NCBI GenBank assembly: GCA_945883495.1
Contig: CAMCXS010000049.1
Location: 1-43,698 of the forward strand
Origin: Akkermansia muciniphila
GTDB taxonomy: Bacteria; Verrucomicrobiota; Verrucomicrobiia; Verrucomicrobiales; DEV007
Direction of reading: 5' to 3'
Length of the DNA: 43,698 nt
Shown: positions 1-43,698 of the stretch, piece by piece
Layout of the letters: every line of letters starts with the position of its first letter
Numbering within the stretch: the first letter of the stretch is position 1
Program-made: the position numbers and the translations under genes
Notes under the pieces: generated by a model
The model's database searches: none
Seen by the model: the letters and a program-made list of their open reading frames with translations, nothing else
What the model was told of the DNA's origin: nothing

Positions 1-350
1 TAAGTAACAACCACTACCGGCGAGTATTTTGCCCATGGAAGCACGATGGCCATCGTGACCACCAGGCGACCTTCGCTCTGTTTCAGACCGCAGTTCGCCA
101 ATATCCAGAGTCGCTTCAGATCTGGCTCTATGAAGTATGGACTCCCCTGGGATTCAACATGCTCATCCCTATCGACCGGACCGTGGCGCACAAAAAGAAG
201 GCAATGCAGATGTACCGCAGCCAGCTCGAGCAATTGAACTACAGGGGAGGTTTCTTAGGCTTGTCCGCATACCGCAGCACCTTTTGCCCACCCGCCACCT
301 TCGCGGAAGCATTCCACATGTGCAGCAAGCAAGAGATGCTCGCACTCTAG
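1..350 (+). CDS. PIG-L (LmbE-like) deacetylase, C-terminal part, cut by the window edge
   Basis: The reading frame is open from base 3 to the TAG at 348-350, so the start lies outside the window. The visible 115 residues begin with the motif HDGHRDHQA, which matches the second metal-binding segment of the PIG-L/LmbE family (HxDHxxA), followed by WLYEVWTPL and then IDRTVAHKKKAMQMYRSQ, typical of the family's C-terminal helix. These zinc-dependent enzymes remove N-acetyl groups from GlcNAc-containing substrates. The catalytic N-terminal PHPDD motif is not visible. The methyltransferase and glycosyltransferase that follow on the same strand suggest a surface glycan or glycolipid role. The family call is fairly sure; the substrate is unknown. 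Confidence 0.8.
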   Translation, partial: SNNHYRRVFCPWKHDGHRDHQATFALFQTAVRQYPESLQIWLYEVWTPLGFNMLIPIDRTVAHKKKAMQMYRSQLEQLNYRGGFLGLSAYRSTFCPPATFAEAFHMCSKQEMLAL

Positions 351-362
351 CCACGTCTCTTC

Positions 363-914
363 ATGATCCGAAGATTGCACTGGGGCTGCGGTCCAAAGAC
401 ACCGTATGGATGGGTGAACTCCGACATCGCCCCATTCCCCGGCGTCGATGTCGTCGCGGACATCCTCAGTGGACTTCCTTTCCCGGACAACTCCTTTGAT
501 GTCATCGTCAGCATTCACGTCCTGCCTGAGATCCCCTATCGCAGCCTACCCGCTGCACTTAGCGAGCTTCGCCGCGTCCTGTGCCCCGGAGGCGTTCTGC
601 GCCTCGCTTTGCCCGATATGAACAAAGCGATTCAGGCCTATCGGAATGACGATGTCGACTACTTTTTTCTCATACCTGATGAGGAAGCATATTCGATTTC
701 GAGTAAAATGATTACTCAATTACTTTGGTATGGACAGAGCAGAACTCTCTTCACGCCGGAGTTCGCCCGGGAGGCTTTGACGAAAGCGGCCTACATCGAA
801 ATTTCGGACTGCGCCTTCCGCGTGACCGAGAGCAATCACCCAGGCATTACCGACCTAGATGATCGAGAGCTGGAGAGCTTCTTCATCGAAGCTCGCAAGC
901 CGACAACCCCATAG
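363..914 (+). CDS. small class I SAM-dependent methyltransferase
   Basis: A 183-residue protein of the Methyltransf_11 type. The glycine-rich SAM loop is LHWGCGPK at residues 5-12, and the acidic end of strand 2 is in the segment NSDIAPF. The segment LPFPDNSFDVIVSIHVLPEI (near residue 60) matches motif II/III, and LRRVLCPGGVLRLALPD the post-motif strand. It is shorter than a full class I methyltransferase and lacks a clear extra substrate domain, which is usual for those acting on sugars or lipids in polysaccharide clusters. It starts 12 bp after the PIG-L stop and is followed 21 bp later by a glycosyltransferase, so the three genes probably form one transcription unit. The acceptor cannot be deduced. 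Confidence 0.8.
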   Translation: MIRRLHWGCGPKTPYGWVNSDIAPFPGVDVVADILSGLPFPDNSFDVIVSIHVLPEIPYRSLPAALSELRRVLCPGGVLRLALPDMNKAIQAYRNDDVDYFFLIPDEEAYSISSKMITQLLWYGQSRTLFTPEFAREALTKAAYIEISDCAFRVTESNHPGITDLDDRELESFFIEARKPTTP

Positions 915-935
915 ACCCAGCCCGCCCCTGATCTC

Positions 936-2375
936 ATGCCATCGAAATCCAAGGCCACCGTATCCTTGTGCATGATTGTGCGCAATGAGGAGAGTAACCT
1001 CCGGCAATGCCTCACACCGATCGCGCACCTCTTCGATCAAATTGTGGTGATCGATACCGGATCCACGGATCGGACCTTGGAAATCGCTCGTGAATTCACC
1101 AGCGAGGTCCGCGAGTATCGCTGGTGCGACGACTTCTCCGCCGCCCGCAACGAGAGCCTGCGTTATGCCACAGGGGATTGGATCTTCTGGTTGGATGCGG
1201 ATGACCGGATCCCAGCCGGCCAAATTCAAAGACTGTCCAGTCTTCTCCATGGGCTTGATCTCGAACCTCGCGCCTACTTGATGACCACCCTGTGCAAGCC
1301 CCAGCATGAAACCGATGGGGCTCATCAACTCGCTCACTACCGATTGTTTCGCAGACACCCAGAAATCCGGTGGCAAGGCCGAGTCCATGAACAACTCAGG
1401 CCAGAGCCATCCGAAGCTGGCCTGCAGACGGTCCCCCATTCTTTAACAATCCTCCATTTGGGATATGCCGATGGCGCGCTTCACATCAAGAAGGCACAGC
1501 GCGACATCCGGCTCCTTCGAATGGATTTTGCGGCAAACCCGGAGGACATCAGCACCACTCTTCACCTGGCGCTCGCCTATGCACGTGCGGCGAATTTCTC
1601 CGACGCGTTGAAATACCTCCGTCTCCTAGAGTCCCGGATGGACATCGTGCAGGACTGGCAAAGAGATGTCTTCAAGCTGCTGGGCGATCTCTGCCTCAAG
1701 ACCGGCAACCTCGAACAGGCCCTCCTTTACGTGAGTCGCGGGGTCACCGTTTTCCCGACGGACGTCGATCTTCTCTACGCGCAAGCCGAGATTCTGTATG
1801 AACTGGATAAGTATCAGAACTGCCTTCTCACTCTTCTCCGAATCCAAAAACAGCCGGCTCAGTCCGTGACACTCGGCAACTCCTTAAGTGATATCCGTAC
1901 GAAATGGGCCCCCTTGCTCATGGCGGATGCCTGCCGTGAACTCGGGCGAGCCCGGGATTCCATCAGAATTCTCAAGGCTACACTGAAGCGTCACCCTGGC
2001 GATGTCCGCCTCATGCATTCTCTCGGACTCAGCTACATTCGCATCAATCAACGGGAACAGCTCCCCTCGCTGCGACGCAGGATGCAAAGATATCCCCAGG
2101 GCGAAATCTTCGCTCTACTTCTCTATGTCGTGGAAGGACTGATGTACAACAGCCTCGACGGCATGGAAGAAGCCTTTGCTCGATTGATTTCCTTGGCTCC
2201 ACAAATGCCCCGCCCGAGGATTCTCTTTGTGGAATATTTAGGGCGCAGCAACGCTCCAGTTGGGGACTACCTCTCCGCTTGCCGGGATGCCCTTCGCGTC
2301 TGCCCCAACCACACAGTCATTCGTGAACGAGTTGCCTACCTGGAACGGACACTGGGGATACCTGCGCTTCATTAG
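936..2375 (+). CDS. family 2 glycosyltransferase with C-terminal TPR domain
   Basis: A 479-residue cytoplasmic protein. The N-terminal GT2 (GT-A fold) domain covers roughly residues 8-230: SLCMIVRNEE opens it, VVIDTGSTDRT is the nucleotide-binding strand, FSAARNES is characteristic of the subgroup, and the metal-binding DxD is in FWLDADDRIP near residues 85-93. Residues from about 220 to the end are helical and repeat-like (for example TLHLALAYARAANFSDALKYL), consistent with TPRs. GT2 proteins of this subgroup with TPR tails are common in bacteria and transfer sugars from nucleotide donors; donor and acceptor are unknown. The ATG follows the methyltransferase stop by 21 bp. It ends 28 bp before the convergent lipase-like gene. 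Confidence 0.85.
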   Translation: MPSKSKATVSLCMIVRNEESNLRQCLTPIAHLFDQIVVIDTGSTDRTLEIAREFTSEVREYRWCDDFSAARNESLRYATGDWIFWLDADDRIPAGQIQRLSSLLHGLDLEPRAYLMTTLCKPQHETDGAHQLAHYRLFRRHPEIRWQGRVHEQLRPEPSEAGLQTVPHSLTILHLGYADGALHIKKAQRDIRLLRMDFAANPEDISTTLHLALAYARAANFSDALKYLRLLESRMDIVQDWQRDVFKLLGDLCLKTGNLEQALLYVSRGVTVFPTDVDLLYAQAEILYELDKYQNCLLTLLRIQKQPAQSVTLGNSLSDIRTKWAPLLMADACRELGRARDSIRILKATLKRHPGDVRLMHSLGLSYIRINQREQLPSLRRRMQRYPQGEIFALLLYVVEGLMYNSLDGMEEAFARLISLAPQMPRPRILFVEYLGRSNAPVGDYLSACRDALRVCPNHTVIRERVAYLERTLGIPALH

Positions 2376-2403
2376 CCTTGCGAAGACCACGAAAGCCTTG
2401 ACC

Positions 2404-3192
2404 TCACCCTCTGCCTTCCCCGGAGTCGTCCGCTTCGCTTCGGGTTGGAGAATTCTCCCGGCGTTTGAGCCGCTCAATTTCGACTTGATCTCCAAGTTTG
2501 GCGATATAGCGAACTAAGGGCTCAGGCCCTACCACGGAATCCTCGGCACTCTGTTCCTCCGCTTCCCTTAAATCCAACCGGACTAATTGCTGCACTTGCC
2601 GAAAGCCTGGAGAAATCGAGAAAATTTGGTCGCCACTGGCCTCGAACCGGTAACTCCGTCCGAGAAAATTGACATCAAACCAATCCGCAAACTGAAACTT
2701 CCCCGCGCAGGACGGATTGTAGGTGTGGATCCCGGCGATCGGAAACTCAGCGTCCAACTCGGCGGCAGCGATGATGGCGACCGCGCCACCTAATCCATGC
2801 CCCGTCACCCAAATGATCTTTTCCTCGGCCTCAAGAAGGCGTAGGGCGGATCGGATAACGTCCTCCAGCTCCGCAAAAGCTTCGTAACAAGCCGCATGAA
2901 CCTCGCCGCTCGGACGCTCCACCACGGGAATCTCCTGCCCGGACTTCTGCTCCTCTTCTAGGGAAAACGCCATGAGCACCAGCTCCTGCTTGGCTGCCAG
3001 GAAGCCGCGAGCCCTCCGCTCAGTGAAGAACTCCCCCGACTCAAACCCCCAATCCGAGAGAACCTCTCCAGCCGTTTCCGTGGGTTCACCAGCCAACTTA
3101 CTGGCCATGGCCAAAATCCACGCTGACTCCGACGAGAGCTTGCGCGAGCGCAACACGTTCAATGACACCGGAATCTGGGAGGGAGGAGACAT
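2404..3192 (-). CDS. lipase class 3-like protein lacking the catalytic serine
   Basis: About 262 residues, counted from the ATG at 3192; an in-frame GTG at 3198 is an alternative. The middle resembles the lipase-3 alpha/beta-hydrolase core: helix AAKQELVLMAF, strand-turn-helix IIWVTGHGLGGAVAIIAAAE, then IHTYNPSCAGKFQFADWF and RFEASGDQIFSISPG. In the family the nucleophile elbow is GHSLGG; here the serine position is glycine, GHGLGG, read from the complement of bases near 2793-2808. The Asp of the triad appears kept (SGDQIF), but I see no histidine at the usual C-terminal position. It is therefore probably not an active serine lipase. There is no signal peptide and the C-terminal tail is charged. 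The gene is isolated between convergent and same-strand neighbours. Confidence 0.6.
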   Translation of the reverse strand: MSPPSQIPVSLNVLRSRKLSSESAWILAMASKLAGEPTETAGEVLSDWGFESGEFFTERRARGFLAAKQELVLMAFSLEEEQKSGQEIPVVERPSGEVHAACYEAFAELEDVIRSALRLLEAEEKIIWVTGHGLGGAVAIIAAAELDAEFPIAGIHTYNPSCAGKFQFADWFDVNFLGRSYRFEASGDQIFSISPGFRQVQQLVRLDLREAEEQSAEDSVVGPEPLVRYIAKLGDQVEIERLKRRENSPTRSEADDSGEGRG

Positions 3193-3277
3193 TTCCACAG
3201 TGACCTCCGAACTCTAGCACTAAGCCCGCGATGCGCTAGGGCGAAAAGCTTCGAATTCGGTCAATCCTTATGGAAGG

Positions 3278-4696
3278 CTACGAAAGCAAGTCCCGCACCA
3301 CATGCGCAGGATCAACGCCAGTCAGTCGAAAATCCAACCCCTGGGAGCGCACGCTCAGCCGTTCGTGCTCAAGTCCCAGTTGGTGAAGAATGGTGGCATG
3401 CAAATCATGAACGTGGACGGGATGCTCCACCGCTCCAAAGCCAAACTCATCGGTCTCGCCATAGACCACTCCACGCCGGAACCCTCCGCCAGCAAACCAC
3501 ATCGTGAAGGCGTCGATGTGGTGATTGCGCCCCGTTGACTCCCGGACTTCGCCCATCGGCGTGCGGCCAAACTCGCCGCCCCAAATCACAATGGTGTCGT
3601 CCAAAAGCCCACGCTGTTTGAGGTCCGTGACCAAGGCCGCGGACGCTTGATCGACATCCCGGCACTTCTCGGGGAGATGCTTTTGCAGATTTTCGGTCGG
3701 GCCGCCGTGATGATCCCAGTTCGTATCGTAGAGCTGCACAAAGCGGACGCCCCGCTCCACTAAGCGGCGCGCAAGCAAGCAATTCCGTGCATAACTGGGC
3801 TCTTTCGGATCCTTGATCCCGTAGAGATCCAGCGTGTTTTGTCCTTCCCCGCTAATATCCATGAGCTCGGGGGCGCTGGTTTGCATCCGGTACGCCATTT
3901 CATAGGCGTTGATGCGCGTAGAGATCTCGTCGTCCCCAGTCTCAATCAACCGTTTCAGGTTGAGTTCCCGCACCGCGTCGACGACTTGCCGTTGCCGTTG
4001 TTCGCTGACATCAGCGGGCGTGGAGAGATTCACGATCGGATCTCCCTGATTCCGCAGCGGTACGCCTTGATATGTGGTCGGTAACATACCGCTGCCCCAG
4101 AGCACCGAGCCTCCACGCGGGCCACGTGGTCCACTCTGCAATACCACGAACCCAGGCAAGTCATCGCACTCGCTCCCCAGTCCATACGTAATCCACGCCC
4201 CCATGCTCGGCCGGCCAAAGAGCCCACTGCCGGTGTTCATGAAGAGCTTGGCCGGGGCGTGGTTAAATAGTTCGGTTTTGCAGGTTTTGACGATGGCGAT
4301 GTCATCGACAATTCCCGACAGATGCGGCAGGTAATCGCTCACCCAAGCACCGCTTTGGCCATGCTGTCTGAAGCCGATCCGCGGCCCCAGCAAATCGCTC
4401 CGGTGGCTGCTATCCATAAAGGCAAACCGCTTGCCTTTCACATAGCTGTCCGGAATCGGCTGCCCGTTCAACTCCGTCAACTTTGGCTTATGGTCAAACA
4501 TCTCCAGTTGCGACGGACCGCCTGCCATGAAGAGAAAGATCACGTGCTTCGCCCGCGCGGGAAAATGCGTTTTGCCCCCCGGAGCCGCCATCAACGACGA
4601 GAGCGCCATTGAGCCCACGCCCATGGCGCACCGGCTGAACAAGTGGCGCCTCGTCAGGTCACGCAACGCGGAGGAAGAGTAGTTCTGCGGGTTCAT
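3278..4696 (-). CDS. DUF1501 family protein (sulfatase/phosphatase-like fold), exported
   Basis: A 472-residue protein. The N-terminus has a twin-arginine-like signal ([20 protein letters not shown]) followed by an alanine-rich stretch, suggesting export. The body has DUF1501 hallmarks: [47 protein letters not shown], the metal-site-like segment [20 protein letters not shown], and [11 protein letters not shown] at the end. DUF1501 proteins are abundant in Planctomycetes and Verrucomicrobia, nearly always beside a PSCyt1/DUF1549/DUF1553 protein. Their biochemical role is not established; they resemble the alkaline phosphatase/sulfatase superfamily. The ATG overlaps the upstream gene's stop by 4 bp (ATGA at 4693-4696), indicating translational coupling and probably a shared function. 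Confidence 0.9.
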
Positions 4697-6990
4697 TCGC
4701 GAGTCACCGTTTCGTCGAGATTGAGCAGCACGCGCGCGGCGTCGGCGGCGGCAAGCGGAGAGAGGACCGCCAGTTCAGCGTCGCTGGGATTCCGCGAGGT
4801 GCAGCGGCGGAATGCCGTCTCCAAGCCTTCCCGCTGAATGAGCTGGCTCAACGCCTTGGCACATTCATAAAAGGCGGCATCATTCAATAAGGTCAGAGCC
4901 TGCAGCGGCGTGTTGCTCCGGGTCCTCCGCGTGCAACTGCTGAACCCGTCCGGCGCATCGAACACCGTGAGCGAAGGCGGTGGCGAGGCCCGGTAGACAA
5001 AGGTGTAGAGACCACGCCGGTAGCGATCCTCCCCCTTGCTCACTTGCCAGGTCCGTTTGACTTGGCCCTGACCCATGACCCCATCGGGAATCGGCGGATA
5101 CACCGGTGGCCCTCCGATTTTCGATGAAATGAGTCCGCTGGCCGTCAGCGCCACATCCCGCACGATCTCGGCATCGAGCCGCAACCGTTGCTGCCGCGCC
5201 AGCAGGTAATTTCCCGGATCTTTCTCCCGGAGTTCCGGCCGTTGCACCGAACTCTTCCGATAGGTCGCCGATGTCACGATAAGCCGGTGCAGTTCCTTCA
5301 CGTTCCATCCCCCTTCCCGGAAGCTCACGGCCAGCCAATCCAAAAGCTCCGGATGCGTAGGCGCGGTGCCCTGCATGCCGAAGTCATTCTCGGTCTCGAC
5401 CAAGCCACGGCCAAAGTATTGCTGCCAAATCCGGTTCACGATCACACGTGCCGTGATCGGATTTTCCGGACTCATGATCCATTTGGCGAGATCGAGCCGG
5501 TTCGCGCGGCGCTGACTCGGCGCGGAGAACGGGTGGAGCACGGCGGGGGTCCCCGGATTCACCTCTTCCGCCGGCCGGGTGAAGTCACCTTTGATGAGAA
5601 CGTGCGTTTTCCGAGGAACCGCCGCTTCCTTCAAAATCATCGTGGTCACGCCGCCATTGAGGACCGTGTCCACTTCCGCGTAACGATCGTTCAGCTCCCG
5701 AAACACCCCCACGGCTCCGATGCTCGCCGCGAACAGAGCCCGGCTTTGCGCGAACGTCCGCTTCCCAGGCGCAATCTCCAAGATTTTCAGGGTCGCTGCC
5801 GGCATCGTCTTCCGGCTCGCCGGAGTCAGGTCCGCCTCCCAGGCTGCCAACTCTTCGGCCTGCTCCTGCATCCGCGCCGCCAGCTTCTGCTGCAACTCCT
5901 TGAGCTCTTCGGAAAGCCCGCTGACGTCCACACTCGCATCAAAGACCTTCAGCGTGGGCTCATCCTGGCTGTTGAGGAAGGCGAACAGTTGATAATACTC
6001 GCGTTGCTCAATCGGGTCGAACTTGTGGTCGTGGCATTGGGCGCACCCCACCGTCAGCCCAAGCCAAACCGTCCCCGTCGTGGCCACCCGGTCGAAGACG
6101 CTGTCGATCCGGAACTGCTCCTTATCGATCCCGCCTTCTTGGTTGATCTGGGTATTCCGGTGAAATCCGGTCGCGATCTTCTGGCTTTCCGTCGCCCCTG
6201 GCAATAGATCACCCGCCAGCTGCTCGACCGTAAACTGGTCAAACGTCATCCCACTGTTGAGGGCGCCGATGACCCAATCCCGGAACTTCCAAATCTGCCG
6301 CGGCGCATCGATCGAATACCCATTGCTATCGGCATACCGCGCTTGGTCAAGCCACCACCGTCCCCAGCGCTCACCGTAATGCGCACTGCCCAGGAGCCGG
6401 TCGACCAGATCCCGATACGCCTTCTCCGGATCCTTCTGACGTTCCCGCAGGAAGGCATCGACCTCGGCGGTGCCGGGCGGCAAGCCCGTGAGATCCAGGG
6501 AAACGCGGCGGATCAAGGTCGCGGGATCCGCTTCCGGTGAAGCTGCCAGTCCCTCGGAGGTTAGCCGATTCCGGATGAAGGCATCGATCGGGTGTTCCTC
6601 TGCCCTTCCGGGAATCAGCGCGGCCGCTGGCGGCTCAAAAGCCCAGTGTTTCTCATAGCCCGCGCCCTCCTCAATCCATTTCCGCAACGTCTCTTTCTGC
6701 TCCGCCGTGAGCTGCTTCCCCGATTTCTTCGGAGGCATCAGCTCCTCCTCATCCGTCGTGACGACCCGCGCCAGCAACTCGCTGTCTTGCGGTTTGCCCG
6801 GACGAATCACCGCCAAAGCACCATTCCGCGTATCCAGTCGCAGATCCGCTTTGCGCCCCTTCTTGTCGAACCCGTGACACGCGAAACAGTTCTCCGCGAG
6901 GATCGGCCGGACATCCCGGTTGAACGGAATGCCAGCGGAAGCAGCGGAAATCGCAAACAGGAAGCAAGAAAGAAGCCGAAGGAAACTCAT
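4693..6990 (-). CDS. PSCyt1 / DUF1549 / DUF1553 planctomycete-type cytochrome protein
   Basis: A 765-residue exported protein. A signal peptide (about residues 1-19, ending SAASA) precedes a cytochrome-like PSCyt1 domain with the haem motif CFACH at 35-39 and a likely axial methionine in EELMPPKK near 85. DUF1549 follows (about 130-340: [48 protein letters not shown]), then DUF1553 (about 500-745: [49 protein letters not shown]). The second CxxCH belongs to the DUF1549 signature and is not necessarily a haem site. Some relatives carry an extra LamG-like insert that is missing here. The partner DUF1501 gene overlaps it by 4 bp. Proposed roles in polysaccharide or electron-transfer chemistry are unproven. 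Confidence 0.9.
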
Positions 6991-7074
6991 CGCGCAGAAG
7001 CAGCTCTCTCCACACGGGGAGCCACTACGGAGCTTTCAACCGAAATCCGGGAATGAGCCAGCACGGAATCTCTG

Positions 7075-7102
7075 GAACCCACGGCTGACTGTCCGTGGGT
7101 TC
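7075..7102. repeat. inverted repeat, 10-bp perfect arms
   Basis: GAACCCACGG at 7075-7084 and CCGTGGGTTC at 7093-7102 form a perfect hairpin with an 8-base loop. It lies in the 233-bp gap between the start of the PSCyt1 gene (6990) and the end of the SNF2 gene (7224), both on the minus strand. No T-run follows on either strand, so it is not a classical intrinsic terminator. It may be a palindromic intergenic repeat, a processing site or an operator for the PSCyt1-DUF1501 pair. I see no other feature in this gap. Confidence 0.6.
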
Positions 7103-7223
7103 GCTGCTTTCCGTGGTTCCCCGTGTTCCCTGGCGGCTCAAGTCTGCGCCTGCCGGACCCCGATTCCCACGCGTGCGATACGGCGGACGCCGAGGTGAAC
7201 TTTCCGCTTTCCGCCCGCGGGCT

Positions 7224-10200
7224 CTACATCGGCGCCAAGAGCATCTCCAGATCGCTGCGCTCGATGGTCAATCCGCATCCGGATTCACCGGAACCGCCTT
7301 CCAGGATGGCCGAGGCAATCGCGGCCTTGCGGGATTGGAGTTCCAAAATGCGCTCCTCGATCGTCCCCTCCGTGATGAGGCGATAGACGAAGACCGGGTT
7401 CGCTTGCCCCATGCGATGGGCCCGCCCCGTGGCCTGCTCCTCCACGGCGGGGTTCCACCAAGGATCGTAATGAATCACGGTATCGGCCGTAGTCAGATTC
7501 AACCCCGAGCCACCCGCCTTGAGACTGATGAAAAAGACCGGCACCTCTCCGGCCTGGAACGCGTTGACCAGCTCGGAGCGCTCAGTCCCGGGCGTCTCCC
7601 CAATCAGTTTGATGCTGGGGATGCGCTCCTCCTCAAGAACCTTCTCCAACAGTTCCAGCATCGAAGTGAACTGCGAGAAAACGAGGATCCGGCGTCCTTC
7701 CTCGACCAAACCGGTCACCAGCTCCCGGAACGACTCCAGCTTGGCGGATTCCTTGACCTTGCGCGCGGCTGGCAGCTTGAGCAGACGTGGATCACAGCAG
7801 ATCTGCCGCAACTTGAGCAGCGCATCGAGCACGATGATGTGGGATTGCGCCAGCCCTTTGGCATTGATTGCCTCCCTGACTTTCTTGTCCATCGCCGCGC
7901 GCACCACCTCATAAAGCTCCGTCTGCGCCTGGTTCAGCGGGATGGTTCGCAAGATATCGGTCCGGGGCGGCAATTCTTGTAGCACTTGGTTCCGGGTGCG
8001 GCGCAACATCAGAGGCGCCACCCGCTTGGCCAGGACTTCCCGGCGGTGCGGATTCTCCCCAGATTCAATCGGCCGTCGCCAATCACGCCGGAACGCATCC
8101 GCCTCGCCCAGGAAGCCCGGCATCAAGAAATGGAAAAGACTCCAAAGCTCGCCCAGATGATTCTCCATGGGCGTCCCTGAAAGACAGAGGCGATGCCGGG
8201 CGCGCAACCCAAATGCCGCCTTCGCCATCTTGGAGGCGGGGTTCTTGATGTACTGCGCCTCATCGAGAATCACGTAATGGTATTCGTGCATCTGAATCGT
8301 CTCGCCATCCCGCGGCAGCAAGGCGTAACTCGTGATCACCAGGTCGTGCTTGGGGATCCGCTCAAAAGCGGCCAACCGTTCCGGACCTTGAAGCACCAAG
8401 ACCCGCAGGGACGGAGCAAACTTGGCCGCCTCCGCCGCCCAGTTCCCCACCACGCTGGTCGGCGCCACGATCAAACAAGGACGGTCGAGCCGCTTCGCCG
8501 CTTTCTCGACGAGCAAATGGGCCAAGGTCTGCACCGTTTTCCCAAGCCCCATGTCATCCGCCAAAATCCCGTTCAGCCCGTGCGAACGCAGGAACTGTAG
8601 CCAGCTCAAGCCGTCGGTTTGATAACCGCGCAAGGTCGCCTTGAGCGTCCGCGGCGTCTTCACCCGGGCCACTCCTTGAAAATCCGCCAGCCGCTCCCCG
8701 AGCGCCCGCAGCGATTTGGCCGTCTCATTCGCCAGTTCTGGGAACAGAACCGCCAAGCCGGCAGCGCCCAGCTTGTGAACCATGGCTCCGCCCGTCTCCG
8801 GAGCCTCGAACAGTTGCAGGAGCGAACTCAGCAACTGCCCCAACCTCCGCGCCGGGAAGGCCAGCTGCAACTTTTGCTCCGGCAAACGCACCGGAATCGT
8901 GGCGCTTTCCCTCGCTTCCAGCAACCTAGGCAGATCCTTCCCCAAATCCAGCTGCCCGGCGATCTCCCGGATCGCACCTAACAAACTGACGCGCTTCCCG
9001 TCGATGATGACCCCCGCGTCAAAACGGAACCAATCCTGCGTTCCGCCGTCCTCCAGTTCCGTCCACCAACCTTCCGCCTGCGCCCGCACCTCGAATCCAA
9101 AATCGGGACGGATCTCGACCTCCCATCCGGCCGCCCGCAACTCCGGCAAGCGCGCCAGGATCGCCTGCCACGCCTCGTCCGTGTTCCCGTCCTCCAATTC
9201 CAACTCCTCTTCCGGCAGAGTGAACGCATGATCCCGCGATTTCCCACTCAGCAGCCGCCCTCCAAAGACCTGCCGGACAGACCGCAATCCCAACTCAGCG
9301 AACAGATCCGCAAAGCGCTCCTCTTGGGCGAGATCGCGCTTCACTCGCCAAACCGCGTCCAGCGCCACCTTGGTGGCGTAGGCCTCGCGATCGGGAAACG
9401 GAAGCGGAACCGGGATGCTGCCGTAGCGGACCTCGAACAGAGCCACGGGAGATTTGCGTTCTCTCCGGCGGCCCGCCCTCCAGCTCCGGACGGTGCCGGT
9501 CCGAGTGCTGACGGCCACCCGAGTGAAGACGATCCGTGGAACGATTTTCGCGGCCTCCCCTGTCAATTCCAGGACTTCCAGGCTAGTCGGACGCAGGTCC
9601 GGCGCCCAGCCCGCGGCCGCCATCCGTTCGCAAACCCGGCCCACGTCGGAGACTGGCACAACCGGCGCCTCAAGCCACCGCACGGGTTCGACCGTCTCCT
9701 TCCAGATCGCCACGCCCATCGTCAACGTCTCCGGTTCGATGTAAAGCGCAGGCTTCGTTCCCAAAATCACCGCCGGCTTTCCGCTATCGGCGAACCGGCA
9801 AGCCGTCAGCAGATCGCCTTGGCGGCTCGACAAATCAGGAGTCCAACAGGGCACGACCTCACGATTCGGTCCAGACTGGAGGACTGCCTTAGGATTTCCA
9901 TCCCAAATGGCACGTCCCGTGGCCACCAGTTCCTCGATCAGCACGCCCCAAAAGCGGCCGCGCGGTTGCATCCCCGCCCCGCTAAACGTCCCATCGAGCA
10001 AGGTGCTGGAGAGATGACACATTTCCTGAACAAACCGGAGATCCGTCTCCGAGAAACAGGCGGGAAACTCCCCAAGCTGCGCCCCCCGCAAGCTCGCGGT
10101 CATCCCCTTCTCCAGCCCCTGTTCCCCCACCGCGAACGTCATCACGGTCAACCGCCCCAATCCGCCGCGCTCTGACGCCTCCCCAGTGCGGGGGTGGAAC

Positions 10201-10700
10201 GAGTAGCGAACCTCACGAGAAACCTCGCACCCTTCCCCGGTCAGCTGCTTGGTGGCCGCTTCCCCCAACGAGGCATCGATCCAATAGCGAAGCGGCACCG
10301 GCAAGGTGGTCTCTACCGGAAGGGGGGCGGGACGCCGGGCCGCAGGGCTGGGAGTCGCGGCCGATGACCGCTTCCACCTGCCGCCAATGAAGCTCTCGAT
10401 CACCGCCACGGCGTGCTTGCAATCGCCCCCGACCGGGCAGTCGCATTCCGCGGTGAATTCCCCCTTTCCTCCCGGGCCCGGCAAGGAGATCTTCGTCGTG
10501 TAGGGAACCTGCTGGCTGCCCCTGACCCTGCCCCGGATCACCCACCCTTCGCCCTCTTCCTGAAACGTAATCTGCGAAGCTCTCTCCCGGACGGCATACG
10601 CTTTCCCGCGCTGCCACGAAGCCTCGTCGAAATGAGAGCGCCACTGCATCCCAGAAAGGGCTCCCAGGATGGAATCAACGACCGATGCTGAACCGACCAT
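7224..10700 (-). CDS. SNF2-family helicase/ATPase with N-terminal SWIM zinc finger
   Basis: About 1158 residues from the ATG at 10700; an in-frame GTG at 10706 adds two residues but lies in the arm of a hairpin. A SWIM zinc finger near residues 85-97 has the CxC...CxH pattern (ECDCPVGGDCKH). After a long, poorly conserved middle comes the helicase core. Motif I is ILADDMGLGKTVQ (about 715), motif II is ILDEAQ (about 813), motif III is LSGTPMEN, and motifs V/VI are GGSGLNLTTAD and QATGRAHRMGQ near the C-terminus. SNF2 enzymes translocate on double-stranded DNA and remodel protein-DNA complexes; bacterial SWIM-SNF2 proteins are widespread, with roles linked to transcription recycling or repair. 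It appears to be an intact single-gene unit. Confidence 0.9.
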   Translation of the reverse strand: MVGSASVVDSILGALSGMQWRSHFDEASWQRGKAYAVRERASQITFQEEGEGWVIRGRVRGSQQVPYTTKISLPGPGGKGEFTAECDCPVGGDCKHAVAVIESFIGGRWKRSSAATPSPAARRPAPLPVETTLPVPLRYWIDASLGEAATKQLTGEGCEVSREVRYSFHPRTGEASERGGLGRLTVMTFAVGEQGLEKGMTASLRGAQLGEFPACFSETDLRFVQEMCHLSSTLLDGTFSGAGMQPRGRFWGVLIEELVATGRAIWDGNPKAVLQSGPNREVVPCWTPDLSSRQGDLLTACRFADSGKPAVILGTKPALYIEPETLTMGVAIWKETVEPVRWLEAPVVPVSDVGRVCERMAAAGWAPDLRPTSLEVLELTGEAAKIVPRIVFTRVAVSTRTGTVRSWRAGRRRERKSPVALFEVRYGSIPVPLPFPDREAYATKVALDAVWRVKRDLAQEERFADLFAELGLRSVRQVFGGRLLSGKSRDHAFTLPEEELELEDGNTDEAWQAILARLPELRAAGWEVEIRPDFGFEVRAQAEGWWTELEDGGTQDWFRFDAGVIIDGKRVSLLGAIREIAGQLDLGKDLPRLLEARESATIPVRLPEQKLQLAFPARRLGQLLSSLLQLFEAPETGGAMVHKLGAAGLAVLFPELANETAKSLRALGERLADFQGVARVKTPRTLKATLRGYQTDGLSWLQFLRSHGLNGILADDMGLGKTVQTLAHLLVEKAAKRLDRPCLIVAPTSVVGNWAAEAAKFAPSLRVLVLQGPERLAAFERIPKHDLVITSYALLPRDGETIQMHEYHYVILDEAQYIKNPASKMAKAAFGLRARHRLCLSGTPMENHLGELWSLFHFLMPGFLGEADAFRRDWRRPIESGENPHRREVLAKRVAPLMLRRTRNQVLQELPPRTDILRTIPLNQAQTELYEVVRAAMDKKVREAINAKGLAQSHIIVLDALLKLRQICCDPRLLKLPAARKVKESAKLESFRELVTGLVEEGRRILVFSQFTSMLELLEKVLEEERIPSIKLIGETPGTERSELVNAFQAGEVPVFFISLKAGGSGLNLTTADTVIHYDPWWNPAVEEQATGRAHRMGQANPVFVYRLITEGTIEERILELQSRKAAIASAILEGGSGESGCGLTIERSDLEMLLAPM

Positions 10701-10705
10701 AATCA

Positions 10706-10731
10706 CAGGACGGGTGAAAACGCCCGTCCTG
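10706..10731. repeat. hairpin directly upstream of the SNF2 start codon
   Basis: CAGGACGGG at 10706-10714 pairs with CCCGTCCTG at 10723-10731. One G-T pair and one G-C pair extend the stem to 11 bp around an AAAA loop. On the minus strand it ends only five bases before the SNF2 ATG at 10700, so in the mRNA it would occupy the usual Shine-Dalgarno position. There is no T-run, so it is not an intrinsic terminator. It could be a REP-like intergenic palindrome or could limit translation initiation. Confidence 0.6.
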
Positions 10732-10762
10732 ACAAATCACCGTCGGCCCCGCGAAAGTCAAG

Positions 10763-10774
10763 GGGCTTCAGCCC
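10763..10774. repeat. short palindrome GGGCT-TC-AGCCC at the isomerase stop codon
   Basis: GGGCTTCAGCCC spans the stop codon of the isomerase gene on the minus strand. The core GGCTGAAGCC occurs again just after the VWA gene stop (36316-36332), which suggests a small repeat family at gene ends. With one perfect copy of this length, chance is possible. Confidence 0.35.
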
Positions 10775-11622
10775 AGGCTCGCGATGAGCTTCTCCAGCCG
10801 GTGCGCGAACTCCACCCAAACCACCCGGGCTTCCCCGGTGTCATCGACATCCTGGCCCGCGTGGATCGCCGCCTTGATGTGAGGCTCGATCGACAGCCAG
10901 CCGTTGTAGCCCGTCCGCTCCAGGTCTTCAAAAATCTGGCGCTGGGTCGGATCCTCATCCGCGTGGCACGTCACGTAGGCTCCGTCCGGCCCCGGCTTGG
11001 CGCATTTCACGTGCACGTGAGCAATGTGCTCCCGGCAAGCCTTGTAATACGACCACGTCGATTCACAGGAATTGTCGTGCAGGCTGTTGTTCCCCGTATC
11101 GAAGATGAGCTTGAAGGCCGGGCTGTTCACCGCCTCGGTCAATTCCAGGAAGCCTTCCGCATCCGCGCCGTAGCCATTGCAGTTTTCGTGGCCCAGGATG
11201 ATGCCCTCGCCCTCCGCGATCCGCGCCAACTCACTGATGCGCCGCACCGCCTCAGCCTTCCACTCGGCGCGGGGCAGCGGATTCTCCTTGTGGTTCGGGT
11301 ACGACATGATGCGCAGGAACTTCGTCCCCGTCTGCCGCATCCGCGGCGCGACTCGCTTCAATTCGGCGACGTCGACCGCGAAGTCATTGGTGATCGGCCG
11401 GGCCCAGTTGGCGATTTGTCCGCCAAACCCCACGATTTGAATCTTCTCTTCTCCGAGGCGGTCCCGGGTGTGAGCCCATTCGTCGTCTGTGAGATCACAG
11501 ACGTTCTTGCCTCCGATCAGACGGAGCTCGATGGCGGACCATCCGGTCTCTTTCAGCGTGGCGATTTGTCCCTCAAGACTCTTTTCGGCTTCGTCGGCGA
11601 ATCCGGTAAATTGGAATGGCAT
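10768..11622 (-). CDS. sugar phosphate isomerase/epimerase-like TIM-barrel protein
   Basis: A 284-residue protein of the xylose-isomerase-like AP_endonuc_2 superfamily. Likely divalent-metal ligands sit at the expected strand ends: E146 in ILGHENCNG, D175 in LIFDTGNNS, a histidine of HVHVK (202/204) and E246 in WLSIEPH. No signal peptide is visible (starts MPFQFTGFADEAE), so it should be cytoplasmic. Such proteins interconvert keto sugars or inositols or dehydrate related substrates; the substrate cannot be read from sequence. It lies 67 bp upstream of the SNF2 gene and 93 bp downstream of the membrane-protein gene, all on the same strand. A TTCGG tandem repeat lies 19-38 bp before its ATG. 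Confidence 0.8.
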   Translation of the reverse strand: MPFQFTGFADEAEKSLEGQIATLKETGWSAIELRLIGGKNVCDLTDDEWAHTRDRLGEEKIQIVGFGGQIANWARPITNDFAVDVAELKRVAPRMRQTGTKFLRIMSYPNHKENPLPRAEWKAEAVRRISELARIAEGEGIILGHENCNGYGADAEGFLELTEAVNSPAFKLIFDTGNNSLHDNSCESTWSYYKACREHIAHVHVKCAKPGPDGAYVTCHADEDPTQRQIFEDLERTGYNGWLSIEPHIKAAIHAGQDVDDTGEARVVWVEFAHRLEKLIASLG

Positions 11623-11640
11623 GGCGTCTGGTGGTTTGGG

Positions 11641-11660
11641 TTCGGTTCGGTTCGGTTCGG
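11641..11660. repeat. TTCGG pentanucleotide repeat, four copies
   Basis: Four perfect head-to-tail copies of TTCGG, followed by TTT, lie in the 93-bp gap between the membrane-protein stop (11716) and the isomerase ATG (11622). On the transcribed strand it reads as a CCGAA repeat within the likely 5' leader or promoter of the isomerase. A 5-bp unit would shift spacing but not frame of the gene itself if copy number changed. Confidence 0.8.
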
Positions 11661-11715
11661 TTTGAATGAACGGGGGCGAACTCTACACACCCGCAAGGCG
11701 GACGCCAGCAGAACG

Positions 11716-12867
11716 TCACTTCCCGGGCAGGAACATGGCCACCAACCAAAAGAGGGCCAATCCTGCAACCCCAACACTCAGCGGCAACACCAGCCGCCCC
11801 TGATACCAAGAAGTTGAACGATACGGCCCAATTACCAACCAAAGCACGAACGCGACCGCACAGCCAATCCCCAAAAGGCCGCCGTGATAGCTCAACAACC
11901 GTGACCAGCCCAAGGAAGCCTCAGCGTGGTGCGACGCCAGGCCGAGGAGCGCCCCGGCAAGGGTCACGGTCACGAGACGCATCCACCTCGCCTGAAAGCG
12001 GCTCACGTTGGCGTAGCTCATGCCCAGAAGCGCCGCCAGAGGGAGAATCTCGACAAGCCACGGCGCCAGAGCACCGCCGTTCCCGCCCAGGAAGAGATGT
12101 CCCACCAGATTTCCGGCGGAAAAGAGCAAAAGCTGGGCCCCGGACTGCCGCCAAGTCACGCTCGGCAACAGGATGAGAAGCAAAAGCAAAGCGGGCCGCC
12201 CCCCGGGCGCGAGCATCCGGGCCGCCCCAGCGCGCAGCCCATCTTTCACCGTGGGAGCCGGCTTTTCCGCCTCCTTTTCTTTCTCGAACGGATCTCCGCC
12301 CGTTACCGCTTCTCCCACAAACGAGAGATCAATCGGCCGGCTAATTTCCCCAGCGAACAGGGTTTGCGCCCGCCGTTGCGCGATACCGTCCTTCTCAACC
12401 CGCATGACCAAGGCCACTTCCGTCTCTGGAGAAAGGCGGACCTGGAAAGCCTTTGCTCCTGGCGGGATGTGCCCGGTCGCATGGGTTTCCAGTTCCACGG
12501 TCTCGTCCGTTTGATCGAGCGGATCCTTGCGCTGAACCATCTGCAACGGCCCAAACGAGGGAGTGAACGCACCATCATCGAACCGGAACTCCAAAGCATC
12601 ACGCAGGTAGTTCAACGCCGCTTCCTCCGGAGAAATGAGTTCATTCATCGCGGGATCGGCGGAACCCGTCACGTCCAGACTCAAGTGAAACCGGTAGGTC
12701 CCATTCCGTTCAAAGGAAGCCTGGGCGGCCACCGCGGAAATTTGATGGGCTGAAAGCCGCTCCCCCAGAATTGAACACACAATCCAGGCTGCAAGCAGTC
12801 CGGCGCGCCCGACACCCATCCCCCTTCGCAAATCATACGGAAAATCAAGCCTTGACGCGTTTGTCAT
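11716..12867 (-). CDS. HupE/UreJ_2-like membrane protein with lost metal-site residues
   Basis: A 383-residue protein. A signal-like hydrophobic segment (about 19-38) precedes a mature N-terminus beginning AHQIS, as in HupE/UreJ_2 proteins. Residues to about 215 form a beta-rich extracytoplasmic domain, and about six membrane helices fill 225-383. The first membrane region, from RMLAPGGRPALLLLLILL to LVEILPLAALLGMSYANV, lines up with the family pattern G-hILaPkGpDHILFVLGLFLL ... VE..IALSI..AN. However, the DH of the first helix and the HS/HT of the second are absent. HupE proteins are thought to move nickel or cobalt; this copy probably does not do so in the same way. Homology is judged by eye, so the family call is tentative. 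It is divergent from the LDT gene at 12926. Confidence 0.55.
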   Translation of the reverse strand: MTNASRLDFPYDLRRGMGVGRAGLLAAWIVCSILGERLSAHQISAVAAQASFERNGTYRFHLSLDVTGSADPAMNELISPEEAALNYLRDALEFRFDDGAFTPSFGPLQMVQRKDPLDQTDETVELETHATGHIPPGAKAFQVRLSPETEVALVMRVEKDGIAQRRAQTLFAGEISRPIDLSFVGEAVTGGDPFEKEKEAEKPAPTVKDGLRAGAARMLAPGGRPALLLLLILLPSVTWRQSGAQLLLFSAGNLVGHLFLGGNGGALAPWLVEILPLAALLGMSYANVSRFQARWMRLVTVTLAGALLGLASHHAEASLGWSRLLSYHGGLLGIGCAVAFVLWLVIGPYRSTSWYQGRLVLPLSVGVAGLALFWLVAMFLPGK

Positions 12868-12925
12868 TTTTCAAATTTGAGAGTCTGGTCTAAGGATAGA
12901 AACCACTCCTTCAAGCTTTGTCCAC

Positions 12926-13711
12926 ATGCGCACTTCATCCTTTGCGGTTTCCTCCGCGGCCCTCCTGATTGTTTGGGCGTCCGGCCTCTTTCCCGCCGCC
13001 GCCGCGGTTTACAAAGAGAACATCGACGTTCCGCTCAGCACCACGCCAGCACGGCGCGGGCTTTTCTTCCGCCCTGAACCTGGGTTTGATTCCCCGATTC
13101 CCAGTGAACGTTACGCAGCTAGCCGCGAAGGCAGGGCACACCTGAAGAAGACGGCGCAAAAGTATCCCTCGGCCACCAACCGCATCATCACCTACCGCGT
13201 GCCGGAGGTCATGCAGCGATCCAATTCCCGAAACACCGAGCTGGTGATCGATATTGGCCGTCAAAAGGCGTTTCTACTCGTCAACGGAGCGGTGGGCCTG
13301 GAGACGCCAGTTTCCACCGCTCGATCCGGAAAATACACCCCCACCGGCACATTCGTCATGACCGAAAGGATCCGCAGCGGCAAGGTCTCAAACCTCTATG
13401 ACGTGGAGATGCCATTTTGGATGCGCCTAAACGATAGCGAGTTTGGAGTTCACGCCGGCTTCCTGCCTGGCTATCCTGCTTCCGCCGGTTGCATTCGTCT
13501 CCCCGCTGACGCCGCGCAAGCCATCTTCAACGAGACTCGTTCAGGAACCCGCGTCCGAATTGTCGGCAGTTGGCGTCCGGCCCTCGTCGCGCAGCCTGCC
13601 CCCACGTCGCCCGCCCCAGAGCGTGCACAGCCCGCCCGGCAAGAAGCCGTGCAAAAGCCGCTGCTTCCCGTCGATGGACTCGGACAGACCTTCAGTCGGG
13701 TTCAAATCTAG
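12926..13711 (+). CDS. L,D-transpeptidase (YkuD) family protein 1
   Basis: A 261-residue exported protein with a signal peptide to about residue 26 (LFPAAAA). The YkuD catalytic domain covers about 105-215: LVIDIGRQKAFLLVNG opens it, TPTGTFVM is the conserved turn, and the catalytic block is GVHAGFLPGYPASAGCIRLP with His176 and Cys189. The usual SHGC signature is SAGC here, so the second, non-nucleophilic histidine is alanine while the His-Cys pair is kept. These enzymes cross-link peptidoglycan stems (3-3 links) or attach proteins to the wall. The C-terminus is proline/alanine-rich. A paralogue follows after 74 bp on the same strand, so this is a tandem duplication. The ATG at 12926 gives the best signal peptide. 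Confidence 0.85.
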   Translation: MRTSSFAVSSAALLIVWASGLFPAAAAVYKENIDVPLSTTPARRGLFFRPEPGFDSPIPSERYAASREGRAHLKKTAQKYPSATNRIITYRVPEVMQRSNSRNTELVIDIGRQKAFLLVNGAVGLETPVSTARSGKYTPTGTFVMTERIRSGKVSNLYDVEMPFWMRLNDSEFGVHAGFLPGYPASAGCIRLPADAAQAIFNETRSGTRVRIVGSWRPALVAQPAPTSPAPERAQPARQEAVQKPLLPVDGLGQTFSRVQI

Positions 13712-13785
13712 ACGGCTCAAAAGGTCAGGAAATGCTGAATTCGTAGTTGACGCATCTGTCAGGATGGACGAAGGGCGTTTTGCCC

Positions 13786-14907
13786 ATGAATTCCATTCAG
13801 ACACGCGTCATCCTGGGAGTCCTCTTTTTCCCTCTTTGCCTCGTAGCCAACACCACCAGTTCAGTTCAAGTTGAGCTTGTCGAGGTGCCCGCCAGTGAGG
13901 CCGCCGCAGCTTCGTCTCTAGAACAACGGGTGCGACCGCTGACGCTCAGTGAGCAATACGCCACCACGCGGATCGGCTCCGTGAAGGGCCAGGAACCGGA
14001 CGCCATACCGGGTCCAAACTCCGACACCGTAACGATCTACGCGTGTCACGAACTTCTCTCCAAGCCGCCGGTAGGGCCCGACCGCGCGGCTCTCGTCATC
14101 GAGCTTGCCCGGCGCAAGACATATCTCATGATTGACGGACTGATGGTCCTGGAAAGCCCGATATTCATCCCAGGCAGCGGCAAGGAAGTCCCCCTGGGCT
14201 GGTTTCCGGTGAGCGACCGCAGCCGAGGCAGCGCCATTTCGCCCCTATACGATGTCACTCCCCAATATTGGTTGAAACTCGGTAATTCCGCTTTCGGCCT
14301 GCACACGGATGATCTCAGCGGCTATCCCGCATCCGCAGGTTGCGTGCGTTTGCCGCGTCCAGCCATCGAGACCATCTTCACCCATGCCGCCCAGGGCACA
14401 ATGGTTTACATCTGCTCCACATGGCTGGCGCCGGTCCCGACCGGACTAGCGACTACGGAATCTACCGTCCCCCTGGCTCCCGCTGCCAATGAGATCGCAA
14501 ATGCGAACTCGCAGCCCCCATCAGCTTCCCCATCAGCTTCCCCATCAGCTTCCCCATCAGCTTCCCCATCATCGCCCGTTGCGCCCGCGCCACAGCCGCC
14601 CGTCGTCACTCAACTTGCCAGCAGCAGCTCCGTAGTGGAATCACCCTCCCAGGCAGAGTCGCCCCCCGCCCCAAGGTCGGCGCCGGTCGCTCCCGCGGCA
14701 AGCCCGTCCAAGCAGATCAGCAATCTAAGCTCTCCTCCACAGGTGGCGAGGTTCCGTAGTTTGCTGGGCGGCTTCGCCGACAAACCTCAGGAGGCCCCGC
14801 GCCAGTTGACTCCAGTCTCTGGCAAGTCAGCCGTCAAATCACCGGCTTCACGGAAAACGGAAAGCCCGGAGGTGGTTCGCATCCGCACGCTCTTGGGCGG
14901 TCAGTAA
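13786..14907 (+). CDS. L,D-transpeptidase (YkuD) family protein 2 with long Pro/Ser-rich tail
   Basis: A 373-residue paralogue of the preceding gene. ATG 13786 is chosen because a signal peptide (MNSIQTRVILGVLFFPLCLV) starts there and GAAGGG lies upstream; an in-frame TTG at 13747 would add 13 residues in front of it. The YkuD domain covers about 102-200: LVIELARRKTYLMIDG, then the catalytic segment GLHTDDLSGYPASAGCVRLP with His173 and Cys186, again SAGC instead of SHGC. After about residue 215 the chain is low in complexity, including a PSAS repeat coded by a 12-bp DNA repeat. It ends with two copies of a VxRxRxLLGG motif, about residues 320-329 and 363-372. The tail could tether the enzyme to the wall or a partner. 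Confidence 0.85.
   Translation: MNSIQTRVILGVLFFPLCLVANTTSSVQVELVEVPASEAAAASSLEQRVRPLTLSEQYATTRIGSVKGQEPDAIPGPNSDTVTIYACHELLSKPPVGPDRAALVIELARRKTYLMIDGLMVLESPIFIPGSGKEVPLGWFPVSDRSRGSAISPLYDVTPQYWLKLGNSAFGLHTDDLSGYPASAGCVRLPRPAIETIFTHAAQGTMVYICSTWLAPVPTGLATTESTVPLAPAANEIANANSQPPSASPSASPSASPSASPSSPVAPAPQPPVVTQLASSSSVVESPSQAESPPAPRSAPVAPAASPSKQISNLSSPPQVARFRSLLGGFADKPQEAPRQLTPVSGKSAVKSPASRKTESPEVVRIRTLLGGQ
14518..14565 (+). repeat. 12-bp tandem repeat, four copies, inside the second LDT gene
   Basis: The unit CCATCAGCTTCC occurs four times perfectly, followed by a fifth degenerate copy to 14577. It encodes a repeated Pro-Ser-Ala-Ser linker. The unit is a multiple of three, so copy-number change would alter linker length without a frameshift. 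Confidence 0.9.
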
Positions 14908-15013
14908 CGCCTGAACCCAGGCCGTCCATCCTATCTGGACACCCTTACCCCCTAACATGCACTATGGCCGCCAGCAAAGCTGGATCCATCATCGAAGCCA
15001 TAGATTCAAAAGC

Positions 15014-15042
15014 TTGTTGTAGCTGGCGCCATCATTTATAAT
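15014..15042 (+). promoter_or_regulatory. sigma-70-type promoter for the TPR-AAA operon
   Basis: A perfect -10 hexamer TATAAT at 15037-15042 is preceded by TTGTTG at 15014-15019 with a 17-base spacer. Transcription would start near 15049, giving a leader of about 60 bases before the ATG at 15111. The -35 matches the TTGACA consensus only in the first three bases. It lies in the 203-bp gap after the LDT gene, the natural place for the operon promoter. Confidence 0.6.
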
Positions 15043-15110
15043 AATGAGACACGAAATCGGCAGCAGATTGAGATTGCAGACAATCGCCAGCCCTTTTACA
15101 GCAGCTACTC

Positions 15111-16499
15111 ATGCAGAGTTTATCCACGCTCCGCCGGGCCATTGAGGACGCACCAACCAACGTCCGGCTTTGGCTTCTGTTCGGGCAGACACTGGTCAGT
15201 CAAGGCAATTTGTCGGAAGCCCGCACCGCTTTCGATCGCGCACTCGAGCTCGCTCCCTCGGACCCGGAGGCGCGTCTGGGCGTCGCCCAAGTTCTTTTCC
15301 ACCAGGGGAACCTTTCTGAAGCCGCCGTCCGCACCCAGTGCATTCTCAAAGCCGATAGCACCTTCGCGCCTGGCCATCTGCTGCTCTCGAGGATTTATTT
15401 GGCGGAGAATGAGCCCGCCAAGGCTCGGGAACATTACTCCGCGGCACGCTCCATCAGCAAGGAACTGAGCGATGGCCAGCTGGAAGGGGAACTTCAGCGG
15501 CATAGGCAGCACCGCCCATCCCCGGCCGATCGAGCGGACACTGAGGAACGCCCGCGACTTGCAGCCGGATTCAACGTGGACGCCGACGAATTTGAATGGC
15601 CCGATCAGGTGGATTGCGAGTTGGCAAGCCGCGAAGGGCCTTCGATTGAGCAGGAAGAATTCGACTTTGTCGATGAAGAGGACCTTGGGTTCAACATTGA
15701 CGATTTTGAACGGCCCAAAGGCTCCTTCGCAGACGTCGCCGGCCTTGAGGACGTCAAGCAGGAGTTGCTCATGCGTCTTGTGTATCCGTACGAATATACG
15801 GATCTCTTCCGCGCCTACGGGAAGAAGCCTGGCGGCGGCGTGCTGCTCTACGGTCCTCCCGGATGCGGAAAATCCCTGGTTTGCCGGGCGCTCGCGGGTG
15901 AAACCAAGGCCGCCTTTTATTCCCTGCGCCTCCACCAAGTCCTGGAAATGTACATCGGCTGCAGCGAAAAGAACCTGAACAGCCTCTTTCAGATGGCTCG
16001 GGAGAACGCGCCGTCCATCATTTTCATCGACGAGCTCGATGCCTTGGCTGGTCATCGGGGCGAGTCCAAGCAGCACCCCGCACGGAGCGTGGTCAATCAG
16101 TTGCTCATTGAACTGGATGGCCATGACGGGAGCAACGAGGGCGTCTTGATCATTGCCGCCACCAGCGCGATCGCCAACGTCGATTCGGCGTTTCTCCGTC
16201 CCGGACGTTTTGATCGCCGCATCCTCGTTCCGCTCCCCTGCCCAGCTTCACGCGCCCAAATCCTGCGGATGCAAGCCCGCAACAGGCCGGTTGCCGAGCT
16301 CGACTATGATTGCCTAGCTACGATGCTCCAGGACTATTCTGGCGCCGACATCGCCCAAGTCTTTGAAGTGGCAGCGGAGGAAGCGCTCCGGATCGCCATG
16401 CGCAAGAAGGAGATCGTCCCGATCACCATGGAGACCCTGAAAACCGCAATTCAGAAAGTTGAACCATCGGTACGGTCTTGGCGTCAAAGCAACGACTGA
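15111..16499 (+). CDS. TPR-AAA+ ATPase (FtsH/CDC48-like AAA module)
   Basis: A 462-residue cytoplasmic protein. Residues 1-120 are about three TPR units (for example WLLFGQTLVSQGNLSEARTA). A strongly acidic linker (155-200) follows. The AAA+ module (205-450) opens with FADVAGLEDVKQEL, has Walker A GPPGCGKS at 248-255, Walker B IIFIDELD near 303-310, and the second region of homology LRPGRFDRR with arginine fingers. There is no membrane segment and no zinc protease domain, so it is not FtsH; it is more likely a single-AAA unfoldase or remodeller with a TPR adaptor. It is followed by a small TPR envelope protein and a polytopic membrane protein, suggesting action on a membrane or secreted client. 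The client is unknown. Confidence 0.85.
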   Translation: MQSLSTLRRAIEDAPTNVRLWLLFGQTLVSQGNLSEARTAFDRALELAPSDPEARLGVAQVLFHQGNLSEAAVRTQCILKADSTFAPGHLLLSRIYLAENEPAKAREHYSAARSISKELSDGQLEGELQRHRQHRPSPADRADTEERPRLAAGFNVDADEFEWPDQVDCELASREGPSIEQEEFDFVDEEDLGFNIDDFERPKGSFADVAGLEDVKQELLMRLVYPYEYTDLFRAYGKKPGGGVLLYGPPGCGKSLVCRALAGETKAAFYSLRLHQVLEMYIGCSEKNLNSLFQMARENAPSIIFIDELDALAGHRGESKQHPARSVVNQLLIELDGHDGSNEGVLIIAATSAIANVDSAFLRPGRFDRRILVPLPCPASRAQILRMQARNRPVAELDYDCLATMLQDYSGADIAQVFEVAAEEALRIAMRKKEIVPITMETLKTAIQKVEPSVRSWRQSND

Positions 16500-16545
16500 C
16501 CTGCGGAGTGACGCCGGGTCTTGTCAGCAATTATTCTCTGCCCTG

Positions 16546-17103
16546 GTGAACGCGATCAAGGTCTGGCTGCGTGCCGTGTGGCCGTTGGCCACCGTTCTTC
16601 TCCTTTGCAATTGTACCGCAACCGCGGTGAGGGAGGCTTGGAGCGGTTACGACCCCTTGCAACCCCTGCCCCCGCAGCAAGCGATGAGCTTCGAGAAGGA
16701 GGCCGCACGTCTCGAAGCAAGGCTGCGCGGACGTCCAGACGACCGGCGCTCCTTGGCACGACTGGCCGATCTGCGGTTTCTTCAGAATCGTAACGAGGAG
16801 GCAGCCGCCCTCTACCGGAAGAGTCTTGCTGGCAGCACGAGCTCGGAGCACTTGGAACAAAAGGCCCGGTATGGAACCGCCTTGCTTCACGTAGAGGAGA
16901 ACAAGGAAGCACGAGCGGTGCTCGAAGCAGTCCTTCAGGAAGATCCCGAGAACCCCCGAGCCCTGCTCTCCTATGCTGAATACCAAGCGAACATCATCGG
17001 GGACAATGCCTACGCGATGACTCTGCTGCAGCGGGCCAAGCAAACTGGCCGCGTTTTTATCCCTCCTGATTTCGAACAAGCTCTGGAGCAGAACTTGAAC
17101 TAG
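16546..17103 (+). CDS. small exported TPR protein
   Basis: 185 residues from GTG 16546, chosen because a signal-type segment begins there (VWLRAVWPLATVLLLCNC). A TTG further upstream at 16459 overlaps the ATPase gene and would bury that signal. The cysteines in LLCNCTA do not make a canonical lipobox. The remainder consists of TPR-like helical pairs (SLARLADLRFLQNRNEEAAALYRKSL, split over about residues 65-90, and ALLSYAEYQANIIGDNAYAM near 140-160). It probably sits in the periplasm or is anchored to the inner membrane. It begins 46 bp after the TPR-AAA stop and ends 15 bp before the next gene, so the three are probably co-transcribed. Confidence 0.65.
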   Translation: MNAIKVWLRAVWPLATVLLLCNCTATAVREAWSGYDPLQPLPPQQAMSFEKEAARLEARLRGRPDDRRSLARLADLRFLQNRNEEAAALYRKSLAGSTSSEHLEQKARYGTALLHVEENKEARAVLEAVLQEDPENPRALLSYAEYQANIIGDNAYAMTLLQRAKQTGRVFIPPDFEQALEQNLN

Positions 17104-17118
17104 GCTCCGCCTACATCC

Positions 17119-19110
17119 ATGGGCAAACGGGAGCCACGAAAAGCCCAGACAACCAAAAAAACGCCGAGGCGGCAGCGTCGGGACGGCCGCTCCGTCGCAA
17201 TTCAGCCCCCGCTCACGCCGGGCCCTGAACCCCTGGGGATGATGGAAGCCCTCCGGGCCGATGCGGCCGAGGTGCAGCAGGCGCGGCTCGCACAACTCCG
17301 CCAGCGGTGGGGATGGGCACAGGCGGTGGGCCGGCTCATCGCCAACATCGTCTTGTTCACCCTGGCTCTGTCCCCAGCCTTCGTGACGGCGCGATTGATC
17401 ACCGCCCATGCGGTAAACACCCCGTTTGGCGATGACTGGAGCCTGGTTGATCAATTGGAAAGCCTTCACTTGGATCATCTAGAGTGGAGGGAACTCTGCC
17501 AGCCGATTGATGGCGAACGCAGCCCCCTTCCACAAATCCTTCATTTAGCCGCACTCCGCCTAACCGGCGGTGATCTCCGGGCGGATGCTTGGATGAACTT
17601 CACCTGGATGTCGCTGACTTCCCTTGGGTTGCTGCTTCTCCTCTTGCGGACAGCTGGTGGTGGCTTCGGGGCAGCTGTAATCTATTTTCTCACCAACTTA
17701 GCCCTTTTCTCTCCGGCTCAGAACCTTTTCGCCATGCGCCAAGCGGGCATCCTCCTCCCAGTCGCCTGCTTGGTCTGGACCCACTTGATTGCCTCGTTTC
17801 ATTGCTCAACCGTCCTCAAGTTTGCCGCATGCACCCTGCTCACCGCGACCGCCGCTGCCAATGGTGTCTACGGGCTTTCCCTCCTGCTCACGGTGCCAGT
17901 GCTCGCCTGCTTCACGGTCGGCCTTCCCTGCCGACTGCGCCCCTGGATTTTCACCAGCGCCTGGATCTGCTTCGCGGCACTACTGCTCCGCACCTACTTT
18001 CTCGGGTGGCCCCTTCTTCCCCCTTCCCCCACGCCCACGACGCCAGACATCGAGGCAACCTCGGGGCTTGAGACCGGATTCGTCCTCGCGTCCAAACTAA
18101 TCGCCTCGCCGCTGACCGCCGGCTGGTGGACTCCGCCGCCCCTGAGAATCGCAGTTGGCGTCGCGTTGGCCGCTATGCTTCTTGGCATGGCTGCGTGGAC
18201 TCTGATCGCAACGATTGGACGCCAGGAACACCGGTCCGGCAGCTCCTGCGCGCCTTGGCTTCTTCTCGGAATCGGAGGCTTACTTGGCATCAGCCTTCTC
18301 ACAACAGCCAGACTCTCAGCGACCCCAATGTCCCAGGTGACGGGACACCCCGGATTACTCTCTGGGCAGATCGCCCTCCCCGTCCTGATGGGAACATTCG
18401 TCCCTTTCTACATTCAGGTTCGCGAGTGGCACCGGAAGCTCTCATCTGCCCGTCTGCGGTTCTTGCCCCCCTCCCTACTCCTTGTGCTTTTCACGGTCAT
18501 CTTCGCCTCGCAGATCACCTCCTGGCTTCACGGCTGGGAAGCGACCGCCAGCGAACACCAAGCACGGCTCCGCTCGCGAGTCGCTCTGCACCTCTGCCGC
18601 ATCTTCCCCCCGCGGGATCCCACCGCTTTCGGCACCAACGACCTCGTAATGATCACGCGCCGGGCACAATTTTTGCATAACGAGGGCTACCTCAGTCCGC
18701 TCTTGCTCCATGACTCCTTCTGGCCTGACCGCCGCGTCTTCAGCTCCCCCCTGTCGCTCTTCGAGGGCCGAGTGACGACCGTCGCATCGCCCGAAGGCAC
18801 TCGAGTCTTCCGCGTCGTCGCTCGGCTCCCATCCTCCACGCCTCGTAAGCCGAACCCTCCCGCCGGCGTCGTCTTGGCGCATCAAAACCCACTCGATCCA
18901 ACTCAGCATCGGCTTCTATCCGTCGCAACCCCCGATCCGGCCGACCACAGTGCCTGGATGATTTCACCGCCACCAGAGCTACCGAAAAACACCAAGGTTG
19001 AATTCTGGGCCATCGACGGCAGCAGTCTCCTCGCCTATCGACTCGTTCAGATTCTGACTCCGGACGGCGAACTCGAACGCAGCGAGCCGTCAGCCTCTAA
19101 GTCTGATTAG
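17119..19110 (+). CDS. polytopic membrane protein, glycosyltransferase-like architecture, function unknown
   Basis: A 663-residue protein with a basic cytoplasmic N-terminus (residues 1-35), about ten membrane helices between residues 75 and 475, and a C-terminal soluble domain of about 190 residues. After the first helix comes an extracytoplasmic loop with FGDDWSLVDQLESLHLDHLE and the segment PIDGERSPLPQILHLAALRL. An acidic pair in the first loop followed by many helices recalls membrane glycosyltransferases of the GT-C type, but I do not recognise the family and cannot place catalytic residues with confidence. It lies 15 bp after the TPR protein in the AAA operon. Confidence 0.6.
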   Translation: MGKREPRKAQTTKKTPRRQRRDGRSVAIQPPLTPGPEPLGMMEALRADAAEVQQARLAQLRQRWGWAQAVGRLIANIVLFTLALSPAFVTARLITAHAVNTPFGDDWSLVDQLESLHLDHLEWRELCQPIDGERSPLPQILHLAALRLTGGDLRADAWMNFTWMSLTSLGLLLLLLRTAGGGFGAAVIYFLTNLALFSPAQNLFAMRQAGILLPVACLVWTHLIASFHCSTVLKFAACTLLTATAAANGVYGLSLLLTVPVLACFTVGLPCRLRPWIFTSAWICFAALLLRTYFLGWPLLPPSPTPTTPDIEATSGLETGFVLASKLIASPLTAGWWTPPPLRIAVGVALAAMLLGMAAWTLIATIGRQEHRSGSSCAPWLLLGIGGLLGISLLTTARLSATPMSQVTGHPGLLSGQIALPVLMGTFVPFYIQVREWHRKLSSARLRFLPPSLLLVLFTVIFASQITSWLHGWEATASEHQARLRSRVALHLCRIFPPRDPTAFGTNDLVMITRRAQFLHNEGYLSPLLLHDSFWPDRRVFSSPLSLFEGRVTTVASPEGTRVFRVVARLPSSTPRKPNPPAGVVLAHQNPLDPTQHRLLSVATPDPADHSAWMISPPPELPKNTKVEFWAIDGSSLLAYRLVQILTPDGELERSEPSASKSD

Positions 19111-19201
19111 GCCTCATATTCTCAGAGTTGCGAAAAATGTTTGCGAATTTTCCTCAAATCTGACTGGCAATTTTGTAACAATTCTCCACCATGCAGGAAT
19201 G

Positions 19202-19357
19202 GTGTCGCCACACCCATTCCACAAACGCATCCTTAGCCGCATCGGCTTCTACGGAGGAGTCGCCTGCTACCTCTGGCTCCTCCAGTTCGTCGAACAGAAA
19301 ATGAATCAGTCAGGTCTCACGCAGCAGGCTTCCGCACTCGTCACGAGTGAACAGTGA
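19202..19357 (+). CDS. possible small single-pass membrane protein
   Basis: A 51-codon frame from GTG 19202 to TGA 19355-19357. The product has a basic N-terminus (MSPHPFHKRILSR), one hydrophobic helix (IGFYGGVACYLWLLQFV) and a polar tail, a plausible membrane topology. AGGA lies only three bases before the GTG, which is too close for an ideal ribosome binding site. It fills most of the 253-bp gap between two genes and stops 6 bp before the convergent glycosyltransferase. It is reported as a possibility only. Confidence 0.3.
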   Translation: MSPHPFHKRILSRIGFYGGVACYLWLLQFVEQKMNQSGLTQQASALVTSEQ

Positions 19358-19363
19358 GCCGAC

Positions 19364-20107
19364 TCAGCGGAATTGCCCCAACCGATGGAGTAGTTTCGCT
19401 GGCAAGTATCCCGTCGGCACCCGTCGGCCATACTTCCGGAAGACACGAATGCACTGCAGATTGTTCAGCAGAATATTCCGGATACTGCGATTGGAGATTC
19501 CGCCGAGCCGCATGCGCACCAGCACCCCCGGCAAATAGCGTGCGCGAATTCGCTTTACCTCGAAAAGGCGATAAAGAAGATCCCAATCGGCACCAATGGA
19601 GAGCCTGGTGTCAAAGCCTCCGAATCGCTGATAGACTCCCTTTTTGGCATAAAACGTGGGATGCGGCGGCATCCAACCCGATTCAAAGCCGCCGGGACGG
19701 TAGTCACTAGACCGCCAAAACCTGACCACTTCGGAAGGGTTACGCAATGAGACATACTCCAAATCTCCGTAGCATGCCTCCCAATCCAGTGAGGTCAAGA
19801 CACTGGCCACTCGACTCAAAACCCCCGCGTCCGCAAATGCGTCATCCGCATGGAGAAGCCCGATGACCTCGCCAGAGGCCAGCCCCAAGCCTTTGTTGAG
19901 CGCAAAATACATCCCTTCATCTGGCTCAGACAACCACCGCACCCGATCGGAGCTGACGGACAACACAGCGTCCTGCGTCCCATCGGTGGATGCGCCATCA
20001 AGAATCAGATGCTCAACCTGCGGATAATCCTGTGCCGCAACGGAGCGGACGCAGGACTCGATCACTTCAGCCGCATTCCGGCAAACAGTGATCACAGTGA
20101 TCAACAT
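19364..20107 (-). CDS. family 2 glycosyltransferase (WcaA-like)
   Basis: A 247-residue single-domain GT2 enzyme. It begins MLITVITVCRNAAEVIESCV, has the nucleotide-binding motif LILDGASTDGT, the subgroup motif EPDEGMYFALNKGL, the DxD-like metal site GLLHADDAFA, and the acceptor-side segment GADWDLLYRLFE near 165-176. There are no membrane segments. Such enzymes add sugars during exopolysaccharide or O-antigen synthesis. It starts 5 bp after the stop of the HTH-receiver regulator, so the pair is almost certainly one transcription unit. Confidence 0.85.
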   Translation of the reverse strand: MLITVITVCRNAAEVIESCVRSVAAQDYPQVEHLILDGASTDGTQDAVLSVSSDRVRWLSEPDEGMYFALNKGLGLASGEVIGLLHADDAFADAGVLSRVASVLTSLDWEACYGDLEYVSLRNPSEVVRFWRSSDYRPGGFESGWMPPHPTFYAKKGVYQRFGGFDTRLSIGADWDLLYRLFEVKRIRARYLPGVLVRMRLGGISNRSIRNILLNNLQCIRVFRKYGRRVPTGYLPAKLLHRLGQFR

Positions 20108-20112
20108 GCACC

Positions 20113-20679
20113 TTAGGCAACGTTCACGTCCGTCCCCTTGTGCCCCAACTGACGAACCGTCCGATTCAACTGATCGAATTCGATCGGCTTTTTGATCACC
20201 GTCACCGGCCCACTGGACAAGATTTTCGTCAAGATCTCACTATCGGGATATCCGGTAATAATGACAATTGGCAGATCTGGATGAGACTCCTTGAGCTTGA
20301 GGTAGAGCTCATCTCCCGGAATATCAGGCAACTTGAGATCCAGAAAGACGAGATCAAAATCCTGCTTTTCAGCATAGGCCAGTGCCTCTGCGCCAGTCCC
20401 CACCACGATCCGGCCGAAACCAGCCTTCTTCAGGAACTGCTTAAACAAGGTTTGCAAGGCTGGATCATCATCAACAACGAGCACAGTCGGCTGCCCGGCC
20501 TCATCCTTGCGGAGAATATCCCGATCCAGAAGACTGCGCTTGATCCGCCACCGACCACCAATCTGAATAGCAGGCAACTGCCCCCTTTGCACCAGGTAAT
20601 AGACTGTTGGCAGAGGAATGCGGAGATACTCTGCGGTCTCTTTGACCGTCATGAGTTCGGGTGGATCATCAGGCATCAT
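20113..20679 (-). CDS. regulator with N-terminal excisionase-type HTH and C-terminal receiver domain
   Basis: 188 residues from the ATG at 20679; a TTG at 20763 would add 28 unlikely residues. Residues 8-57 form a MerR/excisionase-type winged HTH (LMTVKETAEYLRIPLPTVYY ... GGRWRIKRSLLD). Residues 65-185 are a CheY-like receiver with the acidic pocket VVDDD at 69-72, phospho-acceptor D114 in VFLDLKLPD, T142 and the conserved lysine near 163-164 in VIKKP. All phosphorylation residues are present. The order DNA-binding domain then receiver is the reverse of most response regulators. No histidine kinase is in the window. It is upstream of and co-transcribed with a GT2 gene, so it may control glycan synthesis. 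Confidence 0.8.
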   Translation of the reverse strand: MMPDDPPELMTVKETAEYLRIPLPTVYYLVQRGQLPAIQIGGRWRIKRSLLDRDILRKDEAGQPTVLVVDDDPALQTLFKQFLKKAGFGRIVVGTGAEALAYAEKQDFDLVFLDLKLPDIPGDELYLKLKESHPDLPIVIITGYPDSEILTKILSSGPVTVIKKPIEFDQLNRTVRQLGHKGTDVNVA

Positions 20680-21009
20680 GGTGCGTGTGGGTTCGAAATA
20701 CGGCGGAACAGATGGCGCCCTCCTGGAGAAAGCCCTCCAAAAGCCCAGCTGCGAGCTGTTCAATAATTTCTATAGGCAACTTCAAAATTCAGATTTTGCA
20801 ACCTCGTTCTTCTCGAATTTTGGAAGCTTCACAAATCTGAATCTCACAGACGAGACCGAACCGCAAAGATTTCACCCCGCGATTGCAGTCAGTTAATAGC
20901 CGAAGAAAGCACTAGAACAGCCTCTCCTATCTATCAACTACACGAAACTTCCAACAGCTTCAAGAGCAAAGCAAGACTTTTGGAGATTTTGTTAGAAGGA
21001 GCCTGTTGG
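20680..21009. other. 330-bp AT-rich intergenic region between divergent genes
   Basis: This stretch separates the HTH-receiver gene (minus) from the small ORF at 21010 (plus) and must hold promoters for both. It is clearly more AT-rich than its surroundings, especially 20760-20870. I see no convincing pair of -35/-10 hexamers and no gene. Confidence 0.5.
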
Positions 21010-21126
21010 ATGCCAAATTTCAGAGCCTCTGGAATCGTAATCTTGCCCTTTTCACGCCAGCTTTTTGCTTCTCGCTCGCCCTTCCCTCTTGCTTTCTCCC
21101 CCGTTCACTGGTGTAATGGCAACTGA
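21010..21126 (+). CDS. 38-codon ORF with strong ribosome binding site; possible leader peptide
   Basis: The ATG at 21010 is preceded by AGAAGGAG at 20994-21001, eight bases upstream, one of the best Shine-Dalgarno sequences in the window. The 38-residue product is rich in Phe, Pro and Ser, has no membrane helix or recognisable domain, and ends at TGA 21124-21126. Eight bases later an intrinsic terminator begins, and the M23 peptidase ATG follows directly after its T-run. This layout fits either an independent micropeptide gene with its own terminator or a leader peptide controlling read-through. There is no run of one codon that would name an amino-acid signal. Confidence 0.45.
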   Translation: MPNFRASGIVILPFSRQLFASRSPFPLAFSPVHWCNGN

Positions 21127-21134
21127 AGCTAGGA

Positions 21135-21168
21135 GGGGGAGTCGATACTCGATCCCCCGTTTTTTTTT
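21135..21168 (+). terminator. intrinsic terminator ending three bases before the M23 start codon
   Basis: GGGGGA at 21135-21140 pairs with TCCCCC at 21153-21158. With G21141 bulged, TCGA at 21142-21145 pairs with TCGA at 21149-21152 around a three-base loop. A G and then nine Ts (21160-21168) follow. This is a textbook Rho-independent terminator on the plus strand. The ATG of the M23 gene is at 21172. AGGAGG at 21131-21136 overlaps the base of the left arm. Confidence 0.8.
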
Positions 21169-21171
21169 GCA

Positions 21172-22068
21172 ATGCGCCACCTCGTCTCAAGGCACCTGCT
21201 GCTTGCCGCAATCCTCGTGACCGCAACGACCTCCCGGCTCCTTGGGGTCGCTGAAGGCGTGATTCCCACCACCGAGATCCGGCTGGCGGACGGCTTTGAC
21301 TTCCCCGTAGGAAAGCCAGACGGCGCGAATTACTACCGTTTCCGCGGCTTCATCCGTGGCGACCATATGGGCGAGGATTGGAACGGAATCGCGGGGGGAA
21401 ACAACGACCTGGGCAAACCGGTTTACGCGATCGCTCATGGCGTTGTCGTCTACTCCAAGGATTACCGCTCGAATTGGGGGAACGTCATCATCGTCCGCCA
21501 CGCCTATCGAGAAAAGGGCACGATTCGCTACATCGATTCCCTCTACGGACACCTCAACGAGCGCATCGTGACTACGGGCACCCAAGTCTCCCGCGGCCAG
21601 AAAATCGGCACGATTGGCACGAACCACGGCATGTACGTGGCCCACCTCCACTTTGAAATCCGCAAGAACATCAACATCGCGCTCAAGCATCGCGATTACG
21701 CGATGGACTTCTCCAACTACCACCGTCCCGCCCAGTTCATTTCTGAGCGGAGAGTCCTCATGCCGGAGCATCCCCGCCAACCAGTGCCCATCGATTGCTT
21801 CGGGATGGGAGTGAAGAACCTGTATGAGGGCACCCGGCTCCCCGCTCTGCCCCAACTTCCTTTCGACCAGCCGCTCCCCCGGCCCGCCATGAACCCGGTC
21901 CTCCGGGACATTCTCGTCCGGAACGGAATCTATGAGCGGACAGCTCCCTCCCAAATCGAGAAGGAGCAAGCCGAAGAACGAAACAAGATCCTTAATCAAT
22001 GGCGCACCTGGCGCCGCCAACAGATGGATAAGGAAGTGAACAACGATCCAGTGGAGCCGAAACAGTGA
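21172..22068 (+). CDS. M23-family peptidoglycan endopeptidase 1
   Basis: A 298-residue exported protein with a signal-type N-terminus (RHLLLAAILVTATTSRLLG). The LytM/M23 domain lies at about 40-200. Expected zinc ligands are H65 and D69 (HMGED) and H160; catalytic histidines are H127 (YGHL) and H158 of HLHFE. It should cleave peptide cross-links of peptidoglycan. The C-terminal 100 residues are charged and helical. No Shine-Dalgarno sits between the terminator T-run and the ATG, so translation may need a leaderless or refolded mRNA. A close paralogue follows after 80 bp. Both share the segment DGFDFPVGKPDG/DGFDYPVGKPDG and the GGN-D-LG loop. Confidence 0.9.
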   Translation: MRHLVSRHLLLAAILVTATTSRLLGVAEGVIPTTEIRLADGFDFPVGKPDGANYYRFRGFIRGDHMGEDWNGIAGGNNDLGKPVYAIAHGVVVYSKDYRSNWGNVIIVRHAYREKGTIRYIDSLYGHLNERIVTTGTQVSRGQKIGTIGTNHGMYVAHLHFEIRKNINIALKHRDYAMDFSNYHRPAQFISERRVLMPEHPRQPVPIDCFGMGVKNLYEGTRLPALPQLPFDQPLPRPAMNPVLRDILVRNGIYERTAPSQIEKEQAEERNKILNQWRTWRRQQMDKEVNNDPVEPKQ

Positions 22069-22111
22069 GCGTCGAAAAACTCATTGCGCTCCCAGATTGA
22101 TTTGATATCTT

Positions 22112-22135
22112 GATTGTTAAGGTCTGTTAACAATC
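22112..22135. promoter_or_regulatory. 24-bp perfect dyad upstream of the second M23 gene
   Basis: GATTGTTAA at 22112-22120 and TTAACAATC at 22127-22135 are perfect inverted 9-bp half-sites separated by six bases. The dyad ends 13 bases before the ATG at 22149. A weak promoter TTGATA (22102-22107), 17 bases, TGTTAA (22125-22130) would overlap it, so it looks like an operator for a dimeric repressor. No T-run follows, so a terminator is unlikely. Confidence 0.55.
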
Positions 22136-22148
22136 GGCCCGATTGCTC

Positions 22149-22964
22149 ATGAAGATCCTCTGCCTCTCTTGCTTCGCTGCCCTTTTGGTTTTCCCCCAGA
22201 TGGCGTCGGCTCAGTCGTCGGTGGCCCTCACCCTCCCAGCGGATGGCTTCGACTACCCCGTCGGCAAACCCGACGGCCAAGGCTATTATCTGGCTCGCGG
22301 ATTCCGATCCAATGGCCACCTCGGTGAAGACTGGAACGGACGAGGAGGCGGAAACACCGATCTCGGTGATCCGGTCTACGCCTCCGCGCACGGCGTGGTC
22401 GTTTTCTCCAAGGACCAGCGTGAAGGGTGGGGCAACGTCATCATCATCCGCCACGCCTACCGCGAATCGAACGGACGCATTGAATACGTCGATTCCCTCT
22501 ACGGCCACCTCAACGAACGTCACGTTTCCCTAAACGAGACTGTGCAGAGAGGCCAGCAGATCGGGACGATCGGCACCAATCGAGGCATGTATTGGGCGCA
22601 CCTCCACTTTGAGATGCGCAAGAATTTGCAGATCGGGATGAATCGCTCCGAGTTCGCCCGCAATAGCTCGAATTACTACGACCCATCCGGATTTGTCGCC
22701 AGCCACCGTCAACTCCAACCAGAAATGCGCAGTGTCCGCGTTCCGGTCGACACCTTCAATGACCCCACGGCCGACCAGTTCGCCGATTTCATGGCCCGGA
22801 TGAGCACCACCGCGCCCCCGCCGAGCCCAGCCGCAAAGCCGGAACCCCGCCAAGCCCAGACTGAGACGGAGGCACAGGAGAGTCAGGGCGAGCGGGACAA
22901 GATCCGTTCGTTTTGGGGCAAGATCCGCTCTGGCAGCGTCACCCCGGGCATTGATCCCGCCTAA
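22149..22964 (+). CDS. M23-family peptidoglycan endopeptidase 2
   Basis: 271 residues from ATG 22149; a TTG two codons upstream is less likely. A signal peptide runs to about residue 21 (FPQMASA). The M23 domain covers about 30-190: metal site HLGEDWNG with H57 and D61, YGHLNERH, and HLHFEMRKN. All catalytic residues are present. It is a tandem paralogue of the previous gene, with most differences in the C-terminal tail, which here is Pro/Ala/Gln-rich and then charged. Its own dyad-containing leader suggests separate regulation. It ends 7 bp from the convergent cimA stop. Confidence 0.9.
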   Translation: MKILCLSCFAALLVFPQMASAQSSVALTLPADGFDYPVGKPDGQGYYLARGFRSNGHLGEDWNGRGGGNTDLGDPVYASAHGVVVFSKDQREGWGNVIIIRHAYRESNGRIEYVDSLYGHLNERHVSLNETVQRGQQIGTIGTNRGMYWAHLHFEMRKNLQIGMNRSEFARNSSNYYDPSGFVASHRQLQPEMRSVRVPVDTFNDPTADQFADFMARMSTTAPPPSPAAKPEPRQAQTETEAQESQGERDKIRSFWGKIRSGSVTPGIDPA

Positions 22965-22971
22965 CCTCGCT

Positions 22972-24582
22972 TCACTTCTTTTTCTTCGTCGGCTTCGGTC
23001 CTGTCTCCCGGCATCGCAGCAAGTAGAACTCGATGCTATCCACCAGGGCCAGCCAGCTCGCCCGGATGATGTTGTAGCTCACGCCGACCGTGCTCCAGGT
23101 GTCAGTGCCGTCTGTGCTGTCGATCAAAACCCGCGTCTTCGCGGCGGTGCCTAGCTTGCTATCGATGATCCGGACGCGGAAATCCGTGAGCCGGATGTTG
23201 CGGATTTCCGGGTAATCGGGCTCCAAGGCTTTACGGAGCGCGGCATCCAGAGCGTTCACCGGGCCTTCGCCTTCGTCCACGGTGTAGTGGCGATTGTCGC
23301 CAACCTCCAGCTTAACGGTCGCTTCGCAGGTCTCCAAAGCTTCGCCGTTCCCGGCGTCGCGGATACGCCGGAAGTTGCAGCGATACTCGCGAAGGAGGAA
23401 GAGCGGTTCATAAGTCTTGAGTGCCTTACGGATGAGGAGTTCGAACGAGGCCTCGGCGGCTTCAAACTCGTAGCCCTCCTCTTCCATCTCCTTGAGCTGC
23501 TTGACCAAAGCTTTGGCTTCGCGGCTCCCCTTTTCCAGGTTGTGCCCCAACTCGGAAGCCTTCATAAGGACGTTGCTCTGTCCGGAAAGCTCGGAGATTA
23601 GAATGCGTTGACGATTCCCAACAAGAGCCGGTTCAATGTGTTCGTAGGTGCGCGCCAACTTTTCCACGGCGTTGACATGCATCCCCCCCTTGTGCGCAAA
23701 CGCGGCCATGCCCACAAACGGCGCCCGCGGATGGTGCGGCAAATTCGCCAAATCATCAACGAAGTGGCTCAGCTCGGTCAACCGTGCTAGGTCCGGGACC
23801 ACCTTTGTCCCCAGTTTGAGCTGCAAGTTCGGAATCACCGTGGTGAGATTGCAGTTCCCCACGCGCTCGCCGTAGCCATTGATCGTCCCCTGGATTTGCA
23901 CCGCTCCCGCTTGGAAAGCGGCAATCGCATTGGCCACGCCGAATCCCCCATCGTCGTGGGTGTGAATTCCCACGGGCATCCCCAGATGGTCCATCACCAC
24001 CCGGGTGATCTCCGAAACTTCGTGCGGGAGGGTGCCCCCGTTCGTGTCGCAAAGAACCACAATGGCCGCACCTCCTTCCTTGGCGGCTTCGAGCGTCCCC
24101 AAGGCGTGTTCGGGATTGTCCTTGTATCCATCGAAGAAGTGCTCCGCGTCATAGACCACCTCTCGTCCGTGCGCTTTGAGATGGGCCACCGTGTCAAAGA
24201 TCATCGCGCGGTTCTCCTTAGCCGTGGTCCGGAGCACCTCCGTGACGTGCAGCTTCCAACTCTTGCCGAAAATGGTGACGACCGGAGTCATCGCGTCCAA
24301 CAGAAGTTGCACCTGAGCATCCTCCTCCACCCGCAGGTCCGCCCGCCGAGTGCTCCCAAAGGCGGAGATTTTCGCATGTTTCCAGGTCAGCTTCGCCGCC
24401 TCGGTGAAGAACGAGACGTCCTTGGGATTGGAACCAGGCCAGCCGCCCTCAATGTAGTCCATCCCAAACTCATCGAGTTTCTGGGCGATCCGGAGCTTGT
24501 CTAGGGAAGAGAGGGAGATGCCGGTCCCCTGGGTTCCGTCCCGGAGAGTGGTATCGTAAAGGTAAACGCGCTTTTCCGCCAT
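22972..24582 (-). CDS. cimA: (R)-citramalate synthase
   Basis: 536 residues from the ATG at 24582. A longer frame to 24651 adds a low-complexity extension, while MAEKRVYLYDTTLRDGTQ is the family start. The DRE-TIM catalytic barrel (1-~280) holds DTTLRDGTQ with the catalytic Arg-Asp, LDEFGMDYIEGGWPGSNPKD typical of CimA, metal ligands HTHDD and the NGYGERVGNCNL motif. The C-terminal allosteric LeuA-dimer domain (about 390-520) resembles isopropylmalate synthases. The enzyme condenses pyruvate with acetyl-CoA to citramalate, the first step of the threonine-independent route to isoleucine. It stands alone, with no leucine or isoleucine genes nearby. The C-terminus is a lysine-rich tail. Confidence 0.92.
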   Translation of the reverse strand: MAEKRVYLYDTTLRDGTQGTGISLSSLDKLRIAQKLDEFGMDYIEGGWPGSNPKDVSFFTEAAKLTWKHAKISAFGSTRRADLRVEEDAQVQLLLDAMTPVVTIFGKSWKLHVTEVLRTTAKENRAMIFDTVAHLKAHGREVVYDAEHFFDGYKDNPEHALGTLEAAKEGGAAIVVLCDTNGGTLPHEVSEITRVVMDHLGMPVGIHTHDDGGFGVANAIAAFQAGAVQIQGTINGYGERVGNCNLTTVIPNLQLKLGTKVVPDLARLTELSHFVDDLANLPHHPRAPFVGMAAFAHKGGMHVNAVEKLARTYEHIEPALVGNRQRILISELSGQSNVLMKASELGHNLEKGSREAKALVKQLKEMEEEGYEFEAAEASFELLIRKALKTYEPLFLLREYRCNFRRIRDAGNGEALETCEATVKLEVGDNRHYTVDEGEGPVNALDAALRKALEPDYPEIRNIRLTDFRVRIIDSKLGTAAKTRVLIDSTDGTDTWSTVGVSYNIIRASWLALVDSIEFYLLRCRETGPKPTKKKK

Positions 24583-24917
24583 GGTGGGTAAGGGAAGCGC
24601 CGGAGACGAGCGAAGACGAAGAGCGAGGGACGACCGCAAGCCGAACGGCACCCTGCCCGACCGTCACGAGCGAGCCGGAGCTTCGGTTCGTGATGTCGAG
24701 CTAGCCAATAATGATCGAATCGATCAACGGCATGAGACGTTTGATGTTTATCCCGTCCCGCGAGGAACGCCAGCGAAAAATCATCGTCCCGTCATCGTTT
24801 CGATCCCGGAGCCCGGTGGATCCTTCCAAAATGCCGACAATTCGAACTTGCCATTTAGTCCATCTGTCGTGCAGTTAGGACCGATCCCAGGGTTCGCTGC
24901 CACTGGGCAAAGATCGC
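24583..24917. other. 335-bp divergent intergenic region, no supported gene
   Basis: This region lies between the divergent cimA and ABC-importer genes and should carry both promoters. A 55-codon frame (24710-24877) begins with ATG but lacks a ribosome binding site and resembles nothing. I could not identify convincing promoter hexamers, a riboswitch or an iron-type (Fur-like) palindrome. Confidence 0.5.
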
Positions 24918-26000
24918 ATGGTCTCCATTACCATCAGGAACCTTACCAAACGCTTTGGGGATATGGTTGCGCTCAAACAGCTCAACCTTGAGATCCGCAA
25001 GGGCGAACTCTTCTTTCTCCTCGGCCCCAGCGGCTGCGGCAAGACCACCCTTTTGCGAACCATCGCCGGATTTTACCAGCCCGACGAAGGTGATCTCTTC
25101 TTCGATTCTGACGATGTGACCCGGCGTCCGCCCCACCGGCGCAACACCGCCATGGTTTTCCAGAGCTACGCCCTCTGGCCCCACATGAACGTTTTCCAGA
25201 ACGTCAGCTTCGGGTTGCAACAAAAGCGTCTCCCCGCCGGAGTGATCGAGAGCCGCGTCAATAAGGCATTGCGCACCGTGCAAATGGACGCCTACGCCTC
25301 CCGCAAGATCAACCAACTCTCCGGCGGCCAGCAACAACGCGTTGCCCTGGCTCGAGCCCTGGTCGTCGAACCCGCCTGTCTTCTGCTCGATGAGCCGCTC
25401 TCCAATCTGGACGCCCAACTCCGTCTCGAAATGCGTTCCGAGATCCGCCGCATCTGCAAGGAAGCCGGCCTTACGACGATTTACGTCACCCATGACCAAA
25501 AGGAAGCCCTGAGCGTTGCCGACCGCATGGCGATTCTCGAAAATGGCGATTTTGCCCAGATCGGCACCCCGCAAGAGCTCTACCGGGATCCAATCTCCCG
25601 ATCCGTCGCCACCTTCCTCGGGGAGTCCAACTTCCTCGCCGGGCGCATCATCGAGCCAGCCAAACGGCTCGGTTACTGGGCCGTGGAAACCAACGCTGGC
25701 ACCTTCGAGGGCCGCATCACCGATGCCAACTGGAAGCCTCAATACAACGATCGCGTCTCGCTGGCCATCCGCCCGGAATGCTTCCACATGGTGGCGGAGA
25801 AGCCCTACGCCAGCTTCGTCCAAGGAAAAATCATCCGCTCCGCTTACCTCGGTGAACTCGTGCACTACTGGCTCGACGTCGATGGCTTGAGCGCTCCTGT
25901 GCAGATCTCTTGCCTCAACCCCCGTCAGATCGAACCCGCTGGGGATAAGGTCTACTTCGCGGAAACCCGTTCCGAAGATGTCATCATCCTCAACAACTGA
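24918..26000 (+). CDS. ABC transporter ATP-binding protein (ferric/polyamine type)
   Basis: A 360-residue cytoplasmic ATPase of the CUT1/FbpC-PotA group. Walker A is GPSGCGKT at 36-43, the Q-loop is MVFQSYALWPHMNV, the signature LSGGQQQR, Walker B LLLDEPLSNLD and the switch histidine TIYVTHDQKEA. After about residue 240 a TOBE-type regulatory domain follows (SLAIRPECFHM). It energises import with the binding protein and permease encoded next. The substrate-binding gene starts inside its 3' end (23-bp overlap). Confidence 0.92.
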   Translation: MVSITIRNLTKRFGDMVALKQLNLEIRKGELFFLLGPSGCGKTTLLRTIAGFYQPDEGDLFFDSDDVTRRPPHRRNTAMVFQSYALWPHMNVFQNVSFGLQQKRLPAGVIESRVNKALRTVQMDAYASRKINQLSGGQQQRVALARALVVEPACLLLDEPLSNLDAQLRLEMRSEIRRICKEAGLTTIYVTHDQKEALSVADRMAILENGDFAQIGTPQELYRDPISRSVATFLGESNFLAGRIIEPAKRLGYWAVETNAGTFEGRITDANWKPQYNDRVSLAIRPECFHMVAEKPYASFVQGKIIRSAYLGELVHYWLDVDGLSAPVQISCLNPRQIEPAGDKVYFAETRSEDVIILNN

Positions 26001-27720
26001 GGAGGAGCCCTCCACGGGCGGCGACATTCCGCAAACCGGCGCCCCGGAAATGCCTCCTGCCCCACCGTTGCCTCCGGCCAAGCGGGAGTGGATCCGCTTC
26101 CTGGCTATTTTTGGATCGTTGGCCCTGGTCTTGGCCGTTCCGTTCCTCCTTCGCCCGCCCGACAACCAGCTCTTCGCCGAAGCAACGGAGTCCTTGGTCA
26201 TTCTCAGCCCGCATCCCGACACCATCCGCACCGAATTCGCCCTCGCCTTCGCCCGGCACATGAAGGCAAAGTCGGGAAAGCCCGTGCGGATCGATTGGCG
26301 AGACGCGGGCGGCACTTCGGAGATTTCCAAATATCTTGATAGCTCTTACCAAGCCGCGTTTGATAACGCCTGGCGCTCCGTCCCAAACCGGCGCTGGACG
26401 GACAAAGCCATGGCGTCCCCAGGTCAAGCGGCTGTTTCCAAGGAGATCCCCGATGACTCGCCCGCGGACGACACCCCAGCTCAGGCGGCCCGCCGCGAAT
26501 TTCTCACGTCTAAAACAGGCATTGGGGTCGATCTCTTTTTCGGCGGCGGCACCTATCCCTTCGTGCAACATGCGAGACGAGGTCATTTGGTCGACTCCGG
26601 CATCTTTGCCGCCGAGCCAGGCTGGTTCACCGACGAGGTGATCCCTGCTCAGGCGAGCGGCGAAACGTTGTACGATCCGGACCACCGCTGGGTCGGGAAT
26701 TGTCTCTCCTCCTTCGGCATCTGCTACAATCAGGATTGGATTCGCCGCCTCGGGGTGGAAGCCCCGGACGAGTGGAATGATCTGGGCGATCCTCGCTTCC
26801 GGGGAACCTTGGCGATCGCCGACCCTTCCAAGAGCGGCTCCGCCGTCAAGACCTTCGAGATGCTCATGCAGCAACAGTTAGGTGAAGCCGTGGCTCGCAT
26901 TGATCACGCCGCCGTGGCCGACCCGGAATTAGCAACCCGCGATGCCCTCAACGAGGGCTGGACAGGCGGGCTCAACCTGATCCAAAAGATCGCCGCCAAC
27001 GCGCGATATTTCACCGACAGCTCCGCGAAAACGCCGTTCGACGTGGCCCAAGGCAACGCCGCTGCCGGAATGTCGATCGATTTCTACGGCCGAACCTTGA
27101 ACGAGGCTCTCCGCCAGCCAGATGGATCCTCCCGCCTCCAATTCGTTCTCCCGGAAGGCGGCACCTCGATCGGCGCGGACCCCATTGCGATGTTGCGCGG
27201 CGCGCCCCATCCGGAACTGGCCCTGGAATTCATCCGCTTTGTTCTTTCACCCGAGGGACAACGCCTTTGGCACTACCGCCCAGGAGTCGAAGGAGGCCCC
27301 GCCCGGCATGCGTTACGGCGGTTGCCGATCCGCAAAGATGCGTTCACCGCGGAAGAAATGAAGTGGTCGAGTGATCCGGACATCAATCCTTACGAGCGGG
27401 CCAAGAGTTTTCAATACCATGAGGAATGGACGGGTCCGCACTTGGGGGTGCTCCAATTCATCATCCAAACCATGTGCCTGGAGCCGCACCAGGAGCTTTG
27501 CGATGCCTGGCAAGCGTTGACCGAGGCGAATTTCCCGCCCCGCGCCAGCAAACTTTTCTTCGACGTTCAATTCGTCGGTTACACCAACGTCACCGGCGGC
27601 CTCAGCGAGCAGATCCGCGCGGGCGATATCCTCATGATCCAAAAACGGCGCCGGGACATGCGGGAAAACTTCCGCCGTAACTACATCCGCGCCGCGGAAT
27701 TGGCCCGGCAAGGAGAATAG
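25978..27720 (+). CDS. membrane-anchored ABC substrate-binding protein (ferric-type family 1)
   Basis: A 580-residue protein. A cytoplasmic Pro/Glu-rich leader (1-35) is followed by one membrane anchor (about 39-58, FLAIFGSLALVLAVPFLL), so the binding domain is tethered at the periplasmic face rather than freely secreted. The body has extracellular solute-binding features: LVILSPHPDTIRTEFALAFA, GVDLFFGGGTYPF, NCLSSFGICYN, WNDLGDPRFRGTLAIADPSK and FIRFVLSPEGQRLW. The relationship is to FbpA-like iron-binding proteins, but the iron ligands are not certain and other substrates (phosphonates, polyamines) remain possible. It overlaps the ATPase gene by 23 bp and is separated from the permease gene by one base. 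Confidence 0.82.
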   Translation: MSSSSTTEEEPSTGGDIPQTGAPEMPPAPPLPPAKREWIRFLAIFGSLALVLAVPFLLRPPDNQLFAEATESLVILSPHPDTIRTEFALAFARHMKAKSGKPVRIDWRDAGGTSEISKYLDSSYQAAFDNAWRSVPNRRWTDKAMASPGQAAVSKEIPDDSPADDTPAQAARREFLTSKTGIGVDLFFGGGTYPFVQHARRGHLVDSGIFAAEPGWFTDEVIPAQASGETLYDPDHRWVGNCLSSFGICYNQDWIRRLGVEAPDEWNDLGDPRFRGTLAIADPSKSGSAVKTFEMLMQQQLGEAVARIDHAAVADPELATRDALNEGWTGGLNLIQKIAANARYFTDSSAKTPFDVAQGNAAAGMSIDFYGRTLNEALRQPDGSSRLQFVLPEGGTSIGADPIAMLRGAPHPELALEFIRFVLSPEGQRLWHYRPGVEGGPARHALRRLPIRKDAFTAEEMKWSSDPDINPYERAKSFQYHEEWTGPHLGVLQFIIQTMCLEPHQELCDAWQALTEANFPPRASKLFFDVQFVGYTNVTGGLSEQIRAGDILMIQKRRRDMRENFRRNYIRAAELARQGE

Positions 27721-27721
27721 C

Positions 27722-29443
27722 ATGAACAAGGTACGTTACGATGGAGCTGAAGTCATCCTCGTCCTGGCGATGGCGTTTTTCGGGGCATTTTTCATCTTCC
27801 CGGTTCTGCGGACCGTCGGCGAGGCATTTTACGTCGATGGCGTGTTCACCTTCCGATACGTGATGGACGTCTTGAATGACGCCACCTACGTCGAAGGGCT
27901 TGGCAACGCCTTCCAACTCGGGATCTGGAGCACGGTGGTGGCGGTCCTCATTGCCCTACCATTAGCGATTCTCGCGGATCGTTTTGAGTTTCCCGCCAAA
28001 CGGCTTCTCACCACTCTCCTGCTTGTCCCTCTCGTCCTGCCCCCCTTTGTTGGCGCCATCGGGATCAAGCAAGTCCTCGGACAGAGCGGCGCCCTCAACT
28101 CGCTCCTTTCCGCTGTCGGCTTAGCCGATATGAATCACCCGATTGATTGGCTTGGCCAATGGCGCTTCGGCGGCATGGTGTTGATGACCGCGTTCCATTT
28201 GTATCCGATCATCTACCTCAACGTCAGCGCGGCCCTGGCCAATTTAGATCCCGCCCTGGAGGAAGCCGCGGAGAATCTCGGATGTCCACCTGGGAAAGGA
28301 TTCTTCTTCATCACCTTGCCCATGGCCCTCCCCGGGCTTTTCGCTGGCTGCACGGTGGCGTTCATCTGGGGCTTCACGGAGCTGGGCGTGCCGCTGGTCT
28401 TCGATTTCACCCGGATCACGTCGGTACAAATCTTCGACGGGATCAAGGATCTCGGAAAGAGCCCCTTCCCCTACGCTCTCGTGGCAGTCGTGCTGACCTT
28501 GACAGCGACTCTTTTTTTCTTCAGCAAACGGCTCGTCGGTGGACGCGATCTCTCTTCTTCGGGCCGGGCCTCCGTCGGCCGCCGCGATGCCCGTCCTTTG
28601 CGCGGCGTCCCGATGCGGGCTTGCGTGGCCTTCTTTATCTTTATCATTGTCTTCGCGCTCCTCCCCCATGCTGGCGTCACCTTGGTTGCGTTCTCCGGGG
28701 ATTGGTATCTCAGCATTCTACCAAGTTCGCTGACCTTGCAGCATTTCCAGGAAGCATTGGGGCACCCGATCACCTTGCCTTCGATCGCGAACAGCCTTCG
28801 GTACGCCAGCCTGGCCATGATTCTCAACGTGGTCCTCGGCGTCGCCATCGCCTATGTGATCGTGCGCACGAAGGCGCGCGGGCGGGAGTGGCTTGACGTC
28901 CTCTCCATGCTCCCTCTAGCGGTGCCCGGGCTCGTCCTCGCCTTTGGTTACTTGGCGATCACCCGGGAAGGCGAGCTGTTCCGCTGGCTAGTCGATCTCC
29001 CTCCGTTCATTCCCAAGGACAGCCCGATTCTCCTGCTCGTCATCGCCTACGCCGTCCGCCGTCTGCCATACATCGTGCGCGCCGCTGCCGCTGGTTTCCA
29101 ACAGACCAGTGCCAGCTTGGAAGAAGCCGCCGCCAACCTCGGCGCGGGCCCGATCACCACGTTTGTGCGCATCACGGGGCCCCTAATCGCCGCCAACCTC
29201 ATTGCGGGTGCCATCCTCGCGTTCGCCTTTTCCATGCTGGAAGTCTCGGACTCCTTGATCCTGGCCCAGGAACAACGCTTTTTCCCGGTAACCAAAGCCA
29301 TTTACATCCTCTTCGGTTCTCTTGGAAACGGCCCCTTCCTCGCCGCCGCGCTCGGTGTTTGGGCCATGGTCTTTCTCGCCGTCTCCATCATTGGCGCTGG
29401 CTATGTCATGGGCAAAAAGATGGGCGCTCTATTCCGCGTTTGA
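27722..29443 (+). CDS. ABC transporter permease, two fused BPD_transp_1 domains
   Basis: A 573-residue inner-membrane protein with about 12 helices, formed by two permease domains in tandem as in FbpB/ThiP-type importers. The EAA coupling loops are LEEAAENLGCPPGKGFFFIT (about 178-197) and LEEAAANLGAGPITTFVRIT (about 464-483). Each is followed by LP-type coupling helices. Both halves are intact, so one chain supplies the whole channel. It begins one base after the binding-protein stop and completes a three-gene operon with binding protein and ATPase. Confidence 0.9.
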   Translation: MNKVRYDGAEVILVLAMAFFGAFFIFPVLRTVGEAFYVDGVFTFRYVMDVLNDATYVEGLGNAFQLGIWSTVVAVLIALPLAILADRFEFPAKRLLTTLLLVPLVLPPFVGAIGIKQVLGQSGALNSLLSAVGLADMNHPIDWLGQWRFGGMVLMTAFHLYPIIYLNVSAALANLDPALEEAAENLGCPPGKGFFFITLPMALPGLFAGCTVAFIWGFTELGVPLVFDFTRITSVQIFDGIKDLGKSPFPYALVAVVLTLTATLFFFSKRLVGGRDLSSSGRASVGRRDARPLRGVPMRACVAFFIFIIVFALLPHAGVTLVAFSGDWYLSILPSSLTLQHFQEALGHPITLPSIANSLRYASLAMILNVVLGVAIAYVIVRTKARGREWLDVLSMLPLAVPGLVLAFGYLAITREGELFRWLVDLPPFIPKDSPILLLVIAYAVRRLPYIVRAAAAGFQQTSASLEEAAANLGAGPITTFVRITGPLIAANLIAGAILAFAFSMLEVSDSLILAQEQRFFPVTKAIYILFGSLGNGPFLAAALGVWAMVFLAVSIIGAGYVMGKKMGALFRV

Positions 29444-29502
29444 GATTCGCCTGACCGCTGACCCGCCATTGACTACCGGCACGCCTGGGTTAGGATGAAG
29501 CC

Positions 29503-30225
29503 ATGGTGCTCCCCATCGCTCCTCCGGAATTCGAAACCGATGCGGCTGGCGCAATTGTGTATCCAGTCGATAACGGAGAACCCTTGGCAAACGATACTGA
29601 ACATCTCGAGTGGATCACCTTCCTCAAGAATGGGTTGGAGGACTGGTTTGCTGACCGCGAAGACGTGTTCGTCGCCGCCGATTTGCTTTGGTATCCGGTG
29701 GAGGGTCGTCCGGACATTTCCAAGGCGCCGGACGTAATGGTGGTTTTGAATCACCCAGCCGGCCACCGAGAAAGCTACCAGCAATGGAAGGAAAATGGCC
29801 GCCCGCCCAATGTGGTCGTTGAGTTCCTGTCTAAAAGCAACACGGCTGAAGAGATCCTCGACAAGTTGGACTTCTACTCCGCCATGGGGTGTGACGAGTT
29901 TTTTGTCTACGACTATCGCCGTGGCAAGTTCCATGCCTACCTTCGCGACCGAGGCGCCGGCTTGAGAGCCCGGGCCCGTAGCGTTGACGGCACCTGGGAC
30001 AGCCCGCTGCTCGGCGTCACCTTTGGGTTGGACGCTTCAGAACAACTCTGGGTGCGCCGGCCAGACGGCAAACTCATGGAGACGCAACGCCAGATATGGA
30101 AGCGCGCCGAGGCGGAAGCCAAACGCGCCGAAGTAGAGGCCCAACGCGCCGAAGCAGAGGCTGCCAAAGCCGCCCGGTTGGCCGCCAAATTGCGGGAAAT
30201 GGGGATCGACCCCGATGCGCTTTGA
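29503..30225 (+). CDS. Uma2-family putative endonuclease with coiled-coil tail
   Basis: A 240-residue protein of the Uma2 (DUF820) PD-(D/E)XK group. The core motif series is APDVMVVL, VVVEFLSKSNTAEEILDKLD and FYSAMGCDEFFVYDYRRGKF, fitting D...E-x-L-S. The last 60 residues are an Ala/Glu/Arg-rich heptad repeat (KRAEAEAKRAEVEAQRAEAE, about 197-216) and end MGIDPDAL. Uma2 genes are multi-copy in cyanobacteria, chloroflexi and verrucomicrobia; a nuclease role is predicted but largely untested. The ATG has an AGGA about eight bases upstream. A second copy is at the window end. Confidence 0.85.
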   Translation: MVLPIAPPEFETDAAGAIVYPVDNGEPLANDTEHLEWITFLKNGLEDWFADREDVFVAADLLWYPVEGRPDISKAPDVMVVLNHPAGHRESYQQWKENGRPPNVVVEFLSKSNTAEEILDKLDFYSAMGCDEFFVYDYRRGKFHAYLRDRGAGLRARARSVDGTWDSPLLGVTFGLDASEQLWVRRPDGKLMETQRQIWKRAEAEAKRAEVEAQRAEAEAAKAARLAAKLREMGIDPDAL

Positions 30226-30313
30226 CATCTCCCGACTAGGGAGAACCCGCTCTTGCCTTTCGCCTAGCCGTGACTAACGTTCCTCTGACAAGCTCTCTAG
30301 CCAGTCAGTAGCC

Positions 30314-31705
30314 ATGAACGCGAAGCAAGCGCCAGTCAAGAACGAGCCCGAACTGAAAGCCTTGCGCCAGAGCCCTGGGAATCGCAACGCCATCGTCTTC
30401 ATCCACGGCTTCACCGGGCACTACATCAGCACGTGGCGGGATTTCCCCAAGTTCGTTCAAGAGGATCCCTCCTTTAGCGGTTGGGACGTCTACTGCTACG
30501 GTTACCAGACAAAGCTGCTCCCCTTTTTCGGCTTTTGGCAAGGCAACCCACCGCTCCCCCGGCTCGCGGTCCAACTGCAAACCGCCGCCAGCATGGAACC
30601 GCTCGGCGATTACTCCGGTATTGCCCTCGTGGCCCACAGCATGGGCGGCCTCGTCGTCCAGCAAGCTCTCGTCATTTCCGAAGAACTCCGCCAACGCGTC
30701 ACCCACGCCTTCTGCTACGGCACACCAAGCGCCGGCCTCGCTAAAGCACGTCTCGGCTCGCTGTTCAATCCCCAGGCTAGGGACATGCGGGCCAAAGGGC
30801 CCTTCATCAAGAAACTCCGCGAGCGCTGGAAGTCCAAAGTCGAACCTCTCCGCGGCTTGAAATTCTTCGCTGTCGCGGGCGATATCGATGAATTCGTCCC
30901 GGCCGATTCCTCCCTCAGCCCCTTCACTTACGACCAGTGCCGGGTCGTTCGCGGCAATCACCTGGAGATCGTCAAACCAGCATCGCCAGAGGCCGATAGC
31001 TACCGCGTTTTCCGCGATGGCATCCTCGACGAGTTGAAAGATCTCCCCTTCCTCGACGCCGCCCGCGTCGCCTCGGAGCGCAACGACTTCCGCAGAGTCG
31101 TCGCCATGCTCGAACCCCACGCCGCTGAGCTGGACGACGTCAACATGGCCAAACTGGTCATCGCTTTGAGCGAACTCGGAGAAGAAGAAAAGGTGCATAC
31201 CCTCCTCGAAGCCCATCCCTGGACCGGTGGCACCGACTTCCTCGGCGTTTGGGCCGGTCAACTGAAGCGCCGTTGGCGTCTCTACGGCCACCGGGCGGAC
31301 ATCAACCGCGCCATTGATCTCTACCGGCAAGGCTGCGAAGAAGCCGAGAAGAATGACGACCACGGCCAAATTCTCTACCACGCCATCAACCTGGCTCACC
31401 TCCTGGAAATCGGCAAACATCAGCGCTCCGCCGCCCGCGACTACGCCCGCAAAGCCCTGACCGCCTGCGCCGCCGCCGATCCGCGAGACTATTGGGTCAT
31501 CGTCACCGAGGCTGAGGCCTACATCTATTTAAACCAGCTGGATCGCGCCAAGGAGCTCTACGCGGAGGCGTTGCAATTCAATCCAGCGCCCCGCCAACTC
31601 AAGACGACCTACCAGCAAGCCTGCTACGCTCTCCCCTCGGCCAGCGACCGCGCCAAGGTGCTCAAGGCCTTCGGCGATCCCGTGGAATTCGCCGCCGCTG
31701 CGTAA
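30314..31705 (+). CDS. alpha/beta-hydrolase fused to TPR/TRAFs-binding-like domain
   Basis: A 463-residue cytoplasmic protein. Residues 22-235 are an alpha/beta-hydrolase: oxyanion motif IVFIHGFTG, nucleophile elbow VAHSMGG with S109, an acidic residue at D190/D192 (AGDIDEF) and H216 in GNHLEIV, so the triad looks complete. From about 245 the chain is helical repeats; WAGQLKRRWRLYG and ILYHAINLAHLLEIG resemble the TRAFs-binding/DUF4071 region found with bacterial signalling and effector proteins. The fusion suggests an esterase or lipase controlled by protein-protein contacts. It lies 88 bp after the Uma2 gene on the same strand, but a shared function is not shown. Confidence 0.72.
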   Translation: MNAKQAPVKNEPELKALRQSPGNRNAIVFIHGFTGHYISTWRDFPKFVQEDPSFSGWDVYCYGYQTKLLPFFGFWQGNPPLPRLAVQLQTAASMEPLGDYSGIALVAHSMGGLVVQQALVISEELRQRVTHAFCYGTPSAGLAKARLGSLFNPQARDMRAKGPFIKKLRERWKSKVEPLRGLKFFAVAGDIDEFVPADSSLSPFTYDQCRVVRGNHLEIVKPASPEADSYRVFRDGILDELKDLPFLDAARVASERNDFRRVVAMLEPHAAELDDVNMAKLVIALSELGEEEKVHTLLEAHPWTGGTDFLGVWAGQLKRRWRLYGHRADINRAIDLYRQGCEEAEKNDDHGQILYHAINLAHLLEIGKHQRSAARDYARKALTACAAADPRDYWVIVTEAEAYIYLNQLDRAKELYAEALQFNPAPRQLKTTYQQACYALPSASDRAKVLKAFGDPVEFAAAA

Positions 31706-31730
31706 TCCGCCCCGAGCGCAAAGTATCTCC

Positions 31731-31766
31731 AGATTTTTTCTAAGGGTTTCCACGTGGGCGTGTCTT
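31731..31766 (+). promoter_or_regulatory. candidate ECF-type promoter upstream of the sigma gene
   Basis: A T-run followed by AAGGGTTTCC and, a few bases later, CGTGTCTT resembles the AAGGGTTT...CGTCT elements that I associate with ECF promoters in this bacterial group. It lies about 70 bases upstream of the sigma-factor GTG, the right place for autoregulation. Single-site evidence only; spacing is not classical. Confidence 0.3.
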
Positions 31767-31834
31767 GTCCATGAAGCCAACCATCGTTACCCGGTTCTGG
31801 CCTTCTACTCGACCTCGCCGCCCACCCTGCGTCC

Positions 31835-32383
31835 GTGAACCCCAGTCCGATTCCTGCGCTGCACCACCCGCCGTCTCTCCCGGCGGCGCTCCACAGTTTG
31901 CAGGCGGTCTTCGTCGCGGAAGAAGCCAAGCTGCTCCGCTATGCGTTTGGCCTCGTCGGCCGGCGGGAGATCGCTGAGGAAATCGTCCAGGAAGCGTTTC
32001 TTCAGCTGCACGCCCACTGGGACCAAGTTCGCGAGCCGGTTCCGTGGCTCTACCGCAGCGTGCGCAACCGTTCGGCCAATCACCATCGCGACACCCGCCG
32101 CGAAGTTCTCGGTGACGTGCCGCGAGAACCCGAACTCGGACGGGAAGCACCCGACGAAGCCTTGCGGAGACTCGAAGCGGAAGGTCACCTCCGGCTCGTC
32201 GTCGCGGAACTCGAAGCAACCGACCAAGAACTGCTTCGGCTCAAATACGTGGAAGACCTCAAATACCGCGAAATCGCGGAACGCACCGGCCTCAGCACCG
32301 GAAACGTCGGCTACCGCCTCCACCACATCCTCAAACTGTTGGCGGCCAAACTCCATCAACTCGGCATCGACGGGGTAAACTGA
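31835..32383 (+). CDS. ECF-type sigma-70 family RNA polymerase sigma factor
   Basis: A 182-residue protein starting at GTG 31835. Region 2 spans about 27-90 (EEAKLLRYAFGLVGRREIAE, IVQEAFLQLHAHWD, WLYRSVRNRSANHHRD). Region 4 spans about 125-175 (ELEATDQELLRLKYVEDLKY, REIAERTGLSTGNVGYRLH). The linker between them is short and no extra C-terminal domain is present. It directs RNA polymerase to specific promoters when released from its anti-sigma factor. The next gene, coding for the presumed anti-sigma/STN/VWA protein, starts one base after the stop, so the two are translationally linked. Confidence 0.92.
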   Translation: MNPSPIPALHHPPSLPAALHSLQAVFVAEEAKLLRYAFGLVGRREIAEEIVQEAFLQLHAHWDQVREPVPWLYRSVRNRSANHHRDTRREVLGDVPREPELGREAPDEALRRLEAEGHLRLVVAELEATDQELLRLKYVEDLKYREIAERTGLSTGNVGYRLHHILKLLAAKLHQLGIDGVN

Positions 32384-32384
32384 A

Positions 32385-35300
32385 ATGAACAGCCACACCG
32401 AAGACCACACTCCTCTTCAGCCCTGGACCGACCCAGAACTCGAAGCCCGTGTCGTCGCCCTCATTTTGGGGGAAGCGTCTGATTTTGAGCGGGAGGAGAT
32501 CAAGCGCCACTTGGCGGAGCAGCCGGAACTGCGCCTGTTTAAAGAGCGGATCGAGGAAGTGCATGGCCTGCTCGGGGGGCGGGAGGAGCAGCCGGATTGG
32601 CGGTTATCGGAAGAACGGCGCGCCAAGGTCTTGGCGGCGATTGCCGCAGAATCGAAATCGAAATCGCCTCAGTCCGTTTGGACCCATCCAGCGTTCCGGA
32701 TCGCGGCGACGTTGGTGATCTTAGGTGCAGTCGCGGCAGCCATGTTTGTGAGTTTCCCGGATTACTCCCCTTCTGCCGGAATCCGGGAATCGCGGGTTGC
32801 CATGATGGATGCCCAGTCCCCAGTTGAAAGCGATGAGATCCGTTGGACGGCTCCGGAGCCTGTCGCAGCCGGCACCCGGCTCGGGACCAATGCGTCCGAG
32901 GTGGCACCCAGCAGTGTACCATCCAGCCCCGGGAGTGGCTTTTTGACGGCGGGGGTAGAGCACCAGCAAGAACTCCCCGCCGAGTTCAGGTTCCGGCTTC
33001 GCACCGAAGTTCCCAAGCTCCCCGAGCAGCCAGCCGTGGCCGCCAAAGCAAAAGCCCCCCGCAACCTCCCCTTCCTCTCCTCAGCCTCACCGCCTCCCCC
33101 TCCTGCCAGTGGTCAAGCCGCGGAAGAGGGCGTGGAATGGCAGTCCCAGCCAGGAATGATCCGCACCGACTCCATGAATCGAGCAGGCTCAGCTGCAATC
33201 GAGCGCTCCGGAATGGCTCCCCCCGCCTCACCACCGCGCCCAACAGCAGCAGCCCCCGCCCCGGCCAAACCAGCAGCCAGGGCACGAACGCTGGCGGAAG
33301 CTGACGAGTCATCGACTCTCGCCCAGAAGAGCCTGCCCGCCTTGAGCCAAGCCGGAGGGGAAGGCTTCGGCATCGCTCCCCAGGGCCTAGTGGGAGACAA
33401 GCTGGCCATGAATGCTCCGGCGGAACCCGAACCGGTAGACAGTTTGTCCGGCGGTGGCGGCCGAAAAGCTCTCGGAGCTCTTGCCGCCAGCGGCGGATCG
33501 GCGGTGGCCGGGCAGAGCACTGGGGCCATCCGCGACACCCGCACGACGGTGGATAACGGCCGGGTTCGTCTCGCCCCGCCTCTGAAAATGCTCGACGGCC
33601 CAGACGAAGCCGCCCTCCGCGGAGAACGCCTCCTCGCCAAGAAGGACGAGGACGGCACCGCCCGGGGATTGCAGCGGTCCTCTGACATGCGTCGGGATTC
33701 CGAAGTCCAGCCCATCACCGAGAAGCTCAAGGAAACCGTCATCCCAGAGATCGATTTCCAAGAAGTGCCGCTGTCCAAAGCGCTGGAAGAACTCCAAAAG
33801 AAAATCGCGGAAAATGATCCGAATACGGAGGCCTTGCAACGCGGCGTCAACGTGATCAATCGCGCCTCCTCGCAGCAGCCGCAAGGCCCAGCAGGCACCT
33901 TGGCGTTTGATGACGCGGCCGGGGAACCCAGAATCAACCTCCAGCTCAAAGACGTCCCCGCGGCTGAAGCTCTCCGCTATGTGGCGGAACTCGGCCGGAT
34001 GAAATATAAGGTCGAACCGCACGGCGTGGTCATTTTGCCAGCGACCGAAGGGAACGCCGACCTCTACACCGAAGTCATTCGCGTCCCTCCCAGCTTTCTC
34101 ACCGCCCGCTCCAATCTCGGCGCTCCTGGGGCCGCGCTTTCCGGCGATCCCTTCGCTAGCCTCGGCAACGAGCCTTCGTCAACGGCATTGCAGGCCAAGC
34201 GCACGGCCAAGGACGAGCTGCAGAACGTCGGGGTCACCTTTCCGCCGGACGCTAGCGCGATCTACGATCCGGCCACCGGCCAACTCATTGTCCGCAACAC
34301 GCAGGCGAACCTCGACCTGATCGAGGCCTACATCGATTCCCTAGAAGACGAGGGCGCCGCCGCCCCCCTGGCCGCTGTGTTGCCCAAGCGAGACCGTATT
34401 GCCACCGGACCGATCTCCACCCCAGAAGCCATCCAGACCGCCACCCAGCTTCAATCAACCATTCTCCCCAGCGTGGAGTTCAACGGCACGCCGCTGAGAG
34501 ACGCAGTCGCCGAACTGCAACGGCAATTGCCCACGGTGAAGTTCGACCTTCCGGCCGAAGCCGAAGCACGTGCGTCCCACCCTATTCACCTGAAGCTCAC
34601 GCGGATCTCAGCGCAGGAAGCACTTCGCTACGTCGCGGAGTTGGCCAGCCTCCGCTCCGTCGTGACACCCACCGGAGAAGTGCGGCTTTCGCGCGATCGG
34701 CTTCCCGACACCGCCTACGCTTACCAACTGCCCGCGGCCCTCTGGGAGTTCATCCAGAAACAACAGGATTCTCCGAAATCGATCCGCGAGATCTTCGAAT
34801 CGGCCGGCATCACCTTCCCAGCCGAAGCCGAATTGACCTACGATCCCGTCGTAGAGCGCCTCCAGGTTTACCAAACTGCGGCGAACATCGATCTGATCGA
34901 GGCGTTTCTTGATGCTCAGTTCGCCAAATGGTGGCGTTCCCAACCGCAGGCCAAGCCCGCTCCTCCGGAAACGAAGCTCGAAATCGACTCCGCTACCGAG
35001 CCCTTCTCCACCTTCTCCCTCCACGTCAGCGACGTCTCTTTCCAGCTCGCCCAAGCCGCCTTGGCCAAGAATGAGTGGCCCGAGAAGGAATCGGTCCGCA
35101 TCGAAGAGTTCGTCAACGCCTTCGATTACGGAGATCCCTCTCCGGACGAGGCCGAGCCGGTGGCTTGCCGGATCGAACAAGCTGCCCATCCCTTCCTCCA
35201 GCAGCGCAATCTCCTCCGCTTCGGCGTCCGCACCGCTTCCACCGGCCGCGGCGCCTCCTCACCGTTGCGCCTCACTTTGCTCCTGGATCGCTCCGGTTCC

Positions 35301-36305
35301 ATGGAACGGCCCGACCGCCAGGAGACGGTGCAACGCGCTTTGGAACAGCTCGCCGCGGAGATGCGCGATGGGGATGAACTCACCGTGATCGCCTTCGCCC
35401 GCCAGCCCCGGCTCGTGGTCGATCGCGCCAACCGCGAAGCCGCCGCCAAACTCCCCACCGATCTCGCCGCCATCCCCACCGAAGGCGGAACCAATCTCGA
35501 AGCCGCCCTCTCCTTGGCTGCCCAAAAAGCCCGCGCCACGAAAACGCCCGGCGCCCAAAACCGCATCGTCCTCCTCACCGACGGCGCCGCGAACCTGGGC
35601 GACGCCCATCCCGACCGACTCGCCGAACGGATCCACGCCCTGCGCCAGGAGGGAATCGCCTTCGACGCCGCGGGCATTGGCGCGGATGGATTGAACGACA
35701 CCATCCTCGAAGCCCTCACCCGCAAAGGGGATGGCCGTTACTACCTCCTCAACGGACCCGAGGACGCCGGAGAAGGCTTCGCCCGCAAACTCGCCGGTGC
35801 CTTCCGCCCGGGCGCCAAGGATGTAAAGGTCCAGATCCAGTTCAACCCGGATCGGGTCGGCCGCTACCGCCTCCTCGGCTTCGAGGAACACCGGCTCGAG
35901 AAGGAAGAATTCCGGGACGATACCGTCGATGCCGCCGAGCTCGCCTCCGAAGAAGCCGGGGTGGCCGTTTACCAAGTCGAAGTCAAACCGGACGGCAGCG
36001 GCGATGTCGGCTTCGTCTCCGTCCGCTTCCTCGACGTCGCCAGCGGAGAGCGCGTGGAACGGCGTTGGCTCATCCCGTTTGAGCCGATGACGCCGGGATT
36101 CGACCAAGCCCCGCCCTCCCTGCAACTCGCCGGCCTAGCCGCCTGGACCGCCGCCAAGTTGAAAGACGACCCCGCCGCAGCCAGCACCGATTGGCCATCG
36201 CTGAGCCGCATCCTCGCCGGCTTGCCCGAAGCCTGGAAATCAGCGCCCCGCGTTCGGGGATTGGGAGACGTGCTCAATGTAGCGCAGGCTTTAGCCCGCG
36301 AATGA
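32385..36305 (+). CDS. anti-sigma / STN-repeat / VWA fusion protein
   Basis: A 1306-residue protein. Residues 1-95 resemble a short anti-sigma domain without zinc ligands (DFEREEIKRHLAEQPELR). One membrane helix spans 104-124 (FRIAATLVILGAVAAAMFVSF). A Pro/Ala/Gly-rich linker (130-440) follows. Two STN/secretin-N-like modules come next: module one from I456 (IDFQEVPLSKALEELQ ... LKDVPAAEALRYVAEL), module two from V697 (VEFNGTPLRDAVAELQ ... LTRISAQEALRYVAEL). A VWA_N segment and the VWA domain follow with an intact MIDAS: D968-R-S-G-S972 in LLLDRSGSMERP, then GGTNL and LTDGAANLGD. The C-terminus is DUF3520-like. Topology predicts a cytoplasmic sigma-binding end and an exported sensor end. Confidence 0.85.
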   Translation: MNSHTEDHTPLQPWTDPELEARVVALILGEASDFEREEIKRHLAEQPELRLFKERIEEVHGLLGGREEQPDWRLSEERRAKVLAAIAAESKSKSPQSVWTHPAFRIAATLVILGAVAAAMFVSFPDYSPSAGIRESRVAMMDAQSPVESDEIRWTAPEPVAAGTRLGTNASEVAPSSVPSSPGSGFLTAGVEHQQELPAEFRFRLRTEVPKLPEQPAVAAKAKAPRNLPFLSSASPPPPPASGQAAEEGVEWQSQPGMIRTDSMNRAGSAAIERSGMAPPASPPRPTAAAPAPAKPAARARTLAEADESSTLAQKSLPALSQAGGEGFGIAPQGLVGDKLAMNAPAEPEPVDSLSGGGGRKALGALAASGGSAVAGQSTGAIRDTRTTVDNGRVRLAPPLKMLDGPDEAALRGERLLAKKDEDGTARGLQRSSDMRRDSEVQPITEKLKETVIPEIDFQEVPLSKALEELQKKIAENDPNTEALQRGVNVINRASSQQPQGPAGTLAFDDAAGEPRINLQLKDVPAAEALRYVAELGRMKYKVEPHGVVILPATEGNADLYTEVIRVPPSFLTARSNLGAPGAALSGDPFASLGNEPSSTALQAKRTAKDELQNVGVTFPPDASAIYDPATGQLIVRNTQANLDLIEAYIDSLEDEGAAAPLAAVLPKRDRIATGPISTPEAIQTATQLQSTILPSVEFNGTPLRDAVAELQRQLPTVKFDLPAEAEARASHPIHLKLTRISAQEALRYVAELASLRSVVTPTGEVRLSRDRLPDTAYAYQLPAALWEFIQKQQDSPKSIREIFESAGITFPAEAELTYDPVVERLQVYQTAANIDLIEAFLDAQFAKWWRSQPQAKPAPPETKLEIDSATEPFSTFSLHVSDVSFQLAQAALAKNEWPEKESVRIEEFVNAFDYGDPSPDEAEPVACRIEQAAHPFLQQRNLLRFGVRTASTGRGASSPLRLTLLLDRSGSMERPDRQETVQRALEQLAAEMRDGDELTVIAFARQPRLVVDRANREAAAKLPTDLAAIPTEGGTNLEAALSLAAQKARATKTPGAQNRIVLLTDGAANLGDAHPDRLAERIHALRQEGIAFDAAGIGADGLNDTILEALTRKGDGRYYLLNGPEDAGEGFARKLAGAFRPGAKDVKVQIQFNPDRVGRYRLLGFEEHRLEKEEFRDDTVDAAELASEEAGVAVYQVEVKPDGSGDVGFVSVRFLDVASGERVERRWLIPFEPMTPGFDQAPPSLQLAGLAAWTAAKLKDDPAAASTDWPSLSRILAGLPEAWKSAPRVRGLGDVLNVAQALARE

Positions 36306-36332
36306 TGATCCCCTCCGCAGGCTGAAGCCCGC
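36283..36332 (+). repeat. two direct copies of CGCAGGCTNNAGCCCGC around the VWA stop
   Basis: Copies at 36283-36299 and 36316-36332 match at 15 of 17 positions; only the two central bases differ. Each contains an imperfect palindrome GGCT-NN-AGCC. The first copy lies within the last codons of the VWA gene, the second in the 44-bp gap before the giant gene. Hairpin formation without T-runs suggests RNA stabilisation or processing rather than termination. Confidence 0.55.
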
Positions 36333-36349
36333 CCCACTTTCTCTGCCCC

Positions 36350-39300
36350 ATGAACCGCCTGCTCCCGCTCCTCCTCCTGGCCCCCACTCTCTGGGCTCAA
36401 AGCCCGGAAACGCACATCGTCATCGAAGCCAAGGGCCTGGCCCCGGAAATCCCGTTGGTCTTCTCCGCCGCCGCCGAAAGCACGGTGACGATCTCCCACC
36501 GCTCGGTGGAACAACGCATCCAACTCCGCACCACCCGCCTGCAAGGCAAGGGCGTCCTCTCGCTCGGATTGGCCGGGACCGATGGCGCCGTCACCGCCGT
36601 CACCGGGAACGGCCTCAAAGCTTGGGCCGTGCGCCAGGAGGGAGAAGCCCGATTCCTCGATCTCACCGTCGAAGACAACCTCACCGACGGTGCTTTTGAC
36701 CTCACGTTGGAAGCCAAGTTCCGCGGTCTCCCGCGCCCCCTCGACCTCGCTCACCTCCGCCCCGGCAAGGCCGCGTCCCTCACTTCCGTGGTCACGATCC
36801 AGTTCGATCCCCGCGTCGAAGGAACGCTGGCCGATGGCCTCACCGGCTTTGTCACCGTCGCCCCCAAGGAACCGCTCCGCCTCAACTCCACCGGCGGCGG
36901 CCGCATCCCCTTGGAACTCGCCTGGCGCGGTGCCGCTCCCCGCGAAGCCTCGCTCGAACGCGCCAGCCTCACCGGCAAACTGGCCCCGGACGGCAAGTCG
37001 ATCACCTTCTCCCTCGAAGGCCTCGCCGCCGCCTCGGAAGCCGACGTCACCCTCCCGCTCCTCTCCGGAAACGCCGCCGTCACCTCGCTTCCCACCATCG
37101 ATGGCCTCCTCTGGCGGCTCGGCGGATCCGGTCCCGAACCGGTCCATCTCCTCGAATTCGCCCGTGCCGGTCAGTTCCCCTTCACCGCCACCTTCGTCAC
37201 CCCGGTCCGCGAAGAAGGCGAATGGAGCCGCGTCGACTTTGCCCTCCCCGGCGCCGGGGCCGTCGTCCCCGTCCGCATCGAAGGCCTTCCGGCCAAGCTC
37301 GAGTTCGCCCAGAACGGCGTCATCCCGCGCATGAACGGAGCCGCCTGGGAAGGCTTCCTCCCCGCCTCCGGCCGCAGCGAGATCGCCTGGCGCTCGTCCA
37401 CGGAACAGGACGATGGCCGCCTTTTCTTCACCTCAACCTCGGTCGTCGATTGCCGCGCCGGAGCCGGCCTGCTCCGCCAAGATCACCAAATCGAGTTCAA
37501 AGTCCTTCAGGGCAAACTCGAACGCCTCGAACTCGAGATCGCCGGCCCGGGCGAGATCGTCGCCGTCGAAGGAGAAGGCGTCACCGCCTGGAGCGTGGAA
37601 CCCGCCGAAGCCACCCGCAAACTCCTCATCACCCTCGATCGCCCCGCCGAAAGCACCCGCAATCTGGTGGTCCGCACCCAAACCGCCCTCGAGTCGCTTC
37701 CCTTCACCGTCAGCGGCGTCCGTCTTTCCCCAATCGGCGCGGTGCGCCATTCTGGATTCCTCCGCCTCGCCAGTGAGGGTGCGGTCCGACTCGATCCGGT
37801 CGATCTCAACGGTTTGACGCAGCTGGCTCCCACGCAATTCCCCTTGCCTGCGGATCCCGCCTCGCGCCAAGTCTTCGCCTACCGATTCCCCTCCGGCGCC
37901 CACGCCTTCTCCCTCAAGATTGACCGCGTCCAACCCGAGATCGCCGTTTCCCAGGTCACCGTGTATCGCCTCGGTGAAACCTCCCGCGTCATTGACGCCT
38001 CCTTGGAATTCGACATCCGCGAAGCCCCGGTCCGCGAAATCGATCTTCACATCCCGGCGGAGTATTCCGTCGGCGCCGTCGAAGGCAGCCAATTAGCCGA
38101 TCACGTCCCCGGCACGGTCGTGGAAAATGGGCAACGAAGCCTTCGCCTGGTCTTTGCCCAAGGCGTCGAAGGCCGCCACCTCGTGCACCTCGATCTCGAA
38201 TGGAACGGCGCCGCCGCTCTGCCCAGTTGGGCGCTGCCCCGCCTCGAATTCCCCGGCGCCAAGACCGTCACTGGAGACCTCGCCGTGGCAGGCGATCCCG
38301 GGTTCCGCTTGACCTCCGGAGCGGTCACCGGGTTAGCGGAACGGCCGGTCGCTCAGTTCCCCAAAACCGCCAAAGACCTGCAGCAGGCCTTCCGCATCCG
38401 CGACCGCGGTTGGACCGTCTCGATGACCGTGGAACGGCTCCCTCAGAGCGTCCAGGCAGACGTCTTCCACCTCTATTCCCTCAGCGAGCGCCGCGCCCAC
38501 GCCAGCATTTTATTCAACTACCTCGTCACCGGCGCCCCCGTCGCCAATCTTGAAATCGCGATCCCGTCCTCCGCCGAGAACGTGGCCGCGGAAGGGCGGG
38601 ATGTCCGTGGCTGGCAACGCGAAGGCGATGTCCTCAAAGTCGCTCTCCAGCAACCGATCCTTGGCACCTACACGCTTCTCCTCACTTGGCAGGAAGCCCT
38701 GCCTGCGGAAAACGCCGCCATTCGCCCCGGCGCCGCCCAACCGCTTAACGCCGCCTCGGAGCGTGGTTTCCTCCAGGTCGTCAGCCCCATGCAACTCACC
38801 GTCCAAGTGGCCAAGCTGTCTCCGGGCCTCCTCTCCCTTGATCCCATGGAACTCCCGGCGGAGCTCCGCCTCCTCAATTCCGCGCCGCCCTTGGCCACCT
38901 ATCAATACACCTCCCGCCCTTGTGACCTTGACCTCCAGGTCCAATGGTTCGACCGCGCCGGCACCGCGCCGCAACTCGTCGAGTTCGCCGAAGTCGAAGA
39001 TCGCGTCTCCCCAGACGGCGATGTCGTCACCACTCTCAGCGCCTTCGTGAAATCGCGAGGTCAAAGCGGCTTTCGCTTCCAACTCCCGGGCGGGGAATCG
39101 CACCGGCTGTGGAGCGTTTTGGTGGATGGCGCAGCGGTCAACGCCCGTCGCGATGGGGATTGGATGATCGTTCCGCTTCCACCGAGTGCGAATGCCAGCG
39201 TGCCGCTTGAGGTGCAATTGAGGATAGGCCGCGAAGATCAGAAAGAGCACACCACCTTACGGCTTCCCGTCATTGATGCTCCCGTCCTGAAAACCACCTG

Positions 39301-42300
39301 GCGTATCGTGGCGGATGGCAACGGCCGGCTCCTTCCCTTGCAGTTTCCGGCGCAGCTGCCGCAACTTGCGCCCACGGGGAACGGCATCCGCTGGCTTGTG
39401 ACCGCGGGTTTCTGGCCCTTGCTCGGGCTGGCGAGTTTGGTCTGCGCGGCGTTCTTCACCCCACGATGGGCCCCGCTCTGCGCCCTGTTCGCGTTCGGAC
39501 TGGCCGCCCAGCAAACATGGCATGCCTGGCAGACTCGCCCGGAAGCTCCCGCGGCGCTCACGTTGAGCCTGCCGTCCCGCTCCCCCCAGGAATCCATATC
39601 CTTCGCCGTCCGGCATCTCGATCCGGAAGAATGGATGTTCCCCACGGCCGGCCTTTGGTGCTTCGCCGTGGCCGGGGGGCTCTTGCTGTGGCGCCTTCGG
39701 TCCCGCGACAACACCTCCGTCCTCGCCGCGTCCGCAGCCGCCGCCATCGGGGTTCTTTTGCAGCCAAACGGTGCCGTTCTTTTTCTCGGCGCCGTAACCA
39801 TTGGGTTGCTCGTGCGTTGGCTTCCGGTCTGGTGGACGGCGTTCGCGAAAGGTCTGTCTACCCGCCCCCGTCCCGCTCCGGCCGCCGTCCCGATGTCCCT
39901 CCTCGGCCTGTTGCTCTGGGCCGCCCCGGAACACGGCCGCGCCGAGGAGCCCCCGCAACCCTGGCTGACGGAAGACTGGTCCGCGCCCCAAACCATCTCT
40001 GAAACTTGGACGATCCAGGACAAAGAACTCGTCGCCACCGCAAGCCTCAGCGTCGATGGCTCGCCGGGGGACCGCTTTATCTTTCTGTCCGGCACCGCCA
40101 TCCTCACCCGCTTTGAGAGCACCTCTCTTTCCGTGGCCCGGGCTGAGATCTCCGGAACGGGCGCCGTCTACGTGGCCACCTTGAATCCAGGCGCTTCAAC
40201 CGGCCAAGCGGAATTCGCCTATCGCCTCCCCGTCCCCGATCCCTCCGCCGGTTTCCCCATCGCCTCCGGCCCAGCCGCCGTGCACGAGGTACACGCATCT
40301 TACGAGAAACCGGGCTGGATCTTTGAATCTCCCGCCCTCATGTCCGCGACGCCGGATGGCCATTTGCGCCTCGCCGCACAACCCGGCTCCCAAATGACCC
40401 TGAAGCCAAAGGGCCGCGATCCCAAGTCCGAACCCACGGTCTTTCACATCGAATCCCGCCAACTGCTCATCGCCCGCCCCGGCGTGCTCGACGGCCGCCA
40501 CGAGATCTCGGTTCGCCCGTCGCGCGGCTTGGTGAAAGAGCTCCATTTCGAGGTGCCTGAGGGCTTCACGATCAGCGAAGTAGAAGGCCCGGTCCCGAAC
40601 TGGCGTTTCGACGCCGAGGCGCACCGGCTCACCGTTGTTCTCGGGGCAGCCCGCGCTGAGAACTTCGCCCTCAACATCGTCTCTCAACGGACCCTTCCTG
40701 ATCTTCCGGCGGAGGTCACCCTCGCGCCCCTCCGTTGCCAAGACTCTGAAAGCGAAGTCGGCCTGATCGCCGTCGCCACCGGCCCTGAGATCCAGATGGA
40801 GAAAAGCTCCGCGGTCGCGTTTGTCCCCGTCAACCCAGACGATTTCCCGATTCCGGAGGGCGACGCGGTTCTGCATCGCGCTTACCGCTACAGCGCCGCC
40901 GCCGGAGAGATCGCCTTGCGCGCCGTGCCCGTCGATCCCGAAGTCCGGGTCAACAGCGAAGAAATTCTCTCTTTCGGAGAAGAGCGCATCGTCCTCAGCG
41001 CGAAGCTCGCCGTGGAGATTACCCGCGCCGGCCTTTTTCAACTCGGCTTCACCGTGCCCGAGGGATATGAAGTGGAATCCCTCTCCGGCTCCTGCGTCCG
41101 GGACTGGAGCGAGTCCGCCCGCGCCGTGCGCATCAACCTGAATGGCAAGACGACCGGTGCCTGCGAGCTTTCCCTCACCCTCTCCGCTCCCACCCCGCAA
41201 GCGATCCTCTTCCCCGTTCCTCGAATCACGCTCGACGCCGTGAATCGCCAAACCGGCCAGCTCATCGTCCGTCCCGCCGCCGGGATCCGCCTTACTGCCT
41301 CGCAGCGCCGCAATATCTCCGAGCTGGATGCCCGCGCCGCCGGAGCTCCGGGACAGGGAACCTTGGCGTTCCGCATCCTTCATCAAGATTGGTCGCTCGA
41401 TCTCAACGTCGAAAACCTCGAACCTTGGATCGCCGGCCAGGTCCTCCAAGACGTGACCCTCCGGGAAGGGCAAACTCGCACCGCGATCTACGCCAAGCTC
41501 AAGGTGGAACAAGCCTCCGTCCGCAGTCTCCGCATCGGCCTTCCGGCAGACGCCGAATCGGTCCGTGCCGTTGGCGATGCCGTCAGCGATCTGGTCAAGC
41601 TCCCCGGGGACGACGCCACGGCATGGGAACTGCGCTTCCGCCGGAGAATCTTTGGGGACACGGCAGTCCGGATCGAGTTTGATCGGCGCCGCCCCGAGAC
41701 ACAGATCAGCGAAACGGTAACGCCGGCATCCTTCCCGCACGTAAACCAGCTCACGCACCATCTGGCCTTGCGCACCAGCGGCCGGCTGGAGATGGAACCG
41801 CTCCGCCCCGGAGAAGGCTGGCAACCGGCTGACTGGACCGCCCTTGCGCCCGCGCTGCGAGATCAGGGAACCCGCGCCACACCCGCGGAATCCTTGCGCA
41901 TCCTGCCCAATGCAGCCCCCCTCACGGTTTCCGTGCGGCGCAATGAACTGGCGGATGCCCTCCGTCTCCGTGTATCGGCCGGGACCCTGCGCACCGTCCT
42001 TTCCGCCAACGGAGATCAAGTCACCGTCGTCGATATGACGGTTGCCGTCGTGCAACGCGGCAGCCTGGAAATGTCTCTCCCGGAGAACGCCGAGCTTTTT
42101 CACATCCACGTGAACGGAGAAAGCGCCAACGCGGTCCGCTCGGCCAAAGGGTTACGCTTTCATGTCCTCCCCAACGCCGGTGGTTCCACCGGTCATGTCC
42201 AAGTGGCCTATGCCGTGAAATCCCGGACCGCCCGCGCCATCGCCTTGGCGGGGCCCATCCTGGATGTGCCCATGGAGAATCTCGTTTGGCGCGTCTTCCT

Positions 42301-43048
42301 TCCGGACGGACTCCAACTGGCGGATCACCAGGGCGGGTTCCGGCTGGTCAAAGCAGACATCGCCCCGGACTACGACCGCGCCGCCTTCCTCTCCGCCACC
42401 TCCTCCAAGCGCAGTGTGGATGCCCAAGAAGCCGAACAACTGATGCAACAAGCCAACCAGTTCCTCCAATCGGGCCAAAACAACGTCGCTAGCCAAATCT
42501 TCTTCAACGCCGCCAATCGCTCCGGCCTCGACGCCGCTTCCAACGAAGACGCCCGCGTCCAACTCGACAACCTGATGACCCAACAAGCCATCGTCGGCCT
42601 CAACAGCCGCCGCCAACGCCTTCTGATCGACAACGGGATCAATGCCGATTCCGCCCCAGCGCACGATGCCCAACTCGCCAAAGCCGCCAGCGGCAACGCC
42701 GTTCTCAATGCCGGCAAAACCGAACTCGCCCCCCAGGAGATCAGTCACCTCCTCCAAGCGGGTTCCGGCGAGGACCAGGCCGCCTTGCGCCGCATCGCCA
42801 CCCGGATCGTGGAACAGCAACAGGGCACCATCACGGCCCCCAAATCCATCTCCATGCTCCTCCCCGAAGGCGGACGCGTCCACGAATTCCTCCGTCCCGT
42901 CCAAGCCGGCGAGGGCTCTCCACTCGATCTCCGCATTTCCCTGGTTCCCTCCCAAGCGCCTGGCTTTGCCCAATGGCTGATCACCGGAATGGCCGTCCTG
43001 GGCGTCGCGGTCGCGCCAATCCTCGGCCGAAAGCGGAATTCACCTTGA
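36350..43048 (+). CDS. giant duplicated envelope protein downstream of the sigma/anti-sigma pair
   Basis: A 2232-residue protein with an N-terminal signal peptide (LLPLLLLAPTLWAQ). Half one (about 20-1010) is beta-rich. A cluster of about five hydrophobic segments spans 1014-1195 (WLVTAGFWPLLGLASLVCAA; TAGLWCFAVAGGLLLW; GAVLFLGAVTIGLLVRWLPV; MSLLGLLLWAAP). Half two (about 1200-2150) is again beta-rich, followed by a Gln/Asn-rich helical part and a final anchor (WLITGMAVLGVAVAPILG) with a KRN tail. The halves repeat each other: AYRFPSGAHAF at 510 and AYRYSAAAGEI at 1511; AFRIRDRGWTVSMTVERL at 680 and AFRILHQDWSLDLNVENL at 1673. No enzymatic motif is recognised. It lies 44 bp after the VWA gene. 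Confidence 0.75.
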   Translation: MNRLLPLLLLAPTLWAQSPETHIVIEAKGLAPEIPLVFSAAAESTVTISHRSVEQRIQLRTTRLQGKGVLSLGLAGTDGAVTAVTGNGLKAWAVRQEGEARFLDLTVEDNLTDGAFDLTLEAKFRGLPRPLDLAHLRPGKAASLTSVVTIQFDPRVEGTLADGLTGFVTVAPKEPLRLNSTGGGRIPLELAWRGAAPREASLERASLTGKLAPDGKSITFSLEGLAAASEADVTLPLLSGNAAVTSLPTIDGLLWRLGGSGPEPVHLLEFARAGQFPFTATFVTPVREEGEWSRVDFALPGAGAVVPVRIEGLPAKLEFAQNGVIPRMNGAAWEGFLPASGRSEIAWRSSTEQDDGRLFFTSTSVVDCRAGAGLLRQDHQIEFKVLQGKLERLELEIAGPGEIVAVEGEGVTAWSVEPAEATRKLLITLDRPAESTRNLVVRTQTALESLPFTVSGVRLSPIGAVRHSGFLRLASEGAVRLDPVDLNGLTQLAPTQFPLPADPASRQVFAYRFPSGAHAFSLKIDRVQPEIAVSQVTVYRLGETSRVIDASLEFDIREAPVREIDLHIPAEYSVGAVEGSQLADHVPGTVVENGQRSLRLVFAQGVEGRHLVHLDLEWNGAAALPSWALPRLEFPGAKTVTGDLAVAGDPGFRLTSGAVTGLAERPVAQFPKTAKDLQQAFRIRDRGWTVSMTVERLPQSVQADVFHLYSLSERRAHASILFNYLVTGAPVANLEIAIPSSAENVAAEGRDVRGWQREGDVLKVALQQPILGTYTLLLTWQEALPAENAAIRPGAAQPLNAASERGFLQVVSPMQLTVQVAKLSPGLLSLDPMELPAELRLLNSAPPLATYQYTSRPCDLDLQVQWFDRAGTAPQLVEFAEVEDRVSPDGDVVTTLSAFVKSRGQSGFRFQLPGGESHRLWSVLVDGAAVNARRDGDWMIVPLPPSANASVPLEVQLRIGREDQKEHTTLRLPVIDAPVLKTTWRIVADGNGRLLPLQFPAQLPQLAPTGNGIRWLVTAGFWPLLGLASLVCAAFFTPRWAPLCALFAFGLAAQQTWHAWQTRPEAPAALTLSLPSRSPQESISFAVRHLDPEEWMFPTAGLWCFAVAGGLLLWRLRSRDNTSVLAASAAAAIGVLLQPNGAVLFLGAVTIGLLVRWLPVWWTAFAKGLSTRPRPAPAAVPMSLLGLLLWAAPEHGRAEEPPQPWLTEDWSAPQTISETWTIQDKELVATASLSVDGSPGDRFIFLSGTAILTRFESTSLSVARAEISGTGAVYVATLNPGASTGQAEFAYRLPVPDPSAGFPIASGPAAVHEVHASYEKPGWIFESPALMSATPDGHLRLAAQPGSQMTLKPKGRDPKSEPTVFHIESRQLLIARPGVLDGRHEISVRPSRGLVKELHFEVPEGFTISEVEGPVPNWRFDAEAHRLTVVLGAARAENFALNIVSQRTLPDLPAEVTLAPLRCQDSESEVGLIAVATGPEIQMEKSSAVAFVPVNPDDFPIPEGDAVLHRAYRYSAAAGEIALRAVPVDPEVRVNSEEILSFGEERIVLSAKLAVEITRAGLFQLGFTVPEGYEVESLSGSCVRDWSESARAVRINLNGKTTGACELSLTLSAPTPQAILFPVPRITLDAVNRQTGQLIVRPAAGIRLTASQRRNISELDARAAGAPGQGTLAFRILHQDWSLDLNVENLEPWIAGQVLQDVTLREGQTRTAIYAKLKVEQASVRSLRIGLPADAESVRAVGDAVSDLVKLPGDDATAWELRFRRRIFGDTAVRIEFDRRRPETQISETVTPASFPHVNQLTHHLALRTSGRLEMEPLRPGEGWQPADWTALAPALRDQGTRATPAESLRILPNAAPLTVSVRRNELADALRLRVSAGTLRTVLSANGDQVTVVDMTVAVVQRGSLEMSLPENAELFHIHVNGESANAVRSAKGLRFHVLPNAGGSTGHVQVAYAVKSRTARAIALAGPILDVPMENLVWRVFLPDGLQLADHQGGFRLVKADIAPDYDRAAFLSATSSKRSVDAQEAEQLMQQANQFLQSGQNNVASQIFFNAANRSGLDAASNEDARVQLDNLMTQQAIVGLNSRRQRLLIDNGINADSAPAHDAQLAKAASGNAVLNAGKTELAPQEISHLLQAGSGEDQAALRRIATRIVEQQQGTITAPKSISMLLPEGGRVHEFLRPVQAGEGSPLDLRISLVPSQAPGFAQWLITGMAVLGVAVAPILGRKRNSP

Positions 43049-43080
43049 AATGGCTGGCTGGCGATTCATCGCTGGCCACC

Positions 43081-43653
43081 TCACCCATCCAGTTCCACGC
43101 CCCGGTAGATTTCGGCCAAGGGGATGACGCACCCCACGGAGTCGATCCTCAACAGATCGCCAGGCTGGTGCAACGAATGGTAGAGCCACTCCGCACCCTG
43201 GCGGCGGAAAACGTCCACGGCCAGGCTGGTCTGCGAGACGAGGATGTATTCCTGGAGGCTAGGCAATGTCTGGTAGCGATGGAACTTGCCGCCACGATCG
43301 TAGGGTTCCGTGCTGACGGAAAGGACTTCGATGATGAACGAGGGGTTCGTGTAGGCGTCCTTCGCCTCATCGTAAAGCTGGACGGGCCCGCACAAACCCG
43401 AGACATCGGGGTACACAAACGTGTTCGCGGCTTCGATCCGCACCTTCATATCGGAGCCGACGGCGATGCAGGGGCGGTCTTTCAGGGCGTTGCCAACCTC
43501 CCGGAGGCAATTGGCGGCGATGACATTGTGCCGCAAAGTGCCGCCCGCCATCGCAAAGATCTCACCGTCCACATACTCGCTACGCGTCTCCGCCGCCCGC
43601 TCCAGAGCGAGATACTCCTGCGGAGAAAGCCAAGGCTTGCGCAACGCGGACAT
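43081..43653 (-). CDS. Uma2-family putative endonuclease, second copy
   Basis: About 190 residues from the ATG at 43653 (MSALRKPWLSPQEYLALER, the usual family opening). In-frame ATG 43668 and TTG 43692 are less likely. The PD-(D/E)XK signature is clear: RSEYVDGEIFAMAGGTLRHN, YPDVSGLCG, FIIEVLSVSTEPYDRGGKFH, RYQTLPSLQEYILVSQ. It is shorter than the copy at 29503, without the coiled-coil tail. It converges on the giant gene with a 32-bp gap. Function in DNA metabolism or genome defence is predicted, not shown. Confidence 0.9.
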   Translation of the reverse strand: MSALRKPWLSPQEYLALERAAETRSEYVDGEIFAMAGGTLRHNVIAANCLREVGNALKDRPCIAVGSDMKVRIEAANTFVYPDVSGLCGPVQLYDEAKDAYTNPSFIIEVLSVSTEPYDRGGKFHRYQTLPSLQEYILVSQTSLAVDVFRRQGAEWLYHSLHQPGDLLRIDSVGCVIPLAEIYRGVELDG

Positions 43654-43698
43654 CGGTAGGGAAAGCATGGGGCAGCCCAACAGTGGATTCAAGTTTGC

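Follow-up and report, generated by a model that had tools for sequence, protein, structure and literature searches.

Intrinsic terminators in 5' untranslated regions (5'-UTRs), and the premature termination of transcription that goes with them, are known from the mapping of RNA 3' ends in Escherichia coli (PMC7815308). A termination signal located between a promoter and a start codon can limit the amount of downstream mRNA, and the candidate terminator described here, which lies in front of an M23 peptidase gene, would be comparable in this respect; it differs from the E. coli examples, for which 3' ends were mapped, in that its hairpin is not conserved, is predicted from sequence and has no known regulator. 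The mdtU-mdtJI region of E. coli likewise has a small ORF (34 codons in mdtU, 38 at the present locus) in front of a gene whose leader includes a terminator region. However, mdtU is conserved in at least 17 genera and is translated, and its termination is Rho-dependent (PMC7815308), whereas the ORF described here lacks conservation and appears to be non-coding. For nlpC of Corynebacterium glutamicum, which encodes a cell-wall peptidase, control through the leader RNA by a ydaO/kimA c-di-AMP riboswitch has been described (PMC9960051). Unlike in that system, the predicted M23 transcript has no aptamer-sized structured leader, and no family reached its gathering score when the whole window was searched against Rfam. 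Elements of this kind are already known, and the location of the present one in front of an M23 gene is unusual. A literature search naming the phylum found no study of 5'-UTR termination.

Organization of the M23 locus

The window, i.e. the whole stretch of 43,698 nucleotides that was analysed, is one entire contig of a 6.46-Mb draft genome. The locus consists, in this order, of a divergently transcribed gene encoding a protein with HTH_17 and response-regulator domains, an intergenic region, the M23 peptidase gene and a second M23 gene (Table 1). The start of the divergent gene was set at the conserved residues MMPDD, and the ATG of the M23 gene is aligned in both same-genus relatives, hereafter G001 and G002. 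The two M23 genes, located in tandem at 21172–22964, are paralogues with ~56% identity over the aligned core, and the pair is kept in both of these relatives.

Table 1. Features of the M23 locus and the region upstream of it (positions are those of the window)
Feature	Position	Strand	Evidence or remark
Divergent gene, HTH_17 and response-regulator receiver protein	20113–20679	−	Pfam PF12728 (5e-15), PF00072 (5.7e-24)
Conserved block	20945–21036	+	82% and 79% identity to the two same-genus relatives
38-codon ORF, judged a chance reading frame	21010–21126	+	Shuffles, codon score, ATG not conserved, indels
Dyad ATTTCAGAG-N-CTCTGGAAT	21017–21035		Within the block 20945–21036
Promoter-like element TTGCTT-N17-TGTAAT (TCTAAT in both relatives)	21089–21117	+	Three-genome alignment; inside the ORF; predicted start ~21124
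CTCCCCC, possible antiterminator arm, complementary to 21135–21141	21096–21102	+	Chance level
Putative terminator hairpin GGGGGA(g)TCGA-TAC-TCGATCCCCC	21135–21158	+	−14.2 kcal/mol; shuffles; 3'-end class of the genome
T9 tract, likely termination zone	21160–21168	+	Sequence; 1 of the 62 T8+ tracts examined
M23 peptidase, N-terminal signal-like segment	21172–22068	+	Pfam PF01551 (3.5e-19)

Hairpin and T-tract in front of the M23 gene

The stem of the hairpin contains 10 pairs and one 1-nt bulge. The hairpin is followed by G21159, the T9 tract, the trinucleotide GCA and the ATG of the M23 gene, and the arrangement of an intrinsic terminator, i.e. a G+C-rich hairpin directly before a U-run, is therefore present, with one intervening base. 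Chance expectations were obtained by dinucleotide-preserving shuffling of the 470-base stretch that precedes the M23 ATG (20702–21171). Because a hairpin of −12 kcal/mol or lower followed by at least six Ts appeared in only 8 of 1,000 shuffles, the combination of hairpin and T-run is not due to chance. The hairpin was missed by a simple terminator scan, presumably because of the bulge, and the form GGGG...CCCC-T7 is present at no other place in the genome.

A preliminary description of this DNA had reported an ORF ending eight bases before a perfect intrinsic terminator, the T-run of which ends three bases before the M23 start codon. Both distances were confirmed (stop codon at 21124–21126, hairpin from 21135, last T at 21168), and the hairpin and T9 are present, but 'perfect' is too strong a term for a stem with a bulge. 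The further statement that there is no ribosome-binding site between the ORF and the M23 gene needs to be qualified: a Shine-Dalgarno (SD)-like TAGGAGG is present at 21130–21136, but it is 35 nt away from the ATG and lies partly inside the stem.

In total, 62 distinct tracts of at least eight Ts were examined in the genome, and clean strong hairpins were picked by eye from the list. Such a hairpin directly precedes 10 of the tracts, including that of the M23 site. At eight of the nine other sites, a same-strand ORF ends 39–78 nt upstream; for the ninth, the list contains no upstream ORF end. Of the 52 tracts that lack a clean hairpin, 9 have a same-strand ORF end 30–80 nt upstream, this range having been picked after the tract list was seen and the ORFs being mechanical predictions of at least 90 codons. 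The difference (8/9 vs. 9/52) indicates that a hairpin followed by T8 or T9 is an ordinary gene-end terminator in this genome. The copy in front of the M23 gene is an orphan in this class: the closest ORF to end on the same strand (20618–20896) does so at a distance of 264 nt and overlaps the divergent gene in antisense. Since the gene on that side is divergent, there is no upstream gene on the plus strand for the terminator to serve.

Conservation in related genomes

When 38 related genomes were searched with the intergenic DNA, convincing homologues were identified only in G001 and G002, the two other members of the genus, and the remaining rows were short, chance-level pieces. A family search with the M23 protein gave matches at E 1e-40 or better in 63 of 74 genomes, and a retrieval of genome contigs gave 80 loci, two of which are, judging by length, the same contigs as G001 and G002 and add no new close relative. 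Conservation was thus judged on the two close relatives found in the collections searched. The gene order is kept in both. Synteny of the response-regulator and M23 genes is also kept in other genera, where the intergenic DNA looked too different to align (18 regions were inspected, some in part, 3 of them from genus members), and a family-wide motif comparison, which covered the upstream DNA of 98 of 108 loci, showed no single shared promoter motif.

In the alignment of the three genus genomes, invariant columns account for 72% of 20945–21009, 85% of 21010–21036, 9% of 21037–21080 and 11% of 21118–21171. The hairpin region shares only 21 and 33% identity with G002 and G001, respectively, and the hairpin with its T-run is absent in both. 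The interval between the promoter-like site and the ATG contains a strong hairpin without a T-run in G001 (−29.0 kcal/mol) and next to no structure in G002 (−2.5 kcal/mol). As judged from this alignment, the putative terminator before the M23 gene is present in this strain but in neither of the other two genomes, and its presumed function is without support from conservation or covariation. The ORF, the hairpin and the antiterminator pairing, for which a comparison with relatives had been proposed in the preliminary description, are conserved in neither G001 nor G002. The outcome considered there, in which the ORF frame is lost and the terminator is kept, was not the one observed: both are lost in both relatives, while the promoter-like element inside the ORF is kept.

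The 38-codon ORF

The ORF extends from the ATG at 21010 to a TGA stop codon, reads as the peptide MPNFRASGIVILPFSRQLFASRSPFPLAFSPVHWCNGN and is preceded by an SD-like sequence, AGAAGGAG (20994–21001), 8 nt upstream of its ATG. Its length is unremarkable, because closed ATG ORFs of at least 38 codons appeared in 857 of 2,000 shuffles; ORFs of this length with an SD-like motif appeared in 49 of 2,000. The ORF has a codon score of −0.19 per codon, as compared with means of 0.20–0.39 for eight genes of the window; negative 114-base segments were found in only one of these genes (minimum −0.023). An SD motif was found at the first start of 2 of the 24 predicted genes in the window (chance expectation, about 7%), and AGAAGGAG is therefore weak evidence for a ribosome-binding site. 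Some Verrucomicrobia are among the SD-scarce organisms in a published survey (PMC10783764).

The start codon of the ORF is replaced by TCG in G002 and by CCG in G001, although in the latter the preceding codon is an in-frame GTG. The stretch from GGAATC to CCTTCCC measures 43 nt in the window, 17 nt in G002 and 29 nt in G001, so that the reading frame of the window is not kept. Inspection of the peptide sequence revealed no run of one amino acid or of control codons. It follows from the column invariance that conservation within the ORF concerns the dyad and the promoter-like element, not the peptide. We conclude that the ORF is probably a chance frame that overlaps the promoter-like element, and that there is probably no leader peptide. 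The ORF 'with an excellent ribosome binding site' of the preliminary description is thus real as regards its 38 codons and the upstream motif, but the motif carries little meaning in a genome of this kind and the ORF is non-coding-like. The proposal of a separate micropeptide gene followed by an M23 mRNA that starts after the terminator finds little support: the ORF is neither coding-like nor conserved, and the interval 21160–21172 offers neither the space nor a plausible promoter for such a start. These results also call for caution, as promoter regions in intergenic DNA that is SD-poor and rich in pyrimidines can, as a by-product, give rise to a 'leader ORF with a good ribosome-binding site'.

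Promoter-like element and conserved block

Across the three genus genomes, 6 of 6 columns are invariant in the −35 hexamer of the promoter-like element and 5 of 6 in the −10 hexamer, and the distances from the −10 hexamer to the ATG are similar (54, 43 and 44 nt). The pattern TTG-N20-T[CG]TAAT, which was chosen after the alignment had been seen, occurs 14 times in the 6.46-Mb genome vs. 10 times in the reversed control, and TTG-N20-TATAAT is hardly enriched (6 vs. 4 sites). Sigma-70 promoters nearly always have an A at position 2 of the −10 hexamer, and neither TGTAAT nor TCTAAT contains it; a promoter scan that requires this A did not list the element.

The dyad is located ~50 bases upstream of the promoter-like element and is kept in all three genus genomes, with one arm position differing in G001. 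The exact sequence of its core is found nowhere else in the genome. The conserved block, which precedes the presumed M23 promoter, is probably regulatory DNA. The block was also considered as a gene and rejected by eye, because the frame in the three genomes has no shared start and the changes are mostly non-synonymous.

Possible roles of the hairpin

Our preferred reading, held tentatively and with a probability of roughly 0.45, is that a lineage-specific intrinsic terminator in the 5'-UTR of the M23 mRNA damps transcription of the M23 gene, with no leader peptide involved. RNA polymerase would start at ~21124, i.e. at the ORF's own stop codon, from a presumed, genus-shared promoter at 21089–21117, which would place the hairpin at about +12 to +35, the T-tract at about +37 to +45 and the AUG at +49. 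The hairpin would form from the first ~35 nt of the RNA, and some of the polymerases would be released at the U9 tract, immediately ahead of the start codon, resulting in less M23 mRNA. Read-through transcripts would be translated without an SD sequence, as is usual in this organism, and the 38-codon ORF would play no part. The M23 start site, the efficiency of termination and any regulation are all deduced here from the DNA sequence. This reading is favoured by the rarity of the hairpin with its T-run in shuffles, the use of such structures at gene ends in this genome, the divergent orientation of the upstream gene, and the retention of the promoter-like element in relatives that have lost the ORF. 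Points against it are the −10 hexamer without an A at position 2, the slight enrichment of the promoter pattern and its choice after the alignment, and the absence of the hairpin in both relatives; moreover, termination so early in the gene's own transcript (about +12 to +45) would carry a high cost in the absence of regulation. If the hairpin does terminate transcription, a single lineage has gained a transcription brake on a peptidoglycan hydrolase.

It is unlikely that the terminator instead ends a separate short RNA (about 150–200 nt) that starts within the conserved block, with the M23 gene expressed by read-through or from a proximal promoter. Conservation of the block in both relatives and the location of the genome's other clean hairpins with T8 or T9, which end transcripts behind genes, are in line with such an RNA, but neither relative has a hairpin with a T-run after the block, the window contains no Rfam match at the cut-off, the long transcript does not exceed shuffled sequences in predicted stability (z = 0.49), and no convincing promoter was seen by eye in the block.

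The hairpin could also be non-terminating and serve as a 5'-UTR structure for mRNA stability or translation initiation, e.g. by bringing TAGGAGG, which sits at the 5' base of the stem, closer to the ATG and leaving the U-tract single-stranded for the ribosome. Although G001 also carries a strong hairpin before the ATG, in its case without a T-run, G002 has none, structures of the same class sit at gene ends in this genome, and SD sequences are hardly used there (2/24 genes); we consider this role rather improbable.

Attenuation without a leader peptide appears more doubtful still. In transcripts from an upstream promoter, CTCCCCC could pair with GGGGGAG (21135–21141) and prevent formation of the terminator under the control of a ligand or protein, and the minimum-energy fold of 20985–21180 does use this pairing. 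However, a 7-nt complement of the terminator's 5' arm appeared in 558 of 3,000 shuffles, neither pairing arm is conserved, and no riboswitch family matches; in 20700–21300, the sole Rfam match up to E 5 is a ylbH leader on the minus strand, with 12.5 bits vs. a cut-off of 50. Moreover, a transcript from the promoter at 21089, should this promoter exist, does not include the upstream arm. The attenuator suggested in the preliminary description survives in so far as the terminator lies between any plausible promoter and the M23 gene and transcripts must pass it, but a leader peptide is unlikely and the antiterminator pairing is at chance level; an attenuator of a type other than leader-peptide is possible but unsupported. 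It is very improbable that the strain acquired the M23 5'-UTR terminator in a form in which the alternative fold is open only to upstream-promoter transcripts, the choice between the distal and proximal promoters deciding M23 expression. If true, this would be a two-promoter attenuator without a leader peptide in a verrucomicrobial, SD-poor genome.

Leader-peptide attenuation, in which formation of the terminator would depend on translation of the 38-codon ORF, is unlikely: although AGAAGGAG is well spaced (49/2,000 shuffles) and a ribosome at the stop codon would, by its geometry, cover the 5' arm of the hairpin, the start codon and frame are broken in the relatives, the terminator is absent there, the codon score is non-coding, control codons are lacking, SD sequences are hardly used in the genome, and the alternative pairing is at chance level, not conserved and upstream of the predicted start, with no fit in Rfam.

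Observations on other loci

The HTH_17/response-regulator protein shares ~88–90% identity with its counterparts in nine loci from other genera, in which the gene is also located near an M23 gene. Upstream of the HTH_17/response-regulator gene, these loci contain a conserved block in which CCACAAT/ATTGTGG-like words are repeated and which is possibly an autoregulatory operator. In three further loci, labelled as Prosthecobacter or Verrucomicrobiaceae, a terminator-like hairpin ending in GCGCCGTTTTTC was seen by eye before the M23 start, but in these loci it follows what appears to be the end of an upstream gene.

Follow-up and report, generated by a model that had tools for sequence, protein, structure and literature searches.

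The fbcH gene of Bradyrhizobium encodes a cytochrome b/c1 precursor that signal peptidase cleaves in two at a signal peptide within the chain. The protein considered here is unrelated to that precursor, and its two products would, unlike those of fbcH, be duplicated paralogues. In terms of predicted fold, the closest described systems are the M1 aminopeptidases, in which a saddle-shaped beta domain precedes the catalytic domain, and ribophorin I/Ost1 of the oligosaccharyltransferase, in which a membrane helix carries a pair of similar luminal beta domains (PMC7226087).

The window, that is, the whole stretch of 43,698 nucleotides that was analysed, contains a gene for a protein of 2232 residues that has no Pfam match (E<0.1) and no NCBIfam match (Table 1). 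The protein consists of two tandemly duplicated halves, between which lie a membrane cluster and a second export signal, this one internal. It belongs to a family of around 2300 residues that occurs in two large phyla within a conserved sigma factor cluster, yet is without a Pfam or NCBIfam model, and the literature on bacterial polyproteins, giant genes and VWA/ECF clusters in Planctomycetes yielded no paper on it. The explanation that we favor, with a probability of roughly 0.6 for the whole, combines a tandem duplication, two separate exports, cleavage between the halves, a role of the products as scaffolds and membership of a sigma factor-linked envelope module.

Table 1. Features of the gene and its upstream neighbors (window coordinates; residues of the 2232-aa protein; a slash marks the predicted cleavage site)
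Feature	Position	Strand	Basis
ECF sigma factor, first gene of the conserved cluster	31835..32383	+	family match
1306-aa membrane protein, STN-like (secretin N) and VWA/YfbK_C domains, directly upstream	32385..36305	+	family match, loci
Duplicated envelope protein, whole gene, 2232 aa	36350..43048	+	open frame, self-alignment, relatives
Predicted N-terminal signal peptide, residues 1-16 (MNRLLPLLLLAPTLWA/Q)	36350..36397	+	sequence; N-terminal hydrophobic segment kept in relatives
N half, beta unit N1 (359-500), best pair C1	37424..37849	+	model, unit profiles
N half, beta unit N2 (505-670), best pair C2	37862..38359	+	model, unit profiles
N half, beta unit N3 (675-840), best pair C3	38372..38869	+	model, unit profiles
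N half, beta unit N4 (845-1005), M1-aminopeptidase N-domain-like fold	38882..39364	+	model, profiles, structure match
Five predicted membrane helices (1012-1036, 1041-1061, 1099-1118, 1121-1136, 1141-1167)	39383..39850	+	AlphaFold model (mean pLDDT 87)
Hypervariable linker (1168-1180), basic in most relatives, predicted cytoplasmic	39851..39889	+	alignment, charges
Internal signal-peptide-like segment (1181-1198; PMSLLGLLLWAAPEHGRA/EE)	39890..39943	+	sequence, relatives, sister system
C half, beta unit C1 (1365-1502)	40442..40855	+	model, unit profiles
C half, beta unit C2 (1507-1655)	40868..41314	+	model, unit profiles
C half, beta unit C3 (1670-1840)	41357..41869	+	model, unit profiles
C half, beta unit C4 (1846-1998), M1-aminopeptidase N-domain-like fold	41885..42343	+	model, profiles, structure match
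Helical insert in C4 (2010-2160), where the N half has the TM1-TM2 hairpin	42377..42829	+	model
C-terminal membrane helix (2206-2228), equivalent to N-half TM3	42965..43033	+	model, profile alignment

Two homologous halves built of beta units

Comparison of residues 1-1160 with residues 1161-2232 gave a single BLASTP alignment, which pairs residues 373-986 with 1378-1982 over 640 columns, with 23% identity and a score of 102 bits (E 6e-26); shuffling the C half 200 times never brought the score above 28.5 bits. The two halves match by phmmer at E 6e-27, and in profile-profile alignment the E value fell to 8e-39 (756 columns) when each half was represented by 13 sequences and to 7.5e-48 (914 columns) when 63 sequences were used, the latter alignment taking in nearly the whole C half up to its C-terminal membrane helix. 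Furthermore, the end of the C half, comprising its last two strands and the terminal membrane helix, matches residues 1067-1118 of the N half (hhalign probability 83, against 1-8 for control segments). The original prediction had proposed an internal tandem duplication on the basis of motifs recurring at a distance of about 1000 residues, namely AYRF at 510 and AYRY at 1511, AFRIRDRGW at 680 and AFRILHQDW at 1673, and EIVAVEGEGVTAWSV at 402-416 and TISEVEGPVPNWRF at 1407-1420, together with the hydrophobic MSLLGLLLWAAPEHGRA at 1182-1198. All of these are in place, the repeat spacing is about 1005 residues, the similarity extends significantly beyond the quoted motifs, and self-alignment, profiles and the tree described below all bear the duplication out.

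Structure models (mean pLDDT 87 and 88) indicate that each half contains a series of four all-beta units, each about 165 residues long. Mutual best matches among the eight unit profiles are N1-C1, N2-C2, N3-C3 and N4-C4 (hhalign probability 98-99), from which it follows that the unit was duplicated first and the whole protein later. N1, N2 and N3 also resemble one another, more weakly but clearly (probability 94-97), and N4 and C4 are the units most divergent from the others. In the models, the last unit is broken at the same place in both halves, by the TM1-TM2 hairpin in the N half and by a helical domain in the C half, and in both the break is followed by the final two strands and a membrane helix. 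The two strands that complete N4 are modelled after TM2, at about 1069-1090, and the TM2-TM3 loop that bears them has a length of 40-42 residues in 63 of 63 sequences. In one genome a 261-aa frame (G444:C1:352776-353471), kilobases from the full gene, matches only the C-half helical domain and final helix.

The predicted structures of single units resemble the non-catalytic N-terminal domain of M1 aminopeptidases (such as E. coli PepN, ERAP1 and LTA4H) and TAF2, with Z scores of 12-15 and an rmsd of around 3-4 Å over 139-162 residues; the saddle-shaped domain is thus present by predicted structure alone. The HEXXH zinc-binding catalytic motif of Peptidase_M1 is absent from all 2232 residues. 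Whereas M1 aminopeptidases have a catalytic domain, this protein has none and carries its units in tandem arrays on membrane anchors. As whole chains, both halves find their best structural match in ribophorin I/Ost1, with Foldseek E values of 2e-9 and 2e-11 and a VIA Z score of about 15 across 297-336 residues, at 10-14% identity and an overall rmsd of around 20 Å that reflects differing domain orientations. The models (VIA/Foldseek) reproduce the ribophorin-I-like layout of tandem, similar beta domains held outside the membrane on a membrane helix, although in a bacterial protein and with many more units. The Ribophorin_I Pfam model has no match at E<0.1, and comparison of the family profiles with PDB sequences returned no Ost1/RPN1 match, only chance or TPR-like hits. 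Sequence similarity thus gives no support to common descent with the M1 N-domains or ribophorin I; the predicted likeness may bear on the origin of both. Foldseek rows for integrin and alpha-2-macroglobulin were discarded as weak matches to generic beta arrays (overall rmsd 20-50 Å).

The membrane joint, the relatives and a sister system

Between the halves, the five predicted membrane helices are followed in the model by a short helix of 13 residues (1179-1191). Counted per 100 residues, K+R amounts to 14 and 24 in the predicted inside loops, 5 and 6 in the outside loops and 18 in the linker, a pattern consistent with an odd number of helices followed by a linker in the cytoplasm. This linker is the least conserved region of the protein (0.21, against about 0.6 for the units) and is variable in length; in 63 of 63 sequences it is followed by a hydrophobic segment with a signal-peptidase-type (-3,-1) site. 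Sequence, model and charges together thus provide an n-region, a short h-region and a (-3,-1) site after an odd number of membrane helices. A signal-peptide-like segment is also present in most of the distant relatives, and this genome encodes signal peptidase I. The suspicion that residues 1182-1198 look like a second signal peptide has therefore held up, as far as its form in the 63 sequences is concerned, and in the sister system introduced below its counterpart serves as a genuine N-terminal signal peptide in all cases where the genes are separate.

Scanning the genome collection with the single protein retrieved no relatives; an alignment query built from 18 relatives gave 179 matches, of which 80 were kept. 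The 62 named relatives with complete single frames, of 2224-2632 aa and from Verrucomicrobiota and Planctomycetota, are all fused. Carriers are Rhodopirellula, Rubripirellula, Stieleria, Haloferula, Luteolibacter, Roseibacillus, Chthoniobacter and many metagenome genomes, with cultured representatives in Rhodopirellula, Stieleria, Haloferula and Luteolibacter. The C-half profile matches 71 of the 387 genomes sampled in Verrucomicrobiota, a few of the 71 being the sister system, and fused frames of about 2050-2500 aa are the rule.

The two halves of this protein were never found as separate genes: the single-half frames that were looked at lie at or near contig ends or are broken. A 1095-aa candidate for a separate C half (G016) was rejected: its frame is open upstream through TM5 and the linker, to assembly-like junk at the contig end. 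Irregular loci include one in Rhodopirellula baltica BR-MGV (L167:9785-13168) with an N half only (1127 aa), the C half missing and the upstream VWA protein also seemingly broken into two frames, which may be a decaying locus or an assembly fault. Another (L126:9851-16867, on the same contig as L013/L038) has one in-frame TGA within the C half. Rubritalea profundi (L143:9851-16752) has an N half that breaks at residue 525, the two pieces overlapping by 4 bases (11425-11428), which is either a frameshift or a real split gene.

A sister system is encoded in the same genome on contig C108 as three proteins, P1, P2 and P3, of 1184, 1042 and 1172 aa, whose genes have 4-base overlaps. Profiles show the N half, the C half, P1, P2 and P3 all to be homologous over about 700-850 columns. 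The two systems (C108 and L047 for the sister) have in common homologous units, signal peptides, membrane ends and fusion via the same kind of internal signal peptide; the sister system differs in its three proteins, its other flanking genes, an STN domain that is sometimes inside P2, and its separate clades in the tree. It was also here, and only here, that the search proposed earlier for relatives encoded as two genes succeeded: in the 35 genomes with P3, P2 and P3 are separate in 24 (this genome included) and fused in 11. Fusion is via the P2 membrane helices and the segment that is the N-terminal signal peptide of P3 when the genes are separate. Split and fused forms both occur within one genus, and the state has changed, always at this segment, at least six times on the P3 tree, five being the safer count since one change (G090, L204) has the appearance of a frame broken within the signal peptide. 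Fused P2-P3 proteins (L046:9609-16928, L198-L203 and L217) reach up to 3380 aa, and a family scan of that from L046 gave no match above the cut-off.

Origin of the fusion and processing of its product

Each of the five groups comes out monophyletic (100) in a tree built from 66 sequences over 778 columns, and the N and C halves lie on one side of a branch as sisters (SH-aLRT 96), which makes their duplication an old one. A tree constrained to group the N half with P2 is 12.4 log units worse and is rejected (p-AU 0.026). Both results favor a single tandem duplication before the family spread over a fusion inherited with P2-P3, a conclusion that the sequences allow with moderate confidence, given that the tree comes from a quick search and has long inner branches. 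Of the two origins that the original prediction had offered, one duplicated gene is thus supported, and fusion of formerly separate paralogues is disfavored. In the latter case, two older, separately encoded exported paralogues such as P2 and P3 would have become fused, the duplication being much older than the fusion. P2 and P3 do exist in both states, and the order and C-terminal helical stretch of P3 parallel those of the C half; however, the tree joins the two halves and rejects a clade of N half and P2, and the single-half frames of the present protein that were looked at include no intact gene, which together make a paralogue fusion improbable.

A tandem duplication would have started from one exported, membrane-anchored protein with a signal peptide, beta units and a C-terminal helix, the halves staying fused. 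In the proposed scheme, the N-terminal signal peptide would export the N half, the five membrane helices would return the chain to the cytoplasmic side, and the linker and second signal peptide would direct the export of the C half, whose end forms a membrane anchor of its own. Signal peptidase I would most likely cut after residue 1198 (GRA/EE) to give two anchored periplasmic proteins in equal number, the N half on five helices and the C half on its C-terminal helix. Both may be M1-N-domain/ribophorin-like arrays of beta units that, lacking a catalytic site, would act as a binding scaffold. Conservation of the internal signal in every one of the 63 sequences argues that one gene probably yields two exported proteins, and we consider it likely that signal peptidase does cut the fused chain. 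Should this be the case, the family would represent a bacterial polyprotein of wide distribution, and the sister system, in which genes have repeatedly fused and split at the signal peptide, would offer a natural experiment on when genes can be fused without cost.

The main rival to cleavage is an uncleaved polytopic protein in which the internal segment is a signal anchor, and the beta arms stay covalently linked. As a sixth membrane helix, the segment would produce the same topology, and every complete relative retains the fusion, in contrast to the sister system, where split and fused forms alternate; linkage could therefore matter, and this strict fusion is the chief counter-argument to cleavage. 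The loose (-3,-1) rule was dropped as evidence because it is not specific, being satisfied after real membrane helices in 29-54 of 63 sequences. The strict [AV]xA site is more telling: it follows the internal segment in 39 of 63 sequences but true membrane helices of the same proteins in only 5-16, and shuffled tails give a mean of 24.9 and a maximum of 33, counts to be read in the knowledge that these proteins are alanine-rich. GRA/EE, the site in the 2232-residue protein itself, fits the weaker rule only. An anchor is also at odds with the short h-region and with a distant relative (L251, frame 1468-5973, minus strand) in which the segment before the C domain ends in a lipobox-like LAAAGC, a sequence that would make sense only if the chain is cut and that suggests a lipidated C-half product. 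Finally, free alternation in the sister system implies that one- and two-gene forms are interchangeable there, as would be expected if the product is cut anyway. On balance, an uncleaved chain seems rather unlikely. Far less credible still is additional, separate production of the C half from an internal translation start at the ATG of residue 1182: this in-frame ATG does lie right before the hydrophobic segment, but no Shine-Dalgarno-like sequence stands ahead of it in this gene, and among the 63 sequences an ATG is found in 25 and a start codon with a Shine-Dalgarno-like tetramer in 8.

Gene neighborhood and possible function

The VWA/STN gene is directly upstream in 39 of the 44 named loci with enough upstream sequence, and in 36 of the 44 an ECF sigma factor gene precedes it. 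The identity of the sigma factor in the window is certain. The N terminus of the 1306-aa membrane protein appears to resemble an anti-sigma domain (zf-HC2, E 0.087, short of the model cut-off), and this protein may restrain the sigma factor. Its STN-like stretch (432-656) matches the NCBIfam model for the Amuc_1098 type IV pilus outer membrane protein at E 1e-59, a match that falls far below the model's cut-off; some genomes with the sister system (L049, L053) carry sequence related to this stretch within P2.

Judged from neighbors and fold, the best guess at function is an envelope-sensing or envelope-assembly module, which is plausible because the gene usually follows those for the ECF sigma factor and the VWA/STN membrane protein. 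More tentatively, the two products might form a scaffold or sensor with these two proteins. The fullest form of the proposal, to which we would give slightly less than even odds, is that of an unnamed envelope system of Planctomycetota and Verrucomicrobiota: a polyprotein of two anciently duplicated ribophorin/M1-N-like arrays, each exported by its own signal peptide, would be cut by signal peptidase into the partners of an obligate 1:1 pair, which would sense or build the envelope under the control of an ECF sigma factor, and lineages with the sister system would switch between one and two genes because the product is the same.

A 228-aa open reading frame (42973-43659) that overlaps the 3' end of the 2232-aa gene and is without a family match is probably a chance one. 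Just upstream of the cluster, at 29503-31705, are a Uma2-type nuclease gene and a gene for an alpha/beta hydrolase-TPR-S protein.
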